Below are positions 1-49,763 of a stretch of 49,763 nt of DNA, one piece after another. A program made the position numbers and the translations under genes. The notes under the pieces are model-generated. The model was given only the letters and a program-made list of their open reading frames with translations, was not told where the DNA came from and ran no database searches. The stretch is from a virus. Within the stretch, counting starts at the first letter, position 1. Each line of letters begins with the position of its first letter. The stretch lies in IMG/VR virus record IMGVR_UViG_3300032805_000009, positions 1-49,763 of that record; one strand, given 5' to 3'.

Positions 1-127
1 CGACAGCGCGGGCAACGTGTGCGTGAACATCAAGGCGGGCGCTGCTGCAGGCGGCACCTCGATCGTCGATGCGGCAGTCTTCACTCGCAGCTCCACGGTC
101 GAGACTCCGGTGGGCGGCGTCGCCCAG
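1..127. repeat. Left copy of the 127-bp terminal redundancy
   Basis: Identical base for base to 49637-49763. Joining the two copies keeps one reading frame open across the junction. An exact repeat of 127 bp is the size of a common assembler k-mer, so it most likely reflects assembly of a circular or circularly permuted molecule, not a biological terminal repeat. Confidence 0.95.
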
Positions 128-673
128 GTCTCCGGCTCCCCCGTCGCGCTCACCTCAGGCCATGCCTCGGTCATCGCGATCGACACCGTCGATAACGGTG
201 TGTGGTCCCACATTACCAACGGCATCACCTCGGGCACCGCGGGCGTGCCCAGCACCCAGGTGGTCAGTGTCCAAGGTGTGGCCAGCGCCACCCCAGTGAT
301 CTCGCAGCTCGTGGGCCAAGCCAGCGGCGGCAACAGCACCAGCTATGCCGTGCAGCCGGCCACGGTGGCCTTCCAGACCCCCAAGGGCTCGGCGGGCACG
401 GTCTACGGTATCTTTGCGTGGTCGATCGCCTCCGGCATCACATGGCTCAAGCTCTTCGATGCCGCCGCCCCCACGCTCGGTACCACCGCCTGCAACTACC
501 AGTTCCCCGTCCCCGGCGCCACTTCGCCGGCGGTCGGGTTCAGCGGCTTTGTCTTCCCCACCGGCATCGCCTTCGCCAACGCCATCAAGTACTACGTCTC
601 AGGAGCAATCGGGGCCAACGACACCACAGCCATCACCGCCAGCACGGTCCTCGTGTGGGTCGTCTACGTCTGA
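1..673 (+). CDS. Structural (tail-associated) protein, 3' part of a gene spanning the contig junction
   Basis: This is the C-terminal part of a 302-residue protein whose start codon lies at 49401; frame is kept when the 127-bp terminal repeat is collapsed. The sequence is rich in Gly, Ser, Thr, Val and Ala with few charged residues, like beta-structured phage fibre or decoration proteins. It has no signal peptide, unlike several neighbours. It begins by sharing one base with the stop of the preceding gene (TGATG), and the long Ig/glycosidase-like fibre gene follows after 3 bp, so it belongs to the fibre/adhesin module. No specific family was recognised. Confidence 0.85.
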   Translation, partial: DSAGNVCVNIKAGAAAGGTSIVDAAVFTRSSTVETPVGGVAQVSGSPVALTSGHASVIAIDTVDNGVWSHITNGITSGTAGVPSTQVVSVQGVASATPVISQLVGQASGGNSTSYAVQPATVAFQTPKGSAGTVYGIFAWSIASGITWLKLFDAAAPTLGTTACNYQFPVPGATSPAVGFSGFVFPTGIAFANAIKYYVSGAIGANDTTAITASTVLVWVVYV

Positions 674-676
674 TCC

Positions 677-3565
677 ATGAGTAACTTTCTTGTCCTGACC
701 GCGCCGACTCAGCAGCCGAGCGGCAACCTTGCGATCACCACCGGCCCGCTCGCCGGGGCGGTCGTCGGGACCAGCTACACCCAGACCATGGCGGGCTCGG
801 GCGGCAGCGGCAACTACGGTTGGGACATCATCTCGTGCGCGCCCTGGTCGCAGCTGTGGGTGCAGATGATCGGCAACCAGCTGCAGGGCATCCCGCAGGA
901 CGTCGAGACCGAGTCGATCATCATCGAGCTGACCGACCTGTCCAACGGCAACGTGGTCCAGCAAGCCTACTCGCTGCCCGTGACGGTGAGCGGCTCGCTC
1001 GCCTGGGTGACTCCTGCCAGCCTGACGTTCGCCAACGTCGGCGGCATCTATGCTGTGCAGCTTCTGGCCCAGGGCGGCGCACCCCCCTACACCTTCAGCT
1101 GCGGCAATCAGGCTCAGCCCTGGGCTGTGAGCTGGAATGGCTGGCTGTACGGCGCCCCGACCAGCGCTGCGGGCAGCCCCTTCACCTTCACGGTGGTGTG
1201 CACCGATTCGGCCGGCACGCAGATCAGCCGCAACTTCACCGTGTCGGTCAACGCGGGCCTGCAGCTCGGCGCTATCGATCCGGTGCTGGGCACACTCAAC
1301 CTGCCCCCTGCGATCGCCGGCCAGCTCTATCAGGTCCCGCTCTATCCCTACGGGGAGCCCGGCCCCTACACCTACAGCATCCAGAGCGGCGCGCTTCCCG
1401 CGGGCCTCTCGCTGGATACGAGCACAGGGATAATCAGCGGCACGCCCACCTACAGCGGCAACCCGACCTGCACAGTCAAGGTCCAATGCGCCGGCTTCAC
1501 GGCCACCGCGCCCATTCAGATGAACGTGCGCTCGGCGACCAACGTCAGTCGCCCGGCCTACAACTCTACCATCAGCAATGGCTTCTTCGTCGCCAACGGC
1601 AAGCTCTATGACGAGAACGGCAAGGAATTCCGCATCCGCGGCACCGACCGCGCTCATTACGATGGCTCCAGCTACGCTAACAACGCCAACGGCGCACTCA
1701 CTCAGTCGAACGCGGTGCGTGTCTTCGAGTTCAATGGACGAAGCGCCGCTACTGCGGTCAACGACGTCAAAACACAGTACCTGCCCGCCCTGGTGGGCGG
1801 CAGCTCGGGCAACTACATCCTTCCGATCCTGTGCATGGCGGGCACCTCCTTTGGTGGCACCTCGGGCGCGGGCCGCTCCCCCTCCAACGTCACGAGCGTC
1901 ATAGGCACCACCATCACGCTATCGACCGGGGGCTCCACCAACCCCTTCGCCAGCGAGACCAATGCCCTGCTGACCACCTCGCCCGCAACCAGCGGCTGTC
2001 CGGTGATCATCACGGGCACCGGCGGGTCGAGCGGCGCCTGGACCGTGACGGTAAGCCAGGCCCCCACTGGCTCGGGCTACGTGCTACTCAATCAGCAGAC
2101 AAGCCCCGCCCAGGCCGCTGTGCTCTGGCAGAGCTACTACGCGGGCAACCTCTCCACTGTGCAGCGCTACTGCATGATGAATCCGCTGAATGAGTGGGGA
2201 CCCTCGAACAACCTTGTTTGGCAGCGCACCTACCAGTACGCAGCGGTGCCGATCAGCGGCATCAGCGGCACCACGCTCACCAGTTCATCGGTCGCCAGCA
2301 CCAACCCCTTCCAGTTCAGCACCTTCCTGCTGATCCAGGGCGCCGGCGGCATCACCAACCAAGTGGTGACCATCGCGGGCATCGGCGGCTCCAGTGGTGC
2401 CTGGACAGCCACGATGAACGTCTCGCTGGGCGGCTACAGCGGGGGCGGCACCGCCTATCTGGGACTGGCCGGTGTGATGCGCGGCACCGGCTACACCTGC
2501 CCGCTGCTGATCGACACCGGCGGCTCCGGCCAGGACATCAACGATCTGCTCAACTACGCGCTCACCGTGCAGCAGAGCGATCCGCTGCAGAACTGCGTCT
2601 TCGCGCATCACCCCTACGGCAGCGCTAGCAACTCGCAGGCCAACATCACCGCGATCACCAAGGCCAACCCGGCGGTGGTGACGCTCAACAGCACGGCCCC
2701 GATCCATCCGTTTGACGGGCAGTACAACCTGATCAACGGCAACAACTTCACAGGCACCAATGCCTACCTGATCAGCGGCGTGCAGGGCATGACGCAGATC
2801 AACGGCATCGGGCTGACCAACAACAATAACGTGGGCGGCACCAGCGGTGCCTGGACCGTCACGCTCTCCCAGGTGAACTCGACCGCCTACAGCAACTACA
2901 CCTCGGGCGGTGTGATGGTCGCCTCGCCCAACGACTACCGCACCCTGGCCCAGAACTTCGCCCTGCTGCGCGCGAACAACGTGTGCATCGGCTTCTTCGA
3001 GTTCGGCATGGGCAACCAGTTCGGCTCGACCGCGATCGCCTTCCACGGCACGATCAGCGGCACCACCCTCACGGTGACCAGCGTTGACTGGGGCATCATT
3101 CCCACTCAGGCGTGGGGCACCGAGGGCCTCGCCAACATTCAGTTCACTGCCTCGGCGGGCGTTACGTCCTTCCAGATCCTGAGCCAGCTCAGCGGCACGC
3201 CGGGCGGCACCGGCACCTACAGCATCAGCGTCAGTCAGACAGTGGGCAGTTCAACCCTGATGTACGCCTTCGATGCAGCGACCGGTGCAATTGGCCCTGC
3301 CACCGGCCCCTCGCCCACCAACACCTCGACCGCGCAGCTGATCTGGGCCGCAGAAGCCTATGGTCTGCCCTGGTGCTATTGGGCTTTCGATGATCACAAC
3401 CTCGGCCCCAGTCAAGGATGCTCGTGGATGGGCTGGTTCGGCATGGCCAACCTCAACACAGTCTTTGCGGTGCCCAGCGACCTGACCGCGATGGGCATGG
3501 AAGTGACCTTCAATCCTCGCTTCGGCCTGCGCGCGCTCGCGAGCCCCGCGGCGGTGTACCTCTAA
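677..3565 (+). CDS. Large fibre/tailspike protein: Ig-like domains plus GH5-like glycosidase region
   Basis: 962 residues without a signal peptide. Residues ~17-95, ~108-190 and ~199-262 look like three bacterial Ig-like repeats; the third has the putative-Ig signature (LPAGLSLDTSTGIISGTP). From ~287 on it resembles a clan-A glycoside hydrolase such as GH5: an entry strand with LYDENGKEFRIRGTDRAH, an Asn-Glu pair at 505-506 (NPLNEWGP) suited to acid/base catalysis, a strand-end Glu at 775 (GFFEFGMGNQ) suited to the nucleophile, and a late WCYWAFDD aromatic strand. Four beta-rich inserts (near 405-468, 528-595, 656-752, 789-867), most carrying GGSSGAWTVT-like ends, interrupt the barrel. Likely a virion enzyme that binds and cleaves host capsule or exopolysaccharide. 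Enzyme assignment is inference; the Ig part is firmer. Confidence 0.8.
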   Translation: MSNFLVLTAPTQQPSGNLAITTGPLAGAVVGTSYTQTMAGSGGSGNYGWDIISCAPWSQLWVQMIGNQLQGIPQDVETESIIIELTDLSNGNVVQQAYSLPVTVSGSLAWVTPASLTFANVGGIYAVQLLAQGGAPPYTFSCGNQAQPWAVSWNGWLYGAPTSAAGSPFTFTVVCTDSAGTQISRNFTVSVNAGLQLGAIDPVLGTLNLPPAIAGQLYQVPLYPYGEPGPYTYSIQSGALPAGLSLDTSTGIISGTPTYSGNPTCTVKVQCAGFTATAPIQMNVRSATNVSRPAYNSTISNGFFVANGKLYDENGKEFRIRGTDRAHYDGSSYANNANGALTQSNAVRVFEFNGRSAATAVNDVKTQYLPALVGGSSGNYILPILCMAGTSFGGTSGAGRSPSNVTSVIGTTITLSTGGSTNPFASETNALLTTSPATSGCPVIITGTGGSSGAWTVTVSQAPTGSGYVLLNQQTSPAQAAVLWQSYYAGNLSTVQRYCMMNPLNEWGPSNNLVWQRTYQYAAVPISGISGTTLTSSSVASTNPFQFSTFLLIQGAGGITNQVVTIAGIGGSSGAWTATMNVSLGGYSGGGTAYLGLAGVMRGTGYTCPLLIDTGGSGQDINDLLNYALTVQQSDPLQNCVFAHHPYGSASNSQANITAITKANPAVVTLNSTAPIHPFDGQYNLINGNNFTGTNAYLISGVQGMTQINGIGLTNNNNVGGTSGAWTVTLSQVNSTAYSNYTSGGVMVASPNDYRTLAQNFALLRANNVCIGFFEFGMGNQFGSTAIAFHGTISGTTLTVTSVDWGIIPTQAWGTEGLANIQFTASAGVTSFQILSQLSGTPGGTGTYSISVSQTVGSSTLMYAFDAATGAIGPATGPSPTNTSTAQLIWAAEAYGLPWCYWAFDDHNLGPSQGCSWMGWFGMANLNTVFAVPSDLTAMGMEVTFNPRFGLRALASPAAVYL

Positions 3566-4257
3566 TGGCCTACGCTAACGCATCCATCAAGAACAACTCG
3601 TACACCGGGACGAGCGCCAACTACACGCTCGCCGAGGGCGTATCGACGAACGATCTGATCTTCGTGCAGTGGGCCGAGTCGAACGCCAGCAACAGCACTG
3701 CTCCCACGATCACCGACCAAGCGAGCAACAACTACGCGGTGCTCGGCACGCCCCAGTACTTCAGCACGCCCAATCAGACCTGGGGCATGAGCTGGCTCGG
3801 CTCGCCGGCCACCTACAGCGCCGGCACCTATGTGCTCTCGCTCACCTCGCCCTTCAGCAACGGCCACTGGTGCATCACTCACTGGACGGGCTTCACCAAC
3901 ACCGTAGCGGTCGATACGACTGGCTCCTGGAACACGCCCTTCAACTCAGGCGTTGGGACTGCCGTCAGCGGCTCGGGCACCACCGGCCAATCCACCGAGC
4001 TGGTCCTCGGTGTGGCCTTCGGTGGTAACTCATACACCCTCCCCGGCGCCCCGTGGAACAATCCCTTCAATGGCGGCGGCGGGGCAATCTTCCAGATCGT
4101 GTGGCAGTCAGTCGCCAGCCCCAGCGCTGTGAGCTACGCCGGCACGATCGGTGTCAGCGAGCAGTGGGTGTTGTGGCTGCCGGGCTTCTATAGCGCCTCG
4201 GGCGGCGGCAGCGGCGTCAACCAAACCAACTTCATCACCACGGTAGGAGCAGCCTAA
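3565..4257 (+). CDS. Beta-rich structural protein, paralogue of the 48586-49401 product
   Basis: 230 residues, starting one base inside the stop of the preceding gene (TAATG). Gly/Ser/Thr/Asn-rich with regularly spaced aromatic residues, no signal peptide. The order of motifs (TITDQASNNY, then AGTYVLSLT, then HWTGFTNTVAVD, then STELVLGVAF) parallels that of the protein at 48586-49401 (TVSDNVNSGNY, TVSMTAGG, IEGFTGTPTIDV, NNEVMLVANDF), so the two look like diverged copies of one fold, one cytoplasmic and one with an export signal. Probably a concanavalin-like or jelly-roll adhesin or fibre part; the fold was not identified. Confidence 0.75.
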   Translation: MAYANASIKNNSYTGTSANYTLAEGVSTNDLIFVQWAESNASNSTAPTITDQASNNYAVLGTPQYFSTPNQTWGMSWLGSPATYSAGTYVLSLTSPFSNGHWCITHWTGFTNTVAVDTTGSWNTPFNSGVGTAVSGSGTTGQSTELVLGVAFGGNSYTLPGAPWNNPFNGGGGAIFQIVWQSVASPSAVSYAGTIGVSEQWVLWLPGFYSASGGGSGVNQTNFITTVGAA

Positions 4258-4400
4258 TGCCTAAAGCCTTCCTCCGGTGTGCGCGCTCGGGCGGCCGCGT
4301 GCGCACCAAACGTCTGCCGGGCGGCCGCTACATCAAGCTGTGCTTCAAGGGCGGCAAGAGCCACGCGGGCGAGGCCAAGAAGCGCAAGGGCCGCCGCTAG
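4257..4400 (+). CDS. Very basic 47-residue phage protein
   Basis: 47 residues, of which 18 are Arg, Lys or His, with two short Cys-containing hairpin-like halves (FLRCARSGGRVRTKRLPGG and YIKLCFKGGKSHAGE) and a terminal KKRKGRR tail. It shares a base with the stop of the previous gene (TAATG) and is followed by another gene two bases after its stop. Small basic proteins of this appearance are found near terminase genes of other phages; a nucleic-acid-binding role is likely from charge alone. Confidence 0.75.
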   Translation: MPKAFLRCARSGGRVRTKRLPGGRYIKLCFKGGKSHAGEAKKRKGRR

Positions 4401-4401
4401 C

Positions 4402-4722
4402 ATGCCAGTCAACAATCGCGTCGAGCTGGCCCCGAAGCTCCCGGCTGAGACGGTGCCGCGCACCGTGGACTTCATCAGCAAGCTGCCCACCGGCGTAACA
4501 ATCACGGGCACTCCCTCGGTGACGATCAGCGTGTGGAGCGGCAACGATCCGACGCCGATCCTCTCGCCGGGCACGCCCACCGTGAACGGCACACAGGTGA
4601 CCTGTCCGTTCAGCTCGGGGGTGACGGGCGTGATCTACCTCGTCAACTTCACCGTGGTGGGCAGCGACACCAACACCTATCAGCTCTTCGGCTATCTTGC
4701 GGTGGTCCCAAATGCACCGTGA
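4402..4722 (+). CDS. Small beta-sandwich-like structural protein
   Basis: 106 residues starting at ATG 4402. The pattern (a conserved VISVW-like strand, alternating hydrophobic residues, final LFGYLAVVPNAP) resembles small Ig-like head or tail accessory proteins found beside head genes. It ends the long run of fibre-module genes; its last codons form the left copy of a 10-bp direct repeat (TGCACCGTGA) that frames the pyrimidine-rich spacer before the large terminase gene. Function not known. Confidence 0.65.
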   Translation: MPVNNRVELAPKLPAETVPRTVDFISKLPTGVTITGTPSVTISVWSGNDPTPILSPGTPTVNGTQVTCPFSSGVTGVIYLVNFTVVGSDTNTYQLFGYLAVVPNAP

Positions 4723-4810
4723 GATTTCTCTTCTCTTGGTCTTCTCTTCTCTTGGATTCGGCCTCTTCTTCTTGAAGACCTCTTGGTTCGATGACACTCG
4801 TGCACCGTGA
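4713..4810 (+). repeat. Pyrimidine-rich element A flanked by 10-bp direct repeats
   Basis: TGCACCGTGA occurs at 4713-4722 and 4801-4810. Between them lies a strikingly CT-rich stretch with two copies of TTCTCTTCTCTTGG (4726-4739 and 4742-4755) and further CTTCTTCTT runs. The right repeat overlaps the GTG start of the large terminase gene. Similar direct-repeat-flanked CT/GA-rich stretches occur at 33820-33911 and 44946-45016. Confidence 0.7.
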
Positions 4811-6291
4811 ACGCCCTGACAACACCGCCGACGCTGACCGCCGACCTCATCGAGTCCTTTGCTGCGCTCTACCTGTCACACCGCTATGACAACCCCCGGC
4901 CCGTCCCCGAATTCCACCGCGAGTGCTGGACGATCTACAGCGACCCGATGGTCCTGGCAGCGGCTGTTGCAGCGCCTCGCGGCCACGCTAAGTCAACTGC
5001 GCTCACGCACGTCTTCATCATCGCCGCCGCCGTCTTCCGCTTCGACAAATTCATCCTGCTGCTCGGCAGCACCGAAGATCTCGCCAAAGAAGCCCTCAGC
5101 GACATTGCCGACGAATTCCGCGACAACACAGAGCTGCGCAGCGACTTCGGCCTCAAGCGTCTCGTTGTCGATCAGGATGGCGATGTCATCGTCGAGTGCA
5201 TTGACGGCTATCAGTTTCGTGTGCTCGCCCGCGGCGCTGGCCAAAAGATACGCGGCATCAAGTGGCACGGGCAACGCCCGGGCCTGATGGTTGGCGATGA
5301 CATTGAAGATGATGAGATGGTGCGCTCCCGCGAGCGCCGTGAAGAATTCAAGCGCTGGTTTCTGCGAGCGGCTCGGCAAGCCCTGCGCGGTCGCGGCAAG
5401 ATCCGCGTGCATGGAACCATCCTCCATGATGACTCCTTGCTCGCGGGTCTGATCCGCAACAGGTCCTGGGCCGGTCGCCTCTACAAAGCCCATGCAGCCT
5501 TTGATGATTTCAGCCACCCCCTCTGGCCTGACATGTTCGACGAAGCGTGGCTCCGAGCCAAACGCCAGGAGTTCCTCGATGCCGTCGATGCTGAAGGCTA
5601 TGCCCAGGAGTACCTCAATGATCCCCGCGACCGTAGCGACGCCTACCTACGAAAAGAGTGGTTCGTCCCTATGCAAGAGGAAGACTACTCCTCGACGAAG
5701 ATCCGAGCCGTTGGCGTTGACCTCGCAATATCAAAAGCTGATCGCGCGAACAGAACTAGCTTCACTGTTGGCGGAAAGGATCTCGACAATGTCCTTCATG
5801 TGCTGGATCAACGCTGTGGCCGCTGGGACTCCACCGAAATCATCGACGCTTTCTTCGACATCCAGCAGTTCCATCAACCTGAGGTCTTCTTTGTCGAAGA
5901 CGGGGTGATCTGGAAGGCCATCAAGCCCGTGCTCGATGAACAGATGCGCACCCGCAACGCATTCATCAACATCGTGGCAATCTGGCCCGTCAAGGACAAA
6001 GCCGCCCGCGGCCGCTCCCTTCAGCGCCGCATGCGCTCCGGTTCGGTACGATTCGACACTTCGGCCAGCTGGTATGCCGAGATGGAGGACGAGCTGCTAC
6101 GCTTCACGGGCACCTCAGAGGCGACGCTCGATGACCAGTTCGACTCCTCGGCCATCCTGTCGCGCGGCTTCGAGGGCTGGAACGTGGACTCAGAAGACAT
6201 GCAGACCGACGAAGAAATTGCCTTCGAGCGCGAGAGCAATCTTGCCCGCGCCGGCGGCTTCGGCGGCCGTAGCTCCATCACAGGATACTAA
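4807..6291 (+). CDS. terL: Terminase large subunit
   Basis: 494 residues, the usual size for a large terminase. The motor that pumps DNA into the prohead: an N-terminal ATPase with Walker A-like PRGHAKST (57-64) and Walker B MVGDDIED (161-168), a coupling motif near VHGTILHDD (202-209), and a C-terminal RNase H-like nuclease with GVDLA (Asp305), an acidic pair in FFVEDG (364-365) and DDQFDSSA near 445. GTG start chosen because it begins the conserved frame and no upstream in-frame ATG exists; the spacer before it has no good ribosome-binding site. The portal gene follows after 2 bp. The small subunit gene is unusually far away (42992). Confidence 0.95.
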   Translation: MNALTTPPTLTADLIESFAALYLSHRYDNPRPVPEFHRECWTIYSDPMVLAAAVAAPRGHAKSTALTHVFIIAAAVFRFDKFILLLGSTEDLAKEALSDIADEFRDNTELRSDFGLKRLVVDQDGDVIVECIDGYQFRVLARGAGQKIRGIKWHGQRPGLMVGDDIEDDEMVRSRERREEFKRWFLRAARQALRGRGKIRVHGTILHDDSLLAGLIRNRSWAGRLYKAHAAFDDFSHPLWPDMFDEAWLRAKRQEFLDAVDAEGYAQEYLNDPRDRSDAYLRKEWFVPMQEEDYSSTKIRAVGVDLAISKADRANRTSFTVGGKDLDNVLHVLDQRCGRWDSTEIIDAFFDIQQFHQPEVFFVEDGVIWKAIKPVLDEQMRTRNAFINIVAIWPVKDKAARGRSLQRRMRSGSVRFDTSASWYAEMEDELLRFTGTSEATLDDQFDSSAILSRGFEGWNVDSEDMQTDEEIAFERESNLARAGGFGGRSSITGY

Positions 6292-6293
6292 CC

Positions 6294-8483
6294 ATGGACA
6301 CCTTTGAGCGGCTACGGTTCAGCAAGAAGCTCTCGATCAACACCGATCTGATCCAGTCCTCCAACCTGACCGATCGCTTCAACCGCGATGACATGGCCGC
6401 TCTGGGCCATCGCATCTGGGAAGGCTTCATGCGCGACAAAGGCTCCCGCATGACCTGGGAGCGCCGCAACGAAGCCGCCATGGACCTTGCCATGCAGGTC
6501 CAGAAGGCCAAGACCTTCCCCTGGCCCGGCTCCAGCAACGTGGTGTTCCCGCTGGTGACCATTGCTGCCCTTCAATTCAGCGCCCGCTCGTATGCAAACA
6601 TCATCAACGGTACTGACATCGTGCGATACCGAGTCGCCGGCGCTGATCCTACCGGAGCCCTCAAGCAGCGCGCCGAGCGCCTGGGGCGCCACATGTCCTG
6701 GCAGGTGCTCGAACAGGACGAATGCTGGGAAGAGCAGCACGATCGCATGCTCATCAATCTCGGCATCGTCGGCACTAACTTCATCAAGACCTATTACAGC
6801 CCCGACAAGGCCTGCGTGACTGGCCAGCTGGTCAGCGCCCGCGACCTAGTCGTCAACTACTGGGCTCGTTCGGTCGATGAAGCCCCGCGTGTCACCCAGA
6901 TCCTGCCCTTGTCACAGAACGAGATCTACACTCGGGCCACGCGCGACCTGTTCGACAAGCACGTTCTGGAGAGCGAGTGGTACAACAGTCCTCCTCAACA
7001 CACGCAGGTCTACGATGTCCAGCAAATCAAGAAGGACCAGCGGCAAGGCTCGACGCCGCCGAACGAAGACCCCGACGCCCCATTCCTGTTCCTCGAACAG
7101 CACCTCTGGCTCGACCTTGACCAGGACGGCTACGCTGAGCCCTACATCGCCACCATCGAAGCCGCCTCCCACAATGTCTGCCGCCTCGTATCACGAATTG
7201 ATCGCGAAGAGCAGGTCGATCGTCGAGGCGGAAAGATCAGCCACATCTGCCCCACCAAGTACTACACCAAGTACGGATTCATCCCCTCCCCCGACGGCGG
7301 CTTCTACGATCTCGGCTTCGGCACCTTCCTCGGCCCCATCAACGAGTCCGTCAACTCCATCATCAACCAGATGGTCGATCACGGCACGCTGCAGAACTCG
7401 ATTGGCGGCTTTCTGGGCCGCGGCTTCAAGATCCGTGGCGGCGTTTATCAGATGGCTCCGTGGGAGTTCAAGCGAGTAGATAGCTACGGGGATGACATCC
7501 AGAAGAACCTCGTGCTCTTCCCCGAGCGCAAGCCCTCGCAGGTCATGTTCCCGCTGCTTGAGCTGCTGATCGACTACGCCAACCGCGTCGCTGGCACGGT
7601 CGATCCTCTGGTCGGCGAGAACCCTGGCCAAAACACCCCTGCATCCACCTTCCAAGGCATGCAGGAGCAGGGCCTACAGATCTACTCGATGATCTTCAAG
7701 CGCGTGTGGCGCTCGATGAAGGAAGAGTTCCAGCAGCGCTACGAGCTGAACCGCGTGCACCTGGACGTGGTCCAAACCTTCGGCGATGGCGGCAAGGAGC
7801 TGATCAAACGCGAAGACTACATTGCGCCCTCGGATCTGCTGGCCCCGGTGGCTGATCCCAATGTCACCTCCACCTCGCTGCGCCTGCAACAGGCCACCTC
7901 GATCCTGGAGGCCGCAGTCAAAGTGCCGGGCTTCGACATCAAAGAGGCCGCTCGCGACTGGGTGAAGGCGATGCGCCACCCCGAGCCCGAGCGCATCTAC
8001 CCCGGACCCGACAAGGTGCCCCCGCTGCCCAACCCCAAGATGCAGGTCGAAGAGGTGAAGCTCAAGGGCAAGCAGATGCAGTTCCAGCATCAGGGGCAGA
8101 TGGAATCGATCAAGTTGATGGAACAGCGGCGTCTCAACAACGCCAAGATTCTGCAGCTGACCGCTCAGGCAGCGCAGCTGGCCGAAGAAGCCAAGGGTGC
8201 CCAAGGTGCCCGTGCTTTGGCGGCCATTGAACTCGCCCTGAAAGCATTGAACGATCACAACGTCATGCTTAACGGGCGCATTTCAGCCTTAGGAGCACTA
8301 ACACATGACGACGACGGAAGTGACAAAGGAGGCATGGGAGGGGTGGCTAGCCCATCCGGTGACGCAGGCTCACCGAATGATGCTGGCAGTGTGGAGGGAG
8401 AGTCTCAAGGAGCAGTGGGCCCAGGGGGCGATGCTGGAGCCGGTAGCGTCAGCGCAGGGGCTGGCGCAGGTTCGGCTGCTTGA
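6294..8483 (+). CDS. Portal protein
   Basis: 729 residues directly after the terminase gene, the standard portal position and close to the size of P22-type portals. Forms the dodecameric ring through which DNA enters and leaves the capsid and to which terminase docks. The N-terminal and wing region includes FPWPGSSNVVFPLV and a later PSPDGGFYDLGFG segment; a long charged helical stretch (about 580-645, rich in Lys, Gln and Glu) is typical of the barrel/C-terminal part. The last ~60 residues are a low-complexity Gly/Ser/Ala/Asp tail encoded in a region that also encodes the following gene in the +1 frame (8305-8483), so the tail may be tolerated sequence, not a functional domain. Confidence 0.9.
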   Translation: MDTFERLRFSKKLSINTDLIQSSNLTDRFNRDDMAALGHRIWEGFMRDKGSRMTWERRNEAAMDLAMQVQKAKTFPWPGSSNVVFPLVTIAALQFSARSYANIINGTDIVRYRVAGADPTGALKQRAERLGRHMSWQVLEQDECWEEQHDRMLINLGIVGTNFIKTYYSPDKACVTGQLVSARDLVVNYWARSVDEAPRVTQILPLSQNEIYTRATRDLFDKHVLESEWYNSPPQHTQVYDVQQIKKDQRQGSTPPNEDPDAPFLFLEQHLWLDLDQDGYAEPYIATIEAASHNVCRLVSRIDREEQVDRRGGKISHICPTKYYTKYGFIPSPDGGFYDLGFGTFLGPINESVNSIINQMVDHGTLQNSIGGFLGRGFKIRGGVYQMAPWEFKRVDSYGDDIQKNLVLFPERKPSQVMFPLLELLIDYANRVAGTVDPLVGENPGQNTPASTFQGMQEQGLQIYSMIFKRVWRSMKEEFQQRYELNRVHLDVVQTFGDGGKELIKREDYIAPSDLLAPVADPNVTSTSLRLQQATSILEAAVKVPGFDIKEAARDWVKAMRHPEPERIYPGPDKVPPLPNPKMQVEEVKLKGKQMQFQHQGQMESIKLMEQRRLNNAKILQLTAQAAQLAEEAKGAQGARALAAIELALKALNDHNVMLNGRISALGALTHDDDGSDKGGMGGVASPSGDAGSPNDAGSVEGESQGAVGPGGDAGAGSVSAGAGAGSAA

Positions 8484-8574
8484 AGACCTGATGTCGATGG
8501 ATCACAGACAGTACCAAATCACGATGGGGATAGAGACCGATGAACCAATCCAAATCACACCAGACGCCGAATAA
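8305..8574 (+). CDS. Small protein overlapping the portal gene (89 residues)
   Basis: Starts at ATG 8305, preceded by an AGGAGC ribosome-binding site, and overlaps the portal gene by 179 bp in the +1 frame. The product is helical and charged (TKEAWEGWLAHPVTQAHRMM, later LEDLMSMDHRQYQI), with composition normal for a folded protein, while the portal frame in the same DNA is low complexity. This argues that this small gene is the constrained one. Small helical proteins between portal and scaffold genes are common in podoviruses; the function is unknown. Confidence 0.8.
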   Translation: MTTTEVTKEAWEGWLAHPVTQAHRMMLAVWRESLKEQWAQGAMLEPVASAQGLAQVRLLEDLMSMDHRQYQITMGIETDEPIQITPDAE

Positions 8575-8962
8575 CACCTCTGGGCTCATGCCGTGCGGCC
8601 ATGCCGTGCTGCTTGAACCCTATGAACCTGAACTCAAATCATCGACCTTGGTGATCCCGGACACGGTGCGCCGTCGCACCGCGATGGCCGAGATGCGCGC
8701 CAAGGTGATTGCCGTAGGACCGATGGCCTGGAAGCAGGAAGGCATCCCGCGCGCCAAGGTAGGCGACAAAGTGATCATCACTGCCTACTGCGGGGCGATC
8801 GTGCAGGGCACGGCCGACGGCAAGCAATATCGCATGGTCAACGACGAAGACATCTTTTGTGTGATCGAAAGTGAAAGCAGCGTGGTGCGCAACGTCGAGC
8901 GCATCCGCACCGAAGCAGCCGATGAACTCAACAGTGGAGCTGCAGTCGTAGACGCAGCCTAA
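8540..8962 (+). CDS. GroES-like co-chaperonin domain protein
   Basis: 140 residues. Residues ~18-110 follow the Cpn10/GroES beta-barrel pattern: PCGHAVLLEPYEPE, a region where a mobile loop would lie (TLVIPDTVRRRT), then RAKVIAVGPMA, PRAKVGDKVIITAYCG and a closing DEDIFCVIE strand. Phage GroES-like proteins (T4 gp31 is the known case) work with the host GroEL to fold the capsid protein, which fits the position between portal and capsid genes. A C-terminal extension of ~30 residues is unassigned. It overlaps the preceding gene by 35 bp. Assignment by pattern, not by alignment. Confidence 0.7.
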   Translation: MNQSKSHQTPNNTSGLMPCGHAVLLEPYEPELKSSTLVIPDTVRRRTAMAEMRAKVIAVGPMAWKQEGIPRAKVGDKVIITAYCGAIVQGTADGKQYRMVNDEDIFCVIESESSVVRNVERIRTEAADELNSGAAVVDAA

Positions 8963-8971
8963 GGAGAAACC

Positions 8972-9880
8972 ATGAACGCAGTCGTGAATGAAGGGGATGT
9001 CGCCCCAAGCGGCGATGCCCCACAAGCCGATCCCCAGGTCGAAGCCACCGCCCGTGCTCGTGGCTGGGTGCCTCGTGATCAGTGGCGCGGCAACCCCTCC
9101 AACTGGAAGGACGCCGACGCCTATGTGAAGCACTCCGATGAGCTGCTGCCTTTCCTGCGCTCCCAGACGCGCACGTTGGAGAGCCGCTTGGAGCAAGAGG
9201 CCCTCGCCCGCACCAACCTGGAGAATGATCTGCGTGGAGCCCGCGAGGCCATCGAGACCTTGCAGAGCTTCCGCGGCGAAGTCGAGGATCGCCTGCAGTC
9301 CGCCACCGATGTCGAGCTTGCAGAGCAGCTCATGGCCGCCCGCGCTACCGGTGACACGGCAGCCGAGGTGCGCATCATGCGGGAGCTGAACAAAGTTCCT
9401 GCGACCAAAGAGCCGCCTGCAGCTCCGCCACCGCCGGCAGCTCCACCTCCGCAGCCTCGCTTCGAGGACACCGTCGAAGGTCGAGCGTTCGTGCAGGCCA
9501 ACCCGTGGTGGGAGAACGATCCAGTCATGCGCGCCACCGCCCTCGGCGTCGGTCAGCAACTTGCCCAAGAGGGCCGGCTCGCCAACATGACTCCCGCTCA
9601 GCGCGCGCAGTTGATCGCCAACGAGACGCTCAAGTACCTGGGCCGCTCAGCTCAACCTGCGCCCTCAAAGGTTGAAGGTGGACGTCCCAGTCAAGATGCA
9701 GATGCACCCGCTGGTGAGCACAGCTTCACAGATTTGCCACCTGATGCTCGCAGTGCGATGAAGAGGCAAGCAAAATGGCTCGTAGGTCCTGGTAAAAGCT
9801 TCAAGACCGAAGCCGAATGGCAAAAGCACTTCATCGCGTCGTATTTCAAAGACTGGGGGCGGACAGGATCTAGCCAATGA
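8972..9880 (+). CDS. Scaffolding protein
   Basis: 302 residues, highly charged and mostly helical, with a coiled-coil-like stretch (about 58-140), a Pro/Ala hinge (PPAAPPPPAAPPPQP, about 150-165) and a basic C-terminal end. Gene position between portal and capsid genes and this composition are typical of phage scaffolds, which guide procapsid assembly and then leave. A good AAGGAG ribosome-binding site precedes the ATG. It overlaps the next start by 4 bp (ATGA). Confidence 0.75.
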   Translation: MNAVVNEGDVAPSGDAPQADPQVEATARARGWVPRDQWRGNPSNWKDADAYVKHSDELLPFLRSQTRTLESRLEQEALARTNLENDLRGAREAIETLQSFRGEVEDRLQSATDVELAEQLMAARATGDTAAEVRIMRELNKVPATKEPPAAPPPPAAPPPQPRFEDTVEGRAFVQANPWWENDPVMRATALGVGQQLAQEGRLANMTPAQRAQLIANETLKYLGRSAQPAPSKVEGGRPSQDADAPAGEHSFTDLPPDARSAMKRQAKWLVGPGKSFKTEAEWQKHFIASYFKDWGRTGSSQ

Positions 9881-10458
9881 GCACCTCAGACGCCCGTGAA
9901 GGGAAAGCTACCAAGGACAACAACCCGTCGAATGCGCAGGGTGCCGCTAGCCCGCAGGCTGAGCGGCGTCGCCGGCGCATTTCGATGTCCAACATCGACC
10001 GGCAGCTCGAAGTCGAGCCGCTGGCTGGTTACCACCTGCATTGGATACGCCAGTCCCGCGTGGACAAGGCCATCGATGCAGGCTACGAGCTAGTTCAAGC
10101 TCACGAAGTTCACGTCAGCAACCGTCACAGCGTTGGCACCTTGAAATCCATCGGTGGCAACACCGACCTGGGCGCCAACGTCAGCGTCGTGGCCGATGGC
10201 ACGACCGGTGAGCGGTTGATTCTGATGAAGCTTCGCGAAGAGGACTGGCAAGAAGACCAGCAGCGCCTGATCAACCGCAACACGCGGATCATGTCCCAGA
10301 TCTTCCAGGGCGAAGTAATGGTCGGCCCCAGCGGGCAGATCGGTAACAGTGACGGCACTGCCTACACCAAGCCCTTGCTCAATCGCGCCCCGCGCAAGAT
10401 CCGCCTGATGGGCGGCCAAGCCCCCAACCCCGCCGGCCTGAACGTCCGGCAGGTATAG
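9877..10458 (+). CDS. Capsid-region protein of unknown function (193 residues)
   Basis: Starts with ATGA overlapping the scaffold stop. The N-terminal 40 residues are polar and basic (ERRRRRIS), followed by a compact region with DRQLEVEPLAGYHLHWI and a helical EEDWQEDQQRLINRNTRIM segment near 120-140. It lies within the head gene block and is probably a head morphogenesis or minor virion protein, possibly cooperating with the scaffold. No family recognised. Confidence 0.75.
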   Translation: MSTSDAREGKATKDNNPSNAQGAASPQAERRRRRISMSNIDRQLEVEPLAGYHLHWIRQSRVDKAIDAGYELVQAHEVHVSNRHSVGTLKSIGGNTDLGANVSVVADGTTGERLILMKLREEDWQEDQQRLINRNTRIMSQIFQGEVMVGPSGQIGNSDGTAYTKPLLNRAPRKIRLMGGQAPNPAGLNVRQV

Positions 10459-10473
10459 CTGTAGGAGACCTCT

Positions 10474-11130
10474 GTGGCCTTCACCAATATCAGCAAGCCC
10501 TTTGGCCTTGCCCCAGTCCAGAACCTGACTTCGGGCGCTTTCAATGGGCAGGTCAACATCTACGCCATCGCGGCTGCAGACACCAATGCCTACTATGTGG
10601 GCGATCTGGTGAAGCTGAGCAACTCGGGTGGTGACGGCGCTGGCACTCCAGGCATCACGCTGGCAGCTGCGGGCAACCAAGTGGTTGGCGTGGTTGTTGC
10701 GATCGGCTTGCAGCAGAACGTGGGTGGAGGCCCTGGCGGCCCGATCATCAATTACAACAACCTCACGCAGATCTCTCGTCCCTCGGGCGCGCAGACTTCC
10801 ATCTACTACGCCCTAGTGGCCGACGATCCTTCGATGCTGTTTGAAATCCAGGAAGGTGGTACAGGTACCAACCTGACCACAACCAACACTGGCCAGTACT
10901 TCAACATCATCTACGCAGCCCCGGCGACCGGCGTGTACGTGTCAGGCTCGCAGCTCGACAACGGCTCTGGCAACGCTTCCCCGACCGGCAAGCAGCTCAA
11001 GCTGATTCGGCTTGCTCCTCGCATCGACAACCATCTGGTCACGAGCCCCGCAACGGGCGGCGGCGGCCAGAAGTGGTGGGTCCGCATCGTGGCGCACAGC
11101 TACGCGGATCTCGCCCCCACGGGCATCTGA
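10474..11130 (+). CDS. Probable capsid decoration/stabilisation protein
   Basis: 218 residues from a GTG start with a GTAGGAGA ribosome-binding site. Gly/Thr/Asn-rich beta protein beginning AFTNISKPFGLAPVQ, with DTNAYYVGDLVKLS and a closing WWVRIVAHSYAD strand. It sits immediately before the major capsid gene, the usual place for decoration or stabilising proteins in tailed phages. Assignment rests on position and composition. Confidence 0.7.
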   Translation: MAFTNISKPFGLAPVQNLTSGAFNGQVNIYAIAAADTNAYYVGDLVKLSNSGGDGAGTPGITLAAAGNQVVGVVVAIGLQQNVGGGPGGPIINYNNLTQISRPSGAQTSIYYALVADDPSMLFEIQEGGTGTNLTTTNTGQYFNIIYAAPATGVYVSGSQLDNGSGNASPTGKQLKLIRLAPRIDNHLVTSPATGGGGQKWWVRIVAHSYADLAPTGI

Positions 11131-11151
11131 TCTCACCCAGGAGATATTGCA

Positions 11152-12075
11152 ATGGCAATTGGCGGTCCAATCACCACTGGTGCACACCCGAAGGCCCTCT
11201 GGCCCGGAGTGCACGCCTTCTGGGGCCAGATCTACAACGAGCATCCTGCCGAATATCCAGACCTCTACGAAGAGGCGGACAGCGAGATGGCCTACGAGCA
11301 GGACGTGCAGGTCACCCCCTTCGGCTTGGCACCGGTCAAGCCCGAGGGCTCTGCTGGCACCTACGACTACGAGACTCAGGGCCCAGTCAGCACTTACGCG
11401 CACCTTGCGTACATGCTGGGCTACATCGTCACGTTCGAGGAGCTGCAGGACAACCTGTACGAGAAGGTCAGCCGCAACCGCGCTGAGGCCAATGCCTTCT
11501 CGATCCGCCAGACGATCGACACCGTTGCCGCTGCGATCTACAACGATGCCTTCGCCGGTGCGATCTACCTGAACGCCAACGGCCAGACCCTCTGCTCCAC
11601 CAGCAACCCGAACACCACGGGCGGCACCTTCAGCAACGCGCTCTCACCAGCCGCCGACCTGATGGAGACCTCGCTGGAGGACATGTGTATCCTGGCGATG
11701 GGGCTGCAGAACGACCGCAACCTCTACATCAGTGTGATGCCTCAGTCCCTGCACGTCGCCCGCCAGGAGTGGTTCAACGCGAACCGCATCCTGAAGTCGG
11801 TGCTGCAACCGGGCACCGCCAACAACGACATCAACGTCCTGAATGCGACCAACGCCTTCCCTAAGGGCATCAAGCTCAACCACTACTTCACCCTGCCCCA
11901 TGCGTGGTTCGTCCGCACGAACTGCCCGCACGGCATGATGATGTTCTGGCGCAATCGGCCGATGTTCGACCAGGACAACGAGTTCAGCACCAAGAACGCG
12001 CTTGCCAGCACGTACTTCCGTTGCAGCTTCGGTAACACTGACCCGCGCGGCATCCTCGGATCGAACGGTCCCTGA
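11152..12075 (+). CDS. Major capsid protein
   Basis: 307 residues, with AGGAGATATT before the ATG. Features fit an HK97-fold capsid protein: a helical stretch resembling the spine helix (YMLGYIVTFEELQDNLYEKV, about 85-104), a conserved Tyr/Asn-rich middle, DRNLYISVMPQSLHVARQEWF (about 185-205), and a C-terminal strand region (HGMMMFWRNRP). Position after scaffold and decoration genes and before the neck genes supports the call. Forms the icosahedral shell. Confidence 0.85.
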   Translation: MAIGGPITTGAHPKALWPGVHAFWGQIYNEHPAEYPDLYEEADSEMAYEQDVQVTPFGLAPVKPEGSAGTYDYETQGPVSTYAHLAYMLGYIVTFEELQDNLYEKVSRNRAEANAFSIRQTIDTVAAAIYNDAFAGAIYLNANGQTLCSTSNPNTTGGTFSNALSPAADLMETSLEDMCILAMGLQNDRNLYISVMPQSLHVARQEWFNANRILKSVLQPGTANNDINVLNATNAFPKGIKLNHYFTLPHAWFVRTNCPHGMMMFWRNRPMFDQDNEFSTKNALASTYFRCSFGNTDPRGILGSNGP

Positions 12076-12087
12076 CAGGAGCCTCTG

Positions 12088-12954
12088 ATGGTTGCTAGCG
12101 TCCGATCGCAAACTCCGACTCGGCTCTCGGCTGGTGCTACCACCGATAGCCCATACGGTCCGATGGCTGATTGCGGGTACGGCAATCCGGCCTTCTATCA
12201 CCAGTTCTTCGACGACTTCGACAATTCGATCGGCGCGACCGGGCTCTACACCCAGACCCAGACTGGCGGCACCTTCTCGCACGCCGCGGGCGACGGTGGT
12301 CTGCTCTCACTGGTGCTGGGCGCCGCGAACAACAACCTTGCCTACATCCAGCTGCCCGCTGCAGGCTTCCAGCTCCCGCAGGGCACGACCTTCCCTACCG
12401 GCACGTTGGGCAAGAAGCTCTTTTACGGCTGCCGCCTCACCTCGCTGTCCACCCTGGCCAGCTACACCTCGATCTTCGGGCTGATCCAGACCACAGCCAC
12501 CGCCTTCACCACGGTGACCGACGGTGTCTACTTTCAGCTCGCCACCGCAGGCGTCAACCTGATCACGGTCTCGGCCTCCACCGCCCTCACCTGGGCGCTG
12601 CCGACCTCCGCCACCAGCTTCATGGCCGCGGCCACCCAGATCGACATGGCCTACTACATCGACTGGTACCAGAACATCCATGTGTTCTTCGGCCCGCAGC
12701 TCTTCGGCTTCATCCCGCAGTCCGGCTCAGGCACCATCGGCACCAACCCTCCGGGCATCTCGCTGCTGCCCGAAGTCGGCGCCGTGCTGCAGATCAACGG
12801 CCCGAACTACATCCCGATGAGCGGCGCCACCGGTCAGACCGGCCCTTGGACCGTCTCCGCGGCCAACCTGAACCTGACCGCGGGCATCAAGACAACCGCT
12901 GCTACTGCCCTGACCGGCTTGGTGGACTTCCACTACTGCCTGAAGGAGCGCTAG
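12088..12954 (+). CDS. Head-associated structural protein (288 residues)
   Basis: Follows the capsid gene by 12 bp with a CAGGAGC ribosome-binding site. Composition is rich in Thr, Ala, Gly and aromatic residues with many predicted strands (YASIFGLIQTT-like and LALTWALPTSA-like segments), and it ends LTGLVDFHYCLKER. Proteins of this kind after the capsid gene are often head fibres or large decoration proteins; the sequence has the look of a lectin-type jelly roll. Specific role unknown. Confidence 0.7.
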   Translation: MVASVRSQTPTRLSAGATTDSPYGPMADCGYGNPAFYHQFFDDFDNSIGATGLYTQTQTGGTFSHAAGDGGLLSLVLGAANNNLAYIQLPAAGFQLPQGTTFPTGTLGKKLFYGCRLTSLSTLASYTSIFGLIQTTATAFTTVTDGVYFQLATAGVNLITVSASTALTWALPTSATSFMAAATQIDMAYYIDWYQNIHVFFGPQLFGFIPQSGSGTIGTNPPGISLLPEVGAVLQINGPNYIPMSGATGQTGPWTVSAANLNLTAGIKTTAATALTGLVDFHYCLKER

Positions 12955-12976
12955 CCGAGGCGCTAGCGATAGCGCC

Positions 12977-13381
12977 GTGCCCTTCCAAGTCTCCAAGCTC
13001 GCCGCCTCGGGGAAGAACTACATCCTGCGCGTGGCCGGCACGCTCGACTTCGCAGCGCACCAGCTGCCCGCGCTCATCGACGATCTGACCTTCGACTCCT
13101 CGCTGCGCGGCCTGCGCCTCGACGGCGCTACATGGCTGATCCAGGAGAAAGCCGGCATTCGCGTGTGGTGGAGCGAGCAAGCAGCCGCCGCCCCTACGTC
13201 CTTCGACCCCGAATCGCTCCTGCTGGTGTGCGAGTCGCGCAACGGCATTCGAATGGACCCAGGCTGGCCCTCGCCCCCCGCTTGGGGCAAGCAGCTGTGG
13301 CTCAGCAGCTTCGGCCTGGAGCGCGTGCCCGAGCCCCCTTGTCACTTCACCTTGGTGCTGGACTTCGACCGCCATGGCTAA
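12977..13381 (+). CDS. Neck-region protein of unknown function (134 residues)
   Basis: GTG start. Alternating hydrophobic pattern (YILRVAGTLDF, LRGLRLDGATWLI) indicates a small beta/alpha protein without membrane segments. It overlaps the next gene (adaptor) by 8 bp and sits between head and neck genes; a head-completion role is possible. No family recognised. Confidence 0.7.
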   Translation: MPFQVSKLAASGKNYILRVAGTLDFAAHQLPALIDDLTFDSSLRGLRLDGATWLIQEKAGIRVWWSEQAAAAPTSFDPESLLLVCESRNGIRMDPGWPSPPAWGKQLWLSSFGLERVPEPPCHFTLVLDFDRHG

Positions 13382-14210
13382 CGTGCTCACGCTGAACGAA
13401 AGCAATCCAGCCACCACTGGGCTGGTGATGCAGCCCAATGCGGTGCCGCTGGGCGTGCAGCCGCCCAACACCAACAACGCCTACCAGATCATCACGCTGG
13501 CGATGCGCAACGCCGACTACCTGGACAAGCTGCAGGACCCCTCCAGCGACGACCTTGCCGAGTACCTGCCTCGCCTGAACGCGCTGATCAACTTCGAGCA
13601 GACGCAGGGCCTGAAGCTCTGGCTGGAGCAGGACGTCAGCTTCACCGCCATCCTCGGCCAGAACTGCTATCAGTTCGGCTACAACACCACCAACACCGTC
13701 GCCGGCACCTTCTTCAACGTGCCCAAGCCCCTCTCGGTGAAGGAAGCCTTTTGGCAGGACGCGAACGGCAACCGCCGCCCGCTGATCCCCATGTCTCGCA
13801 ACGACTGGGACACGCTCGGCACCGTCGTCCAGCAGGGCGCGGTCAACAGCTACTACGCCGACAAGCAGGACAACTTCATGAACGTGTGGATCTGGCTCAC
13901 GCCAGACGCCTACACGGCAACCGTGGGCAGCCAGTCCGGGCTCTCCCAGGTCCACGTCATCTTCCGTGTGCAGGTCAACAACTTCTTCACGCTGACCGAT
14001 CAGATGAACTTCCCCGTCGAGTGGTTCATGTTCCTGCAGTGGTCGCTCGCCCAGGAGATCGGCACCGGCCAGCCCGATCCGATCCTGGAGAAGATCGACA
14101 AGATGACGACCATGTACCGCACCGCGCTGGAGGACTTCGACTACGAGGATGCATCGACGGTGTTCCAGCCTGACTCGCGCATCCAGTACGTCAACAACAG
14201 GTTCACGTAA
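13374..14210 (+). CDS. P22 gp4-like head-tail adaptor
   Basis: 278 residues. The region from ~25 (TNNAYQIITLAMRNADYLD) through LPRLNALINFEQTQGLKLW follows the pattern of tail accessory factors of the P22 gp4 group, which bind below the portal ring and start tail assembly. The C-terminal half has alternating strands and a helical end (PILEKIDKMTTMYRTALEDF). It is followed with a shared base by a gp10-like protein, the same order as in P22-type phages. Confidence 0.75.
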   Translation: MANVLTLNESNPATTGLVMQPNAVPLGVQPPNTNNAYQIITLAMRNADYLDKLQDPSSDDLAEYLPRLNALINFEQTQGLKLWLEQDVSFTAILGQNCYQFGYNTTNTVAGTFFNVPKPLSVKEAFWQDANGNRRPLIPMSRNDWDTLGTVVQQGAVNSYYADKQDNFMNVWIWLTPDAYTATVGSQSGLSQVHVIFRVQVNNFFTLTDQMNFPVEWFMFLQWSLAQEIGTGQPDPILEKIDKMTTMYRTALEDFDYEDASTVFQPDSRIQYVNNRFT

Positions 14211-15730
14211 TGGCTAAGTCCGGCCGCCCGCAGGATGCGCTCTCCATCCCGAAGCGTTGGCCGCTGGTCAACCGCCTGCAGACCCGCTCGCCCAACGTCC
14301 CTATCACGCAAGATGCGCGGCTGATCAACTGCTACGCCGAAGCTGACCGCGAGGATGAAGAGTATTGGCTCTACAAGCGGCTGGGGACCGGCACGCCGAT
14401 CAGCAGCTTCGGCCCTGGCTTCGCCAGCACCGGCCTGGGGATGGGACTATACAGCTTCTATCCGGCCATCCCTCACTGGGGCTCGCCAGCCTATCAAGTG
14501 CTCGGAGTGTTCTCAGACGGCTCGATCTGGAGCTACAACGGCACTACATCCACGCTCGTGACCAGCGGTGTGGCCATCCCCGCAGGCTACACAAGAGCTT
14601 GGTTTGAGACGATCGCCTCAAGCCCGCAGACAGTAGCGATTGGCACGCTCGGATCGAGCTTCGTCTACACGCCGTCCGTCCCCTCCATCACGCACATCAC
14701 GGACGTCAACTTTCCCGCCAGCCCCGTCCCGGGCTGGGCGTACCTCGACGGCACGCTCTACGTGATGGACAACACCGGGAAGATCTACAACAGCCAGCTG
14801 AACAACGCGACCAACTGGACACCGCAGTCGTACATCCTGGCATCCAGCAACGCGGATGCCGGCGTCGCACTCGCCAAGCAGCTCTCCTACGTCATTGCAT
14901 TCAAGCAGTGGACCACGCAGATCTTCTACGATGCGGGCAACCCGGTAGGCTCCCCGCTTGCGCCTGTGCCCGATGCTCAGCTGCCGTATGGTTGCTTTGC
15001 AGCTGGAAGCGTCGCAGAGGTGGATGACACGCTTCTGTGGATGACGAGCAATCAAACCGTGAGCCCCCAGATTGTTCAGATGGACAACCTGTCGGCGCGG
15101 ATAGTCAGCTCGCCAGCAGTCGAGCGGCTGCTCGACAATGCTTTCATCAGTACCCTGTATCCCGACGGCGGGATCATAGGCAACACGCTGAAGCACGGCG
15201 GACACAGGTTCTACTTCCTTACCATCGTTCAGCTGAACATCACCCTGGTCTACGACATCGACCAGGGGCTGTGGTACCTGTGGACGGATGCGAATGGAAA
15301 CTTCTGGCCGCCAGTCAGCTTTGCCTGGACGCCGATGAATCCTCTCGTGCCGGGCACGCACCTAGTGCAGATGCAGAATGGGACGGTGCAGCCGATCGAC
15401 GGCGACTACGAGTATCCCACCGACAACGGCACGGTGTTCCCGGTGGACATCTACACGCCCAACTTCGATGGCGGTACCGATCGACGCAAGGTGCTCAAGG
15501 CGATCTTCCCCAACGGCGATACGGTCAACGGGCCGCTGCAGGTGCGCTTCAGCGACGATGACTTTCAGAGCTGGTCGAACTTTCGCACCTGCGATCTGTC
15601 GCTGAAGAAGCCGCGCATCTGCGACATGGGCACCTTCCGCCGACGCCGCGGCCTGCACCTGCGCTACGCGCAGCCAACGACCTTCCGCATCAAGTCGCTC
15701 GACATGCAGCTGCTGTGGGGGAGCAAGTGA
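14210..15730 (+). CDS. P22 gp10-like packaged-DNA stabilisation/tail hub protein
   Basis: 506 residues. Repeated short blades (VFSDGSIWSYNG, YLDGTLYVMDNTGKIY, FFYDAGNP-like segments) suggest a beta-propeller; the opening LQTRSPNVPITQDARLINCYAE and the segment with VTDVNFPASP, LYVMDN and QLSYVIAFKQWTTQIFYD match the pattern of P22 gp10 relatives. Such proteins close the portal channel and carry the tailspikes or needle. Starts one base within the previous stop. Confidence 0.8.
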   Translation: MAKSGRPQDALSIPKRWPLVNRLQTRSPNVPITQDARLINCYAEADREDEEYWLYKRLGTGTPISSFGPGFASTGLGMGLYSFYPAIPHWGSPAYQVLGVFSDGSIWSYNGTTSTLVTSGVAIPAGYTRAWFETIASSPQTVAIGTLGSSFVYTPSVPSITHITDVNFPASPVPGWAYLDGTLYVMDNTGKIYNSQLNNATNWTPQSYILASSNADAGVALAKQLSYVIAFKQWTTQIFYDAGNPVGSPLAPVPDAQLPYGCFAAGSVAEVDDTLLWMTSNQTVSPQIVQMDNLSARIVSSPAVERLLDNAFISTLYPDGGIIGNTLKHGGHRFYFLTIVQLNITLVYDIDQGLWYLWTDANGNFWPPVSFAWTPMNPLVPGTHLVQMQNGTVQPIDGDYEYPTDNGTVFPVDIYTPNFDGGTDRRKVLKAIFPNGDTVNGPLQVRFSDDDFQSWSNFRTCDLSLKKPRICDMGTFRRRRGLHLRYAQPTTFRIKSLDMQLLWGSK

Positions 15731-15966
15731 GCATCGCCAAGATCCCAGCCCCGCCTTCTACTGGAGCCAAAGTGCTGGACGCAAAAGGCTTCTTCGAGCA
15801 GACCACCTGGGGCGGCTGGTTTCGCAGCGTCTGGAAGCAGCTCAACGGCAATGGTGCTGGGGTGTTCAGCGGCACGGTGGTCCTTGCTAAAATCACCGGC
15901 GGCGGGGCGAATGGTTCTCTGACCTTGGTCAACGGGGTAGTTACCTCGTACACGGCGCCCACATGA
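15727..15966 (+). CDS. Small tail-region protein (79 residues)
   Basis: GTG start at 15727 overlaps the preceding TGA (GTGA) and has GGGGGAG upstream, so this start is preferred over a GTG 12 bp further upstream. Contains FFEQTTWGGWFRSVWKQLNG and a Gly-rich beta end. Small proteins at this place in podovirus tail regions are of unknown role; no family recognised. Confidence 0.75.
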   Translation: MSIAKIPAPPSTGAKVLDAKGFFEQTTWGGWFRSVWKQLNGNGAGVFSGTVVLAKITGGGANGSLTLVNGVVTSYTAPT

Positions 15967-16406
15967 TCCATCGCTCCTTCGACGCCCAATTCTTCAACCG
16001 CGTGGTCAACGACCCGGCGGTTCATCGCTACGCCTCGCTCGGGCTGATCAGCGGCCCCCTCGATGTCACTGAGCTGGTGCTTGACCCTAACAACTACCTG
16101 CTCGCCACCGAGCATGGCGGCTTCCTCGGCATCGATCGCGGCAACGGCACCTATGAGGTGCACACCATGTTCCTGCCCGAGGGCCGCGGCAAAGAAGTAA
16201 AGGAAGCTGCGCACGAAGCCGTGCGCTACATGTTTACTCTCACACCGTGCGATCGATTGATCACCCACGTCACGCTCGATAATCGCCCAGCTGAGCTGAT
16301 GGCCAAGTGGCTCGGCTTCAGCTTCGTGCGCAACGAGATGATCCTGGGTATTGAGTTGAAGCTCTATGAGCTGCGGAGACAGTCATGCCGGTTGCTATAC
16401 CAATAA
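15963..16406 (+). CDS. GNAT-like phage protein (DUF2824/P22 gp14-like)
   Basis: 147 residues with the outline of a GNAT acyltransferase: an N-terminal helix and FFNRVVNDP, a central FLGIDRGNGTYEVHTMFLPEGRG (strand and acyl-CoA loop region), a helix AAHEAVRYMF, and a late LDNRPAELMAKWLGF that matches the typical Asn-containing end of the fold. Phages of the P22 group encode a similar protein beside the ejection protein genes. The catalytic substrate is unknown and enzyme activity may be absent. Confidence 0.65.
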   Translation: MIHRSFDAQFFNRVVNDPAVHRYASLGLISGPLDVTELVLDPNNYLLATEHGGFLGIDRGNGTYEVHTMFLPEGRGKEVKEAAHEAVRYMFTLTPCDRLITHVTLDNRPAELMAKWLGFSFVRNEMILGIELKLYELRRQSCRLLYQ

Positions 16407-17017
16407 TCCTGGGTGTCACTGCAGCCGCCGGTGTGGCCGATGCCGTGGTGCAGGCCAAGGCTGCATCCTCACAGAAAGCCATCGCAGGCCAAGAGCTGGG
16501 CATGGCGGCCACTCAGCAGCAGAAGCAGAACCAGCTGTACGCACAGCTGCAGCAGCTGATCTCTAATCCTTCGGGCTTCACCAGCTCGCCTGCCTTCACT
16601 TCGACGCTCACTGCAGCGCAGCGGGCGCAGGCAGCCGCCGGCTACGGAGGCTCGACCAACGAAGTTGGAGCCCTGCAATCGCTCGGCTTCAACGAGCTAC
16701 TGGCGCAGGAACAAACACTCATGGGCGGTGCAGGTGTGGGCTTCAACCCGGTCGCTGGCGGCAGCGCTGCAAGCTCTGCAACCAGCGCTGGGGCTGCATC
16801 GCTCAACAGCTCGCTCAATCAGCTGGGCGGCCTTGCCGGCATGTTCGCCTTCATGCAGGGCGGCGGCATGAACAACATGCTCAACACCGGGACGGCCGGC
16901 GGCGCAGGTGCTGGCCTCTACGATCAGATGCTGCTGCCCTCCAGCTCGCCCAACTACACCGGCACCTCGGACGGCAGCCTGATGCAGACCACCGGCGGCT
17001 ACTTCCTTAACAGCTGA
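16385..17017 (+). CDS. DNA ejection protein, gp7-like
   Basis: 210 residues starting 22 bp inside the preceding gene. An Ala-rich hydrophobic N-terminal helix (IPIILGVTAAAGVADAVVQAKAA), a Gln-rich helix (QQQKQNQLYAQLQQL, about 45-60) and a long Ala/Gly/Ser-rich tail are typical of the smaller internal virion protein of P22-like phages, which is ejected into the cell to help build a channel for DNA. Call rests on composition and order, followed by two larger ejection-type proteins. Confidence 0.7.
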   Translation: MPVAIPIILGVTAAAGVADAVVQAKAASSQKAIAGQELGMAATQQQKQNQLYAQLQQLISNPSGFTSSPAFTSTLTAAQRAQAAAGYGGSTNEVGALQSLGFNELLAQEQTLMGGAGVGFNPVAGGSAASSATSAGAASLNSSLNQLGGLAGMFAFMQGGGMNNMLNTGTAGGAGAGLYDQMLLPSSSPNYTGTSDGSLMQTTGGYFLNS

Positions 17018-17024
17018 GGCGCAC

Positions 17025-18629
17025 ATGGCTGACACCGTCGCTGGCGAATTCATGGGCACGCTCCTGCAAGGCCAAGAGGTACAGGCCAACCAGCTCAACA
17101 TGCAATACCAGCGTGCGCAGCTGCAGGAGATGCTCGCCGAGGAGCCCTTCAAGATCCAGCAGATGCAGGGCACCGCCGATCTCACCAAGCTGCAGGTGCA
17201 GCGCATGCGCCGCGAGGACGAGGCTGGCCGCAACATCGCTGAGGCCATCCGCGCGGGCCAGCAGCCCGGCGCTCAACCCCTCACGATGGATCAGATCCTC
17301 AAGAAGACCAGCGAGGAGTACTTCAAGGAGGGGCTGCTGCAGCCAGCGGTCGAAGCTCAGAAGTCCGCAGCCGATCTTGCAGGCAAGCAGGCCGAGCTAG
17401 CCGAGAAGCAGCGCACGCTCTTCCAGGGCCAAGTGTCGGACTTCCGGGACTTCGTCAACCCAGCTAACGGCCACGTCACCCCGCAGCAGCTACAGCAATA
17501 CGTGCTGCAGAACCACCCCGAGCTGCTCCAGGACCCGCGCGTCGCCGCCACCTACAAGCAGCTGCTGCAGAACCCCGGCTCCTGGAACCAGGACACCCAG
17601 CGCAAGGTGTATCAGGCCATCACCACCGAGCAGCAGCGGCTCGACGATATGGCCAAGCGTGCGCGCGCGGGCGCGGACGCTGCTTATGCCGATAAGACCG
17701 AGATGGATGTAAAGGTCGATCGCATGCTGCTGGGCGCCGATACCGATTCGCGCGCCGCAGGCAGCAAGGCTGGCGCTCCGCCTCCCGATGCCCCCAAGGC
17801 ATCCATCCCTGAGATTCTCTCTGAGGCCGATGCCCTCGGTGTGCAGATGCCGGGCGATGCCAAGCTCAAGCTGGTCGCCGCGCGCGCGTGGCAGCGCAAG
17901 TACCCGACGCTGACGGCTGATGAGATCATGAAGAAGGTCGCCGAGGAGCGCGCCAACTCCCCGATCCAGCGCGGCAGCGCCGTGCAGCTGCAGCAGAACA
18001 TGCGCATCGTGGGCGCCGCCAACGTGATCGCCGGTGCCTTCGACACCTTCATGAAGATGCCGGTCTCCACCAGCGCGGGCGTCACCGGCGTCGGCGGCAA
18101 CGACACTTGGCTCGGCGTCGCTCACAACTACCTGGGTAAGAAGTTCTCCCCCGAAGTCGATAACCTGTATGCCTCCTTCCTGCCCGGCCTCAACCGCTCC
18201 GTCGCCATCGTCGATGCCTTCGGTAGTGCCTACGGCGTGGCGGGCCTTGCCGAGTCGCTCAAAGAGCAGCTGACCTTCAAGCCCGGCCAGCCGGTCAGCG
18301 CCAAGCTCGGCTCCCTCGCCGACATCCGCGACAACACCCTCAACACGCTTGATGTGGTGCAGACCAACCCCGAGGTGCCGGCGACCGTCAAAGCCAAGCT
18401 GGCGGAGATCGAGACGCGGCTGCGCACTTCGCTCCCCTTCAGCCGTAACGATGTCGTCGAATTTACCCTGAAAGGCAAGAAGGGCGAATCGCTCGGCGAG
18501 TTCGTCAAGCGCCAGGGGATCGAGCAGGCCAGCCAGCCCCTCTCGGTAGGCGATGTCCGCGGAGGCTATCGCTACACAGGCGGCGATCCGGCCGACCAGA
18601 CCAGTTGGGAGAAGGTCAGTGTCAAATGA
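17025..18629 (+). CDS. DNA ejection protein, large coiled-coil type
   Basis: 534 residues. The first ~220 residues are almost continuously helical and Gln-rich (LNMQYQRAQLQEMLAEEPF onwards), followed by a second helical region (270-330) and a more globular end. Comparable to P22 gp20/gp16-type ejected proteins, which leave the virion with the DNA and act in the envelope. It is followed by a third such protein whose GTG start lies 10 bp before its stop. Confidence 0.7.
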   Translation: MADTVAGEFMGTLLQGQEVQANQLNMQYQRAQLQEMLAEEPFKIQQMQGTADLTKLQVQRMRREDEAGRNIAEAIRAGQQPGAQPLTMDQILKKTSEEYFKEGLLQPAVEAQKSAADLAGKQAELAEKQRTLFQGQVSDFRDFVNPANGHVTPQQLQQYVLQNHPELLQDPRVAATYKQLLQNPGSWNQDTQRKVYQAITTEQQRLDDMAKRARAGADAAYADKTEMDVKVDRMLLGADTDSRAAGSKAGAPPPDAPKASIPEILSEADALGVQMPGDAKLKLVAARAWQRKYPTLTADEIMKKVAEERANSPIQRGSAVQLQQNMRIVGAANVIAGAFDTFMKMPVSTSAGVTGVGGNDTWLGVAHNYLGKKFSPEVDNLYASFLPGLNRSVAIVDAFGSAYGVAGLAESLKEQLTFKPGQPVSAKLGSLADIRDNTLNTLDVVQTNPEVPATVKAKLAEIETRLRTSLPFSRNDVVEFTLKGKKGESLGEFVKRQGIEQASQPLSVGDVRGGYRYTGGDPADQTSWEKVSVK

Positions 18630-19968
18630 CGGCCCCTGGACAGATTTTCAGCGAGCCAACTCGCAAGGGCCTTGGCTCGATTTCCAGCGCGCGCAGGCAG
18701 AGAAGCAGGCAATCGGTGGTGGGGGGCGCCCCGCTAAGTCCCCCACCATCGGTGAGCGCGTGGGCGAGGCGGCCAAGGGCTTCGATGAGCTGGCCCGTGC
18801 CGGCATTCGTGGCGTCGCTGGCACCGGCCTGGACGTTGCCGTAGGCGCGACCGCTGAGCCTGCCTACTGGCTCGATCGACTCCTGGGTGGACCGCAAGGT
18901 CCCACTCCGCTTGAAGCGAGCCGTGCAGCCCTCGATCGCGCGGTGCCCCCACCCACCAGCCAAGCCGGCAAGGTCTTCGAGACCGCCAGCGGCGCTGGTG
19001 CGGGCTTCGTGACCGGCGAGGAAGCCGCGGGCGTCGCTGCCCGTGCAGTCCCCACGATCGGCAAGCTTGGGCGCGAAGTGGGTGCTGAGGTTGCCAAGAA
19101 GGGCTGGGCGGGCCTGCCCACCCGCGTGATGCAGGCGATGGCCACCGACAAGTGGAACCTGCAGCACATCAAGGACATCTTGAAGACCGCCGGTGCCAAG
19201 CCCTTGGAGCCCGGCACCCAAGGTCAGGCTGCGATCGCACACGCCCAGGATGCCCTCGGCGAGCGCTACAACCAGCTGTACGGCAAGTTGGTCGGGGATC
19301 TGAATGCTGGCGCCAAGGGCAAGAACGCCGTCGTCCTGCGGGGCGAGCAGTTCGCCGGCTCCTTCAAGGACAAGCTCAACTACCTCAAGACCACCGCAGC
19401 CAACGAGCAGATGGCGCTGCGAGGCAAGCTCAACAACTTCATCGACACCAAGATCCTGGATCGCTTCCGGGCGAGCGGCCTGACCAGCGGCGCCTCGCTG
19501 CAGAAGATCGCGGGCGACCTGCGCATGGAGATCGAGAACTACTCCAAGCACGGGGCCACCGTAGCTGAGCGTGAGTACGCCAACGCCCTCAAGCTCGTGC
19601 AGAGCGACTTTCGCACCATGATCAAGACGGTCAACGGCCCACTCGCCTCCCAGCTGCGACAAGTCGATCGAGCCTACGCAGCGCTCGATGCCGCCTCGCG
19701 GGCTGCGGGCCGCGATGTACGTAACCTTGGGCGCTTCACCCCCGAGCAGCTACTGCAGGAGATCAAGCGCAAGTCCAGCCGCCGCATGTTCGGCGCCGGG
19801 CGCGCTGCAGGTCAGAAAGCTGCCCAGGCTGCCCAGGAAGAGATCCACACGAAGGGGGTTGGTGAGCTTGCCAAGAAAGCGGGCGGCGCGAGTGCGCGGG
19901 CTGCGGGGGGTGCAGCTGGAGGGGTCGCTGAGGGCGTGCGCTCCACTCGGGACGACGATGAGGACTAG
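18619..19968 (+). CDS. DNA ejection protein (third), with repeated GPWxDFQRA motif
   Basis: 449 residues from GTG 18619, chosen because GGGAGAAGG lies 4-12 bp upstream and the start overlaps the previous gene as elsewhere in this operon. The N-terminus holds two copies of GPWxDFQRA (residues ~5-13 and ~17-25), a tandem short linear motif. Then a helical body with an Ala/Gly-rich hydrophobic region (about 60-130) and a basic Lys/Arg/Ala-rich C-terminus with a final acidic tip (DDDED). Position after two ejection proteins fits a role in crossing the envelope during DNA entry. Confidence 0.7.
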   Translation: MSNDGPWTDFQRANSQGPWLDFQRAQAEKQAIGGGGRPAKSPTIGERVGEAAKGFDELARAGIRGVAGTGLDVAVGATAEPAYWLDRLLGGPQGPTPLEASRAALDRAVPPPTSQAGKVFETASGAGAGFVTGEEAAGVAARAVPTIGKLGREVGAEVAKKGWAGLPTRVMQAMATDKWNLQHIKDILKTAGAKPLEPGTQGQAAIAHAQDALGERYNQLYGKLVGDLNAGAKGKNAVVLRGEQFAGSFKDKLNYLKTTAANEQMALRGKLNNFIDTKILDRFRASGLTSGASLQKIAGDLRMEIENYSKHGATVAEREYANALKLVQSDFRTMIKTVNGPLASQLRQVDRAYAALDAASRAAGRDVRNLGRFTPEQLLQEIKRKSSRRMFGAGRAAGQKAAQAAQEEIHTKGVGELAKKAGGASARAAGGAAGGVAEGVRSTRDDDED

Positions 19969-20084
19969 TCCTTGTCGGTCCAGGCTGCCCAGAGCATGGC
20001 GATCACGCCAAACAGCATGTACCCGCCAAACACGAGTGCCCACAGGCCGAACAGATCGAATCCAAGGCTCACCAGGGCTGACAT
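19965..20084 (-). CDS. 39-residue single-span membrane protein on the opposite strand
   Basis: Reads MSALVSLGFDLFGLWALVFG and continues GYMLFGVIAMLWAAWTDKD: one or two hydrophobic segments and a charged C-terminal end. It lies alone on the minus strand inside the plus-strand structural operon, its stop sharing bases with the end of the ejection protein gene. A perfect TATAAT lies just upstream and a 12-bp palindrome (ATAGGCGCCTAT) spans its start codon. In P22 the same place, after the ejection protein genes, holds the immunity/superinfection-exclusion region including the membrane protein SieA; an exclusion role here is inference from position. Confidence 0.6.
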   Translation of the reverse strand: MSALVSLGFDLFGLWALVFGGYMLFGVIAMLWAAWTDKD

Positions 20085-20099
20085 AGGCGCCTATTATAC
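20083..20099 (-). promoter_or_regulatory. TATAAT box and GGCGCC palindrome before the 39-residue gene
   Basis: On the minus strand a perfect -10 hexamer TATAAT (20099-20094) is followed by the 12-bp palindrome ATAGGCGCCTAT (20083-20094) and the ATG at 20084-20082. No good -35 is seen. Transcription starting about 7 bp downstream of the -10 would give a nearly leaderless message. The palindrome core TAGGCGCCTA recurs at 33732-33743. Confidence 0.55.
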
Positions 20100-21404
20100 A
20101 TGAAGCTCCTATGGCTTGACATCGAGGGCGAAGGGCTGGGAGTGGGCCTGTGCATGCGCGCCAAGGCCCGTGGACACGATGTCCGTTTCTGGCAGCCCCC
20201 GCACAAGGGCACCGGCCTCGCCCTGCCCTACGGCGAGGGCCTGATCACCCGCATCGCCGAGTGGGAAGAGTCCATGGACTGGGCCGAGCTAATCGTCATA
20301 AATGGCAACAACCGGTACACCGAACTGTTCGCCCCATATTTCGGCAAGGGGTACCCAATACTCGGCGCAAACGCTAAGGGAGCGCAGCTGGAGCTGGACC
20401 GGGCGGTCGGCCAGCAGGTCTTTGAAGACCACGGGATAGAGACCATTCCCTATGTAACAGTGGACAGCGTCGCCGAGGCGATAGCGCACGTACAGAAGCG
20501 CAAGACCGGCGTAGTCGCCAAGCCATGGGGCGGTGACAGCAACAGCGCGATGACCTTCCTGGCGCACACGCCAGAGGAGGCGATCTTCACACTGCAGCGC
20601 TGGGAGAAGCAGGGCCTGTTTAAGGGCCAGCTGATGCTCCAGGAACTGGTCGAGGGCGTGGAGGTAGGCGTCGGCGGAATGTTTGGGCCGCATGGCTGGT
20701 GTGAGGCGATCGAAGAGAACTTCGAGTTCAAGAAGCTGATGCCCAGCAATTATGGACCGAACACCGGCGAGATGGGCACGGTCGCTCGCCACACCACCTC
20801 CAGCAAGCTCTTCGACATGCTGCTGGAGCCGCTCACCGGCTACCTGCACCAGATCAACTACGTGGGCGATATCGACGTCAATTGCATCGTGGTGGACGGC
20901 ACACCCCTGCCGCTGGAGTTCACCATGCGCTGGGGCTGGCCCGACTTCGCGTTGCGCCTGGAGGCGCTCTCAGTCGATCCGGTCGTCTTCATGGCCGCAC
21001 TGGTGGCGGGCGAGGACAGGTTTGTGGTCTCACCGGACGTGGTGGTCGGGGTGGTGATGGCGCATGGTGACTTTCCGCGGGGCGGCGATCCACTCGGCAC
21101 GCACGCGGATTTCCCAATCACCTATGAGAGCGATGCGCACGTCTATTGGGAGCATGTGAAGCGGGGCGAGCATCCCAAGCTCGACGGGGGCATGAAGCGG
21201 GGGCTGGTCACCGCCGGCAACTACGTATGTGTTTGCACCGCCAAGGGATCTTCGGTGTCGAACGCTGCGCAGAAAGCCTACGCGGTCGTGGACAGCGTGA
21301 GCTGGCCGGGCGACATTATCGTGCGCGACGACATCGGCGAGCGCCTGGAGAAGGACCTGCCTGTCCTGCAGGCCGCCGGCTTCGTTGAGGGGATGGAGTA
21401 CTGA
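20100..21404 (+). CDS. PurD-like ATP-grasp ligase
   Basis: 434 residues resembling phosphoribosylamine-glycine ligase (PurD) in layout: a Rossmann-like start (LLWLDIEGEGLGVGLCMRA), GANAKGAQLELDR (88-101) in the place of the lid-entry helix, ATP-grasp strand VVAKPWGGDS (138-147), LQELVEGVEV (180-189), GPNTGEMGT (219-227), very close to the PurD GPNTGGMG signature, and a metal-binding-type LEFTMRWGWPD. PurD joins glycine to phosphoribosylamine in purine synthesis; ATP-grasp relatives join other carboxylates and amines. Lying among tail genes away from any nucleotide genes, it may act on another substrate. No ribosome-binding site is visible before the ATG, so expression may be regulated or the start uncertain. 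Confidence 0.75.
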   Translation: MKLLWLDIEGEGLGVGLCMRAKARGHDVRFWQPPHKGTGLALPYGEGLITRIAEWEESMDWAELIVINGNNRYTELFAPYFGKGYPILGANAKGAQLELDRAVGQQVFEDHGIETIPYVTVDSVAEAIAHVQKRKTGVVAKPWGGDSNSAMTFLAHTPEEAIFTLQRWEKQGLFKGQLMLQELVEGVEVGVGGMFGPHGWCEAIEENFEFKKLMPSNYGPNTGEMGTVARHTTSSKLFDMLLEPLTGYLHQINYVGDIDVNCIVVDGTPLPLEFTMRWGWPDFALRLEALSVDPVVFMAALVAGEDRFVVSPDVVVGVVMAHGDFPRGGDPLGTHADFPITYESDAHVYWEHVKRGEHPKLDGGMKRGLVTAGNYVCVCTAKGSSVSNAAQKAYAVVDSVSWPGDIIVRDDIGERLEKDLPVLQAAGFVEGMEY

Positions 21405-21667
21405 TGGACCCAATGACAGCGCTCCTCTTCGGCCTGGGCCACGGCATGTTCAACATGGACAAGGGCGGCCTCAACGAACTGATGCAGCACCTGATCCAGC
21501 GCGGCATGGGCCAAGGCGGGCTGATGGGCGCGCTGACACCCCACAACGGTCTGACACAGCACGGTGGCACGGGCTCTCCCCTCGTGGGCGGCATGGTCGG
21601 CGGTATGCAAGGTCACGGCGGGCTCGCCCCGACGATGGGCGCGCTGCTCGGGCTGGGGATGCACTGA
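21404..21667 (+). CDS. Gly/Met-rich small protein (87 residues)
   Basis: Starts inside the TGATG overlap with the ATP-grasp gene and ends at the next gene's ATG. Composition is dominated by Gly, Met, Leu and His (GLMGALTPHNGLTQHGG, MVGGMQGHGG), suggesting a flexible or membrane-active virion component. No family recognised. Confidence 0.65.
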   Translation: MDPMTALLFGLGHGMFNMDKGGLNELMQHLIQRGMGQGGLMGALTPHNGLTQHGGTGSPLVGGMVGGMQGHGGLAPTMGALLGLGMH

Positions 21668-22374
21668 TGGGCATGCAGGGTGGCAGCCCCGGGATGGCCG
21701 ATTACTGGGCGCCAGGGGACTGGAACGCTGCCTGCTCGCTGTGCGGCCGCAAGCGCAAGTTCACCTATCTGGAGCGCAACTGGCAGGGCATGTATCGCTG
21801 CCCGGAGCACAACGAGCCCCGCCAGCCGCAGGACTTCGTGCGCGGCATCCCCGACAAGATGGGCGTGCCCTATTCGCTCTTCGAGGAGCAGACGTTCACC
21901 TCGACCACCCCGGGCTTCAGCGCCCGCGTGGTGCCGAGCGCTGTGCAGATGGTGGGCATCAGCGCGGATCTCGATACCGAGAGCGGCATCGCGCTGGAGA
22001 CCGAGGGCGGCCAGATCATCGATGTCGAGAACACGATCTACCTCTCGCCGCCGGCGAGCGTGCTACTGCCCGATTGGCTGAGCGTCCCTGAGGCTCCTCC
22101 CTGGTTCGGCAAGGGCACCGATCTGATGCCCAGTGAGACCATCAACTACCAGTGGAGCTGGGTGACGCCCAATCCGACGGTCACCATCACCAATCCGACC
22201 AGCTCATCGACCAGCTTCCAGACCGTCAACTCCAGCGCCCCTACCACACAGGCCCAGGTGGTCGTGACACTGCCCAACGGGGCCAACGTGACGCTCCTGG
22301 TAACCGTATCGATCGTGACTGTCGGCCAGACCTACGTGACCTACCCCCTTCTCATATGGGCGATGGACCTATGA
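21667..22374 (+). CDS. Virion protein with N-terminal zinc-binding motif
   Basis: 235 residues. N-terminal WAPGDWNAACSLCGRKRKF ... MYRCPEHNEPRQPQDFVRGIPD contains Cys-x2-Cys and Cys-x2-His pairs spaced like a small zinc ribbon (about residues 19-46); this motif set with the following PRQPQDF is familiar from structural-region proteins of many tailed phages. The C-terminal half is beta-rich with a long Thr/Ser/Val repeat. Overlaps the neighbours by a few bases on both sides. Confidence 0.7.
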   Translation: MGMQGGSPGMADYWAPGDWNAACSLCGRKRKFTYLERNWQGMYRCPEHNEPRQPQDFVRGIPDKMGVPYSLFEEQTFTSTTPGFSARVVPSAVQMVGISADLDTESGIALETEGGQIIDVENTIYLSPPASVLLPDWLSVPEAPPWFGKGTDLMPSETINYQWSWVTPNPTVTITNPTSSSTSFQTVNSSAPTTQAQVVVTLPNGANVTLLVTVSIVTVGQTYVTYPLLIWAMDL

Positions 22375-23408
22375 AGCTACGCAAACTCCTGGTGGTGCTC
22401 GCTCTACTGGTCCCCGGTGTGAGCTGGTGTCAGATCAAGATCAGCCAGCTCCCCGCAGGCACCACGCCCACAGGCGTCGAGCTGTTCCCCGCGGTGCAGT
22501 CCAGCAACACCGTCAGCCTGACGCTCAACCAAGTGGTCGCCCTCACGATCACCAACCTGAATGCCACCACAATCGGCAATCTGTGGTCCGGCTGCTCAAC
22601 GCTCACTGCGCTGTTCTACGGCGGGGTGTGCCAGCAGGTCGTCCAGTCGATCGCCGTGGGCACGATGCCGACCGGCTTCACCGCATCGGTCAGCCAAGCC
22701 GGCAACATCTGGACCACCAACATCAGCTACACCGCTGGGCAGTCAGCCAACCAGTTCCTCGCAACGCCCAACGGAGGCAGCGGGCCGCTCGGGCTGCGCA
22801 CGATCGTCGGGTCCGACATCCCTGCAACCAACCTTGCCTCTAACGCCAACGGCGGGGTGACGGGCATCCTGCAAGCCTCCAATGGTGGCTGCGGCACCAG
22901 CACGCTGCTCGCCTGCATCACCGCGTTGCTGCCCGCTCAGACCGGCTTCAACGGCTATGCGCTCACTACCAATGGCTCAGGCACGCTCAGCTGGCAGAAC
23001 TCCACGGTCACGCAGACCAGCGGCACCTTTGCTACGCAGATCAGCGGCTGCTCAAGCGGTGGTAGTGGAACCCTCCACTACAACAAGACGGGCAACATCG
23101 CTTCGATCTATTCCAACGGCACCATCAGCTGCAACGGCTCGGCGACCACAGCGAACTTCACGATGAACAGCGTGCCCGCTGCGATCAATCCGACCAACTC
23201 GCAGATCGTACCGTGCATGATGATTCTTGCGGCGGCGACTACGGGGATCAGCGGATATTGTCAGGTATCCGCGAATACCATCACCGTGTGGACGGCTGTT
23301 TGGAATAGCGCCTTCATTGTCCAGGGCTCGCTCAGCTCGGGCTACTTCGCCAGCGGCGTGACGCGGGGAATTGCAGCAGGGTTCTCACTCACTTATCCAT
23401 TGCAATAA
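22371..23408 (+). CDS. Fibre-like protein with an export signal
   Basis: 345 residues. It opens with a Sec-type signal peptide (MKLRKLLVVLALLVPGVSWC) and then a typical phage fibre N-terminal sequence (IKISQLPAGTTPTGVELFP). The remainder is Thr/Asn/Gly/Ser-rich with Cys pairs (SGCSTLTALF, SGCSSGGSGTLHYN). Export of a fibre-like protein is unusual, since tail fibres are assembled in the cytoplasm; similar signals occur at 44584, 44958, 46931 and 48586. ATG overlaps the previous stop (ATGA). Confidence 0.75.
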   Translation: MKLRKLLVVLALLVPGVSWCQIKISQLPAGTTPTGVELFPAVQSSNTVSLTLNQVVALTITNLNATTIGNLWSGCSTLTALFYGGVCQQVVQSIAVGTMPTGFTASVSQAGNIWTTNISYTAGQSANQFLATPNGGSGPLGLRTIVGSDIPATNLASNANGGVTGILQASNGGCGTSTLLACITALLPAQTGFNGYALTTNGSGTLSWQNSTVTQTSGTFATQISGCSSGGSGTLHYNKTGNIASIYSNGTISCNGSATTANFTMNSVPAAINPTNSQIVPCMMILAAATTGISGYCQVSANTITVWTAVWNSAFIVQGSLSSGYFASGVTRGIAAGFSLTYPLQ

Positions 23409-23409
23409 T

Positions 23410-23640
23410 ATGAACACCAACACCAACAATGATGAGTTGAAGCGCTGGCTGGAACGAGCGGTGCTGATTGCGCTGTCCGCCGGACTGGGCGGAGGCAGCG
23501 CCGTATGGCAGCACGGCTCCTCAGACAACGCGCTACAGCGCGAGCTGGATCAGATCAACCAGCACCTGGAGTACACCGATCGGCGCGTCGATTGGCTAAT
23601 GCAGCACAAGCTATCGAGCGACACCGTCGTGCACAGATGA
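23410..23640 (+). CDS. Spanin-like or holin-partner membrane protein (76 residues)
   Basis: One hydrophobic segment (about 17-33, VLIALSAGLGGGSAVW) preceded by a charged cytoplasmic start and followed by a helical coiled-coil-like tail (LQRELDQINQHLEYTDRRVDWL). This topology fits an inner-membrane spanin subunit or an antiholin. It opens the lysis cassette and overlaps the next start (ATGA). Confidence 0.65.
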   Translation: MNTNTNNDELKRWLERAVLIALSAGLGGGSAVWQHGSSDNALQRELDQINQHLEYTDRRVDWLMQHKLSSDTVVHR

Positions 23641-24065
23641 ACACCCCAGCGCCCATTCACATCCCGCTCGGCGTGCGGCTGAACAACCCCGGCTGCATCC
23701 GCTGGAACGGCACGCAGTGGCGTCATGGTTCGCCCGACACCAGCGGCTTTGTGCGCTTCGATGCTCCGGAGTGGGGCTTCCGAGCGATCGCGCTGATCCT
23801 GCATGCCTACGAGCAGCGCGGCATCCACACCATCGAGGCTGCGATCAACGAATGGTCGCCGCCGAGCGAGAACGACACCGCTGCCTACATCGAGGCGGTC
23901 TGCAATGAGTGCGGGATTGGCCCCAAGACTTTGATGTTCACGCTAGTCACACCGGCGGTGCTGACGGCGATCTGTCGGCACGAGTGCGGCGTGCAGCCCT
24001 ATGGTGCTGAGACGATCAACCTCGGCATCAGTCTGGCGGAGGCGACATGGAAAAGCGCACAGTAG
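23637..24065 (+). CDS. Lysozyme-like muralytic/structural protein (LNNPGxIR family)
   Basis: 142 residues, ATG overlapping the preceding TGA. VRLNNPGCIRWNGTQWRHG, then FVRFDAPEWGFRAIALILHAYEQRGIHTIEAAINEWSPP and NDTAAYIEAVCNECG form the conserved pattern of a widespread phage lysozyme-superfamily domain, whose members have been annotated as structural protein P5 or endolysin-like. The place between a spanin-like gene and a two-span holin argues for an endolysin cutting peptidoglycan. Catalytic residues cannot be assigned with certainty by eye. Confidence 0.75.
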   Translation: MNTPAPIHIPLGVRLNNPGCIRWNGTQWRHGSPDTSGFVRFDAPEWGFRAIALILHAYEQRGIHTIEAAINEWSPPSENDTAAYIEAVCNECGIGPKTLMFTLVTPAVLTAICRHECGVQPYGAETINLGISLAEATWKSAQ

Positions 24066-24457
24066 ATATGACTCTGGCACGGGCGCAGATCGCCCTGGCC
24101 TTCTTTCTGGTCATGGTCTTTTTCTCGCTGACGGTTCTGATACTGATAGCCATCGCGCGAGGCCACATCACGATGGACGGGGCGACCGGTGCACTGATCA
24201 ACACCGCCGTGACCGCATCCATCACGATGTCTGGCACGGCGATCGGATACTTTTTCCTTCGCACACGACATGGAGATAGCAATGGCGGATCCAGTAGTGA
24301 AAGCAGCAGTCCCGGCCCTGGTGGCGACACTCCAGGCCCTTCAAACCTTCATGGCAAACCTGGGGACGGACCCAGCGCAGGTGCCGGCCAAGCTGCCGGG
24401 AGCCCTGCAGGTGTTTCTCGGAACGGTGGAGTTACAGTTCCCCCAGCTGGTAACTAG
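24047..24457 (+). CDS. Holin
   Basis: 136 residues. Two hydrophobic segments (about 14-37, IALAFFLVMVFFSLTVLILI; about 48-71, ALINTAVTASITMSGTAIGYFFL) with a short turn fit a class II-type holin that permeabilises the inner membrane. The last ~60 residues are low-complexity Gly/Ser/Pro encoded where the next gene is read in the +1 frame (24282-24457); the hydrophilic tail may exist only because of that overlap. It overlaps the endolysin gene by 19 bp. Confidence 0.7.
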   Translation: MEKRTVDMTLARAQIALAFFLVMVFFSLTVLILIAIARGHITMDGATGALINTAVTASITMSGTAIGYFFLRTRHGDSNGGSSSESSSPGPGGDTPGPSNLHGKPGDGPSAGAGQAAGSPAGVSRNGGVTVPPAGN

Positions 24458-24533
24458 CGAAGTTGGTGCGCTACAGACCGACATCAACACCAAGGTCAAC
24501 GGCTGGATCACCATGCTGCAGGCGATCCAATGA
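24282..24533 (+). CDS. Small helical protein overlapping the holin gene (83 residues)
   Basis: ATG 24282 follows GGAGAT by 4 bp. The product (MADPVVKAAVPALVATLQAL onward) is a regular amphipathic helix protein, Ala/Leu/Val-rich without a clear membrane span, ending VNGWITMLQAIQ. It shares 176 bp with the holin frame. A lysis-timing role is possible from its place in the cassette; no family recognised. Confidence 0.7.
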   Translation: MADPVVKAAVPALVATLQALQTFMANLGTDPAQVPAKLPGALQVFLGTVELQFPQLVTSEVGALQTDINTKVNGWITMLQAIQ

Positions 24534-24763
24534 GCGTGCTCGCACTGATCAGCACCATCAACTCCCTCATCGACGGGGGCGAGAGCCTCGCCAAGGTGGT
24601 CGAGTACGTGAAGAACTCGCCGCTTGGCAAGAAGATCGAGGCGGATCATCAGGCCGAAGTCGCTGAGTTTGTCGCCCAGGCAAAGCGCGACTATCCCAAC
24701 ATGCCGCTCTCCAATGCTGAGGCGATGGAGAATCTGAAGACGATGGGGGTTCAGAGTAATTGA
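24530..24763 (+). CDS. Small lysis-cassette protein of unknown function (77 residues)
   Basis: Starts with an ATGA overlap. Helical and charged (LISTINSLIDGGESLAKVVEYV, later EADHQAEVAEFVAQAKRDYP), no membrane segment. It overlaps the TTG start of the following hydrolase by 4 bp, indicating coupled translation. Function unknown. Confidence 0.7.
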   Translation: MSVLALISTINSLIDGGESLAKVVEYVKNSPLGKKIEADHQAEVAEFVAQAKRDYPNMPLSNAEAMENLKTMGVQSN

Positions 24764-25356
24764 GCATCCATCTGATCCACGGCATCCACACGGCAGGGAG
24801 CGATCAGGCACCCGAGTACCTGATTCAGTACCTGCCGGGCACCGTCTACTATCCCGACTACGGCTACGAGCTAGCGCTTACGACGCGGCTTATCAATCCG
24901 ATGATCGTCGGGACGATAGAGCCATACGTTGCCCCAGGGGACACTCTGATCGGACACAGCAATGGTTGTGCCATCGCGCTGGAGCTTGTAGAGCGCGGCG
25001 CACCAGTAGACGGTCTTGTGTTCATCAACGCGGCTCTCAATGCACAGGTAAAACTGCCCGACCGCATTCTTTGGTGTGACATCTACTTCAATGCGGGTGA
25101 CACCGTCACGGAAGCGGCAAAGGTAGCGGCGGCGCTTGGGCTTGTGGACACGACGTGGGGAGAGATGGGCCATAGTGGTTACTCAGGTAGGGATGCCAGG
25201 GTGACGAATATCAACTGTGGAGCTACGGCGGGCCTACCAGCGGTCAGCGGACACAGCGACATCTTTAGCTCCCGCTGCTTGCCTGCTTGGGGGCCGCAGA
25301 TCGCCGCTCGTCTGCAGTCCGCGGGTTCACGAGGTAGCGCTTCCCGCCCGGCATAA
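24760..25356 (+). CDS. Alpha/beta hydrolase (esterase-like) in the lysis cassette
   Basis: 198 residues from a TTG start overlapping the previous stop (TTGA) with GGGGGTT upstream. Contains the nucleophile elbow GHSNG (65-69, Ser67) after a hydrophobic strand, an oxyanion-type HGIHTAG near the start (7-13), and candidate acid and His residues (FNAGDTV; GHSGYSGRD or SGHSDIF). It is short for the fold. Lipolytic lysis enzymes (LysB) are known mainly from mycobacteriophages, so an esterase here may attack outer-membrane lipid or surface polysaccharide. The gene runs 92 bp into the convergent helicase gene. Confidence 0.7.
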   Translation: MSIHLIHGIHTAGSDQAPEYLIQYLPGTVYYPDYGYELALTTRLINPMIVGTIEPYVAPGDTLIGHSNGCAIALELVERGAPVDGLVFINAALNAQVKLPDRILWCDIYFNAGDTVTEAAKVAAALGLVDTTWGEMGHSGYSGRDARVTNINCGATAGLPAVSGHSDIFSSRCLPAWGPQIAARLQSAGSRGSASRPA

Positions 25357-26515
25357 GCTGCAACTCCACCAAGCCCGACTCAATCAGCCCCTGCACGATG
25401 TCATCGAAGCGGCGGCGGCTGGTGAAGAACGAATGCACATGCTGATAGGCTTCGAGCTGTGGCACCACACCGTGCCGGCGCACGTACTGCAGTAGACGCT
25501 CGGTCCAGCGGCTCTCCTCGGTGCGCCCCACCTCAGCGACCACTTCCTTCATGTAGGGCTCGATCTCGTTGAGCTTGAGCACCGCCGAGGCGATGTCCTC
25601 CACGGTGATCACCAGCTCATCGCGGCGGCTGGCAGCGATGACCATCGAGAGCTTGTGCAGGTGGGTCTGCTTGCGGGCGTTGTAGTTGGACACGCGATCG
25701 TCCGGTGGGTTGTCTCGCAGGTCCTGGTGCCAGAGCGAGTACCACTCGCGGCCGAAGGCGCGAGCCTCGGGCGTCAGACGGTACGGACCGCGTAGCTGGG
25801 CGATCTGCACTAGATCCTCGGCGAGCCGGCGGCGGATCTCCACGTAGTCGGGATGCACCGCCTCGTCCGGATAGGCGACTTCGTTGGCTGGCTTATCGCC
25901 GTACACGAACACACAGCGCGACATGAAGCCGCCGCCCAGCACGTACTCGGGCATGTTGCCGGCGATCCACGCAGGTGTGGTTGCGCCTAGCAGGTTGACG
26001 CACTCGTTGACGATCTCGTCGTTCCCGCAGTGCTTGGTTTCCTTGACGAAGACATCGTCCTTGGCCTCCCACATGCGCACGAACAGATCGATCGCTTTGC
26101 TGTCCTGGGGATCGAGCAGGTTGCCCAGCTCGCCGCTCGATAGCATCAAGGCTGACTGGATAATGTGATCGCCGCTGCCGATCGGATACTCGAACTCCTC
26201 GCGCACCTCGGCGATCGCTTTGGTTAGCTTTTGCCAACTGGTCGCGTTAGCACCGAAGCGTATGCCTGGGACCTGCTTGAGTAGACCCATCCCAAGGTCA
26301 CAAGCAGTCGTCTTCTTGATACCGGCAGGCCCCACCAGCACGACGTAGTGGTTGGGGTACCACTTAAATGTACGCTGATCGAGCCAGACGTGGCGTCGCA
26401 GGCAGCCGGCAATCGTCGCCACACCAGACCAGAAGTGGTACTGAGGCGGGGGCTCTGTAGGCCGGCAGTGCTCCTCATACACCGCCAGCCAGTCGCTGAA
26501 GTTCCTGGGCATCAC
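25265..26515 (-). CDS. DUF3987-like ATPase, probable replicative helicase
   Basis: 416 residues. The first ~30 residues (WLAVYEEHCRPTEPPPQYHFWSGVATIAG) and the P-loop VGPAGIKKTT (61-70) match DUF3987-type or RepA/DnaB-like RecA-fold ATPases of phages. LMLSSGELGNLLDP and a GGGFMSRCVFVYGDKP segment fit the rest of the family, and a C-terminal winged-helix-like part (LLQYVRRHGVVPQLEAYQHV) may bind DNA. Likely unwinds the fork for the adjacent polymerase. GGAGAGAG precedes the ATG, which lies 41 bp inside the polymerase gene. The 3' end overlaps the hydrolase gene tail to tail. Confidence 0.75.
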   Translation of the reverse strand: MMPRNFSDWLAVYEEHCRPTEPPPQYHFWSGVATIAGCLRRHVWLDQRTFKWYPNHYVVLVGPAGIKKTTACDLGMGLLKQVPGIRFGANATSWQKLTKAIAEVREEFEYPIGSGDHIIQSALMLSSGELGNLLDPQDSKAIDLFVRMWEAKDDVFVKETKHCGNDEIVNECVNLLGATTPAWIAGNMPEYVLGGGFMSRCVFVYGDKPANEVAYPDEAVHPDYVEIRRRLAEDLVQIAQLRGPYRLTPEARAFGREWYSLWHQDLRDNPPDDRVSNYNARKQTHLHKLSMVIAASRRDELVITVEDIASAVLKLNEIEPYMKEVVAEVGRTEESRWTERLLQYVRRHGVVPQLEAYQHVHSFFTSRRRFDDIVQGLIESGLVELQLMPGGKRYLVNPRTADERRSAAPKQASSGS

Positions 26516-28562
26516 TCTCTCCGATGGGATGGACGTCGCCCCAGCTCACACTGGAGACCTTCAAGCCAAAAGGTATTGTTAATGGATCGGGATAGGGGAC
26601 GACGACGGAGTTGGCAGCGGCGGTGATGGCAGGTATCAGTTCGTGTAGTTTGTGTGTGGGTACTTGCAGGCAGAGGCTATCATGGACTTGCAGCAGAACG
26701 TCAAGGCCCATTAGGTAGAGCTTCTCCCAGATGCGGTTTATGACGAGCGCGACTGTTGATTGTGGCACCCAAGCAAGTGCCTCTGGAAGAAGTCCATCGA
26801 TGCGATCAAATATGTACCAACGGTATCCGAAGCGATTCTCAATGAACTTATGGGTTCGGATCTGACGCTCAGTTCGAGTGTGCCATTCGTGAATGCCCGG
26901 ATGCGCACCGAGCCAAAGGGCTTGGGCTCGATCAATCTCATGCACAGTTCGTCCAGTGCTTGCAGCAACAGTTCGGCTTCCGGCCCCGTAGTTGGTCGCG
27001 TGACAAAATGTTTTAGCGAATTCGCGAGCGTGCTTAAGGGGTCCTCGGTGGTCGAGGTATCTGGGGTGTCCATCAACTAACTCCTCTAGTGGCGGCGGCT
27101 CACGATTATCAAGCACAAAAGCATTAAGCAGGTGGATATCAGCGCCCATACGAAGAGCGCTCTTGAGACTTGCATCGTCTGCCTCCCAGGCAACTACTTG
27201 CAGGTCAGCTCGATCGAGGTCACCGTCAATCCAGGTATAACCCGGATCTGGAACAAACATCGATCGTAGGTTGGGGAGGTTAAAAGCGTTAACCATTCCA
27301 CCAACTCCAACACGGCTTCGAGCCTTGCCCGCTGACTTGCTTTTGTCGGAAGGGATAGTCTGCAGGTTGCACCCTCCCCCGAAGGCGTTAGTGCTCGATG
27401 ACAGGCGGTACGTCTTTGGTGCTGATGTTCCACTTGCAGATCCTCCAATGTTGAATGAGCAGCGCATGCGGCCGTCGCTATCCAGCTCGGCCATCACGAA
27501 GTTGGTTTTGATCAGGGCGAAGGTGCGGATGTCGGCGATCGCGCTCACCAGGGGGCGCAGCAGCGGCTCGCGGCGGCCGATCGTCTGCAGCGCTTCATCA
27601 TCGAGCGTGAGCTTGCCGGTGCCGCGCTTGAGCACTGGACGCTGGCGCAGATCCTGATAGAACAGCGCCTTCATCTGCGGGGTGCTGCGCACGTTGAGCG
27701 GGTGGCCGACCGCAGCCTCGATGTATTGCTGGCGCTCTTTGATCGCTGCGGTCAGCTCTTGTACAAGCTGCCGTCGGCGTTCACGATCGACAGCGACCCC
27801 CCTTTGCATCGCCTGCAGCACGGGCCAGAACATCGCCTGCTGAGCTGCATGAGGCCCCGTAAGCCGTAGTTGAGATACCACCTGCTCAAGTGCGCTCGCC
27901 ACTTCATAGGTGTGTACGCAGTCCAGGCAGTTATAGCGCCACCATTGGCGCGCATCGTCTGCTGACAGGGGGTTGATGTTTTTGCCTTCGTCTTTCCAGT
28001 ACACATAGTAGTCGCAGTACATCGAAGCTAGGTGAGCGAGCGACTTCGGCTGATCAGCAAACACCGCGTGCTGGCTGATCATCGTGTCTTGCGTGACGTG
28101 CGGCGTGAAGTGCCAGTCCCGGTACGTGTACTGCGCGTCGTAGAGGAGGTTTTGGCCGACGACCTGCACGTTGCGGTTGGTGAGCAGTCGATAGAGATGC
28201 CAGACAATATTGGTTTCGTCGGCGTGACTGTAATAATGGCCCCCAGTCCAGCTAACGAAGGGAATGCAGATCGCGTCAGTTCGACTCCAAGCGAGGCCTG
28301 CGACAGCAATATGTCCTGCTCTAGTTTCGAGATCAAAGGCGAGTCGTAGGGGATCTCGGTGCATACTTCTAACGTATAGTTGATAGAGAACTCGTATCGT
28401 GTCTTCATAGCTGGGTGCCACCATGAATTGGTAGTTGGGGATGGCGTAGGGTTGGTCGCGGTGCTTGCGGGCGCGCTTCAGGTCATGCACAGTGATGGCG
28501 CGCAGCGACCAATCACGCAGCACCGCGGCCGGATGGTAGGTGGGGATACAACGAAATTTCAT
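26475..28562 (-). CDS. Family A DNA polymerase carrying the last motif of a uracil-DNA glycosylase at its N-terminus
   Basis: 695 residues from ATG 28562, which overlaps the HNH stop as ATGA. Residues 1-20 (CIPTYHPAAVLRDW) are the terminal motif of a family 4-type uracil-DNA glycosylase, whose remainder is encoded at 28981-29415. Next comes a 3'-5' exonuclease with DLET (77-80), QNLLYD (137-142) and YNCLD (210-214), then a PolA domain with motif A at 448-460, motif B Arg513/Lys517/Asn524-Tyr525-Gly526 and motif C QVHDS (625-629). Motif A reads DLDRADLQ where most PolA enzymes have DYSQIELR, so Ser, Gln and Glu are all replaced. Main replicative polymerase of the phage. Confidence 0.9.
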   Translation of the reverse strand: MKFRCIPTYHPAAVLRDWSLRAITVHDLKRARKHRDQPYAIPNYQFMVAPSYEDTIRVLYQLYVRSMHRDPLRLAFDLETRAGHIAVAGLAWSRTDAICIPFVSWTGGHYYSHADETNIVWHLYRLLTNRNVQVVGQNLLYDAQYTYRDWHFTPHVTQDTMISQHAVFADQPKSLAHLASMYCDYYVYWKDEGKNINPLSADDARQWWRYNCLDCVHTYEVASALEQVVSQLRLTGPHAAQQAMFWPVLQAMQRGVAVDRERRRQLVQELTAAIKERQQYIEAAVGHPLNVRSTPQMKALFYQDLRQRPVLKRGTGKLTLDDEALQTIGRREPLLRPLVSAIADIRTFALIKTNFVMAELDSDGRMRCSFNIGGSASGTSAPKTYRLSSSTNAFGGGCNLQTIPSDKSKSAGKARSRVGVGGMVNAFNLPNLRSMFVPDPGYTWIDGDLDRADLQVVAWEADDASLKSALRMGADIHLLNAFVLDNREPPPLEELVDGHPRYLDHRGPLKHAREFAKTFCHATNYGAGSRTVAASTGRTVHEIDRAQALWLGAHPGIHEWHTRTERQIRTHKFIENRFGYRWYIFDRIDGLLPEALAWVPQSTVALVINRIWEKLYLMGLDVLLQVHDSLCLQVPTHKLHELIPAITAAANSVVVPYPDPLTIPFGLKVSSVSWGDVHPIGESDAQELQRLAGGV

Positions 28563-29041
28563 AGCCAGGGCCACGCGCGCCGAGCCGCAATCAGCTGATA
28601 GATATAAGCCCGCGCCACACCATACTCCTCAGCTAGACGGCGGGCTGGCTCACCAGCCTTCATGCGATCGCGGATCTTCAGCACCTGCGCGGCTGACAGT
28701 TTAGCTCTTGGATGTCGGCTGCCGCGTAGTGAACGCCCGTGATTGATCATGTCAGCCGAATTTTGTTTCGGCGTACCTTCATACAGGTGCGCTGGGTTAA
28801 CACAGTTTCTGGTACCGCAGCGATGTAGCACCCAGCCCTTGGACTTTCCACGAGTGAGTGCCTGCACTACACGATGCACGCGCTGCTGGTGGCCGTACAG
28901 CCCATAACCGTCCTTGTCGGTCGGCCCGGTCCAAAGCCAGCAGTCTCCTGGTGCACGAACTGATTTGGCATAGATCTCAGCTAGCCGTTCAACGCGGCTC
29001 GCATTTCGTTGGTATCGACGTCGAGCATCGAGCCTCTCCAT
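28559..29041 (-). CDS. HNH homing endonuclease inserted into the UDG-polymerase locus
   Basis: 160 residues. Start ATG 29041 is preceded by GGGGGA at a suitable distance. HNH core: CWLWTG, RVHRVV, then HRCGTRNCVNPAHL, the Cys-x4-Cys-Asn form, and TPKQNSADM. A C-terminal helix-turn-helix (KLSAAQVLKIRDR, RRLAEEYGVARAYIYQL) would read the target site. It overlaps the glycosylase part by 61 bp and the polymerase start by 4 bp, leaving no room for a separate intron core, so it looks like a free-standing endonuclease that has split one gene into two, as mobE splits nrdA in phage Aeh1. Confidence 0.85.
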   Translation of the reverse strand: MERLDARRRYQRNASRVERLAEIYAKSVRAPGDCWLWTGPTDKDGYGLYGHQQRVHRVVQALTRGKSKGWVLHRCGTRNCVNPAHLYEGTPKQNSADMINHGRSLRGSRHPRAKLSAAQVLKIRDRMKAGEPARRLAEEYGVARAYIYQLIAARRAWPWL

Positions 29042-29415
29042 TTGCCTATCCCCCACTGTCCGGTTAAAGCCCACATAGCGACGTTGCCTAGTGGGATGAT
29101 CATTGAAGGCTGAGCCTGTTCTATCTCAGCGATCAGCAAAATAAATCCTTCGCGCACGCAAGGTAGCACCCAGCGATCGCGCAGCAGCACATGCTCGCTA
29201 GTCAGCGCTTTCTTGCTGCGGGCGAAAAATTGGGTGATGTCGTTTCTAGGCGGTCTCACTTTACAGACATTAGTCACGACACATTCAGTGCGGCTAATCC
29301 CAGCTTCACCCAACATTCGATCGAGTTCCTGGCCCGAGGCGCCGACAAATGGCCTGCCGAGCCGCTCTTCTTCGGCGCCTGGGGCTTCGCCAATAAGCAT
29401 TACCTGACCAGCCAC
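28981..29415 (-). CDS. Uracil-DNA glycosylase family 4-like, N-terminal part
   Basis: 144 residues. VMLIGEAPGAEEERLGRPFVGASG (5-28), TNVCKVRPPRND (48-59), a further Cys at 86, and MIIPLGNVAMWALTG (105-119) with IGKWRGS (123-129) are the ordered motifs of Fe-S-type (family 4) uracil-DNA glycosylases. The final His-Pro motif is missing here and is found at the start of the polymerase frame 419 bp downstream. The N-terminal Cys pair of bacterial family 4 enzymes is also absent. Activity would require assembly of the two parts; otherwise this is a remnant. A role in rejecting uracil or in polymerase function is inference. Confidence 0.85.
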   Translation of the reverse strand: MAGQVMLIGEAPGAEEERLGRPFVGASGQELDRMLGEAGISRTECVVTNVCKVRPPRNDITQFFARSKKALTSEHVLLRDRWVLPCVREGFILLIAEIEQAQPSMIIPLGNVAMWALTGQWGIGKWRGSMLDVDTNEMRAALNG

Positions 29416-29861
29416 TGTATCCCCCGGCGGATGCGCAGCACCTGCGTCTTTTCGATGCCGTGCTCCTTGGCGACCTGCCGCGATGGCCGGATGTCCGCTG
29501 CAATTTTGCGCACCTGCCCGGTCGTTAGCTTTGCCCGCCCGTTACGCGCACCGCTGCGAGAAAGTGCACCGCTTCGACCAGCGTGGGCTACATTGTCAGC
29601 AGGCGTACCAACCAAAATATGGCGGGGGTTGCAGCAACTAGCGTTGTTGCAGAGGTGCATGGCTACCTCAAGCGGGAAAGGCAGCAACCGGCGCTTATAC
29701 TTCTCCTGTGCAACAATCCTATGCACGTACCACTGCCGGCCTTCAGCACCGAACACGCCGTGCCCAGCGTGGCTCTTGCTGCCCTGCCAGGGCCAGCACT
29801 CGTTGATGCCTCGCCGCAGCACAAATTTGTGGTAGGCAAACCTGCTTTGCCGTTTCATCAC
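29400..29861 (-). CDS. Second HNH homing endonuclease
   Basis: 153 residues: CWPWQG, YVHRIVAQEKY, then HLCNNASCCNPRHILVGTP in the Cys-x4-Cys-Asn HNH arrangement, and a C-terminal helix-turn-helix (KLTTGQVRKIAADI, RQVAKEHGIEKTQVLRI) like that of the HNH gene at 28559-29041. It lies directly upstream of the glycosylase fragment and overlaps it by 16 bp; its own start overlaps the preceding stop (ATGA). Two HNH genes bracketing one exon-like piece suggest repeated invasion of this locus. Confidence 0.85.
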   Translation of the reverse strand: MMKRQSRFAYHKFVLRRGINECWPWQGSKSHAGHGVFGAEGRQWYVHRIVAQEKYKRRLLPFPLEVAMHLCNNASCCNPRHILVGTPADNVAHAGRSGALSRSGARNGRAKLTTGQVRKIAADIRPSRQVAKEHGIEKTQVLRIRRGIQWLVR

Positions 29862-30199
29862 TGCTTCCTCGGCATCCCCGCACCCTCAAGGATGCGCTGG
29901 CGGTGCATGTTGGACTCGAATTCGTTGATCGCCTTGGTGAGGGCTTCGACGAAGCCTGCGATCGCATCCGGTAGTGCAGGGCCGGGCAGATCGAACACCA
30001 GCGGGACCTGCATGGTGCGGCCTGGGCCTTGCAGCTGAATGTTGGTGCGGCCCTTGAAGAAGGGCACGCGGGCGATGTCGTAGTCGCCCTCCGCATTGAT
30101 GGGGGCGTGGCAGAGGATCTCGCCGTTCAGTAGGTCGGTGACGGTGGTGACGTCCCACAGGTTGGCGGTATCGAGGCCTTTGATTGTGAACTCAGCCAT
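29858..30199 (-). CDS. Replication-region protein of unknown function (113 residues)
   Basis: Beta-rich first half (FTIKGLDTANLWDVTTV, NIQLQGPGRTMQVPLVFDLPG) followed by a helix (AIAGFVEALTKAINEFESNM) and a basic end. It sits between the SSB-like protein and the HNH/glycosylase genes, so a nucleic-acid role is plausible. No family recognised. Confidence 0.7.
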   Translation of the reverse strand: MAEFTIKGLDTANLWDVTTVTDLLNGEILCHAPINAEGDYDIARVPFFKGRTNIQLQGPGRTMQVPLVFDLPGPALPDAIAGFVEALTKAINEFESNMHRQRILEGAGMPRKQ

Positions 30200-30262
30200 G
30201 TGTACTCCGATGCGCGTGTATGCGGAATGCGCGCCCCTCCGTGTGCGTGGCTGCGAAGGGGG

Positions 30263-30724
30263 TTACGGCGCAGTCACAGCACCCACTTCTGAGTAGATCT
30301 GCTGATCGTTGCCGATGCGGTGCTTGATCACGATCTTGATCTGCCGGCCCACCAGCATGCGAGCGCTGAAGGGCTGCCCTTTCTGGTTCAGGCCGGTGGC
30401 CTCCCGGTAGATGCGCAGCCGGAAGTTGCGTCCAGGACCCAGGTCAAGCGAGCCGCCATCGGTCAGGTCCAGCATGATGCTGTCCTTCATGCGCACCACC
30501 GGCGGGATGCCCTGCTGCTGCAGCTGCGGGGTCGTTTGCGCCTCCAGCTGCACGTCGAACTTCTTGCCACTCTTGGTGCCATCGCGCGACTGCCAGTCGT
30601 TCTGCTGCAGGTCGGTGATGGTGGCGATCAGCTCAGTGCCGGCTGGGATCGGCGGGCTGCGCTCTAGCGCCTCGGTGGTGATTGCGTCCAGGAAGTTCTG
30701 CGGATCAAAACTCACAGTATTCAC
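30263..30724 (-). CDS. SSB-like (DUF669-type) protein
   Basis: 153 residues. The sequence has the strand pattern of an OB-like barrel: TELIATITDLQQND, KKFDVQLEAQT, SIMLDLTDGGSLDLG, then RQIKIVIKHRIGN and a final short strand. In many phages a protein of this size and layout sits next to a Sak4-type ATPase and serves as single-strand DNA binding protein; here the Sak4-like gene is directly upstream. Assignment is by context and outline, not by clear motif. Confidence 0.55.
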   Translation of the reverse strand: MNTVSFDPQNFLDAITTEALERSPPIPAGTELIATITDLQQNDWQSRDGTKSGKKFDVQLEAQTTPQLQQQGIPPVVRMKDSIMLDLTDGGSLDLGPGRNFRLRIYREATGLNQKGQPFSARMLVGRQIKIVIKHRIGNDQQIYSEVGAVTAP

Positions 30725-30736
30725 AATGATCTCCTT

Positions 30737-31591
30737 TTACTTGGCTACGTTGGGTGTTAGCCGACCGCCGCGCGATTGCCATTTGGTCAGGATCTGCGCG
30801 AAGTCGGGCTTGATGGTTGGGCTATCAGGTAGGTTGCGGCACTTAAGGTCCGCCTGGGCGTGGGCTGTGCACCAGTTGTACTGGCCGGGGCCTTTCTTCT
30901 CAGCCAGCACCACGTCGCTGAACATCGGTGGAAGCTTCGGGGCGAGCTTGCTGCCGAGCGTGGCGACGGTGATCTTGCTGCCGCCGAGCACCTGATCGGT
31001 CTCGCGCTCGATGTGAGCGGTGAGGATAAAGTGGCAGCGGCAGCCGTCGGTGAGCATGCGGATCAGCTTTTCGATCTGATCCATTGCGATACCCCAATCG
31101 CTTTGGCTCTTAACAGGCTTACCGCCGACAACAAGGCTGAGAGCAATCGGGTTAACGCCAGACAGACTATCAATGACAAGAGCACGATCAGGACCCCAAT
31201 CAGTAACAGGACCATGAGAGGTACCGCTACGATCGTCTGGAAAGTTATTGAGGGCTTTAAGTAGGTCGACGAATTGGTTGTGTTTTCCACGGTTGATGTC
31301 TTGCTGTTTGGCGAGCATGTCGAGGGCGAGGCTGTTGACATTAGTGGCAGCGGCGGCCAGTACGTCGAATGTGATGGCACTACGGGGCAGCACATGCCAG
31401 TGCAGGTTTCCCGGCACGGCCAAGTGACGATCCGTCCAGTATCCAAGCAGTGTCTCAAGGCCGTTTTCTGTGAATAGGACATAGGTTTCTACTCCCGCAT
31501 CGACCAGCGTGCCGATGCTATGGGTCTTGCCGGTGCCGGCAGGCCCTTCAACCAGAATGTTGAATCCAGGCAGTAGGGAGGGTTCATTCAA
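30737..31591 (-). CDS. Sak4-like RecA-fold ATPase
   Basis: 284 residues. Walker A GPAGTGKT (16-23), Walker B ALVIDSLSG (137-145), a downstream ILTAHIERET strand and GSKLAPKLPPMFSDVV near 230, as in phage AAA_24/Sak4 single-strand annealing-type recombinases. Works with an SSB-like protein in recombination and probably replication; both neighbours fit. The middle of the gene (about 31080-31480) uses noticeably more A/T-ending codons than its flanks, a sign of intragenic exchange. Confidence 0.75.
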   Translation of the reverse strand: MNEPSLLPGFNILVEGPAGTGKTHSIGTLVDAGVETYVLFTENGLETLLGYWTDRHLAVPGNLHWHVLPRSAITFDVLAAAATNVNSLALDMLAKQQDINRGKHNQFVDLLKALNNFPDDRSGTSHGPVTDWGPDRALVIDSLSGVNPIALSLVVGGKPVKSQSDWGIAMDQIEKLIRMLTDGCRCHFILTAHIERETDQVLGGSKITVATLGSKLAPKLPPMFSDVVLAEKKGPGQYNWCTAHAQADLKCRNLPDSPTIKPDFAQILTKWQSRGGRLTPNVAK

Positions 31592-31893
31592 GGCAGCCTC
31601 CCGCCCTTAGGGCTGATACGGGCCAACTCGTCAAGGGCTTCGGTGAGTGCATCGTTGTGCGGCACCTCGGGCGTGGCGGCGCGCTGGTAGTACTTCTCGT
31701 GGGCTTGCTCTTCCAACGTGCGCTCAGGTGGAGGCGGTGGTGGGTCTATTTGATCCGCCGAAGTGGTCAGCCCAACAGCCAGGGCCCGGGCTGTTGCAGG
31801 AGGCAGGCTGAGCCACGACAGTGGTCGATCGATCCACACCACCACCTCCCCCCGATACGTGTCGAGGCGGAATTTAACTGGAGTGTCGTCCAT
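31588..31893 (-). CDS. Small protein of unknown function with a poly-Pro stretch (101 residues)
   Basis: ATG with AGGAGA upstream. N-terminal strands (VKFRLDTYRGEVVVWID), a Pro run (PPPPPP about 52-57) and a helical C-terminus. It overlaps the Sak4-like gene start by 4 bp, indicating coupled expression with the recombination genes. No family recognised. Confidence 0.7.
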   Translation of the reverse strand: MDDTPVKFRLDTYRGEVVVWIDRPLSWLSLPPATARALAVGLTTSADQIDPPPPPPERTLEEQAHEKYYQRAATPEVPHNDALTEALDELARISPKGGRLP

Positions 31894-31903
31894 GCAAGAT
31901 CTC

Positions 31904-32242
31904 CTATTTGTGCTTGTTCAGTTCGCCCAACAGGTAGCGCGTGGCTTCCTGAGAAGCTGCGCTGTTGTCGTGCCGGTCGGGATGGCACAGCTGCAACAGG
32001 CGGCGCAGCATCGTGCGGTCCAACGATGGGCCGGCGGGCTCACGACGAGCAGCAGCATGACCGGCGGCGAAGCCTGCCTTGCGCGCCTCGTCAACCATTC
32101 GCTGTACGTAGCAGCGCCAGCACTCAACGAAGGTTGAGCCTTGCTTGACCGGGCCGCCGCACGTAACGCACGCACGAGCCTTTGGGGTGTGGGAGCTGAT
32201 TGCAAACTCCAGCGGTTCATCAAGCAGCCGTTGTGGATTCAT
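31904..32242 (-). CDS. Zinc-ribbon plus J-domain-like protein
   Basis: 112 residues from ATG 32242, which lies 23 bp inside the nuclease gene; a longer in-frame start further upstream was rejected because that part only mirrors the nuclease frame. CVTC (25-28) and CWRC (41-44) form a four-Cys ribbon. The C-terminal LLQLCHPDRHDNSAASQEATRYL has the His-Pro-Asp signature (87-89) and following helix of a DnaJ J-domain. J-domains stimulate Hsp70 (DnaK); phage lambda uses host DnaJ/DnaK at its origin, so a role in recruiting DnaK to replication is an attractive inference. Confidence 0.65.
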   Translation of the reverse strand: MNPQRLLDEPLEFAISSHTPKARACVTCGGPVKQGSTFVECWRCYVQRMVDEARKAGFAAGHAAARREPAGPSLDRTMLRRLLQLCHPDRHDNSAASQEATRYLLGELNKHK

Positions 32243-33185
32243 GGCTTCGTTCGCTAGTAGTGCTTCCAGTCCCACTGACATTGGGTAGCTCCACACTGGT
32301 ACGGGTGAGCGGGTCCCAGCGGCGGTGCGTGAACTTGACCTGCAGGTGCGCCACGGGGTCCTGAGACAGACAGGCATCGCGGTACTGGCAGCCGCCGAAA
32401 TCGGTGCACGCATGATCGAGGGCGTGACGGTAGTAGCCACGGCGGTAGTCAAAGAGCATCAGCTCGATAGTCTCTAGCAGCTCCTCGTACCAGCGCTCGA
32501 TCATCCACGGGGCGGTGTAGACCGGGACCTGCTGGGTCTCGAACTTGGTCTTAAGGATGCTCACGCCGCGCACGATCGTGCCAGCGACGTCGATGCCGCT
32601 AAGCTTGGCTCCCCAAGCATAGCCGGTGAACTGCGCGCGTAGATCCCACTGCCGGCTCCAGGTGGGCCCGAGCGAGCTGGTGGTCTTCTCGTCGCACAGG
32701 TACTGGGCGCCGGCAAAGTTGACGATGGCATCGGCGCGGCCCGCGTAGATCAATGGGTCGCCGCTGACTGGATGGGCAATGGGCAGCGGGTGGGCAAAGC
32801 CGAACTCGATGGCTCGGCGGCCGCTCGGCAGCAGGATGGGCTCAAAGTTCCCATCGCGCAGCAGCGGATAGTTGGCGTAGTAGAACTCGAAGGCGCCCTT
32901 CATGCGGTCGAGCGTCTTGGCGATGTAGGGCGGGGGCACGTAGTCGCCCCAGAACTCCTCCAGCGCCTTGAGGCCCTGATAGATGGCGAACTCGGCCGAC
33001 GTCTGATTCTCGTAGAAGCAGCGCCGTGTAACCTCCAGTGCGTGTGCGAAGGCGCCGCCGGCGTGAAGGTGAGGCGATGGGTCGGGCGATGCCCAGCAAT
33101 CCAGGTACTGGTACTTGAAGAGCGTGCCGCACGATTTGTAGGCGGACAGCATCGAGCTGTCGAGGACAGATGGAAAGAACTGCAT
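32220..33185 (-). CDS. PD-(D/E)XK nuclease, AddB/Cas4-like with Fe-S cysteines
   Basis: 321 residues. LSAYKSCGTLFKYQYL (Cys19) at the start and Cys260, Cys266, Cys272 (DHACTDFGGCQYRDAC) near the end match the split 1+3 Cys pattern that holds a 4Fe-4S cluster in AddB- and Cas4-type exonucleases. Active-site residues: Asp152 (AGRADAIV), Asp165/Glu166-x-Lys167 (CDEKTT) and a later Gln/Tyr in AQFTGYAWG. Expected to resect DNA ends and make the single strands used by the Sak4-like ATPase encoded downstream. Confidence 0.85.
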   Translation of the reverse strand: MQFFPSVLDSSMLSAYKSCGTLFKYQYLDCWASPDPSPHLHAGGAFAHALEVTRRCFYENQTSAEFAIYQGLKALEEFWGDYVPPPYIAKTLDRMKGAFEFYYANYPLLRDGNFEPILLPSGRRAIEFGFAHPLPIAHPVSGDPLIYAGRADAIVNFAGAQYLCDEKTTSSLGPTWSRQWDLRAQFTGYAWGAKLSGIDVAGTIVRGVSILKTKFETQQVPVYTAPWMIERWYEELLETIELMLFDYRRGYYRHALDHACTDFGGCQYRDACLSQDPVAHLQVKFTHRRWDPLTRTSVELPNVSGTGSTTSERSHESTTAA

Positions 33186-33209
33186 GGAACCCCCGGCTAA
33201 CGGATGTGA

Positions 33210-33497
33210 TCAGGTCATGATCTGGTTGACTAAATCGAGTTGCTGGCCGACGGGCTTGACCTTGCGGCGCGGCGCACAGGCTGCCGCCAGCTCAGCATGG
33301 TCGTAGTCGCAGCCCCCGAGGCAGCCGGCAAGGTGCTCGCGGGCGGCCTTGATGGTCAGGCGCTTGGGGCGCGGCCGAGCGGCGAAGCGGTCCTCGCGCA
33401 GTGCAGCGATGGCGTTCGCGTAGTCGGCGAGGGTGATGGTGCCGTCAGCGCATTGCTTGCGCCACTGGGCAAGCTGTTCGCGGCCAGCGGCGGTCAC
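33210..33497 (-). CDS. Protein of unknown function, cysteine-containing (95 residues)
   Basis: ATG overlaps the stop of the ribbon-helix-helix gene (ATGA). Helical start (REQLAQWRKQCADGTITLADY) then a basic linker and CLGGCDYDHAELAAAC with three Cys. Probably an early accessory protein; no family recognised. Confidence 0.65.
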   Translation of the reverse strand: MTAAGREQLAQWRKQCADGTITLADYANAIAALREDRFAARPRPKRLTIKAAREHLAGCLGGCDYDHAELAAACAPRRKVKPVGQQLDLVNQIMT

Positions 33498-33676
33498 TTG
33501 GATTCCTGTTTGACGAGGTAGCCCTTCAATAGGCGCACGATCAGGTCCTGATAGCGACCTTTGGGCACACGTTGCTCATTGTGGTCGAACAGGTGCCGGT
33601 CGAGTCGGCGCCGCAGCGATTGTGGCAAGTGGAGGTTGAGCCGCGTGATCGGCTCATCCGATGCTTGTTGTGGCAT
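33494..33676 (-). CDS. Ribbon-helix-helix-type small regulator
   Basis: 60 residues. ITRLNLHLPQSLRRRLDRHL then a loop and GRYQDLIVRLLKGYL give the strand-helix-helix outline of Arc/CopG-type DNA binding proteins. It is the first gene of the replication transcription unit, preceded by GGGAGAT and by a promoter-like region with GTAGGCGC repeats and a palindrome, suggesting that it regulates its own operon. Confidence 0.65.
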   Translation of the reverse strand: MPQQASDEPITRLNLHLPQSLRRRLDRHLFDHNEQRVPKGRYQDLIVRLLKGYLVKQESK

Positions 33677-33701
33677 TGCGATCTCCCTGCGTTATGTCGC
33701 G

Positions 33702-33744
33702 AATGTAGGCGCTTGACGCCCGCATTGCAACGTAGGCGCCTACA
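33702..33744 (-). promoter_or_regulatory. Candidate promoter and operators of the replication operon
   Basis: On the minus strand TTGCAA (33730-33725) and TACATT (33707-33702) are 17 bp apart, an acceptable sigma-70 pair. The perfect palindrome GTAGGCGCCTAC (33732-33743) lies just upstream of the -35 and a half-site TGTAGGCGC (33704-33712) covers the -10. A ribbon-helix-helix protein encoded just downstream is the natural candidate to bind. Confidence 0.5.
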
Positions 33745-33819
33745 TGGTTACTTCTTAACCACCTACGCTATTAGCTCGTAGGCTCCGGCAGAGGCGCGCG
33801 CGTCAGCACGTAGAAGAAA

Positions 33820-33911
33820 TGTCGTGCCAGATCAAGAATCAATCAAGAGAAGAGAAGAAGAAGAGGTTCGGCGAGGAAGAACAGCCGCCCGATCAGAGGT
33901 GTCGTGCCAGA
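33820..33911 (-). repeat. CT/GA-rich element C flanked by 12-bp direct repeats
   Basis: TGTCGTGCCAGA occurs at 33820-33831 and 33900-33911, 80 bp apart. The segment between includes a GA-rich tract (33843-33867) whose complement contains CTCTTCTTCTTC and TTCTCTTCTCTTG, like elements at 4713-4810 and 44946-45016. The minus strand just outside reads GTGCACCGCCGACGCC, also nearly repeated at 45012-45026. Confidence 0.7.
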
Positions 33912-33930
33912 GTTGGCGTCGGCGGTGCAC

Positions 33931-33961
33931 AAAAAAAGAGCCGCACATCGCTGGGCGGCTC
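33931..33961 (-). terminator. Rho-independent terminator of the accessory gene unit
   Basis: On the minus strand a perfect 7-bp stem GAGCCGC/GCGGCTC (33961-33955 and 33944-33938) with a 10-nt loop is followed directly by seven T (33937-33931). It lies about 140 bp after the stop of the last accessory gene (34103) and would separate that unit from the replication operon. Confidence 0.85.
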
Positions 33962-34102
33962 AAAGTTGCTAGCACCTGCGTAGTGGGAACAACGGGCCAG
34001 TGCTAGCTTTCAGACCGTGGAGTCACGCGGCCTGTGTTCAATGCGGGGCCCCTGCAGGTCCGGTTCCCTGCTTCGCCGGGGGCCAGCGGCGGCTCGGCTC
34101 GA

Positions 34103-34327
34103 TCAGGGTAGCTGTTGTTGTGGTGGCTGTCCACCTGACTCGCTCTCCGCTTTACGTTTCCGCTTCTCGCGCAGCGCCTCACGACGTCCGCATTCGTAGC
34201 CGTCGAACCACTTCCACCAGCCGCTGTCATCAAAGTCCCGGTTGTAGCCGTGACCCCATCGCCTCGCATAAGCAGCCAGCGCTCGCAGCGAGAACTCATC
34301 CCAATCTGGTTTGCGTTTCTTAGCCAT
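34103..34327 (-). CDS. Small basic accessory protein (74 residues)
   Basis: Starts KKRKPDWDEFSLRAL, contains an aromatic GYNRDFDDSGWWKWFDGYE segment and a Lys/Arg-rich C-terminus. Overlaps the upstream gene by 8 bp, last gene before the terminator. No family recognised. Confidence 0.65.
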   Translation of the reverse strand: MAKKRKPDWDEFSLRALAAYARRWGHGYNRDFDDSGWWKWFDGYECGRREALREKRKRKAESESGGQPPQQQLP

Positions 34328-34472
34328 CGGACCCGTTCTCCGGAGGTTTCTGCGCCTCGATCTCCTTCAGCAGCAGGTGCAAGTCGGTCGCCTCATTGAG
34401 CAGTCCAGAGTCGAAGTAGCGCCGCGTCGGCTCGGGCGTTGGCTTGAAGCGTGAGAATCGGAATAGTTTCAT
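34320..34472 (-). CDS. Accessory protein of 50 residues
   Basis: ATG 34472 overlaps the preceding stop (ATGA) and GGAGAGCGAG lies upstream. Basic start (MKLFRFSRFKPTPEPTRRYF) and an acidic-helical end (LHLLLKEIEAQKP). Tightly coupled to both neighbours. Function unknown. Confidence 0.6.
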   Translation of the reverse strand: MKLFRFSRFKPTPEPTRRYFDSGLLNEATDLHLLLKEIEAQKPPENGSDG

Positions 34473-34771
34473 GGTGCTGACTCGCTCTCCGGTCGTAGAT
34501 CTCGGTACCAACCCCACTTCTCAGCCTTGCGGCGGAACGCGGCTAACGATTGGTCGCGGGCTCGCTCAGTCTCAAACCACTGGAACTGGCGGTGCCATTT
34601 GCGTTCCCATAGCCACTTCACTTCATAGCTATATCCGTAAGGCTTCGCTACCCTGCGATGTGGCTTTGCCGCTGGTGTAGCGCGCTCAGGCTCAGGATCG
34701 GTCTTACGGCCGTCGCTTGGACGGACCCGACCCAATCGCTTAGCGTCCTTGCCTACGTCGTAGTAACTCAT
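34469..34771 (-). CDS. Accessory protein rich in Arg, Lys and Trp (100 residues)
   Basis: Basic N-terminal half and a Trp-rich helical part (EVKWLWERKWHRQFQWFETE) ending KAEKWGWYRDL. The upstream GAGAACGGGTCCG sequence is also found before the ATG at 34327, so two translation starts share an 11- to 13-bp leader. Likely nucleic-acid or membrane contact by charge; no family recognised. Confidence 0.65.
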   Translation of the reverse strand: MSYYDVGKDAKRLGRVRPSDGRKTDPEPERATPAAKPHRRVAKPYGYSYEVKWLWERKWHRQFQWFETERARDQSLAAFRRKAEKWGWYRDLRPESESAP

Positions 34772-34793
34772 GTGCCTGCGGACCCGTTCTCAG

Positions 34794-35459
34794 CTACTCG
34801 CCAATCTTGATGCCGCAGCGGATGCAGTAGCCACCGCCCGGCAGGAAAGTGTGCCGCCCGGCCTCGCAGAATCCGGGATGCGTAGCCGACGTTTCCTCCG
34901 GTGGCCGTTCCTCCAGCCCTCTATTGACGCGCTTGCGATGTAGGTAGCACCCATCGGCACACCTTGGATCAAGGACAGCTGCCGTCTCGTCAGCGGGTCC
35001 GAGCGCCTGAGCGGCGATAGCCCGCATATCGTCGGCATCCTGTTTGTAGGTGCGGAATGACGATGATCTCAGGTCCCGAATTTGCGCCAGCGCAGCGCGC
35101 AAGGCGCGCACTTCGACCCAGACATTGCCGCGGCTGCCGATCTGAAGTCTCTCCAGCTCGCGCTGCAGGCGGTAGATAATCGCGTCATTAGCATTTAGCT
35201 CGTCGACCAAGGCTTGGCAGCGAGCCTGCAGCCGCTCGATCTCGTCGGCGGCCCTGCCGGCCATATCACCAATAGGTCCATCCGGGCAGTCATCGGCGGT
35301 ATGGCGCAGCTCGGCTACCAGCGAATTTGAGGTCCGAGAGTCGGCCCCCGTCGGAGGAATCAAACCTCCTGTTCGGCCTAGACCGTCAGCTTGGCCTTCG
35401 CTGGTGGTTGTCATCGGCTCTGCCTCAGCACGGGGATTCTCGGTCCGCTGTTCGCTCAT
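34794..35459 (-). CDS. Coiled-coil protein with C-terminal Cys/His zinc-type motifs (221 residues)
   Basis: ATG 35459 overlaps the upstream stop. Polar, disordered-looking start, a central coiled coil (AADEIERLQARCQALVDELN, LQRELERLQIG) and a C-terminus with CADGCYLHRKR and CEAGRHTFLPGGGYCIRCG, a plausible zinc ribbon. Largest member of the accessory block; role unknown, host-protein binding would fit the architecture. Confidence 0.65.
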   Translation of the reverse strand: MSEQRTENPRAEAEPMTTTSEGQADGLGRTGGLIPPTGADSRTSNSLVAELRHTADDCPDGPIGDMAGRAADEIERLQARCQALVDELNANDAIIYRLQRELERLQIGSRGNVWVEVRALRAALAQIRDLRSSSFRTYKQDADDMRAIAAQALGPADETAAVLDPRCADGCYLHRKRVNRGLEERPPEETSATHPGFCEAGRHTFLPGGGYCIRCGIKIGE

Positions 35460-35797
35460 GGTTGCTCCGCCGGCACCAGCTTCGCGAAACATACTGGGCA
35501 TTCCCCGCCCCATCGCGCAGCGACCCCTTTAAATTCACATCTTTGGCACCGAACGGCCGCGTTATTCGGCTGGACCCGCGCGGCCTCGGGCTCTTGGGGA
35601 CTTTCGTGGTGGTGCCCCCAGCCTGTTGTTCGTATCGCCTTCTCGATATCCACGTCCATCCAGGGCTCGTGCCATTCGCCGTGGACGCGGCAACGCCACC
35701 ACGGGCGGACCCAGCCTGGCGGGCAGATGCAGTGCTCAGGATCGTCCCTGTGGCCCCTGTAGCGCTGTTCCGATGTCCGGGAGTCAGGAGCGGACAT
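35456..35797 (-). CDS. Zinc-ribbon accessory protein (113 residues)
   Basis: ATG 35797 (an in-frame codon 33 bp upstream was not chosen as it lies deep in the preceding gene). HCICPPGWVRPWWRCRVHGEW gives a Cys/His cluster and CQRCEFKG ... CPVCFAK a classic two-knuckle zinc ribbon. Ends in an ATGA overlap with the next gene. Function unknown. Confidence 0.65.
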   Translation of the reverse strand: MSAPDSRTSEQRYRGHRDDPEHCICPPGWVRPWWRCRVHGEWHEPWMDVDIEKAIRTTGWGHHHESPQEPEAARVQPNNAAVRCQRCEFKGVAARWGGECPVCFAKLVPAEQP

Positions 35798-36005
35798 AGT
35801 CAACTCCCTTGCCGCGTGGTCGCATCGCATGAAGCGCCTTCAGCAACTGCTGGCGGGTGATGCGAGCTTGGCCGCCGCAATCGAACACCACTGTAATGCT
35901 GCCCTCGTTGACGTAAAACCACGCTTTCTTGGCATACCCCATAGCGCGGCAGTCCACCGGCTCCCTGCGGTTGTAGCGCGGTTCAGTAGTCCACTGCTCA
36001 GCCAA
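35784..36005 (-). CDS. Small accessory protein (73 residues)
   Basis: AWFYVNEGSITVVFDCGGQARITRQQLLKALH suggests a compact beta-hairpin plus helix. Overlaps both neighbours by a few bases. No family recognised. Confidence 0.55.
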   Translation of the reverse strand: MAEQWTTEPRYNRREPVDCRAMGYAKKAWFYVNEGSITVVFDCGGQARITRQQLLKALHAMRPRGKGVDYVRS

Positions 36006-36231
36006 GGGGGAACTCCAGTAGGCGCACCTTGCGCTCTAGCGCATCGATGCGGTCCCGTAACTCATCGTTTTCGGCGCAGACCTTGCCGTAACACGCCTCA
36101 ACCGCCCGGGCATCCGAGCGGAGTCGTTCGATTTCGGCGTGCAGCGGCTTGGTAGCCGCGTCCTGAATGTTCTGGATTGCAGCACGCAACGACTGGTTGG
36201 CCCATTCTGCGTCGCTCGGTTCTGCCGTCAT
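35998..36231 (-). CDS. Coiled-coil accessory protein (77 residues)
   Basis: ATG 36231 preceded by GAGGAAG; a longer frame upstream overlaps the zinc-knuckle gene and was not chosen. Heptad-like pattern through ENDELRDRIDALERKVRLLE; ends in an overlap with the next start. Probable dimer. Function unknown. Confidence 0.6.
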   Translation of the reverse strand: MTAEPSDAEWANQSLRAAIQNIQDAATKPLHAEIERLRSDARAVEACYGKVCAENDELRDRIDALERKVRLLEFPLG

Positions 36232-36461
36232 CGCCGCTTCCTCGCCAGCCTCTTCAGCACAGGACAACTGCGCTGGTTGTGTCCAAGCTCCCGACAAAAG
36301 CCGCAGCGGCGCTCAACCATCGTCACCCTCACAGGCTCGAAAGAGATCCAGAGTTTTGCCGGCGCCTTGACCCGCACCCGCTTGGCCTGCTGCGCGCGGC
36401 AACGCTCCAGGTAACGCTCGATTTCGGGTATCGGTTCCGATGTCCGGTTACTTTCTGCCAT
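36228..36461 (-). CDS. CCHC zinc-knuckle protein (77 residues)
   Basis: Basic protein with Cys53-x2-Cys56-x4-His61-x4-Cys66 (CGFCRELGHNQRSC), the exact spacing of a retroviral-type zinc knuckle, flanked by Arg-rich segments. Zinc knuckles bind single-stranded RNA or DNA. The gene overlaps the PEP-CTERM-like gene upstream by 14 bp and the next gene by 4 bp. Confidence 0.7.
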   Translation of the reverse strand: MAESNRTSEPIPEIERYLERCRAQQAKRVRVKAPAKLWISFEPVRVTMVERRCGFCRELGHNQRSCPVLKRLARKRR

Positions 36462-36732
36462 GCCTCCCCCTCACCGCCGCCAATCCCCCAACGAGCAGCA
36501 CGAGCGGCGCAAGCGCACCACTCGGGTCGATCTCAGGTACTGCGGTGGGCGCGAGCGCGAAGCTGGTTGCCGGGGGATCGGTGTTGCCCGGCTGACACGC
36601 GTAGCTCGCGCCATTGCCGTTGGCCTGCCAGCATTCGCACCAGCCCGTGTCCCCACAGCCATTAGTGTAGATCTGCGCCTCGGCTGCGCCGCTCAGCATC
36701 AGCCCCATCGCTACGATCTTCCATGCGTTCAT
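36448..36732 (-). CDS. Secreted small protein with Sec signal and PEP-CTERM (VPEID-type) tail
   Basis: 94 residues with an excellent ribosome-binding site (AAAGGAGGT, 5 bp before ATG). Residues 1-19 (MNAWKIVAMGLMLSGAAEA) are a Sec signal peptide with Ala-x-Ala cleavage. The mature part has five Cys in a short segment (GCGDTGWCECW, then YAC). The end reads VPEIDPSG (65-72), a hydrophobic span (ALAPLVLLVGGLAAV) and an Arg-rich tip (RGRHGRK), the three-part exosortase sorting signal. Exosortase substrates are linked to exopolysaccharide. A phage-made one could remodel the surface or block other phages; this is inference. Confidence 0.75.
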   Translation of the reverse strand: MNAWKIVAMGLMLSGAAEAQIYTNGCGDTGWCECWQANGNGASYACQPGNTDPPATSFALAPTAVPEIDPSGALAPLVLLVGGLAAVRGRHGRK

Positions 36733-36749
36733 GTGTACCTCCTTTGCGC

Positions 36750-36854
36750 CTAGTCATCCTCGTCACCTTCTGGCCACTCGGGCTCGGTTTCCATCAGCAT
36801 CGGCCGATTGTCTTCGTCGTCCGATTCGTCTAGCTCGGTCTCCTCGAAGGGCAT
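36750..36854 (-). CDS. Very acidic 34-residue protein
   Basis: Reads MPFEETELDESDDEDNRPML and ends EPEWPEGDEDD: 17 of 34 residues are Asp or Glu and only one is Arg. Its ATG overlaps the preceding stop (TGATG) and it ends 17 bp before the strong ribosome-binding site of the PEP-CTERM-like gene. Charge suggests a DNA mimic or inhibitor of a basic host protein; not provable from sequence. Confidence 0.55.
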   Translation of the reverse strand: MPFEETELDESDDEDNRPMLMETEPEWPEGDEDD

Positions 36855-37132
36855 CAGCTGTCGTCCTTCAGCGGCACCACCGTACGTGTGGCATCGCCGG
36901 GCTGCGCGTTCTCGATAACATTCGCCAGCTTGCGCAGCGACATGGCCAAGCTGATGCAGCCCTCGCGCGGCCCTGCGGTGCGCGCGCCCATGTAGATCGC
37001 CTGATCATCATCGGCTGGCAGCACCACCACCACCGCGCTCGCTACCCAGCTCATGTTGAACAAGATGGTGCTGAGCTGCTCAACCAGCAGCGAGCGCTCG
37101 GGCGATACCTCCAGGTCGCGCTTAATCTCCAT
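36854..37132 (-). CDS. Accessory protein of unknown function (92 residues)
   Basis: Mixed alpha/beta: helix LLVEQLSTILFNMSWV, strands AVVVVLPADDDQAIYM, then LAMSLRKLANVIEN. Starts 11 bp within the preceding gene. No family recognised. Confidence 0.65.
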   Translation of the reverse strand: MEIKRDLEVSPERSLLVEQLSTILFNMSWVASAVVVVLPADDDQAIYMGARTAGPREGCISLAMSLRKLANVIENAQPGDATRTVVPLKDDS

Positions 37133-37238
37133 TGGTGCGCCTGCTGTGCTGTGAGCTGAAGTAGCTCGGGTGCTGCTCGCGTGGCCAATACCGCCGCGCG
37201 CGCCACCACCAATACAGTCGATTGAACCAACGCTTCAT
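37122..37238 (-). CDS. 38-residue Trp/Arg-rich peptide gene
   Basis: MKRWFNRLYWWWRARRYWPR followed by a polar tail; GGAGGGG lies 6-12 bp before the ATG, which overlaps the upstream stop (ATGA). The cationic aromatic pattern resembles membrane- or nucleic-acid-active peptides. Real-gene status rests on ribosome-binding site and tight packing. Confidence 0.55.
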   Translation of the reverse strand: MKRWFNRLYWWWRARRYWPREQHPSYFSSQHSRRTNGD

Positions 37239-37450
37239 GCTCTGCCCCTCCTCACTTGCTCGATCATGTCCTGGTTGAGGGTGATCGCCCGCTCGATGCC
37301 GGCCAGATAGCCGCTCGTCCATGCGCGCGTGAGCATGAGTTCAATGAGCTTGCGTACATCACCATCGCTGGTCGCCATCAGCTCAGCGCGATCGCACACA
37401 GTTTGCGCGTACTCCTGCGCACGATCAGTCACATAGCCTTGATTGCTCAT
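37235..37450 (-). CDS. Accessory protein of 71 residues
   Basis: ATG 37450 with GGGGAGG upstream and ATGA overlap with the helix-turn-helix gene. Helical (DRAQEYAQTVCDRAELM, VRKLIELMLTRAWTSGYLAGIE). No family recognised. Confidence 0.65.
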   Translation of the reverse strand: MSNQGYVTDRAQEYAQTVCDRAELMATSDGDVRKLIELMLTRAWTSGYLAGIERAITLNQDMIEQVRRGRA

Positions 37451-37617
37451 CGAGCCTCCCCGTTGTTCCACGATTCGCCGCGTGCGATGCGGCGGATGGT
37501 CTCATAGCTGACGTGGTAGTCGGCCGCGATCCGCCGGGAGCGCTCGCCTTGCGCGAGTCGCTCCTTGATGCGTCGGACCTTCTCCGCGGTCAGCTTGGCT
37601 GGCCGGGCTATTCTCAT
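37447..37617 (-). CDS. Stand-alone helix-turn-helix protein (56 residues)
   Basis: AKLTAEKVRRIKERLAQGE then SRRIAADYHVSYETIRRIAR is a full helix-turn-helix followed by RGESW. The same module forms the C-terminal DNA-binding domain of the two HNH endonucleases in this genome (AKLSAAQVLKIRDRM; AKLTTGQVRKIAADI), so it may be a domesticated or residual targeting domain acting as a regulator. ATGA overlaps on both sides. Confidence 0.7.
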   Translation of the reverse strand: MRIARPAKLTAEKVRRIKERLAQGERSRRIAADYHVSYETIRRIARGESWNNGEAR

Positions 37618-38006
37618 GCAAGCGACTCCTCGGGCGGCAGTGGCTCGTTCGCCAAGGCCTCCCAGTTGGGCACCGCCGGTGCGTGATAGAGCTGAGCGTA
37701 GCGGCGCAGCCCAGCAGCGCACGTAGCAGCGTCCTCTGCCCAGTACCGGGCCGTGAGTTCGCGCATGCGGTTGTAGAAGGTTACTTGATCGCGCAGCCCC
37801 AGGCGCTTGCAGGGCGTGTCCTTCTCGAAATCCACGATGGACTCGATGACATGGCCGACGGGGCAGCCCGCGAAGCGCCCGATCCATCCGAGCGCGCAGC
37901 CGGGCGTGCCACAGTCAGGCACACGCACGCGGCTGAAATCGAACTGATCGGGATACCGCTCGATATGGTCAGCGGCGCGCATGATTGCAGTATAGATATC
38001 AGCCAT
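37614..38006 (-). CDS. Cys-containing accessory protein (130 residues)
   Basis: VPDCGTPGCALGWIGRFAGCPVG (about 29-51) gives three closely spaced Cys, followed by a helical part (QVTFYNRMRELTARYW) and AATCAAGLRRYAQ. A PGCALGWI-type motif occurs in several uncharacterised phage proteins. ATG overlaps the preceding gene. Function unknown. Confidence 0.65.
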   Translation of the reverse strand: MADIYTAIMRAADHIERYPDQFDFSRVRVPDCGTPGCALGWIGRFAGCPVGHVIESIVDFEKDTPCKRLGLRDQVTFYNRMRELTARYWAEDAATCAAGLRRYAQLYHAPAVPNWEALANEPLPPEESLA

Positions 38007-38427
38007 TGCTGATCTCCTTCTTGCCTACCTCCCAGGTCGGTATCAACGTGCCCTGCTTCCAGAGCGCGAAGATGCTGCGCTGCGCCTGGAACTCATTGCC
38101 CTTCTGCAAGCTGACGATACCTTCGTAGGTGATGGTATCGCCCTTGCTCTCGATCAACTGCTTGCGCAGCTTGCCGAGCGCACCAAACCCGCGGCCCTGA
38201 AATGCCGTGCGGTTGATGTTGTACTTGCGGCCTGCGCATGCGAGTCGGCCGGTGCCGGTCCATCGAATGCCGTGCCGTTTGCTCGTCGATGACTCGACGG
38301 CCGCGCCGTTGCGGCTGCGGTGTGGCGTAGAAAGCAGTGTAACTGCCTCCAGCAACATGCTGTCTCGCAAGGGCTTTGGCAGCAGTGGAAATAACTCGTT
38401 CCAATCAATATGCGACTGAATGTGCAT
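37999..38427 (-). CDS. Accessory protein adjacent to the iteron array (142 residues)
   Basis: Start ATG 38427 with GGAGGG upstream; a longer frame upstream was rejected. The protein is basic with a helix LLPKPLRDSMLLEAVTLL and a C-terminal AQRSIFALWKQGTLIPTWEVG. It is the first gene after the iteron region (58 bp away) and could be an origin-binding or regulatory protein; no family recognised. Confidence 0.65.
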   Translation of the reverse strand: MHIQSHIDWNELFPLLPKPLRDSMLLEAVTLLSTPHRSRNGAAVESSTSKRHGIRWTGTGRLACAGRKYNINRTAFQGRGFGALGKLRKQLIESKGDTITYEGIVSLQKGNEFQAQRSIFALWKQGTLIPTWEVGKKEISNG

Positions 38428-38484
38428 GGTCCCTCCGTGAATGAAGGGGCTAAGACTACAACAACAACAACGCCGATGCAATCA

Positions 38485-38600
38485 TTAGGCATATGAGGCA
38501 TTAGGCATACGCGCCGTTAGGCATATGAGGCATATGACGCATTAGGCATATGAGGGGTTAGGCATATGCCGGTTAGGCATATGAGCTTGAGGCATATGCC
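38485..38600. repeat. Iteron array, eight copies of a TTAGGCATATGAGG-like repeat
   Basis: Copies begin at 38485, 38501, 38517, about 38528, 38542, 38558, 38573 and about 38588. The core GGCATATG is exact in seven and GGCATACG in one; TTA precedes six copies. Spacing is 11 to 16 bp. Arrays like this bind initiator proteins at plasmid and lambdoid phage origins, or repressors at operators. Two DnaA boxes follow 37 bp later. Confidence 0.9.
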
Positions 38601-38637
38601 GAGCGCATGGTGCGGCGCGGCGGCCCTGGGGATGGCC

Positions 38638-38657
38638 TGTGGATAAGCTGTGGATAA
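38638..38657. promoter_or_regulatory. Two DnaA boxes next to the iterons
   Basis: TGTGGATAA (the reverse complement of the consensus TTATCCACA) at 38638-38646 and 38649-38657, 11 bp apart, so both lie on the same face of the helix. Confidence 0.85.
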
Positions 38658-38944
38658 CGCAAAACGCGGGCACGGGGCATCCTCGGGTGACGCGCCCCGT
38701 GCGCAGACTCAGGTCCGCTAGTTGTGATGGGCTGACATATCAGTCAGCCGTACTCGCTTGCCGTACGTCACCTCCACAAATGTGCCAGCGTCAGAATGGC
38801 GCCGGCGGTTCGCATGCGGCCGTCTGGCCGCGCGCGTACGTTGCGTGCTTGGGTATTCACCTCCAGTGATTGCTTCAGAATCGAACACAGGGCCGCTCGT
38901 GTCGGGCCCCCCTACAGAACGTAAGGGGGACCGTAGCTAGCGTC

Positions 38945-40405
38945 CTAGCAAACGCTGCGCCGAATGGCGCGCGTGTCCATCTTGGTCTGTTGGATCAGCT
39001 CAGCATTCCCGTTGAACGCGCGATGAACAACCTCGCTCAGCGCGACCTCAAGGTCAGGCCGCTTTTCGGCGACTGGCCGCTCGGCGGCCTTGAGAATCGC
39101 CATCTGACGCGACATTGTCAGCGCGGCCTGTAGCAGCGCGTCGGGGCTCAGGTTGACAACCTTGGTCCCCTCGGCCTGCAAGCTCAGCTGCGCGAGCTTC
39201 GCCCGTTTGACAACCTCAGCCACCACCGCAGGGATGCAGCCGGCCAGCACATTGCCAACCTCGGTCAGGTTGGCGCGCGGGTCGATCGCACCCTTGCCGT
39301 ATGCGTACAGCAACCGCTGTACCGCATGCGCGTCTGGCGCCGTAACCTCGATGACAGCATCCAAGCGCCCAGGTCGGAGCATTGCAGGATGAATGCCATC
39401 CAGATTGTTGGTTGTTAGGACAACAATCAGGTTAGCGTCTTTGCTGTCAATGCCGTCGATGGTGTTGAGAATGTCGTCCATCTCAACGGTACGCTCGCCC
39501 GTCACCGCGCGGTCAATGTCTTCACAGAAGATTGCGCACGCTGGCGACTGGTATCGCTTCGCAAACGCAATGGCAGAGGCAAGCTCGGCCGCACGTTCCA
39601 CATACAGGAACGTAATGCCGTGCTTGACTGCCAGCATTGATGCCACCGTGGCGGCCAGCGTTTTGCCGGTGCCAAAGGTGCCACCGAGCAGAATGCCGCG
39701 CTTTACGGGAATGCCGTTAGCGAGGCAGTCAGCTGCGCGCGTGATCGGCGTGAACAGATTAGTCCGCACGGCCTGCTCGACATCAGCCGAGAAAATCAGG
39801 TCGGACTCGCGCACACCGCTCGTGTCGATGAACGTCACTTGCGGCATGGTCTGCACGTCGCCGTCGCTGTCAGTGAACCGGATGCGAATGGCCTTGCCTC
39901 GATAGATGCTTGCGGCCTCTATCTCAGCGCGAACCACTGCAAACAGCTGCAGCACGCTTTCCTCGTCCATGCGCTTGACCTCGGCGCTGAGCACAAAGCA
40001 CGCCATGCCATTCTGTACAGTGGCGCCCGTATCAATGTGGCCTGTGACGTTGGGAAGCGTGAAGCGCCCCCAGCCGACTTTCGCCCACTGATCCGGACCA
40101 ATCTGCACATTCATCATGCGCGGCGGATTGTCCCCGAAAAAGCCCGGAGTCGGCGCAGCTGGCGTCCATCCGTAGATGCGTTCGATTGCGCGCTGAAAGG
40201 CGAATGCGCCATCCAGCGGTAGCACTTCAAACACCTCTTGCAGGGTGCATACCTGTTGCTCGTATTCCATGCGCGACTCTATGAGCTTCACCGCGCCGGC
40301 CAGCGTCATCCGTTGCGGGATGATCAGCTTGTCGCCAGTGCGCTCAACGTCGCTCACAACAACGGGCTTTTTTGCTTTGCTCTTAATTTCATCCAATGTA
40401 GGCAT
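38945..40405 (-). CDS. AAA+ ATPase of FtsH/Cdc48-like type
   Basis: 486 residues. Walker A GGTFGTGKT (241-249), Walker B AIFCEDID (291-298), sensor 1 TTNN (331-334) and an FtsH/Cdc48-like RPGRLD arginine-finger segment (344-349), followed by a helical lid. The N-terminal ~230 residues are unassigned and no protease or transmembrane part follows, so it may be an unfoldase or remodeller, perhaps acting on host or origin proteins. It ends about 290 bp from the DnaA boxes. Single gene with its own leader. Confidence 0.85.
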   Translation of the reverse strand: MPTLDEIKSKAKKPVVVSDVERTGDKLIIPQRMTLAGAVKLIESRMEYEQQVCTLQEVFEVLPLDGAFAFQRAIERIYGWTPAAPTPGFFGDNPPRMMNVQIGPDQWAKVGWGRFTLPNVTGHIDTGATVQNGMACFVLSAEVKRMDEESVLQLFAVVRAEIEAASIYRGKAIRIRFTDSDGDVQTMPQVTFIDTSGVRESDLIFSADVEQAVRTNLFTPITRAADCLANGIPVKRGILLGGTFGTGKTLAATVASMLAVKHGITFLYVERAAELASAIAFAKRYQSPACAIFCEDIDRAVTGERTVEMDDILNTIDGIDSKDANLIVVLTTNNLDGIHPAMLRPGRLDAVIEVTAPDAHAVQRLLYAYGKGAIDPRANLTEVGNVLAGCIPAVVAEVVKRAKLAQLSLQAEGTKVVNLSPDALLQAALTMSRQMAILKAAERPVAEKRPDLEVALSEVVHRAFNGNAELIQQTKMDTRAIRRSVC

Positions 40406-40455
40406 TGTCTAGACTCCATCTGTTTGGTTGATGAATTGCGAGAGTGCAATCCTGT

Positions 40456-40482
40456 CAGCCCTATGCTCACAACATAGGGCTG
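40456..40482. other. Perfect 10-bp hairpin between two early genes
   Basis: CAGCCCTATG at 40456-40465 and CATAGGGCTG at 40473-40482 with a 7-base loop, extended by an outer TGCAAT/ATTGCA pair (40445-40450 and 40488-40493). No T tract follows on either strand, so it may be an mRNA stability or processing element in the message between 40495 and 40405. Confidence 0.6.
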
Positions 40483-40494
40483 TCTGCATTGCAG

Positions 40495-40944
40495 TCAGTG
40501 GCGGATCAGATCACTAGGCACAGGGTTATCGATGCCCGCATCCAGTGTCTGCGCTAGCTTGTCGCGGAACGCGCGCACCAGCTGGCGACACTTGGCAGGG
40601 AATGGCCACACCTCCAGTTGGCCGCCCGTGAGCTTCTGTACAAACTCGTCAAAGGACGGACCATATTCGCCGAGATGCTCGCCCGAGATGTTCACCGCGA
40701 AGCTAGTCACCGCGCGGCTGTCATCGTTCGCGCTGTGAATGAACACAACAGCGCTGTCGATGGTGCGGGGCCCGCCATCGCCCAGGTTGATGGTGACGGG
40801 CGAACCCTTGTCGGTCGCGGTGTGCTGCGCGAATGCGATTAGCGCCTTAAGAGCGCGCGTCACATCATCAGCAGCGGCCTGCTTCTCGGCGGCCGATGAA
40901 TTGGTGCCGACTTGTGCCAGTAAGTGCATAGAGTGCTGTTTCAT
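40495..40944 (-). CDS. Early protein of unknown function (149 residues)
   Basis: ATG 40944 with GGAG upstream. Helical start (AAEKQAAADDVTRALKALIAFAQHT), beta middle (SPVTINLGDGGPRTIDSAVVFIHS, SFAVNISGEHLGEYG) and a helical end. No family recognised. Lies upstream of the AAA+ gene on the same strand. Confidence 0.7.
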   Translation of the reverse strand: MKQHSMHLLAQVGTNSSAAEKQAAADDVTRALKALIAFAQHTATDKGSPVTINLGDGGPRTIDSAVVFIHSANDDSRAVTSFAVNISGEHLGEYGPSFDEFVQKLTGGQLEVWPFPAKCRQLVRAFRDKLAQTLDAGIDNPVPSDLIRH

Positions 40945-41011
40945 TGCGTAAGACTCCATTGGTAGATTGAACAAACACCGAACAGCAGCCACTAGGGGCC
41001 GCTGTCCGCTG

Positions 41012-41173
41012 TTAGCTCAGCTGCGCCTGCGCCTTGTCCAATCGCCGCTCCAAGCGTGCGAGCGTGCGCTTAGCGCGCTCCCAGCGCTTGAACGCGCGTG
41101 ACAGCTTGGACTCGGCGGCGCGCAGTTGATCTAGCGCCTTGCCGTACTGCTCGCCCGGATTGCGCCGGCTCAC
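41012..41173 (-). CDS. 53-residue basic coiled-coil protein
   Basis: GTG start at 41173 overlaps the preceding TGA (GTGA). Almost entirely one charged helix: YGKALDQLRAAESKLSRAF and KRTLARLERRLDKAQAQL. Third of three tiny genes coupled through GTGA overlaps. Function unknown. Confidence 0.6.
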   Translation of the reverse strand: MSRRNPGEQYGKALDQLRAAESKLSRAFKRWERAKRTLARLERRLDKAQAQLS

Positions 41174-41304
41174 CGCAATGCCGTTTCGGTGATGGCGGGC
41201 ACGATGACGAGCGCAAACACGACAAGCACAAACGCTAGCCAATTGGGCATCTCGACGTGTCGTGCTTGCCGGAAGCGCAGCCGGCGGCGTGTAACGCGGC
41301 TCAC
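41170..41304 (-). CDS. 44-residue single-span membrane protein
   Basis: GTG start at 41304 overlaps the preceding stop (GTGA). An Arg-rich N-terminus (VTRRRLRFRQARHVEMPN) precedes one membrane span (WLAFVLVVFALVIVPAI), so the N-terminus should stay in the cytoplasm. Small membrane proteins among the earliest genes are candidates for superinfection exclusion or host takeover. Confidence 0.6.
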   Translation of the reverse strand: MSRVTRRRLRFRQARHVEMPNWLAFVLVVFALVIVPAITETALR

Positions 41305-41459
41305 AGTGAGGACTCGCAGAGCTTGCGCAGCTGCCATGCGGCCGCGACTGCGCCGGCCTGAGACCTGTACAGGTCACTGCTCGCCGCGATGATGACGCCG
41401 CGATAGCGCACCGCAGCACGGTAGAGGCCTGCGCCTGTGTAATAAATGATTGCTTTCAT
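41301..41459 (-). CDS. 52-residue early protein
   Basis: ATG 41459 with GGAG upstream. MKAIIYYTGAGLYRAAVRYRG, then VIIAASSDLYRSQAGAVAAA and a short helix: looks like a small two-strand, one-helix domain. First of three GTGA-coupled tiny genes. No family recognised. Confidence 0.6.
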   Translation of the reverse strand: MKAIIYYTGAGLYRAAVRYRGVIIAASSDLYRSQAGAVAAAWQLRKLCESSL

Positions 41460-41762
41460 AGTGACTCCGGTTGTTGTGGGACAGTGGACAGCGCACGCGA
41501 CCGCGTACGCTCTTGTCTGTCTCACCTCAGAGCTTTGGCTGCCCGACGTCCTAGCCGCATGCCGGCTGTTTCCCCAGATCTGCTCGGGCTCTCGACCGTT
41601 ACACGGGCCGCTCGTGGCTTCGCTGTTTGCCGTTACCGACTTTCGTCGGCCTTGTCGGCGCTGCTATCGGTCGAGCCAGCACAGCGCGGATTGTCCGTCC
41701 GCGTCTCTTACGAGACTGCGCCAAAATGCCACAACAACAACAACAGGTGCAATAGAATAACC

Positions 41763-41771
41763 TGTGGATAA
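41763..41771. promoter_or_regulatory. DnaA box
   Basis: Perfect TGTGGATAA, same orientation as the other six in 38638-42764. Confidence 0.7.
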
Positions 41772-41988
41772 CTAACAATTTTTGCTTGTGCTGCGCAGCA
41801 GGGGGCTGCTGCAAGTGTGCATCGCGCGTGACGCAATAGGAGCGTCTAGGAGCGGCGCTGCGTGCCGACCCGCTACGTTGGTATTGCCTGAGCGAGATCG
41901 CGGTTTTGCTGCAGTCGCACAATCAACAACTTACGCGCGACAGCTAGAATTGACTAATGCCTGTGAATCAGTGACTTAGCGCGAGATG

Positions 41989-42027
41989 CTCAAGTAGCAG
42001 CCTCCGACCTGCTACTCGAGCGTTTTT
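41989..42027 (+). terminator. Rho-independent terminator, plus strand
   Basis: Stem CTCAAGTAGCAG/CTGCTACTCGAG (11 of 12 pairs) with an 8-base loop, followed by CGTTTTT. There is no T run in the other direction. The transcript it ends is not explained by any plus-strand gene. Confidence 0.75.
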
Positions 42028-42055
42028 GAGAGTTATTCGCATCTCGTGTGAATTG

Positions 42056-42064
42056 TGTGGATAA
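42056..42064. promoter_or_regulatory. DnaA box
   Basis: Perfect TGTGGATAA just beyond the stop of the helix-turn-helix gene. Confidence 0.7.
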
Positions 42065-42067
42065 GTG

Positions 42068-42334
42068 CTAGTCGTTGAGCTTGCCGCCGTGCTTGGCGCG
42101 CCAGTCAGCCTCGGCTGCCGCTCGGATCGCGTCGACCTCTTCTTGGGTGATGTAGCGCACGTTGGCCGGCGCTGCCACTACAGGCGCGGGCGCGTGCGCG
42201 TAGGCAATGCGATCGCGGATGTCGTAGACAGTGGTGCGCGACACGCCGTGCTTGATGGCGGCCTGTCTGACTGTCATCCCTGAGAACAGGTCAACGCGGA
42301 TCTGCTCAGCCTGCTCGTAACTCAGTCGTCCCAT
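42068..42334 (-). CDS. Helix-turn-helix protein at the head of the minus-strand arm
   Basis: 88 residues. LSYEQAEQIRVDLFSGM then TVRQAAIKHGVSRTTVYDIRDR is a clear helix-turn-helix of the type also seen in the HNH endonucleases and the 37447 gene; an Ala/Pro linker and a second helical part (ITQEEVDAIRAAAEADW) follow. As the first gene of the early arm beside the divergent regulatory region it is a likely transcription regulator. AAGGAGC precedes the ATG. Confidence 0.75.
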   Translation of the reverse strand: MGRLSYEQAEQIRVDLFSGMTVRQAAIKHGVSRTTVYDIRDRIAYAHAPAPVVAAPANVRYITQEEVDAIRAAAEADWRAKHGGKLND

Positions 42335-42414
42335 GTGTGTGCTCCTTGCGTTGGTTGGATGGATCGACGCGGAGTCTACGCTGTTGTGATGTAGTGCGCT
42401 CCAGTTTGGTCTTG

Positions 42415-42556
42415 GGCCTTCTCTCCCTCCCCCCCTGTCCTACATGTACGTAGTATTTATATAGATGAGAATCATTATCATCTGAGCGCGCGCGCGCGTG
42501 CGATGCGTGTATGGGCGCGCGTGTGAGGTGCGCGTATTAGAGAGGGAGAGAAGGCC
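42415..42556. repeat. 15-bp perfect inverted repeat framing the Fur-like box
   Basis: GGCCTTCTCTCCCTC (42415-42429) and its exact reverse complement (42542-42556), 112 bp apart. The Fur-like palindrome and the alternating GC/GT tract lie between the arms. Confidence 0.85.
42466..42480. promoter_or_regulatory. Fur-box-like palindrome
   Basis: TGAGAATCATTATCA matches 14 of 15 positions of the Fur 7-1-7 motif TGATAATnATTATCA. It lies just downstream of the AT-rich TAGTATTTATATAG, suitable as a -10 region. Confidence 0.55.
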
Positions 42557-42733
42557 GCGAGGGTAAGTGGAGCGCACGACACTTGCGCGCCGCGCAGCAC
42601 GACAGCAGCTTACTTAGCTGCGACCGCTCGCGTAGCACGCTAGCTAGGCATGCTATGTGCTTGATATTGCTAGCAATGCTGATGTTACATAATGGAGATT
42701 ATGCGAAGTTGCACTGCAGCATGACATAATGCA

Positions 42734-42764
42734 TGTGGATAAGCTGTGGATAAGCTGTGGATAA
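42734..42764. promoter_or_regulatory. Three tandem DnaA boxes in 11-bp phase
   Basis: Perfect TGTGGATAA at 42734-42742, 42745-42753 and 42756-42764, exactly 11 bp apart, directly after an AT-rich stretch. This arrangement fits a DnaA-dependent replication origin. Confidence 0.85.
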
Positions 42765-42856
42765 CTCTGGTGCGCTGCGACAAGGGGGTGGGGGGAAAAT
42801 CGATGGTGACTGCTAGTGCTTCAACCGCGTTTTCGTTATGCGCCGCAGCTACGTGA

Positions 42857-42870
42857 TGTGGGCGCCTACA
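42857..42870. promoter_or_regulatory. GGCGCC palindrome upstream of the late arm
   Basis: TGTGGGCGCCTACA differs in one base from the perfect palindrome TGTAGGCGCCTACA; related sites lie at 33731-33744 and 20082-20095. It is 122 bp before the small terminase start. Confidence 0.55.
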
Positions 42871-42991
42871 TGCATGCAGCTACGCGGGCAGCCGCGCGCG
42901 GCATGGGCGCCGATGGTTGCTAGGTGCCCGCATCGAGCGTAGGTTGCGGGGCGCAACCCCTGGTGGTTGCTGACGGGGAGAACTACATCCT

Positions 42992-43615
42992 GTGGTAGAT
43001 GAGCCGGCTGGGCCAGATTCAGCGACAAGCGTCCCTCCCTGCGCGCCCGACGAACCCGGTCCGGCCGGCTCGCTGCCCGATCCCACCCTCGCCACCGGTC
43101 GCTTCGGGCTCAACGAGGACGGCAGCCCCACGCGCTGGCCCTGCGGCAAGCAAAAGGGCATCCAGAAGGTCCACTACACCCACGAGGCGATGATCGAGTG
43201 CATGATCGCCCACCCGGAGTGGACGCAGCGCCAGATCGCTGAGTACTTCGGCTACAGCGAGGTGTGGATCTGCAACATCATCGCCAGCGACGCCTTTCGC
43301 GAGCAGATGGTCAAGCGCAAGGACGAGATCATCAATCCCGTCCTCAAGGCCAACGTGGAGGAGCGCTTCAACTCCAACCTGCGCATGGCCCTCGACCTGA
43401 TCCAGGCCCGCCTCTCCACCGGCGTCGTCAGCGACAACTTCCTGCTGCGCACCACCGAGATGAGCGCCCGCGCCCTCGGCCTCGGCGCCCCCAAGCCGCC
43501 CGCACCCACCACCCCCAACATGCACCTGCATCTGCACGAGATGTCAGAGCGCCTCACGGCCCTGCTGGCCCAGAAGCGGGGCACCACCATCGACTCGGAG
43601 CCCACCAATGGCTGA
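42992..43615 (+). CDS. terS: Terminase small subunit
   Basis: 207 residues from a GTG start (GGGGAG about 13 bp upstream). After a Pro-rich disordered start, ECMIAHPEWTQRQIAEYFGY then SEVWICNIIASDAFREQM is a helix-turn-helix typical of small terminases; a helical oligomerisation part follows (VLKANVEERFNSNLRMALDLI) with a Pro-rich, His-containing tail. It recognises phage DNA for packaging. First gene of the plus arm, but about 11.5 kb of fibre genes separate it from the large subunit gene at 4807. Confidence 0.8.
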   Translation: MVDEPAGPDSATSVPPCAPDEPGPAGSLPDPTLATGRFGLNEDGSPTRWPCGKQKGIQKVHYTHEAMIECMIAHPEWTQRQIAEYFGYSEVWICNIIASDAFREQMVKRKDEIINPVLKANVEERFNSNLRMALDLIQARLSTGVVSDNFLLRTTEMSARALGLGAPKPPAPTTPNMHLHLHEMSERLTALLAQKRGTTIDSEPTNG

Positions 43616-43922
43616 GATCAAGCGCACCCACCACGCCGGCGTCGGCCGCTACCTGGATAAGGGCAGTGTCATGGGCCAGGAGGTCGATCGCTCCAACTGG
43701 CGCACCGGGCGCACCCACACCGAGGCCCCCAAGATCCGCGGCCCCGTGCACGTCGCTGTAGGCAGCCCCGTGCGCGCGCCGGTCGTGCGCCAGCGCGTCA
43801 TCTACACGCACGAGACCAGCGCCCTTGAGGCCGCCTCCAGCAATCGCACGCTCACCCAGCACCACATCCTTGCCGGCATGAAGGAAGTGGTCCCGGTGCG
43901 CATCAAGAAGGGACTACCGTAA
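43608..43922 (+). CDS. Protein of unknown function (104 residues)
   Basis: Overlaps the small terminase gene by 8 bp and shares one base with the next start. Basic with many His, Arg and Val (VRAPVVRQRVIYTHETS). Position after the small terminase suggests a packaging or head role. No family recognised. Confidence 0.7.
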   Translation: MAEIKRTHHAGVGRYLDKGSVMGQEVDRSNWRTGRTHTEAPKIRGPVHVAVGSPVRAPVVRQRVIYTHETSALEAASSNRTLTQHHILAGMKEVVPVRIKKGLP

Positions 43923-44557
43923 TGAGAGCTACCCGCGTATCGCTGAATCTGGGCTCGACCGGCTACGCGCCCACGATCCTGCACGACACATGGCAGACGC
44001 CCAACAACATCACCCTCGCGCTCAGCGGGGCCAACGGCTCGGGCGCGGTCTCGGGCACCTGCACGGTGCTCTACACGGTCGATGATCTGTCAGACGCCGC
44101 CGCGCGCTTCGTCGCCTCGATCACCCAGTCCACCAACACCATCACGGTCACCGGCGACAACGGCTGGCCCGGCCCGGGCGGCTTCACCGGCACCGGCAAC
44201 ATCTCGCAGGCGGGCAACGGCGATGCCGGAGCCCACAACCTCGTGGTCGGCGACATGGTGATTCTGGAGGCCACCGGGGCCAAGATGGACGGCATCTACA
44301 CCGTCACCACCGTCGTGAGCGCCACCAGTTACACGCTCACCTCGATGCTGAGCCAGACGGCCACCGCCTCCCAGAGCGCCCGCGTGACCAGCGCCCGCAT
44401 GTACACGCACAGCGTGCTGGCGGCGATCAACCTCGCCACCAACCCCAAGTCAACGAGCAACTACACCTTCCCCGTGACCAGCTCCACTCTACAGTGCACG
44501 ATCGCGGGTGCCGGCATCGCAACGCTCGCTGTCCTGCAGGGGGGCATGTCCTCGTGA
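43922..44557 (+). CDS. Beta-rich structural protein (211 residues)
   Basis: Starts within the preceding TAATG. Thr/Ser/Gly/Ala-rich with strand repeats (TVLYTVDDLSDAAARFVASI, NTITVTGDNGWPGPGG, GIYTVTTVVSATSYTLTSML); begins with RATRVSLNLGSTGYAPTIL, without an export signal. Opens the fibre/adhesin module. No family recognised. Confidence 0.7.
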   Translation: MRATRVSLNLGSTGYAPTILHDTWQTPNNITLALSGANGSGAVSGTCTVLYTVDDLSDAAARFVASITQSTNTITVTGDNGWPGPGGFTGTGNISQAGNGDAGAHNLVVGDMVILEATGAKMDGIYTVTTVVSATSYTLTSMLSQTATASQSARVTSARMYTHSVLAAINLATNPKSTSNYTFPVTSSTLQCTIAGAGIATLAVLQGGMSS

Positions 44558-44583
44558 GGCTTGCCGCATGACAAGGAGCGCCA

Positions 44584-44955
44584 ATGAGACTGTTGCTTGC
44601 CTTCATGCTAGCCGTCGCCATCGCGGCCTGCGTAAATCATGCTACCGCGCAAGGCCCCTCGGCCGTGCTCAGCTGGACGGCGCCGACCACCTACACCAAC
44701 GGCTCGTTGATTGGCTCGGCCACCATCACCTACAACATCTATCAGGGGTTAACTGGCCAGGAAGGTACGACGCCAGTTCAAACCAACCTTAGCGCGACGA
44801 CGGCTACCATCACCGCCGGCCTAACCCCTGGTACCACGCAGTGCTTTGAAGTCACTGCGCTGGTCGCCGGTGTCGAATCTGCCAAGTCCAACGAGGCCTG
44901 CAAGACCTTCGCCCCCTTGGTCCCGAGCGCGCCAACCAGCCTAACGGTGCATTAG
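44584..44955 (+). CDS. Exported fibronectin type III-like protein
   Basis: 123 residues, AAGGAGC before the ATG. Signal peptide MRLLLAFMLAVAIAAC with a lipobox-like IAAC at 13-16 (an alternative Ala-x-Ala cleavage lies after HATAQ). The rest is one FN3-like sandwich: AVLSWTAPTTYTNG, TYNIYQG, TTATITAGLTPGTTQCFEVTAL, and a final SNEACKTF. Either a secreted adhesive protein or a surface lipoprotein made during infection. Confidence 0.7.
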   Translation: MRLLLAFMLAVAIAACVNHATAQGPSAVLSWTAPTTYTNGSLIGSATITYNIYQGLTGQEGTTPVQTNLSATTATITAGLTPGTTQCFEVTALVAGVESAKSNEACKTFAPLVPSAPTSLTVH

Positions 44956-45016
44956 CCATGAATCTTCTCTTCTCTTTTCTTGGTCTTCTCTTGGTCTTGG
45001 TCTTGGTCTTGGTGCA
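44946..45016 (+). repeat. Pyrimidine-rich element B with four TCTTGG repeats
   Basis: GGTGCA at 44946-44951 and 45011-45016 flank a CT-rich stretch with four tandem TCTTGG units (44989-45012). It lies in the start of a fibre gene, where it encodes the hydrophobic run LLFSFLGLLLVLVLVLV. Related to elements at 4713-4810 and 33820-33911. Confidence 0.65.
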
Positions 45017-46928
45017 CCGCCGACACCATGGACTTGCCGCAAGGTCTGCGCCCCTGTTCTTTCTCGCAAGCCTTCTTCTCTCTGCCGACACTAGTGCACA
45101 GGTGACATCGCCCAATGGCACGACATATGTGCCGGGCGGCGGAGGCGGCGTGACAGTGACCGGCGGTGCGCCCACCGTCGGCCATTGCGTAGCCTTCTCG
45201 GGAGCAACCTCCATCACCGATTCGGGAGGTGGCTGCGGCGGCTCTCCCAACTTCAGCACAATCGGTACAGGCACTAACACTACAGCCACCATGACGGTGA
45301 GCACCGGTGCCTTGCTAACTACCAGCGGCACCGGCGCAATCAACACTACCACCCCCTCCACCAACAGCGCTGCCGGCGCAGCTTCAGCGGCCGCCTTAAC
45401 TTTCAGTGGTGCCCCTTATTCAGCTGGCACAGGGACAACGAATTTTCCGCAGATTTACGAGAACACGACCGGTGCCACTGCGCCCACGACCTTCAGCACC
45501 GGCGGCACCTACCAGGGCATCAACTCGGCCAGCGGATTCGCCGGCAATTACTACGACTTCTATGCGAACGGCAGCAAGATCGCATCATTCGATTACCTTA
45601 ACACCTGGGGGCTCGAAGGCTATTTCGGCGGTGTGGGAGCTGCAGAGGCACAGATCCACACGCTCGATAATCAGCTAGGCACCAAAAACTACATCGCCAT
45701 CGGAGCCGGCAGCTACAACATTGGCAGCCCTAGTGGCACGGCGGCCTGCCCAGGCTATTTATTTAGCATCGCCTCTGCGCCCGCAGGATCGTATTACTAC
45801 AACACCTCGATGTACATCGGCGGGGCTGGTGATTTTTTCGTCTGCGGCGGCAATGCAGCGCCTGTCGACGGCTTCTTAATGCAGGACAACACTGTAAATA
45901 ACAGCGAGCTGTTCGAGATTCTCAACAGCGCCGGCCATGGTCCTCAGTGGTATGTGCGCACTGATGCGAGCACGACCTGCCCTGGCTTGGGCAGCGGCTT
46001 GAGTTTCTCTGGTCCATGCGTTGTATTTATGAACGACGCGCTCAGCACGGGCAACGTGCTGCCCTACTTCATCGAATCGCGCTTCGGGTCCTTGCACGCG
46101 GTCTACGGTGTATTAGCTAATGAAATTATCGAACGTGTAGGGGATACAACTCCGACCACCTTTTTGCTAGCCACCAGCACCGGTACTAGCCAAGCGACGG
46201 TGACCCTCGGTGATACGAATGCGAGCAGCGCAACCACCGTCACGGGCGGCACAACGGGTGGCATAACAATCGGCGCTGCTAGCGTCCCAGTCACCTTCGC
46301 GGGCGTGACGGGCACGACTCAATGCCTCCAGGTCAACAGTTCTGGTCTTTTAGCCGGCACTGGCTCTGCTTGTGGTAGCGGCGGCTCGACCGCATTTAGC
46401 TCCATTACCACTGGCAGCAACACCACTGCCACCATGACCGTTGGTTCTGGTGCTTCAATCATCACCAGCGGCACGGGCATCGTTACTGCCACATCAACCA
46501 ATGGCTACGCCACTGCCTCTCTTCCTACCTGCAACAGCGGCGCCAAGGGGCAGGTCGCCTACACAACCGACAACACGCCAGCCTTCGCTTTTTGTAATGG
46601 AACCTCGTGGGTCAGCGGTGGCGGTACTACCTTCACCATGGCCGGTACCGGCTGCACTCCGACAGGCGCCACCGGCGGAGCTACCACCGGCAAGTTCACC
46701 CTCGCCAGCGGCCCCTGCACCGTCGTTACTATCACCTTCAACGGCGCTGTCGGTATGACAGCAACCAATGGCTGGCACTGCGATGTCGGCGACGATACTG
46801 CCCAGAACGCCGGCACTTGGATTCCACATTGGGGCCAATCTTCCTCCACGACCACCACCGCTGCTATCCCGATCCCCGCTGCCGCAGGGACGACGGACGT
46901 TATTAGCTTCAACTGTTCGCAGTACTAA
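44958..46928 (+). CDS. Exported fibre-like protein (656 residues)
   Basis: From ATG 44958 it opens with a CT-repeat-encoded hydrophobic run, then HRRHHGLAARS and a normal Sec signal (APLFFLASLLLSADTSAQ). A GTG at 45012 after the repeat would give just the normal signal peptide, so the true start is uncertain. The mature part is Thr/Gly/Ser/Ala-rich with repeated FSTIGTGTNTTATMTVSTGA (about 100) and FSSITTGSNTTATMTVGSGA (about 480), and a YDFYANGSKIASFDY middle as in phage fibre domains. The C-terminal GQVAYTTDNTPAFAFCNGTSW resembles a fibre head. GC is lower near 45660-46560. Confidence 0.75.
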   Translation: MNLLFSFLGLLLVLVLVLVHRRHHGLAARSAPLFFLASLLLSADTSAQVTSPNGTTYVPGGGGGVTVTGGAPTVGHCVAFSGATSITDSGGGCGGSPNFSTIGTGTNTTATMTVSTGALLTTSGTGAINTTTPSTNSAAGAASAAALTFSGAPYSAGTGTTNFPQIYENTTGATAPTTFSTGGTYQGINSASGFAGNYYDFYANGSKIASFDYLNTWGLEGYFGGVGAAEAQIHTLDNQLGTKNYIAIGAGSYNIGSPSGTAACPGYLFSIASAPAGSYYYNTSMYIGGAGDFFVCGGNAAPVDGFLMQDNTVNNSELFEILNSAGHGPQWYVRTDASTTCPGLGSGLSFSGPCVVFMNDALSTGNVLPYFIESRFGSLHAVYGVLANEIIERVGDTTPTTFLLATSTGTSQATVTLGDTNASSATTVTGGTTGGITIGAASVPVTFAGVTGTTQCLQVNSSGLLAGTGSACGSGGSTAFSSITTGSNTTATMTVGSGASIITSGTGIVTATSTNGYATASLPTCNSGAKGQVAYTTDNTPAFAFCNGTSWVSGGGTTFTMAGTGCTPTGATGGATTGKFTLASGPCTVVTITFNGAVGMTATNGWHCDVGDDTAQNAGTWIPHWGQSSSTTTTAAIPIPAAAGTTDVISFNCSQY

Positions 46929-46930
46929 AC

Positions 46931-48589
46931 ATGCGCAGACGCGAAGTAATTGCCGGGCTCGCTGCTGCGGCCGTTGCCGACAAGGCAATCTCGGCTATTG
47001 GCGCTTTTACAACTGGTCCTGGTGGTATCCTTGCTCCCCTTGGTACGGGTAGTAGTCAGTCATTTGACTACTATATTTCCACCACTGGAAACGACAGCAA
47101 TTCTGGCACCTTGGGCTCCCCCTGGACCATCAACAGCCTGTCGCCCTATTCATCGGGCTCCGCGCTCACCAACTACAACACCAAGATTGCCGGCAAGAAG
47201 ATCGGATTACTGCCCGGCACATATGGCGTAGGCGCGCTATGCACGGCAGCGTACTCTGGAAACGGCACGAGCGGCATCGCGCTCGACTTGCCGGGCGGGA
47301 GTGTAGGTAATCCCACCTACGTTGCGTCGAGTAACTCCAGCGGTTTCTATCAAGCGCGCACCGCAACCCTTCAGGCCAACGATACCGGCTTCTACGGTGG
47401 GGCAAATGGCAATGCCAGCGCCATCATCGGACAGTCCTATATCTACGGCACGCACGGCTATATAACCATCGATGGCCTCAAGATCACCGGCGGGGCCGTT
47501 TGGGGCGTGAACTTCGGCAACATCGCCGGTAACAACTACACCGCGCCGGGAATGACGCTGCAGAACTGCGAGATCACCGGCTTCAACGCGCAGAGCAATA
47601 CGCACTCCAGCGGGCAGAACGTGAGTTGCATCCAGATCCTCTCGTGCAGTGGTGCGACCGTCACCAACAACTGGATTCACGATAACGTCGGTTGGACGGA
47701 CGCTACGCACTTTGCTGCGATTTACCACTGGGGCCTGGGCAATCCGTCCGGCAACGGTACGATCAACTCCACCATCACGTACAACACGCTCGTCAACTCG
47801 GGCGGGATGATGGGCAAGGAGGGTTATCAGGCCGGTACCACGATTGCCTACAACTACATTGATATGAGCCTGATGACGCCCAGCGGTGGTGGCGGTCAGA
47901 TGGGCGGTATCTACGGTTTTGCGCAAGCCTATGCCTCCACTGCTCTTGTCACAAACATTCACCACAACATCATCAAGAGCTTTACCGGCACTTCTGGAAC
48001 CAATGCGCTACGCGGCCAGACCTGGATCAGCCTCATCGGAGACAATGCCGGCTCCTCGGGTCAGGTGGCGTGGTACGGACCGGTGCATGTGTACAACAAC
48101 ACCATGGTCGGCACCTCGGACCTCAATGGCTGCGGCATGGCCTACTTTGAGCAAGTAGCAGGAACTCAACCCGTCACCGACTATAACAACCTGTTCTGGG
48201 ATGCGGGATTCAACGAGGTCGCGCAGTTCGGGTGGTACTGGTGTAACCCCGACATCTTCACGCTTTGTGACTACAACATCCTCGGCACGCATCAGCAGTC
48301 CGGAGTGTGGGCAACCTTCAGCACCAATGGCACCAACATCGGCTACGGCACGGCCGGTTACGCCTCGAACTTGGCAGGATTCGCCTCGACTACAGGCACT
48401 TCGGCGCACTCATCGACCAACTCGACCAACCCGTTCACCAACAACGGCACCTATGCGCTGCAGTATCAGGTGCAGGCCGGCTCGCCTGCCTATCAGACCG
48501 GCAAGGTCGGCGGCACTTCGGGCGGTGCCACCTGCAACGTCGGGGCTTGGGACGGCTCCGTCACGCAAATCGGGTGCAACTTCGCATGA
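46931..48589 (+). CDS. Right-handed beta-helix protein with a Tat-like signal
   Basis: 552 residues. MRRREVIAGLAAAAVA is a twin-Arg type export signal (RRREVIAG). DYYISTTGNDSNSGTLGSPW starts the pectate-lyase-like beta-helix family, followed by coils with IDGLKITGGAVWGVNFGN, LQNCEITGFNAQSN, VTNNWIHDN and IHHNIIKSF ladders. Such folds bind or cleave polysaccharides. No known phage tail protein is folded for Tat export, so it may act outside the infected cell. Confidence 0.75.
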   Translation: MRRREVIAGLAAAAVADKAISAIGAFTTGPGGILAPLGTGSSQSFDYYISTTGNDSNSGTLGSPWTINSLSPYSSGSALTNYNTKIAGKKIGLLPGTYGVGALCTAAYSGNGTSGIALDLPGGSVGNPTYVASSNSSGFYQARTATLQANDTGFYGGANGNASAIIGQSYIYGTHGYITIDGLKITGGAVWGVNFGNIAGNNYTAPGMTLQNCEITGFNAQSNTHSSGQNVSCIQILSCSGATVTNNWIHDNVGWTDATHFAAIYHWGLGNPSGNGTINSTITYNTLVNSGGMMGKEGYQAGTTIAYNYIDMSLMTPSGGGGQMGGIYGFAQAYASTALVTNIHHNIIKSFTGTSGTNALRGQTWISLIGDNAGSSGQVAWYGPVHVYNNTMVGTSDLNGCGMAYFEQVAGTQPVTDYNNLFWDAGFNEVAQFGWYWCNPDIFTLCDYNILGTHQQSGVWATFSTNGTNIGYGTAGYASNLAGFASTTGTSAHSSTNSTNPFTNNGTYALQYQVQAGSPAYQTGKVGGTSGGATCNVGAWDGSVTQIGCNFA

Positions 48590-49401
48590 GAAAACTACTC
48601 GTGCTCCTGCTGCTACTCGGATGCTCTCCGGCGTTTGCGGCGCTTACTGTAGTGGCAGGTCCCAGCACCTTGCAGGGCAATCCCCCTGCTAATCAGACCT
48701 TCGGCAGTTCGGTTCCGTCGGGCTCGGTCATAGTCAAATTCATCATGGGGCCGGGTTGCAGCACCGACACGGTCAGCGACAACGTCAATAGCGGCAATTA
48801 CACGCTGATGGTGACCTATGCCACAGGAGGTGCGAACGGGCCGCTGTGCATCTACTACAAGGTCACCAACGCCACCGGAACGCCAACGGTGTCAATGACA
48901 GCCGGTGGTTATAGCTACACGGATCAACTTGCTATCGAAGGCTTCACTGGCACACCTACCATTGATGTTGGGATTCAGGCGCATAACACGGGCACAAGCA
49001 GCACGCAGTCCATAAACGCGACAAGTAACTTCAACAACGAAGTGATGCTTGTCGCCAACGATTTCGGCACCAGCAATATCACGGTGAGCGGTGCCAACTA
49101 CACGCCCGACGTATCGGGCACCTGGGCCGTGATCGGCTATTCGCAGATTGAGGCGACGCCGACGACCAAGAATTACAGCGCGACGCTGGCGGCCAGTACA
49201 ACCTGGTTCGTGCAGCTGGCGGGCGTCTATGATGCGACCGGTTCATCGTGTACCCATGCCGGCTACACCAGCGGCGGAGCCAGCACCGTTCCTACCTCTG
49301 GCGTCACTAGTGTGTGGCTCAAGACTGGTTCGTTCGGTACCGTTAACTGCTCATCGACCAACTACTGGCAGCCGGCCCTTGGCAACTTCGGAGTAAACTG
49401 A
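48586..49401 (+). CDS. Putative lipoprotein paralogous to the 3565-4257 protein
   Basis: 271 residues. MRKLLVLLLLLGCSPAFA shows a lipobox LLGC (10-13) and also a possible Sec cleavage after AFA. The mature part is beta-rich (TVSDNVNSGNYTLMVTYATG, YTDQLAIEGFTGTPTIDVG, NNEVMLVANDFGTSNI) and parallels the shorter, signal-less protein at 3565-4257. ATG lies in the TGA of the preceding gene and TGATG starts the next one. Confidence 0.75.
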   Translation: MRKLLVLLLLLGCSPAFAALTVVAGPSTLQGNPPANQTFGSSVPSGSVIVKFIMGPGCSTDTVSDNVNSGNYTLMVTYATGGANGPLCIYYKVTNATGTPTVSMTAGGYSYTDQLAIEGFTGTPTIDVGIQAHNTGTSSTQSINATSNFNNEVMLVANDFGTSNITVSGANYTPDVSGTWAVIGYSQIEATPTTKNYSATLAASTTWFVQLAGVYDATGSSCTHAGYTSGGASTVPTSGVTSVWLKTGSFGTVNCSSTNYWQPALGNFGVN

Positions 49402-49763
49402 TGTCAGCCCCAAATAGCGTCACCCTGAACGCCGGCAGCGGCGGCAGCAAGGTCGGCACCGTTCAGGATTCCGGCTCCAACCAACACAACCTCGTGGTGC
49501 TGGAGTACTGGACCGGCGCAGGCGATCCGGTGGTGGTGAACAACACCAACCCCCTACCTGCCAACGCCTTCCTGCAGATGCTCTACCCCTCCGGTACGCC
49601 CTCGTACACGGCGGGCACCAGCAACCCCGCCGTCATCGACAGCGCGGGCAACGTGTGCGTGAACATCAAGGCGGGCGCTGCTGCAGGCGGCACCTCGATC
49701 GTCGATGCGGCAGTCTTCACTCGCAGCTCCACGGTCGAGACTCCGGTGGGCGGCGTCGCCCAG
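49401..49763 (+). CDS. Structural protein, 5' part of the gene spanning the contig junction
   Basis: First 121 codons of the 302-residue protein that continues at base 128 of the window. Begins SAPNSVTLNAGSGGSKVGTV, then HNLVVLEYWTGAGDPVVVNN, typical of short beta-rich virion proteins. No signal peptide. Confidence 0.85.
   Translation, partial: MSAPNSVTLNAGSGGSKVGTVQDSGSNQHNLVVLEYWTGAGDPVVVNNTNPLPANAFLQMLYPSGTPSYTAGTSNPAVIDSAGNVCVNIKAGAAAGGTSIVDAAVFTRSSTVETPVGGVAQ
49637..49763. repeat. Right copy of the 127-bp terminal redundancy
   Basis: Exact duplicate of bases 1-127. Collapsing it gives a 49,636-bp circle. Confidence 0.95.

Follow-up and report, generated by a model that had tools for sequence, protein, structure and literature searches.

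Exosortase substrates are known as surface and matrix proteins of their bacterial hosts. In the PEP-CTERM/EpsH model, the signal peptide takes the protein across the inner membrane, the C-terminal tail holds the sorting motif at the outer face of that membrane, and the exosortase cuts the protein and hands it on (Haft 2006, PMC1569441). The mature parts of PEP-CTERM proteins usually share little homology; phages are nowhere mentioned in the paper (PMC1569441). The 22 publications in the literature searched that name both phage and PEP-CTERM, judged mainly by their titles and abstracts, describe no phage-encoded exosortase substrate. Our literature search returned no paper naming VPEID-CTERM (TIGR04161) and no experiment on exosortase E (XrtE; TIGR04162).

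The window analysed here is a virus record of 49,763 nucleotides that encodes a terminase, a portal protein, DNA polymerase A, a primase and an AAA protein. In a replication-type neighbourhood, with the AAA gene on one side and an exonuclease gene on the other, a minus-strand gene (36448-36732) encodes a 94-residue protein comprising a signal peptide, a 45-residue Cys-rich domain and a VPEIDP exosortase-type tail. This ORF is real, as judged by its Shine-Dalgarno sequence, gene overlap and codon-position GC. The Shine-Dalgarno sequence is strong (AGGAGGT, 36737-36743, minus strand; AAAGGAGGT lies 4 bases 5' of the ATG), the VPEID gene shares its last 14 bases with the start of the following gene (36228-36461, minus strand), and third-position GC is 0.77, like that of the remaining window genes. 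The record contains no exosortase gene, and the window protein would therefore depend on a host exosortase.

Several neighbouring genes have features of their own. The 77-residue product of the following gene, directly 3' of the VPEID gene, contains a C-x2-C-x4-H-x4-C knuckle, a CCHC zinc-knuckle pattern, and has no match in NCBIfam. Directly 5' is a very acidic 34-residue ORF (MPFEETELDESDDEDNRPMLMETEPEWPEGDEDD; 36750-36854, minus strand) whose start overlaps the stop of the gene at 36854-37132. The AAA protein (38945-40405, minus strand) is about 50% identical to proteins of Erwinia, Pseudomonas and Salmonella phages (phrog_10440); those phages were otherwise not seen to resemble the window phage, a possible sign that the AAA gene has been exchanged.

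The 94-residue translation reads MNAWKIVAMGLMLSGAAEA-QIYTNGCGDTGWCECWQANGNGASYACQPGNTDPPATSFALAPTA-VPEIDPSGALAPLVLLVGGLAAVRGRHGRK, the last part being the tail; all of its segments are given here on the minus strand. Residues 1-19 (MNAWKIVAMGLMLSGAAEA; 36676-36732) are a predicted signal peptide, read from the sequence, with an A-x-A before QI (AEA-QI) and no lipobox. The mature domain (residues 20-64; 36541-36675) has four Cys, and a structure model places three short strands at residues 21-50 with medium confidence (pLDDT 75-79) and a flexible linker at residues 57-66. The VPEIDP motif (residues 65-70; 36523-36540) is followed by a hydrophobic span (residues 73-87; 36472-36516), modelled as a helix at residues 75-90, and by the basic end RGRHGRK (residues 88-94; 36451-36471). 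The signal peptide, VPEID motif, hydrophobic span, Arg cluster and ribosome-binding site that the sequence-only reading had described are all confirmed in the sequence. Comparison of the protein with the PDB, by sequence and by fold, gave nothing significant. Whole-protein relatives are absent from the viral contigs and phage records searched, so the VPEID gene is not conserved within its phage group, and a simple scan of DNA-polymerase relatives found no further proteins with a signal peptide and a C-terminal span.

The same tail occurs in bacteria. A fixed-spacing DNA pattern run over one genome per bacterial species gave 39 loci, 27 of which are C-terminal tails on mostly small proteins with a signal peptide, the rest being internal or chance matches. 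These 27 loci come from 23 genomes of soil Gammaproteobacteria and Acidobacteria (Granulicella, Bryobacterales), and their signal-peptide proteins end in [AV]PEID...RGR with the spacing PEIDP-x17-RGR. Exosortase (PF09721) is present in 21 of the 23 genomes, and XrtE (exosortase E/protease, TIGR04162) is above cut-off in 20, with a split match in one more. In the order of one tail genome, G041, TIGR04162 is found in 6 of 196 genomes including G041 itself, and so in 5 of 195 others. Setting 20/23 against 5/195 gives a Fisher p=9e-21, a test that pits two phyla against one order; for this reason the fairer figure is that for proteobacteria alone, in which XrtE is present in 4 of 6 tail genomes against 5/195 (p=3e-5, a value that leaves aside the acidobacterial background rate). 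Among 14 XrtE loci examined (L202-L215), 10 have a tail gene next to XrtE, and in a gammaproteobacterial set the same holds for 7 of 9 loci. G033, G092 and G194 are common to both sets, and G092, G137, G186 and G219 were selected by XrtE and not by motif. At L207, five tail genes stand in tandem beside XrtE. Co-occurrence and the close neighbourhood of the genes both link the PEID tail class to exosortase E, and comparative genomics suggests here that XrtE would process such tails.

Some XrtE-associated acidobacterial members have only 51-70 residues (L169:3806-3961, L158:957-1139, L207:239-1279, L211), with the signal peptide followed by the PEIDP tail and a mature part that is nearly absent. 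Up to five such near-tail-only proteins occur in tandem by XrtE, and what product they would deliver after cutting is a puzzle.

The window protein carries the marks of this class, having the [AV]PE[IFM]D motif, the hydrophobic span and the C-terminal basic end, and, by inspection of the sequence, its N terminus has the basic, hydrophobic and AEA regions of a signal peptide, a further trait of the class. A tail HMM was built solely from six XrtE-adjacent tails (L241-L246), which were found without the window sequence serving as a motif and none of which matches the search motif. It ranks 36448-36732 (minus strand) top of all window ORFs (32.5 bits, E=3.3e-9), with the second-best ORF at E=0.73, and none of 20,000 shuffled tails equalled the score of the window tail. 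A chance ORF at this position is ruled out by these two results. Another HMM, made from 38 host tails, scored the same ORF at E=1.2e-9, though for that one the motif had been picked with the window sequence in view. Among 369 gammaproteobacterial genomes the closest protein is an XrtE-adjacent 74-residue protein of G041 (E=2.7e-8).

Curated models behave differently from the HMM of XrtE-adjacent tails. Pfam and NCBIfam gave no usable match to the 94-residue protein, and no curated sorting model detects its tail: it falls below detection by TIGR04161 (cut-off 33 bits), and the PEP-CTERM models PF07589 and TIGR02595 do not match it, PEID replacing PEP. The sequence-only reading had proposed a search against the PEP-CTERM family models, and had counted a lack of any sorting-model match against itself. 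That lack is literally what the curated models return, yet it does not refute the assignment, because the same models also leave this variant under their cut-offs when it occurs in host tails next to XrtE; TIGR04161 gives bacterial PEIDP...RGR tails 13-25 bits or no match. XrtE-adjacent tails from G137 and G186, in the sampled order, do exceed the TIGR04161 cut-off, which indicates that these XrtE neighbours are true VPEID-CTERM proteins, with PEIDP...RGR as a variant form occupying the same genomic position. This much of the sequence-only reading is supported: the phage encodes a secreted protein that bears an exosortase tail of the VPEID type, the class being linked to XrtE by co-occurrence and adjacency. 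As a separate point, the TIGR04161 cut-off misses XrtE-adjacent PEIDP...RGR tails of Acidobacteria and soil Gammaproteobacteria, which an extended model would catch.

We consider it about 70% probable that the window protein is a small exported substrate of host exosortase E whose disulfide-rich domain is placed on the envelope of the infected cell; that it would mask or change the surface there and so limit superinfection is a guess. The tail could instead be a plain type I membrane anchor that leaves the domain in the periplasm with no role for an exosortase, since a signal peptide and a hydrophobic C-terminal span suffice for this; the motif, spacing and basic end nevertheless follow XrtE-linked tails closely and are needless for an anchor, which makes this reading improbable. 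Somewhat less improbable, though still unlikely, is that the protein is a decoy whose tail occupies host XrtE and stops the maturation of host surface proteins, with the middle domain acting as no more than a spacer. Many of the host proteins consist of little beyond the tail, the 51-residue L169 protein having scarcely anything between signal peptide and tail, and the phage protein combines small size with a strong ribosome-binding site. Against this, the middle has four Cys and a fold modelled at medium confidence, which would be odd for a spacer, and the window tail resembles that of a normal substrate and not an altered one.

From the type of tail, such uncultured phages would be expected to infect XrtE-positive hosts. 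By tetranucleotide usage the host locus nearest the window is the G041 tail locus, L164 (r=0.75), and the two have nearly equal GC (0.619 and 0.616). Several unrelated viral contigs match the window as well as L164 or better, so this likeness is weak host evidence. Comparison of window DNA (20001-40000) with 196 genomes of the G041 order gave short, chance-like matches and nothing convincing. A CRISPR-spacer link through L251 (33 bases, 97%, the best spacer-sized match) was rejected, the stretch examined containing no CRISPR repeats.

Other viral contigs carry sorting tails. A first scan found one further tail with the same PEIDP-to-RGR spacing as the window, in L076, where the protein at 12338-12580 (plus strand) has an APEIDP...RGRR tail and a lipobox-like LLPGC signal. 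The stop of this gene overlaps a small membrane/coiled-coil-like ORF; the two (12338-12771, plus strand) may act together in lysis, or the tail protein may be part of the envelope. A phage protein that has both a signal and a membrane span at its C terminus may be a unimolecular spanin, and the L076 protein, with its lipobox-like signal and C-terminal span, has spanin-like topology. For the window protein a spanin-like role in lysis is very improbable: unimolecular spanins combine a lipobox with a C-terminal span and lie within the lysis cassette, whereas the window protein has AEA-QI in place of a lipobox and the endolysin (23505-24065, plus strand) and likely holin form a separate operon on the other strand.

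In L259, a secreted protein of 189-204 residues (8912-9526, minus strand) ends in APEIDWTRAGLALTLLGGIGLVMRGRARS and lies just upstream of packaging genes. L076 and L259 both carry terminase, and L259 portal too, and their XrtE-type tails sit on unrelated proteins. L012, related to the window phage by its DNA polymerase, encodes a 162-residue protein (4637-5125, plus strand) with a canonical PEP-CTERM tail above the TIGR02595 cut-off but without an evident signal peptide at the start as called; its gene lies upstream of an exonuclease gene, the same type of region as in the window. L153 (1-1423, plus strand) has two consecutive PEP-CTERM-like genes next to a terminase gene that runs on the opposite strand, and these may come from host DNA adjoining a prophage. 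No exosortase was found in L012, L076, L259 or L153, some of which are fragments. No tails came up with a PEP-CTERM DNA pattern set very strictly, and a looser one gave at least three among the 120 matches listed (L280, L329 and L382). The secreted proteins of the viral contigs L329 (11733-12485, minus strand) and L382 (1418-2188, plus strand) end in canonical VPEP...RRR, and their genes may be viral or may stem from flanking DNA. A shared tail with different middle parts suggests repeated, independent capture. We tentatively propose, at somewhat under even odds, that phages infecting exosortase-bearing soil bacteria repeatedly encode exosortase substrates of their own, with varied mature domains and a shared host tail, and remodel the infected-cell surface, for instance so as to shut out other phages.

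For the window protein as an exosortase E substrate, the following sequence of events may be envisaged. Sec would export the 94-residue protein across the inner membrane and the signal peptide would be cleaved; the hydrophobic tail would retain the protein in that membrane with VPEIDP at the outer face; and host XrtE would cut at VPEIDP and pass the 45-residue disulfide-bonded domain to the outer envelope or matrix. The replication-type position on the minus strand, apart from the lysis genes, suggests that the protein acts in the living infected cell before lysis. Our guess is that a surface structure, receptor or matrix, is then masked or changed so that superinfection is limited; receptor masking or matrix change by a 45-residue domain is plausible. 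In making an exosortase substrate, a phage would be exploiting its host's envelope-sorting enzyme, and, if phages repeatedly carry such substrates, this would be a Gram-negative route to exploiting a host surface-sorting enzyme. It would also offer a small handle on exosortase E function and on phage-driven surface change in infected biofilm bacteria.

Compared with PEP-CTERM/EpsH (PF07589, TIGR02595), the window protein shares the three-part tail logic and the signal peptide but has PEID and not PEP, and matches neither model. With VPEID-CTERM/exosortase E (TIGR04161, TIGR04162) it has in common the signal peptide, PEID motif, hydrophobic span, basic end and XrtE-linked class, and differs in that its tail is a PEIDP...RGR variant below TIGR04161 detection and is phage-encoded with no adjoining exosortase. 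The tail closest to it belongs to a 74-residue soil gammaproteobacterial protein (L248:2476-2700, minus strand; APEIDPAGAMAALTLLVGGLAVVRGRYLKK), whose middle is unrelated and whose gene is chromosomal and next to XrtE. The L076 protein (12338-12580, plus strand), although it has a lipobox-like signal and an unrelated middle and comes from an unrelated phage, is likewise phage-borne, and its APEIDP...RGRR tail has a spacing identical to that of the window.

Follow-up and report, generated by a model that had tools for sequence, protein, structure and literature searches.

Predicted export signals on a conserved set of fibre- and adhesin-like proteins encoded by an uncultured podovirus-like phage

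Comparative analyses of an uncultured soil-type bacterial virus give good support to the view that several of its fibre- and adhesin-like proteins, encoded in a conserved operon, carry export signals that are real and under selection, and that the proteins leave the cytoplasm instead of being assembled there as ordinary fibres. The export reading is well supported because the signals recur in diverged and in unrelated phages, because families occur in both signal-bearing and signal-less versions, and because of the cysteine content. An oxidising destination of the exported proteins is likewise supported. Our preferred interpretation, to which we give a probability of about one half, is that the set is expressed late, crosses the inner membrane by Sec and Tat, becomes oxidised in the periplasm and is set free by lysis to act as accessory adhesins and depolymerases.

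The window, that is, the whole stretch of 49,763 nt analysed here (IMG/VR virus record IMGVR_UViG_3300032805_000009), is a complete circular podovirus-like genome. Its first 127 bases (1–127) are identical to its last (49637–49763), and once this terminal direct repeat is merged the record closes into a circle of 49,636 bp. The module occupies a slot between the small and large terminase genes, and all genes described here lie on the + strand. The upstream border is a terminase small subunit-like HTH protein (42992–43615), presumed such from its translation and its place before TerL; the downstream border is the terminase large subunit, TerL (4807–6291), used as the anchor of our survey. A non-exported conserved protein (43922–44557) opens the slot, and its homologues occupy the same place in G001, G002, G004, L014, L030, G008 and G018; another (4399–4722) closes it. 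The earlier note had delimited the module at 43922–49763. Its start stands, but the end does not: since the contig is circular, the module runs past 49763 across the contig joint to about 4722. The further genes are all non-exported and encode a 302-aa protein split by the joint (49401–49763, then 128–673), a 962-aa protein with He_PIG Ig-like repeats and a GH5 beta-mannanase-like domain (677–3565), and a paralogue of the exported protein 48586 (3565–4257; E 2.8e-4) without signal or C-terminal Cys module.

Export signals had been attributed to five proteins from the sequence alone, and all five are present, each with a predicted N-terminal signal. For the window and its relatives we used a rule-based caller; four of the five were scored in this way (31.1–45.8), and the fifth, 44958, was judged by eye and by alignment. 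The fibre-like protein 22371 (22371–23408) has its signal at 22371–22430 (MKLRKLLVVLALLVPGVSWC/Q, the slash marking the predicted cut; score 42.6), immediately 5′ of a KISQLPAG fibre motif, and contains 8 Cys in the mature part. The single FN3-domain protein 44584 (44584–44955) carries a signal at 44584–44652 (MRLLLAFMLAVAIAA/C; score 45.8), with either a signal peptidase I site, ATA/Q, or a lipobox, IAAC. The 656-aa fibre-like protein 44958 (44958–46928) begins with two hydrophobic stretches, the second of which ends in LFFLASLLLSADTSA/Q (TSA/Q; signal up to about 45101) and aligns with the signals of homologues; it also has C-x15-C pairs and a 4-Cys C-terminal domain at about 46626–46925. 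The middle protein 46931 (46931–48589), beta-helix-like by sequence, bears a twin-Arg signal at 46931–46978 (MRRREVIAGLAAAAVA/D; score 31.1), and the adhesin-like 48586 (48586–49401) a signal at 48586–48639 (MRKLLVLLLLLGCSPAFA/A, cut at SPAFA/A; score 42.9) and a 2-Cys C-terminal module at 49243–49398. Domain search with 46931 gave no match, and Pfam, PHROG and NCBIfam searches with 44958, 46931 and 48586 gave no direct family match; weak hits to Cap15, S7 peptidase and CAP160 fell below the cut-offs. AlphaFold predictions without alignment or with a 3-row alignment were both too poor for use (pLDDT 30 and 35), so the putative enzyme and beta-helix roles are read from sequence.

On E. coli K-12 the caller recovered 15 of 16 exported proteins, and its five false calls were membrane or probably exported proteins, none being soluble and cytoplasmic. 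Among spurious ORFs of the relatives, scores of at least 30 were reached by 43 of 3546 and scores of at least 40 by 0.17%. Across the survey, signal-bearing genes made up 8 of the 371 upstream of TerL vs. 0 of the 634 downstream. Calls in L094 and L015 were rejected as false (an unlikely ORF, a wrong TerL start). The features of Sec-dependent export and signal peptidase I cleavage (basic n-region, uncharged hydrophobic core and AXA-type site) were found in 22371 and 48586 and in homologues from L029, L236, L079, L008 and L016; 44584 fits if cut at ATA/Q, and 44958 by alignment with its homologues.

The lipoboxes proposed for 44584 (IAAC) and 48586 (LLGC) both proved weak, and type I sites fit better. 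LLGC is a poor match to the lipobox consensus with an unfavourable Leu at −2, and the classic SPAFA/A site is present in the same protein; it is missing in the L029 homologue of 48586, as is IAAC in the L014 homologue of 44584, which retains its signal (MIMRILSTLCATYVMAPCALA/Q). Pfam and NCBIfam scans also revealed no outer-membrane barrel, autotransporter, translocation or anchoring domain. The earlier suggestion of a secreted or surface-displayed set thus holds in its export part, but with unconserved lipoboxes and none of these domains in the scans, there is no support for lipidation as a means of surface display. As to the twin-Arg call at 46931, a Tat motif (RRx-phi-phi and a moderately hydrophobic core at the N-terminus) is present in 46931 and, at the homologous position, in L236 (MHRRDFIGSLIAAAVSAAA), but none of the curated Tat-signal models, which are short and weak, matched in Pfam or NCBIfam scans. 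The short signals (16–20 aa) together with the twin-Arg signal suggest a Gram-negative-type host. Among bacterial genome bins, the best TerL hits are probably stray phage contigs and did not identify the host.

The gene order of a Sec fibre, a Tat or Sec unrelated middle protein and a Sec adhesin (44958/46931/48586 in the window) recurs in the relative L029 (1653/2558/4831) and in L236 (G021; about 3151/6229/8790). The signals are Sec-Tat-Sec in the window and G021 and Sec-Sec-Sec in L029. G021 is without a TerL of the window's clade and differs in genome plan; that an unrelated virus has the same protein group in the same order makes it probable that export is real and of benefit to the phage. 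The middle proteins of the window and L029 gave no detectable homology, and none of the three shares a database family; despite this lack of detectable kinship all three carry a signal. Over the full length, protein 48586 shares 35% identity with the homologue in L029, and an intact-looking signal is retained in both. In the TerL tree, all six clade phages with exported genes fall within one supported part of 27 rows, with none in the other 60 rows; most members of the clade show no export. G425, considered as a possible close relative, was set aside for its differing genome plan. Direct IMG/VR searches with 46931, 48586 and 22371 found no relative, and 50,697 phage records gave no match to 44958, 48586, 22371 or 46931 and only generic FN3 domains, mostly from Enterococcus phages, to 44584.

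Families that occur both with and without a signal provide a further line of evidence. A profile of the exported 48586 family also detects a neighbouring, non-exported protein of the operon, both in the window and in L029, and in both genomes only the exported copies have the signal and, at the C-terminus, the 2-Cys module. The orthologue of 22371 on a syntenic contig (L244/G426) has no signal and starts with MTKISQLPAG, exactly at the fibre motif. Cysteines make up 2.03% of the exported proteins in the window vs. 1.05% of the non-exported module proteins (P=0.02) and 0.56% of the core virion proteins (P=3e-7), and 2.17% vs. 0.54% in L029 (P=3e-4), although the content of non-exported slot proteins overlaps the exported range in some genomes. 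Even cysteine numbers (13 of 16 exported proteins) were judged a weak argument, because the proteins counted are related.

We propose that the late (virion) operon would yield fibre, enzyme and adhesin proteins of a second set, which the host Sec and Tat systems would carry out of the cytoplasm. Signal peptidase I would cut the signals, the proteins would acquire disulfide bonds as they fold in the periplasm, and lysis would free them as accessory adhesins and polysaccharide-cutting proteins acting outside the cell, alongside the non-exported (virion) set. Late timing, release at lysis and the final role are the steps that we infer. Why export should be needed is not accounted for by release as such, since lysis frees cytoplasmic proteins anyway, and at the sequence level soluble proteins that are released look no different from ones that attach to virions once outside the cytoplasm.

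On the accepted view, tailed phages make their fibres and attach them within the cytoplasm. A virion built in two compartments, its exported fibres folding and forming disulfides in the periplasm and joining virions as lysis opens the inner membrane, with the signal-less copies assembled in the cytoplasm, is a less probable reading, at perhaps one chance in five. The genes lie within the packaging/structural cluster, and 22371 without its signal begins with QIKISQLP, matching the N-terminus of signal-less fibres. It shares this motif with tail fibres and tailspikes (N-terminal anchor; beta-helix or S74; PHROG tail spike and tail fiber families), and in other phages beta-helix tailspikes carry the motif N-terminally. 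Each of the 22 KIS-motif loci that we found begins at this anchor motif with no signal, whereas 22371, the only KIS protein in the window, has a predicted cleavable signal before it. The G002 homologue combines a signal with an S74 chaperone and matches to tail-fibre PHROGs (phrog_5668 tail fiber, E 2e-20); this, like the starts of the KIS-motif loci, speaks for the preferred interpretation as well. Against this, a virion attachment partner was not identified, the cassette proteins other than 22371 are without the KIS motif, and we know of no tailed phage that loads periplasm-folded fibres onto virions at lysis.

Masking of receptors or decoy action during infection, from the periplasm or outer membrane, appears unlikely. 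Phage-encoded envelope proteins such as lambda Bor and Lom exist, and the receptor that the phage itself uses could be bound by fibre-like proteins lodged in the envelope. Phage lipoproteins that act in exclusion are already known (PMC9586334), and phage T5 Llp resembles the present set in its export by host pathways during infection. Yet Llp is a small early lipoprotein jamming one receptor (PMC9586334), and the window has several large fibre/enzyme proteins with type I signals and unconserved lipoboxes in a presumably late operon. Superinfection blocking, as raised in the earlier note, is thus disfavoured, because the genes sit in a same-strand late virion cluster and receptor blockers are typically expressed early (PMC9586334).

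Slightly less probable still are auxiliary exoenzymes that degrade soil polysaccharides to feed the infected host. GH5 domains in the slot recall soil-virus glycoside hydrolases, and L016 encodes a GH5 cellulase that has a Sec signal as well as FN3 and BNR repeats; but the window's GH5 protein has no signal, the remaining exported proteins resemble fibres and adhesins in an operon mostly without recognisable enzymes, and late genes leave the host little time to benefit. Improbable to a similar degree is that the signals are unused leftovers of captured bacterial genes on ordinary virion fibres. Beta-helix, FN3 and GH domains are frequent in secreted bacterial proteins, but the signals are kept at 35% identity and across unrelated phages, 22371 is in other respects a phage-type fibre whose family has gained or lost a signal, and the 48586 family had no match in 398 genomes of one bacterial phylum, a search run without a positive control. 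Chance hydrophobic N-termini or wrong start codons, suggested by the two hydrophobic stretches and a hexamer repeat in 44958 and by missing Shine-Dalgarno sequences at some starts, are very improbable, as the start codons touch or overlap the stop of the gene before, scores lie far above those of spurious ORFs with none among the 634 core genes, and signals recur in homologues.

Our literature search found no description of exported fibre operons. Bacterial DGR lipoproteins, which are surface-displayed, and phage DGR fibres offer a parallel, being variable proteins that bind ligands and exist both with and without export; in a published survey phage DGR proteins were without signal peptides (PMC6199706), unlike the phage fibre-like proteins of the window. 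That different phage lineages have this operon in common, and that a paralogue without export accompanies it, suggests that the oxidising periplasm serves some phages as the place to make adhesins and depolymerases acting outside the cell. The question thereby becomes testable as one of extracellular proteins apart from the virion, or virions assembled in two compartments, and soil phages may be a source of disulfide-stabilised binding and sugar-cutting proteins.

The first 127 bases of the window are identical to its last 127. The genome in this record is complete and circular, and the fibre/adhesin module that the earlier note placed at 43922-49763 therefore does not end there; the region itself is real and continues across the joint to approximately 4722. 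It forms a variable slot with the exported set, bordered by the small terminase gene at 42992 and the large one at 4807. Terminase, portal and capsid follow the order of a podovirus, a head-closure Hc3 match is present (phrog_578, E 1e-26), and the nearest terminases among 50,697 phage records are <40% identical. The same operon encodes a non-exported 962-aa protein (677-3565) in which He_PIG repeats are combined with a domain resembling GH5 beta-mannanase (PDB 3jug, E 1e-7). The two non-coding stretches hold 11-bp repeats with TGTGGATAA (DnaA-box-like), at 42734-42764 and 38625-38658, a possible replication origin by sequence; an array of AGGCATATGA-type repeats lies at 38483-38601.

Translation confirmed the N-termini that had been described for the proteins at 22371, 44584, 44958, 46931 and 48586. 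A signal caller built on fixed rules, which looks for a basic n-region and an uncharged hydrophobic core with an AXA or lipobox site, predicted signals in all of these except 44958 and in none of the core virion genes. On E. coli K-12 the caller recovered 15 of 16 exported proteins, and its five false calls were membrane or probably exported proteins, none of them soluble cytoplasmic. At the N-terminus of 44958 there are two hydrophobic stretches, of which the second, to SADTSA|Q, matches the position of its homologues' signals; the TCTTGG hexamer repeat at 44963-45010 supplies the codons of the LVLVLV stretch of this N-terminus, and its length could change without shifting the reading frame. 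The starts of 46931, 44958, 48586 and 22371 overlap the upstream stop or lie within 2 bases of it, and that of 44584 is close to the upstream stop, with an AAGGAG site in front. The lipobox calls for 44584 and 48586 proved weak: the L014 homologue of the former, with a signal to ALA|Q, and the L029 homologue of the latter lack a lipobox. Elsewhere, 36448-36732 (minus strand) encodes a 94-aa protein whose Sec signal (MNAWKIVAMGLMLSGAAEA|Q) is accompanied by a PEP-CTERM/exosortase-like tail (VPEIDPSGALAPLVLLVGGLAAVRGRHGRK), and a 200-aa protein of a relative (G004, L183:8253-8855) combines a signal with a similar tail (APEIDSKGWASGLTLLIGGLLVLRGRR). Neither gave a convincing match in NCBIfam; both are possibly phage-encoded exosortase substrates.

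Terminase alignment in IMG/VR gave >500 relatives, of which 80 were kept. Signals scoring >=30 occurred in 8/371 genes upstream of TerL vs. 0/634 downstream. In the terminase tree, all six clade phages that have such genes belong to a single part of 27 rows (support 96/95); the other 60 rows contain none. The related phage L029 keeps the gene order of the window, with three signal-bearing genes in a row (fibre, middle protein, 48586 homologue), and its fibre shares the C-terminal 4-Cys domain of 44958 at 58% identity. The same order recurs, Sec-Tat-Sec like the window, in L236 on contig G021: a 1025-aa fibre, an 854-aa protein beginning MHRRDFIGSLIAAAVSAAA, and a 48586 homologue. The genome plan of G021 differs from that of the window, no terminase of this clade was found in it, and another signal-bearing fibre-like gene lies among its structural genes. 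No mutual homology was detectable among the three middle proteins (window and L029 were compared directly), yet all carry an export signal, Sec in L029 and Tat-like in the window and L236. The slot of another relative holds a 1124-aa GH5 cellulase (L016:181-3555) that has a Sec signal as well as FN3, malectin-like and BNR repeats. L034:1272-1544, flanked by a lysozyme-like gene and TerL, encodes a signal-bearing, HNH-nuclease-like protein of 90 aa, a possible exported phage nuclease.

Some of the families occur in both exported and non-exported versions. Searching with the profile of the exported 48586 family picked up a non-exported protein of the same operon in each of two genomes: 3565-4257 in the window (E 2.8e-4) and 7930 in L029 (E 4e-4; 1.9e-5 on a truncated copy). 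In both genomes a non-exported set thus comes after the exported one. The signal and the C-terminal module CTxxGxTSxG...GNFGxN, with two invariant Cys, are confined to the exported copies. The 22371 orthologue of L244/G426 has the same neighbour genes and begins MTKISQLPAG without a signal; 22371 has about 20 additional residues exactly before KISQLPAG. All 22 IMG/VR loci found by this motif begin at it, and in L246, L256 and G007 it is followed by beta-helix domains like those of tailspikes. An ATP-grasp-like protein of the tail module (20100-21404) is conserved beside the KIS fibre gene in the syntenic contig G426. Contig G002 encodes a signal-bearing protein that matches tail-fibre PHROGs and carries an S74 chaperone.

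Cys makes up 2.03% of the exported proteins vs. 1.05% of the non-exported module (P=0.02) and 0.56% of core virion proteins (P=3e-7); the corresponding contrast in L029 is 2.17% vs. 0.54% (P=3e-4), and it is smaller across the whole set of slot proteins (1.65% vs. 1.15%). The mature part of 22371 has 8 Cys vs. 2 in the signal-less orthologue, not significant alone (P=0.11). Among the loci compared, and scattered chance matches aside, the paired-Cys motif C-x15-C of 44958 was confined to signal-bearing fibres. The Cys content fits an oxidising destination.

Tail fibres are a known kind of protein, and so are envelope proteins encoded by phages. In the literature searched we did not find an operon of exported fibre-like proteins that is conserved in different phages, lies within their packaging/structural cluster and adjoins a non-exported paralogue. 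According to a published survey, the DGR fibres of phages lack signal peptides (PMC6199706), whereas the fibre-like proteins of the window carry predicted ones.

Because the exported set lies on the virion-gene strand and in the virion-gene cluster, its expression would be late. The short signals and the one twin-Arg suggest a diderm host, with Sec and Tat leading to the periplasm; neither a membrane anchor nor an outer-membrane translocator was found in the exported proteins. The strongest rival to their release at lysis is that some, 22371 above all, would join virions after exit from the cytoplasm. The superinfection blockers proposed in the earlier note fit less well, as exclusion proteins of the Llp type are small lipoproteins expressed early (PMC9586334). 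That the signals were captured and are unused is disfavoured, since they persist at 35% identity and in different lineages; moreover, no 48586 relative turned up in 398 genomes of one bacterial phylum, a search run without a positive control. The simplest account is that the exported proteins would fold in the periplasm and, once lysis frees them, serve as accessory adhesins and depolymerases.
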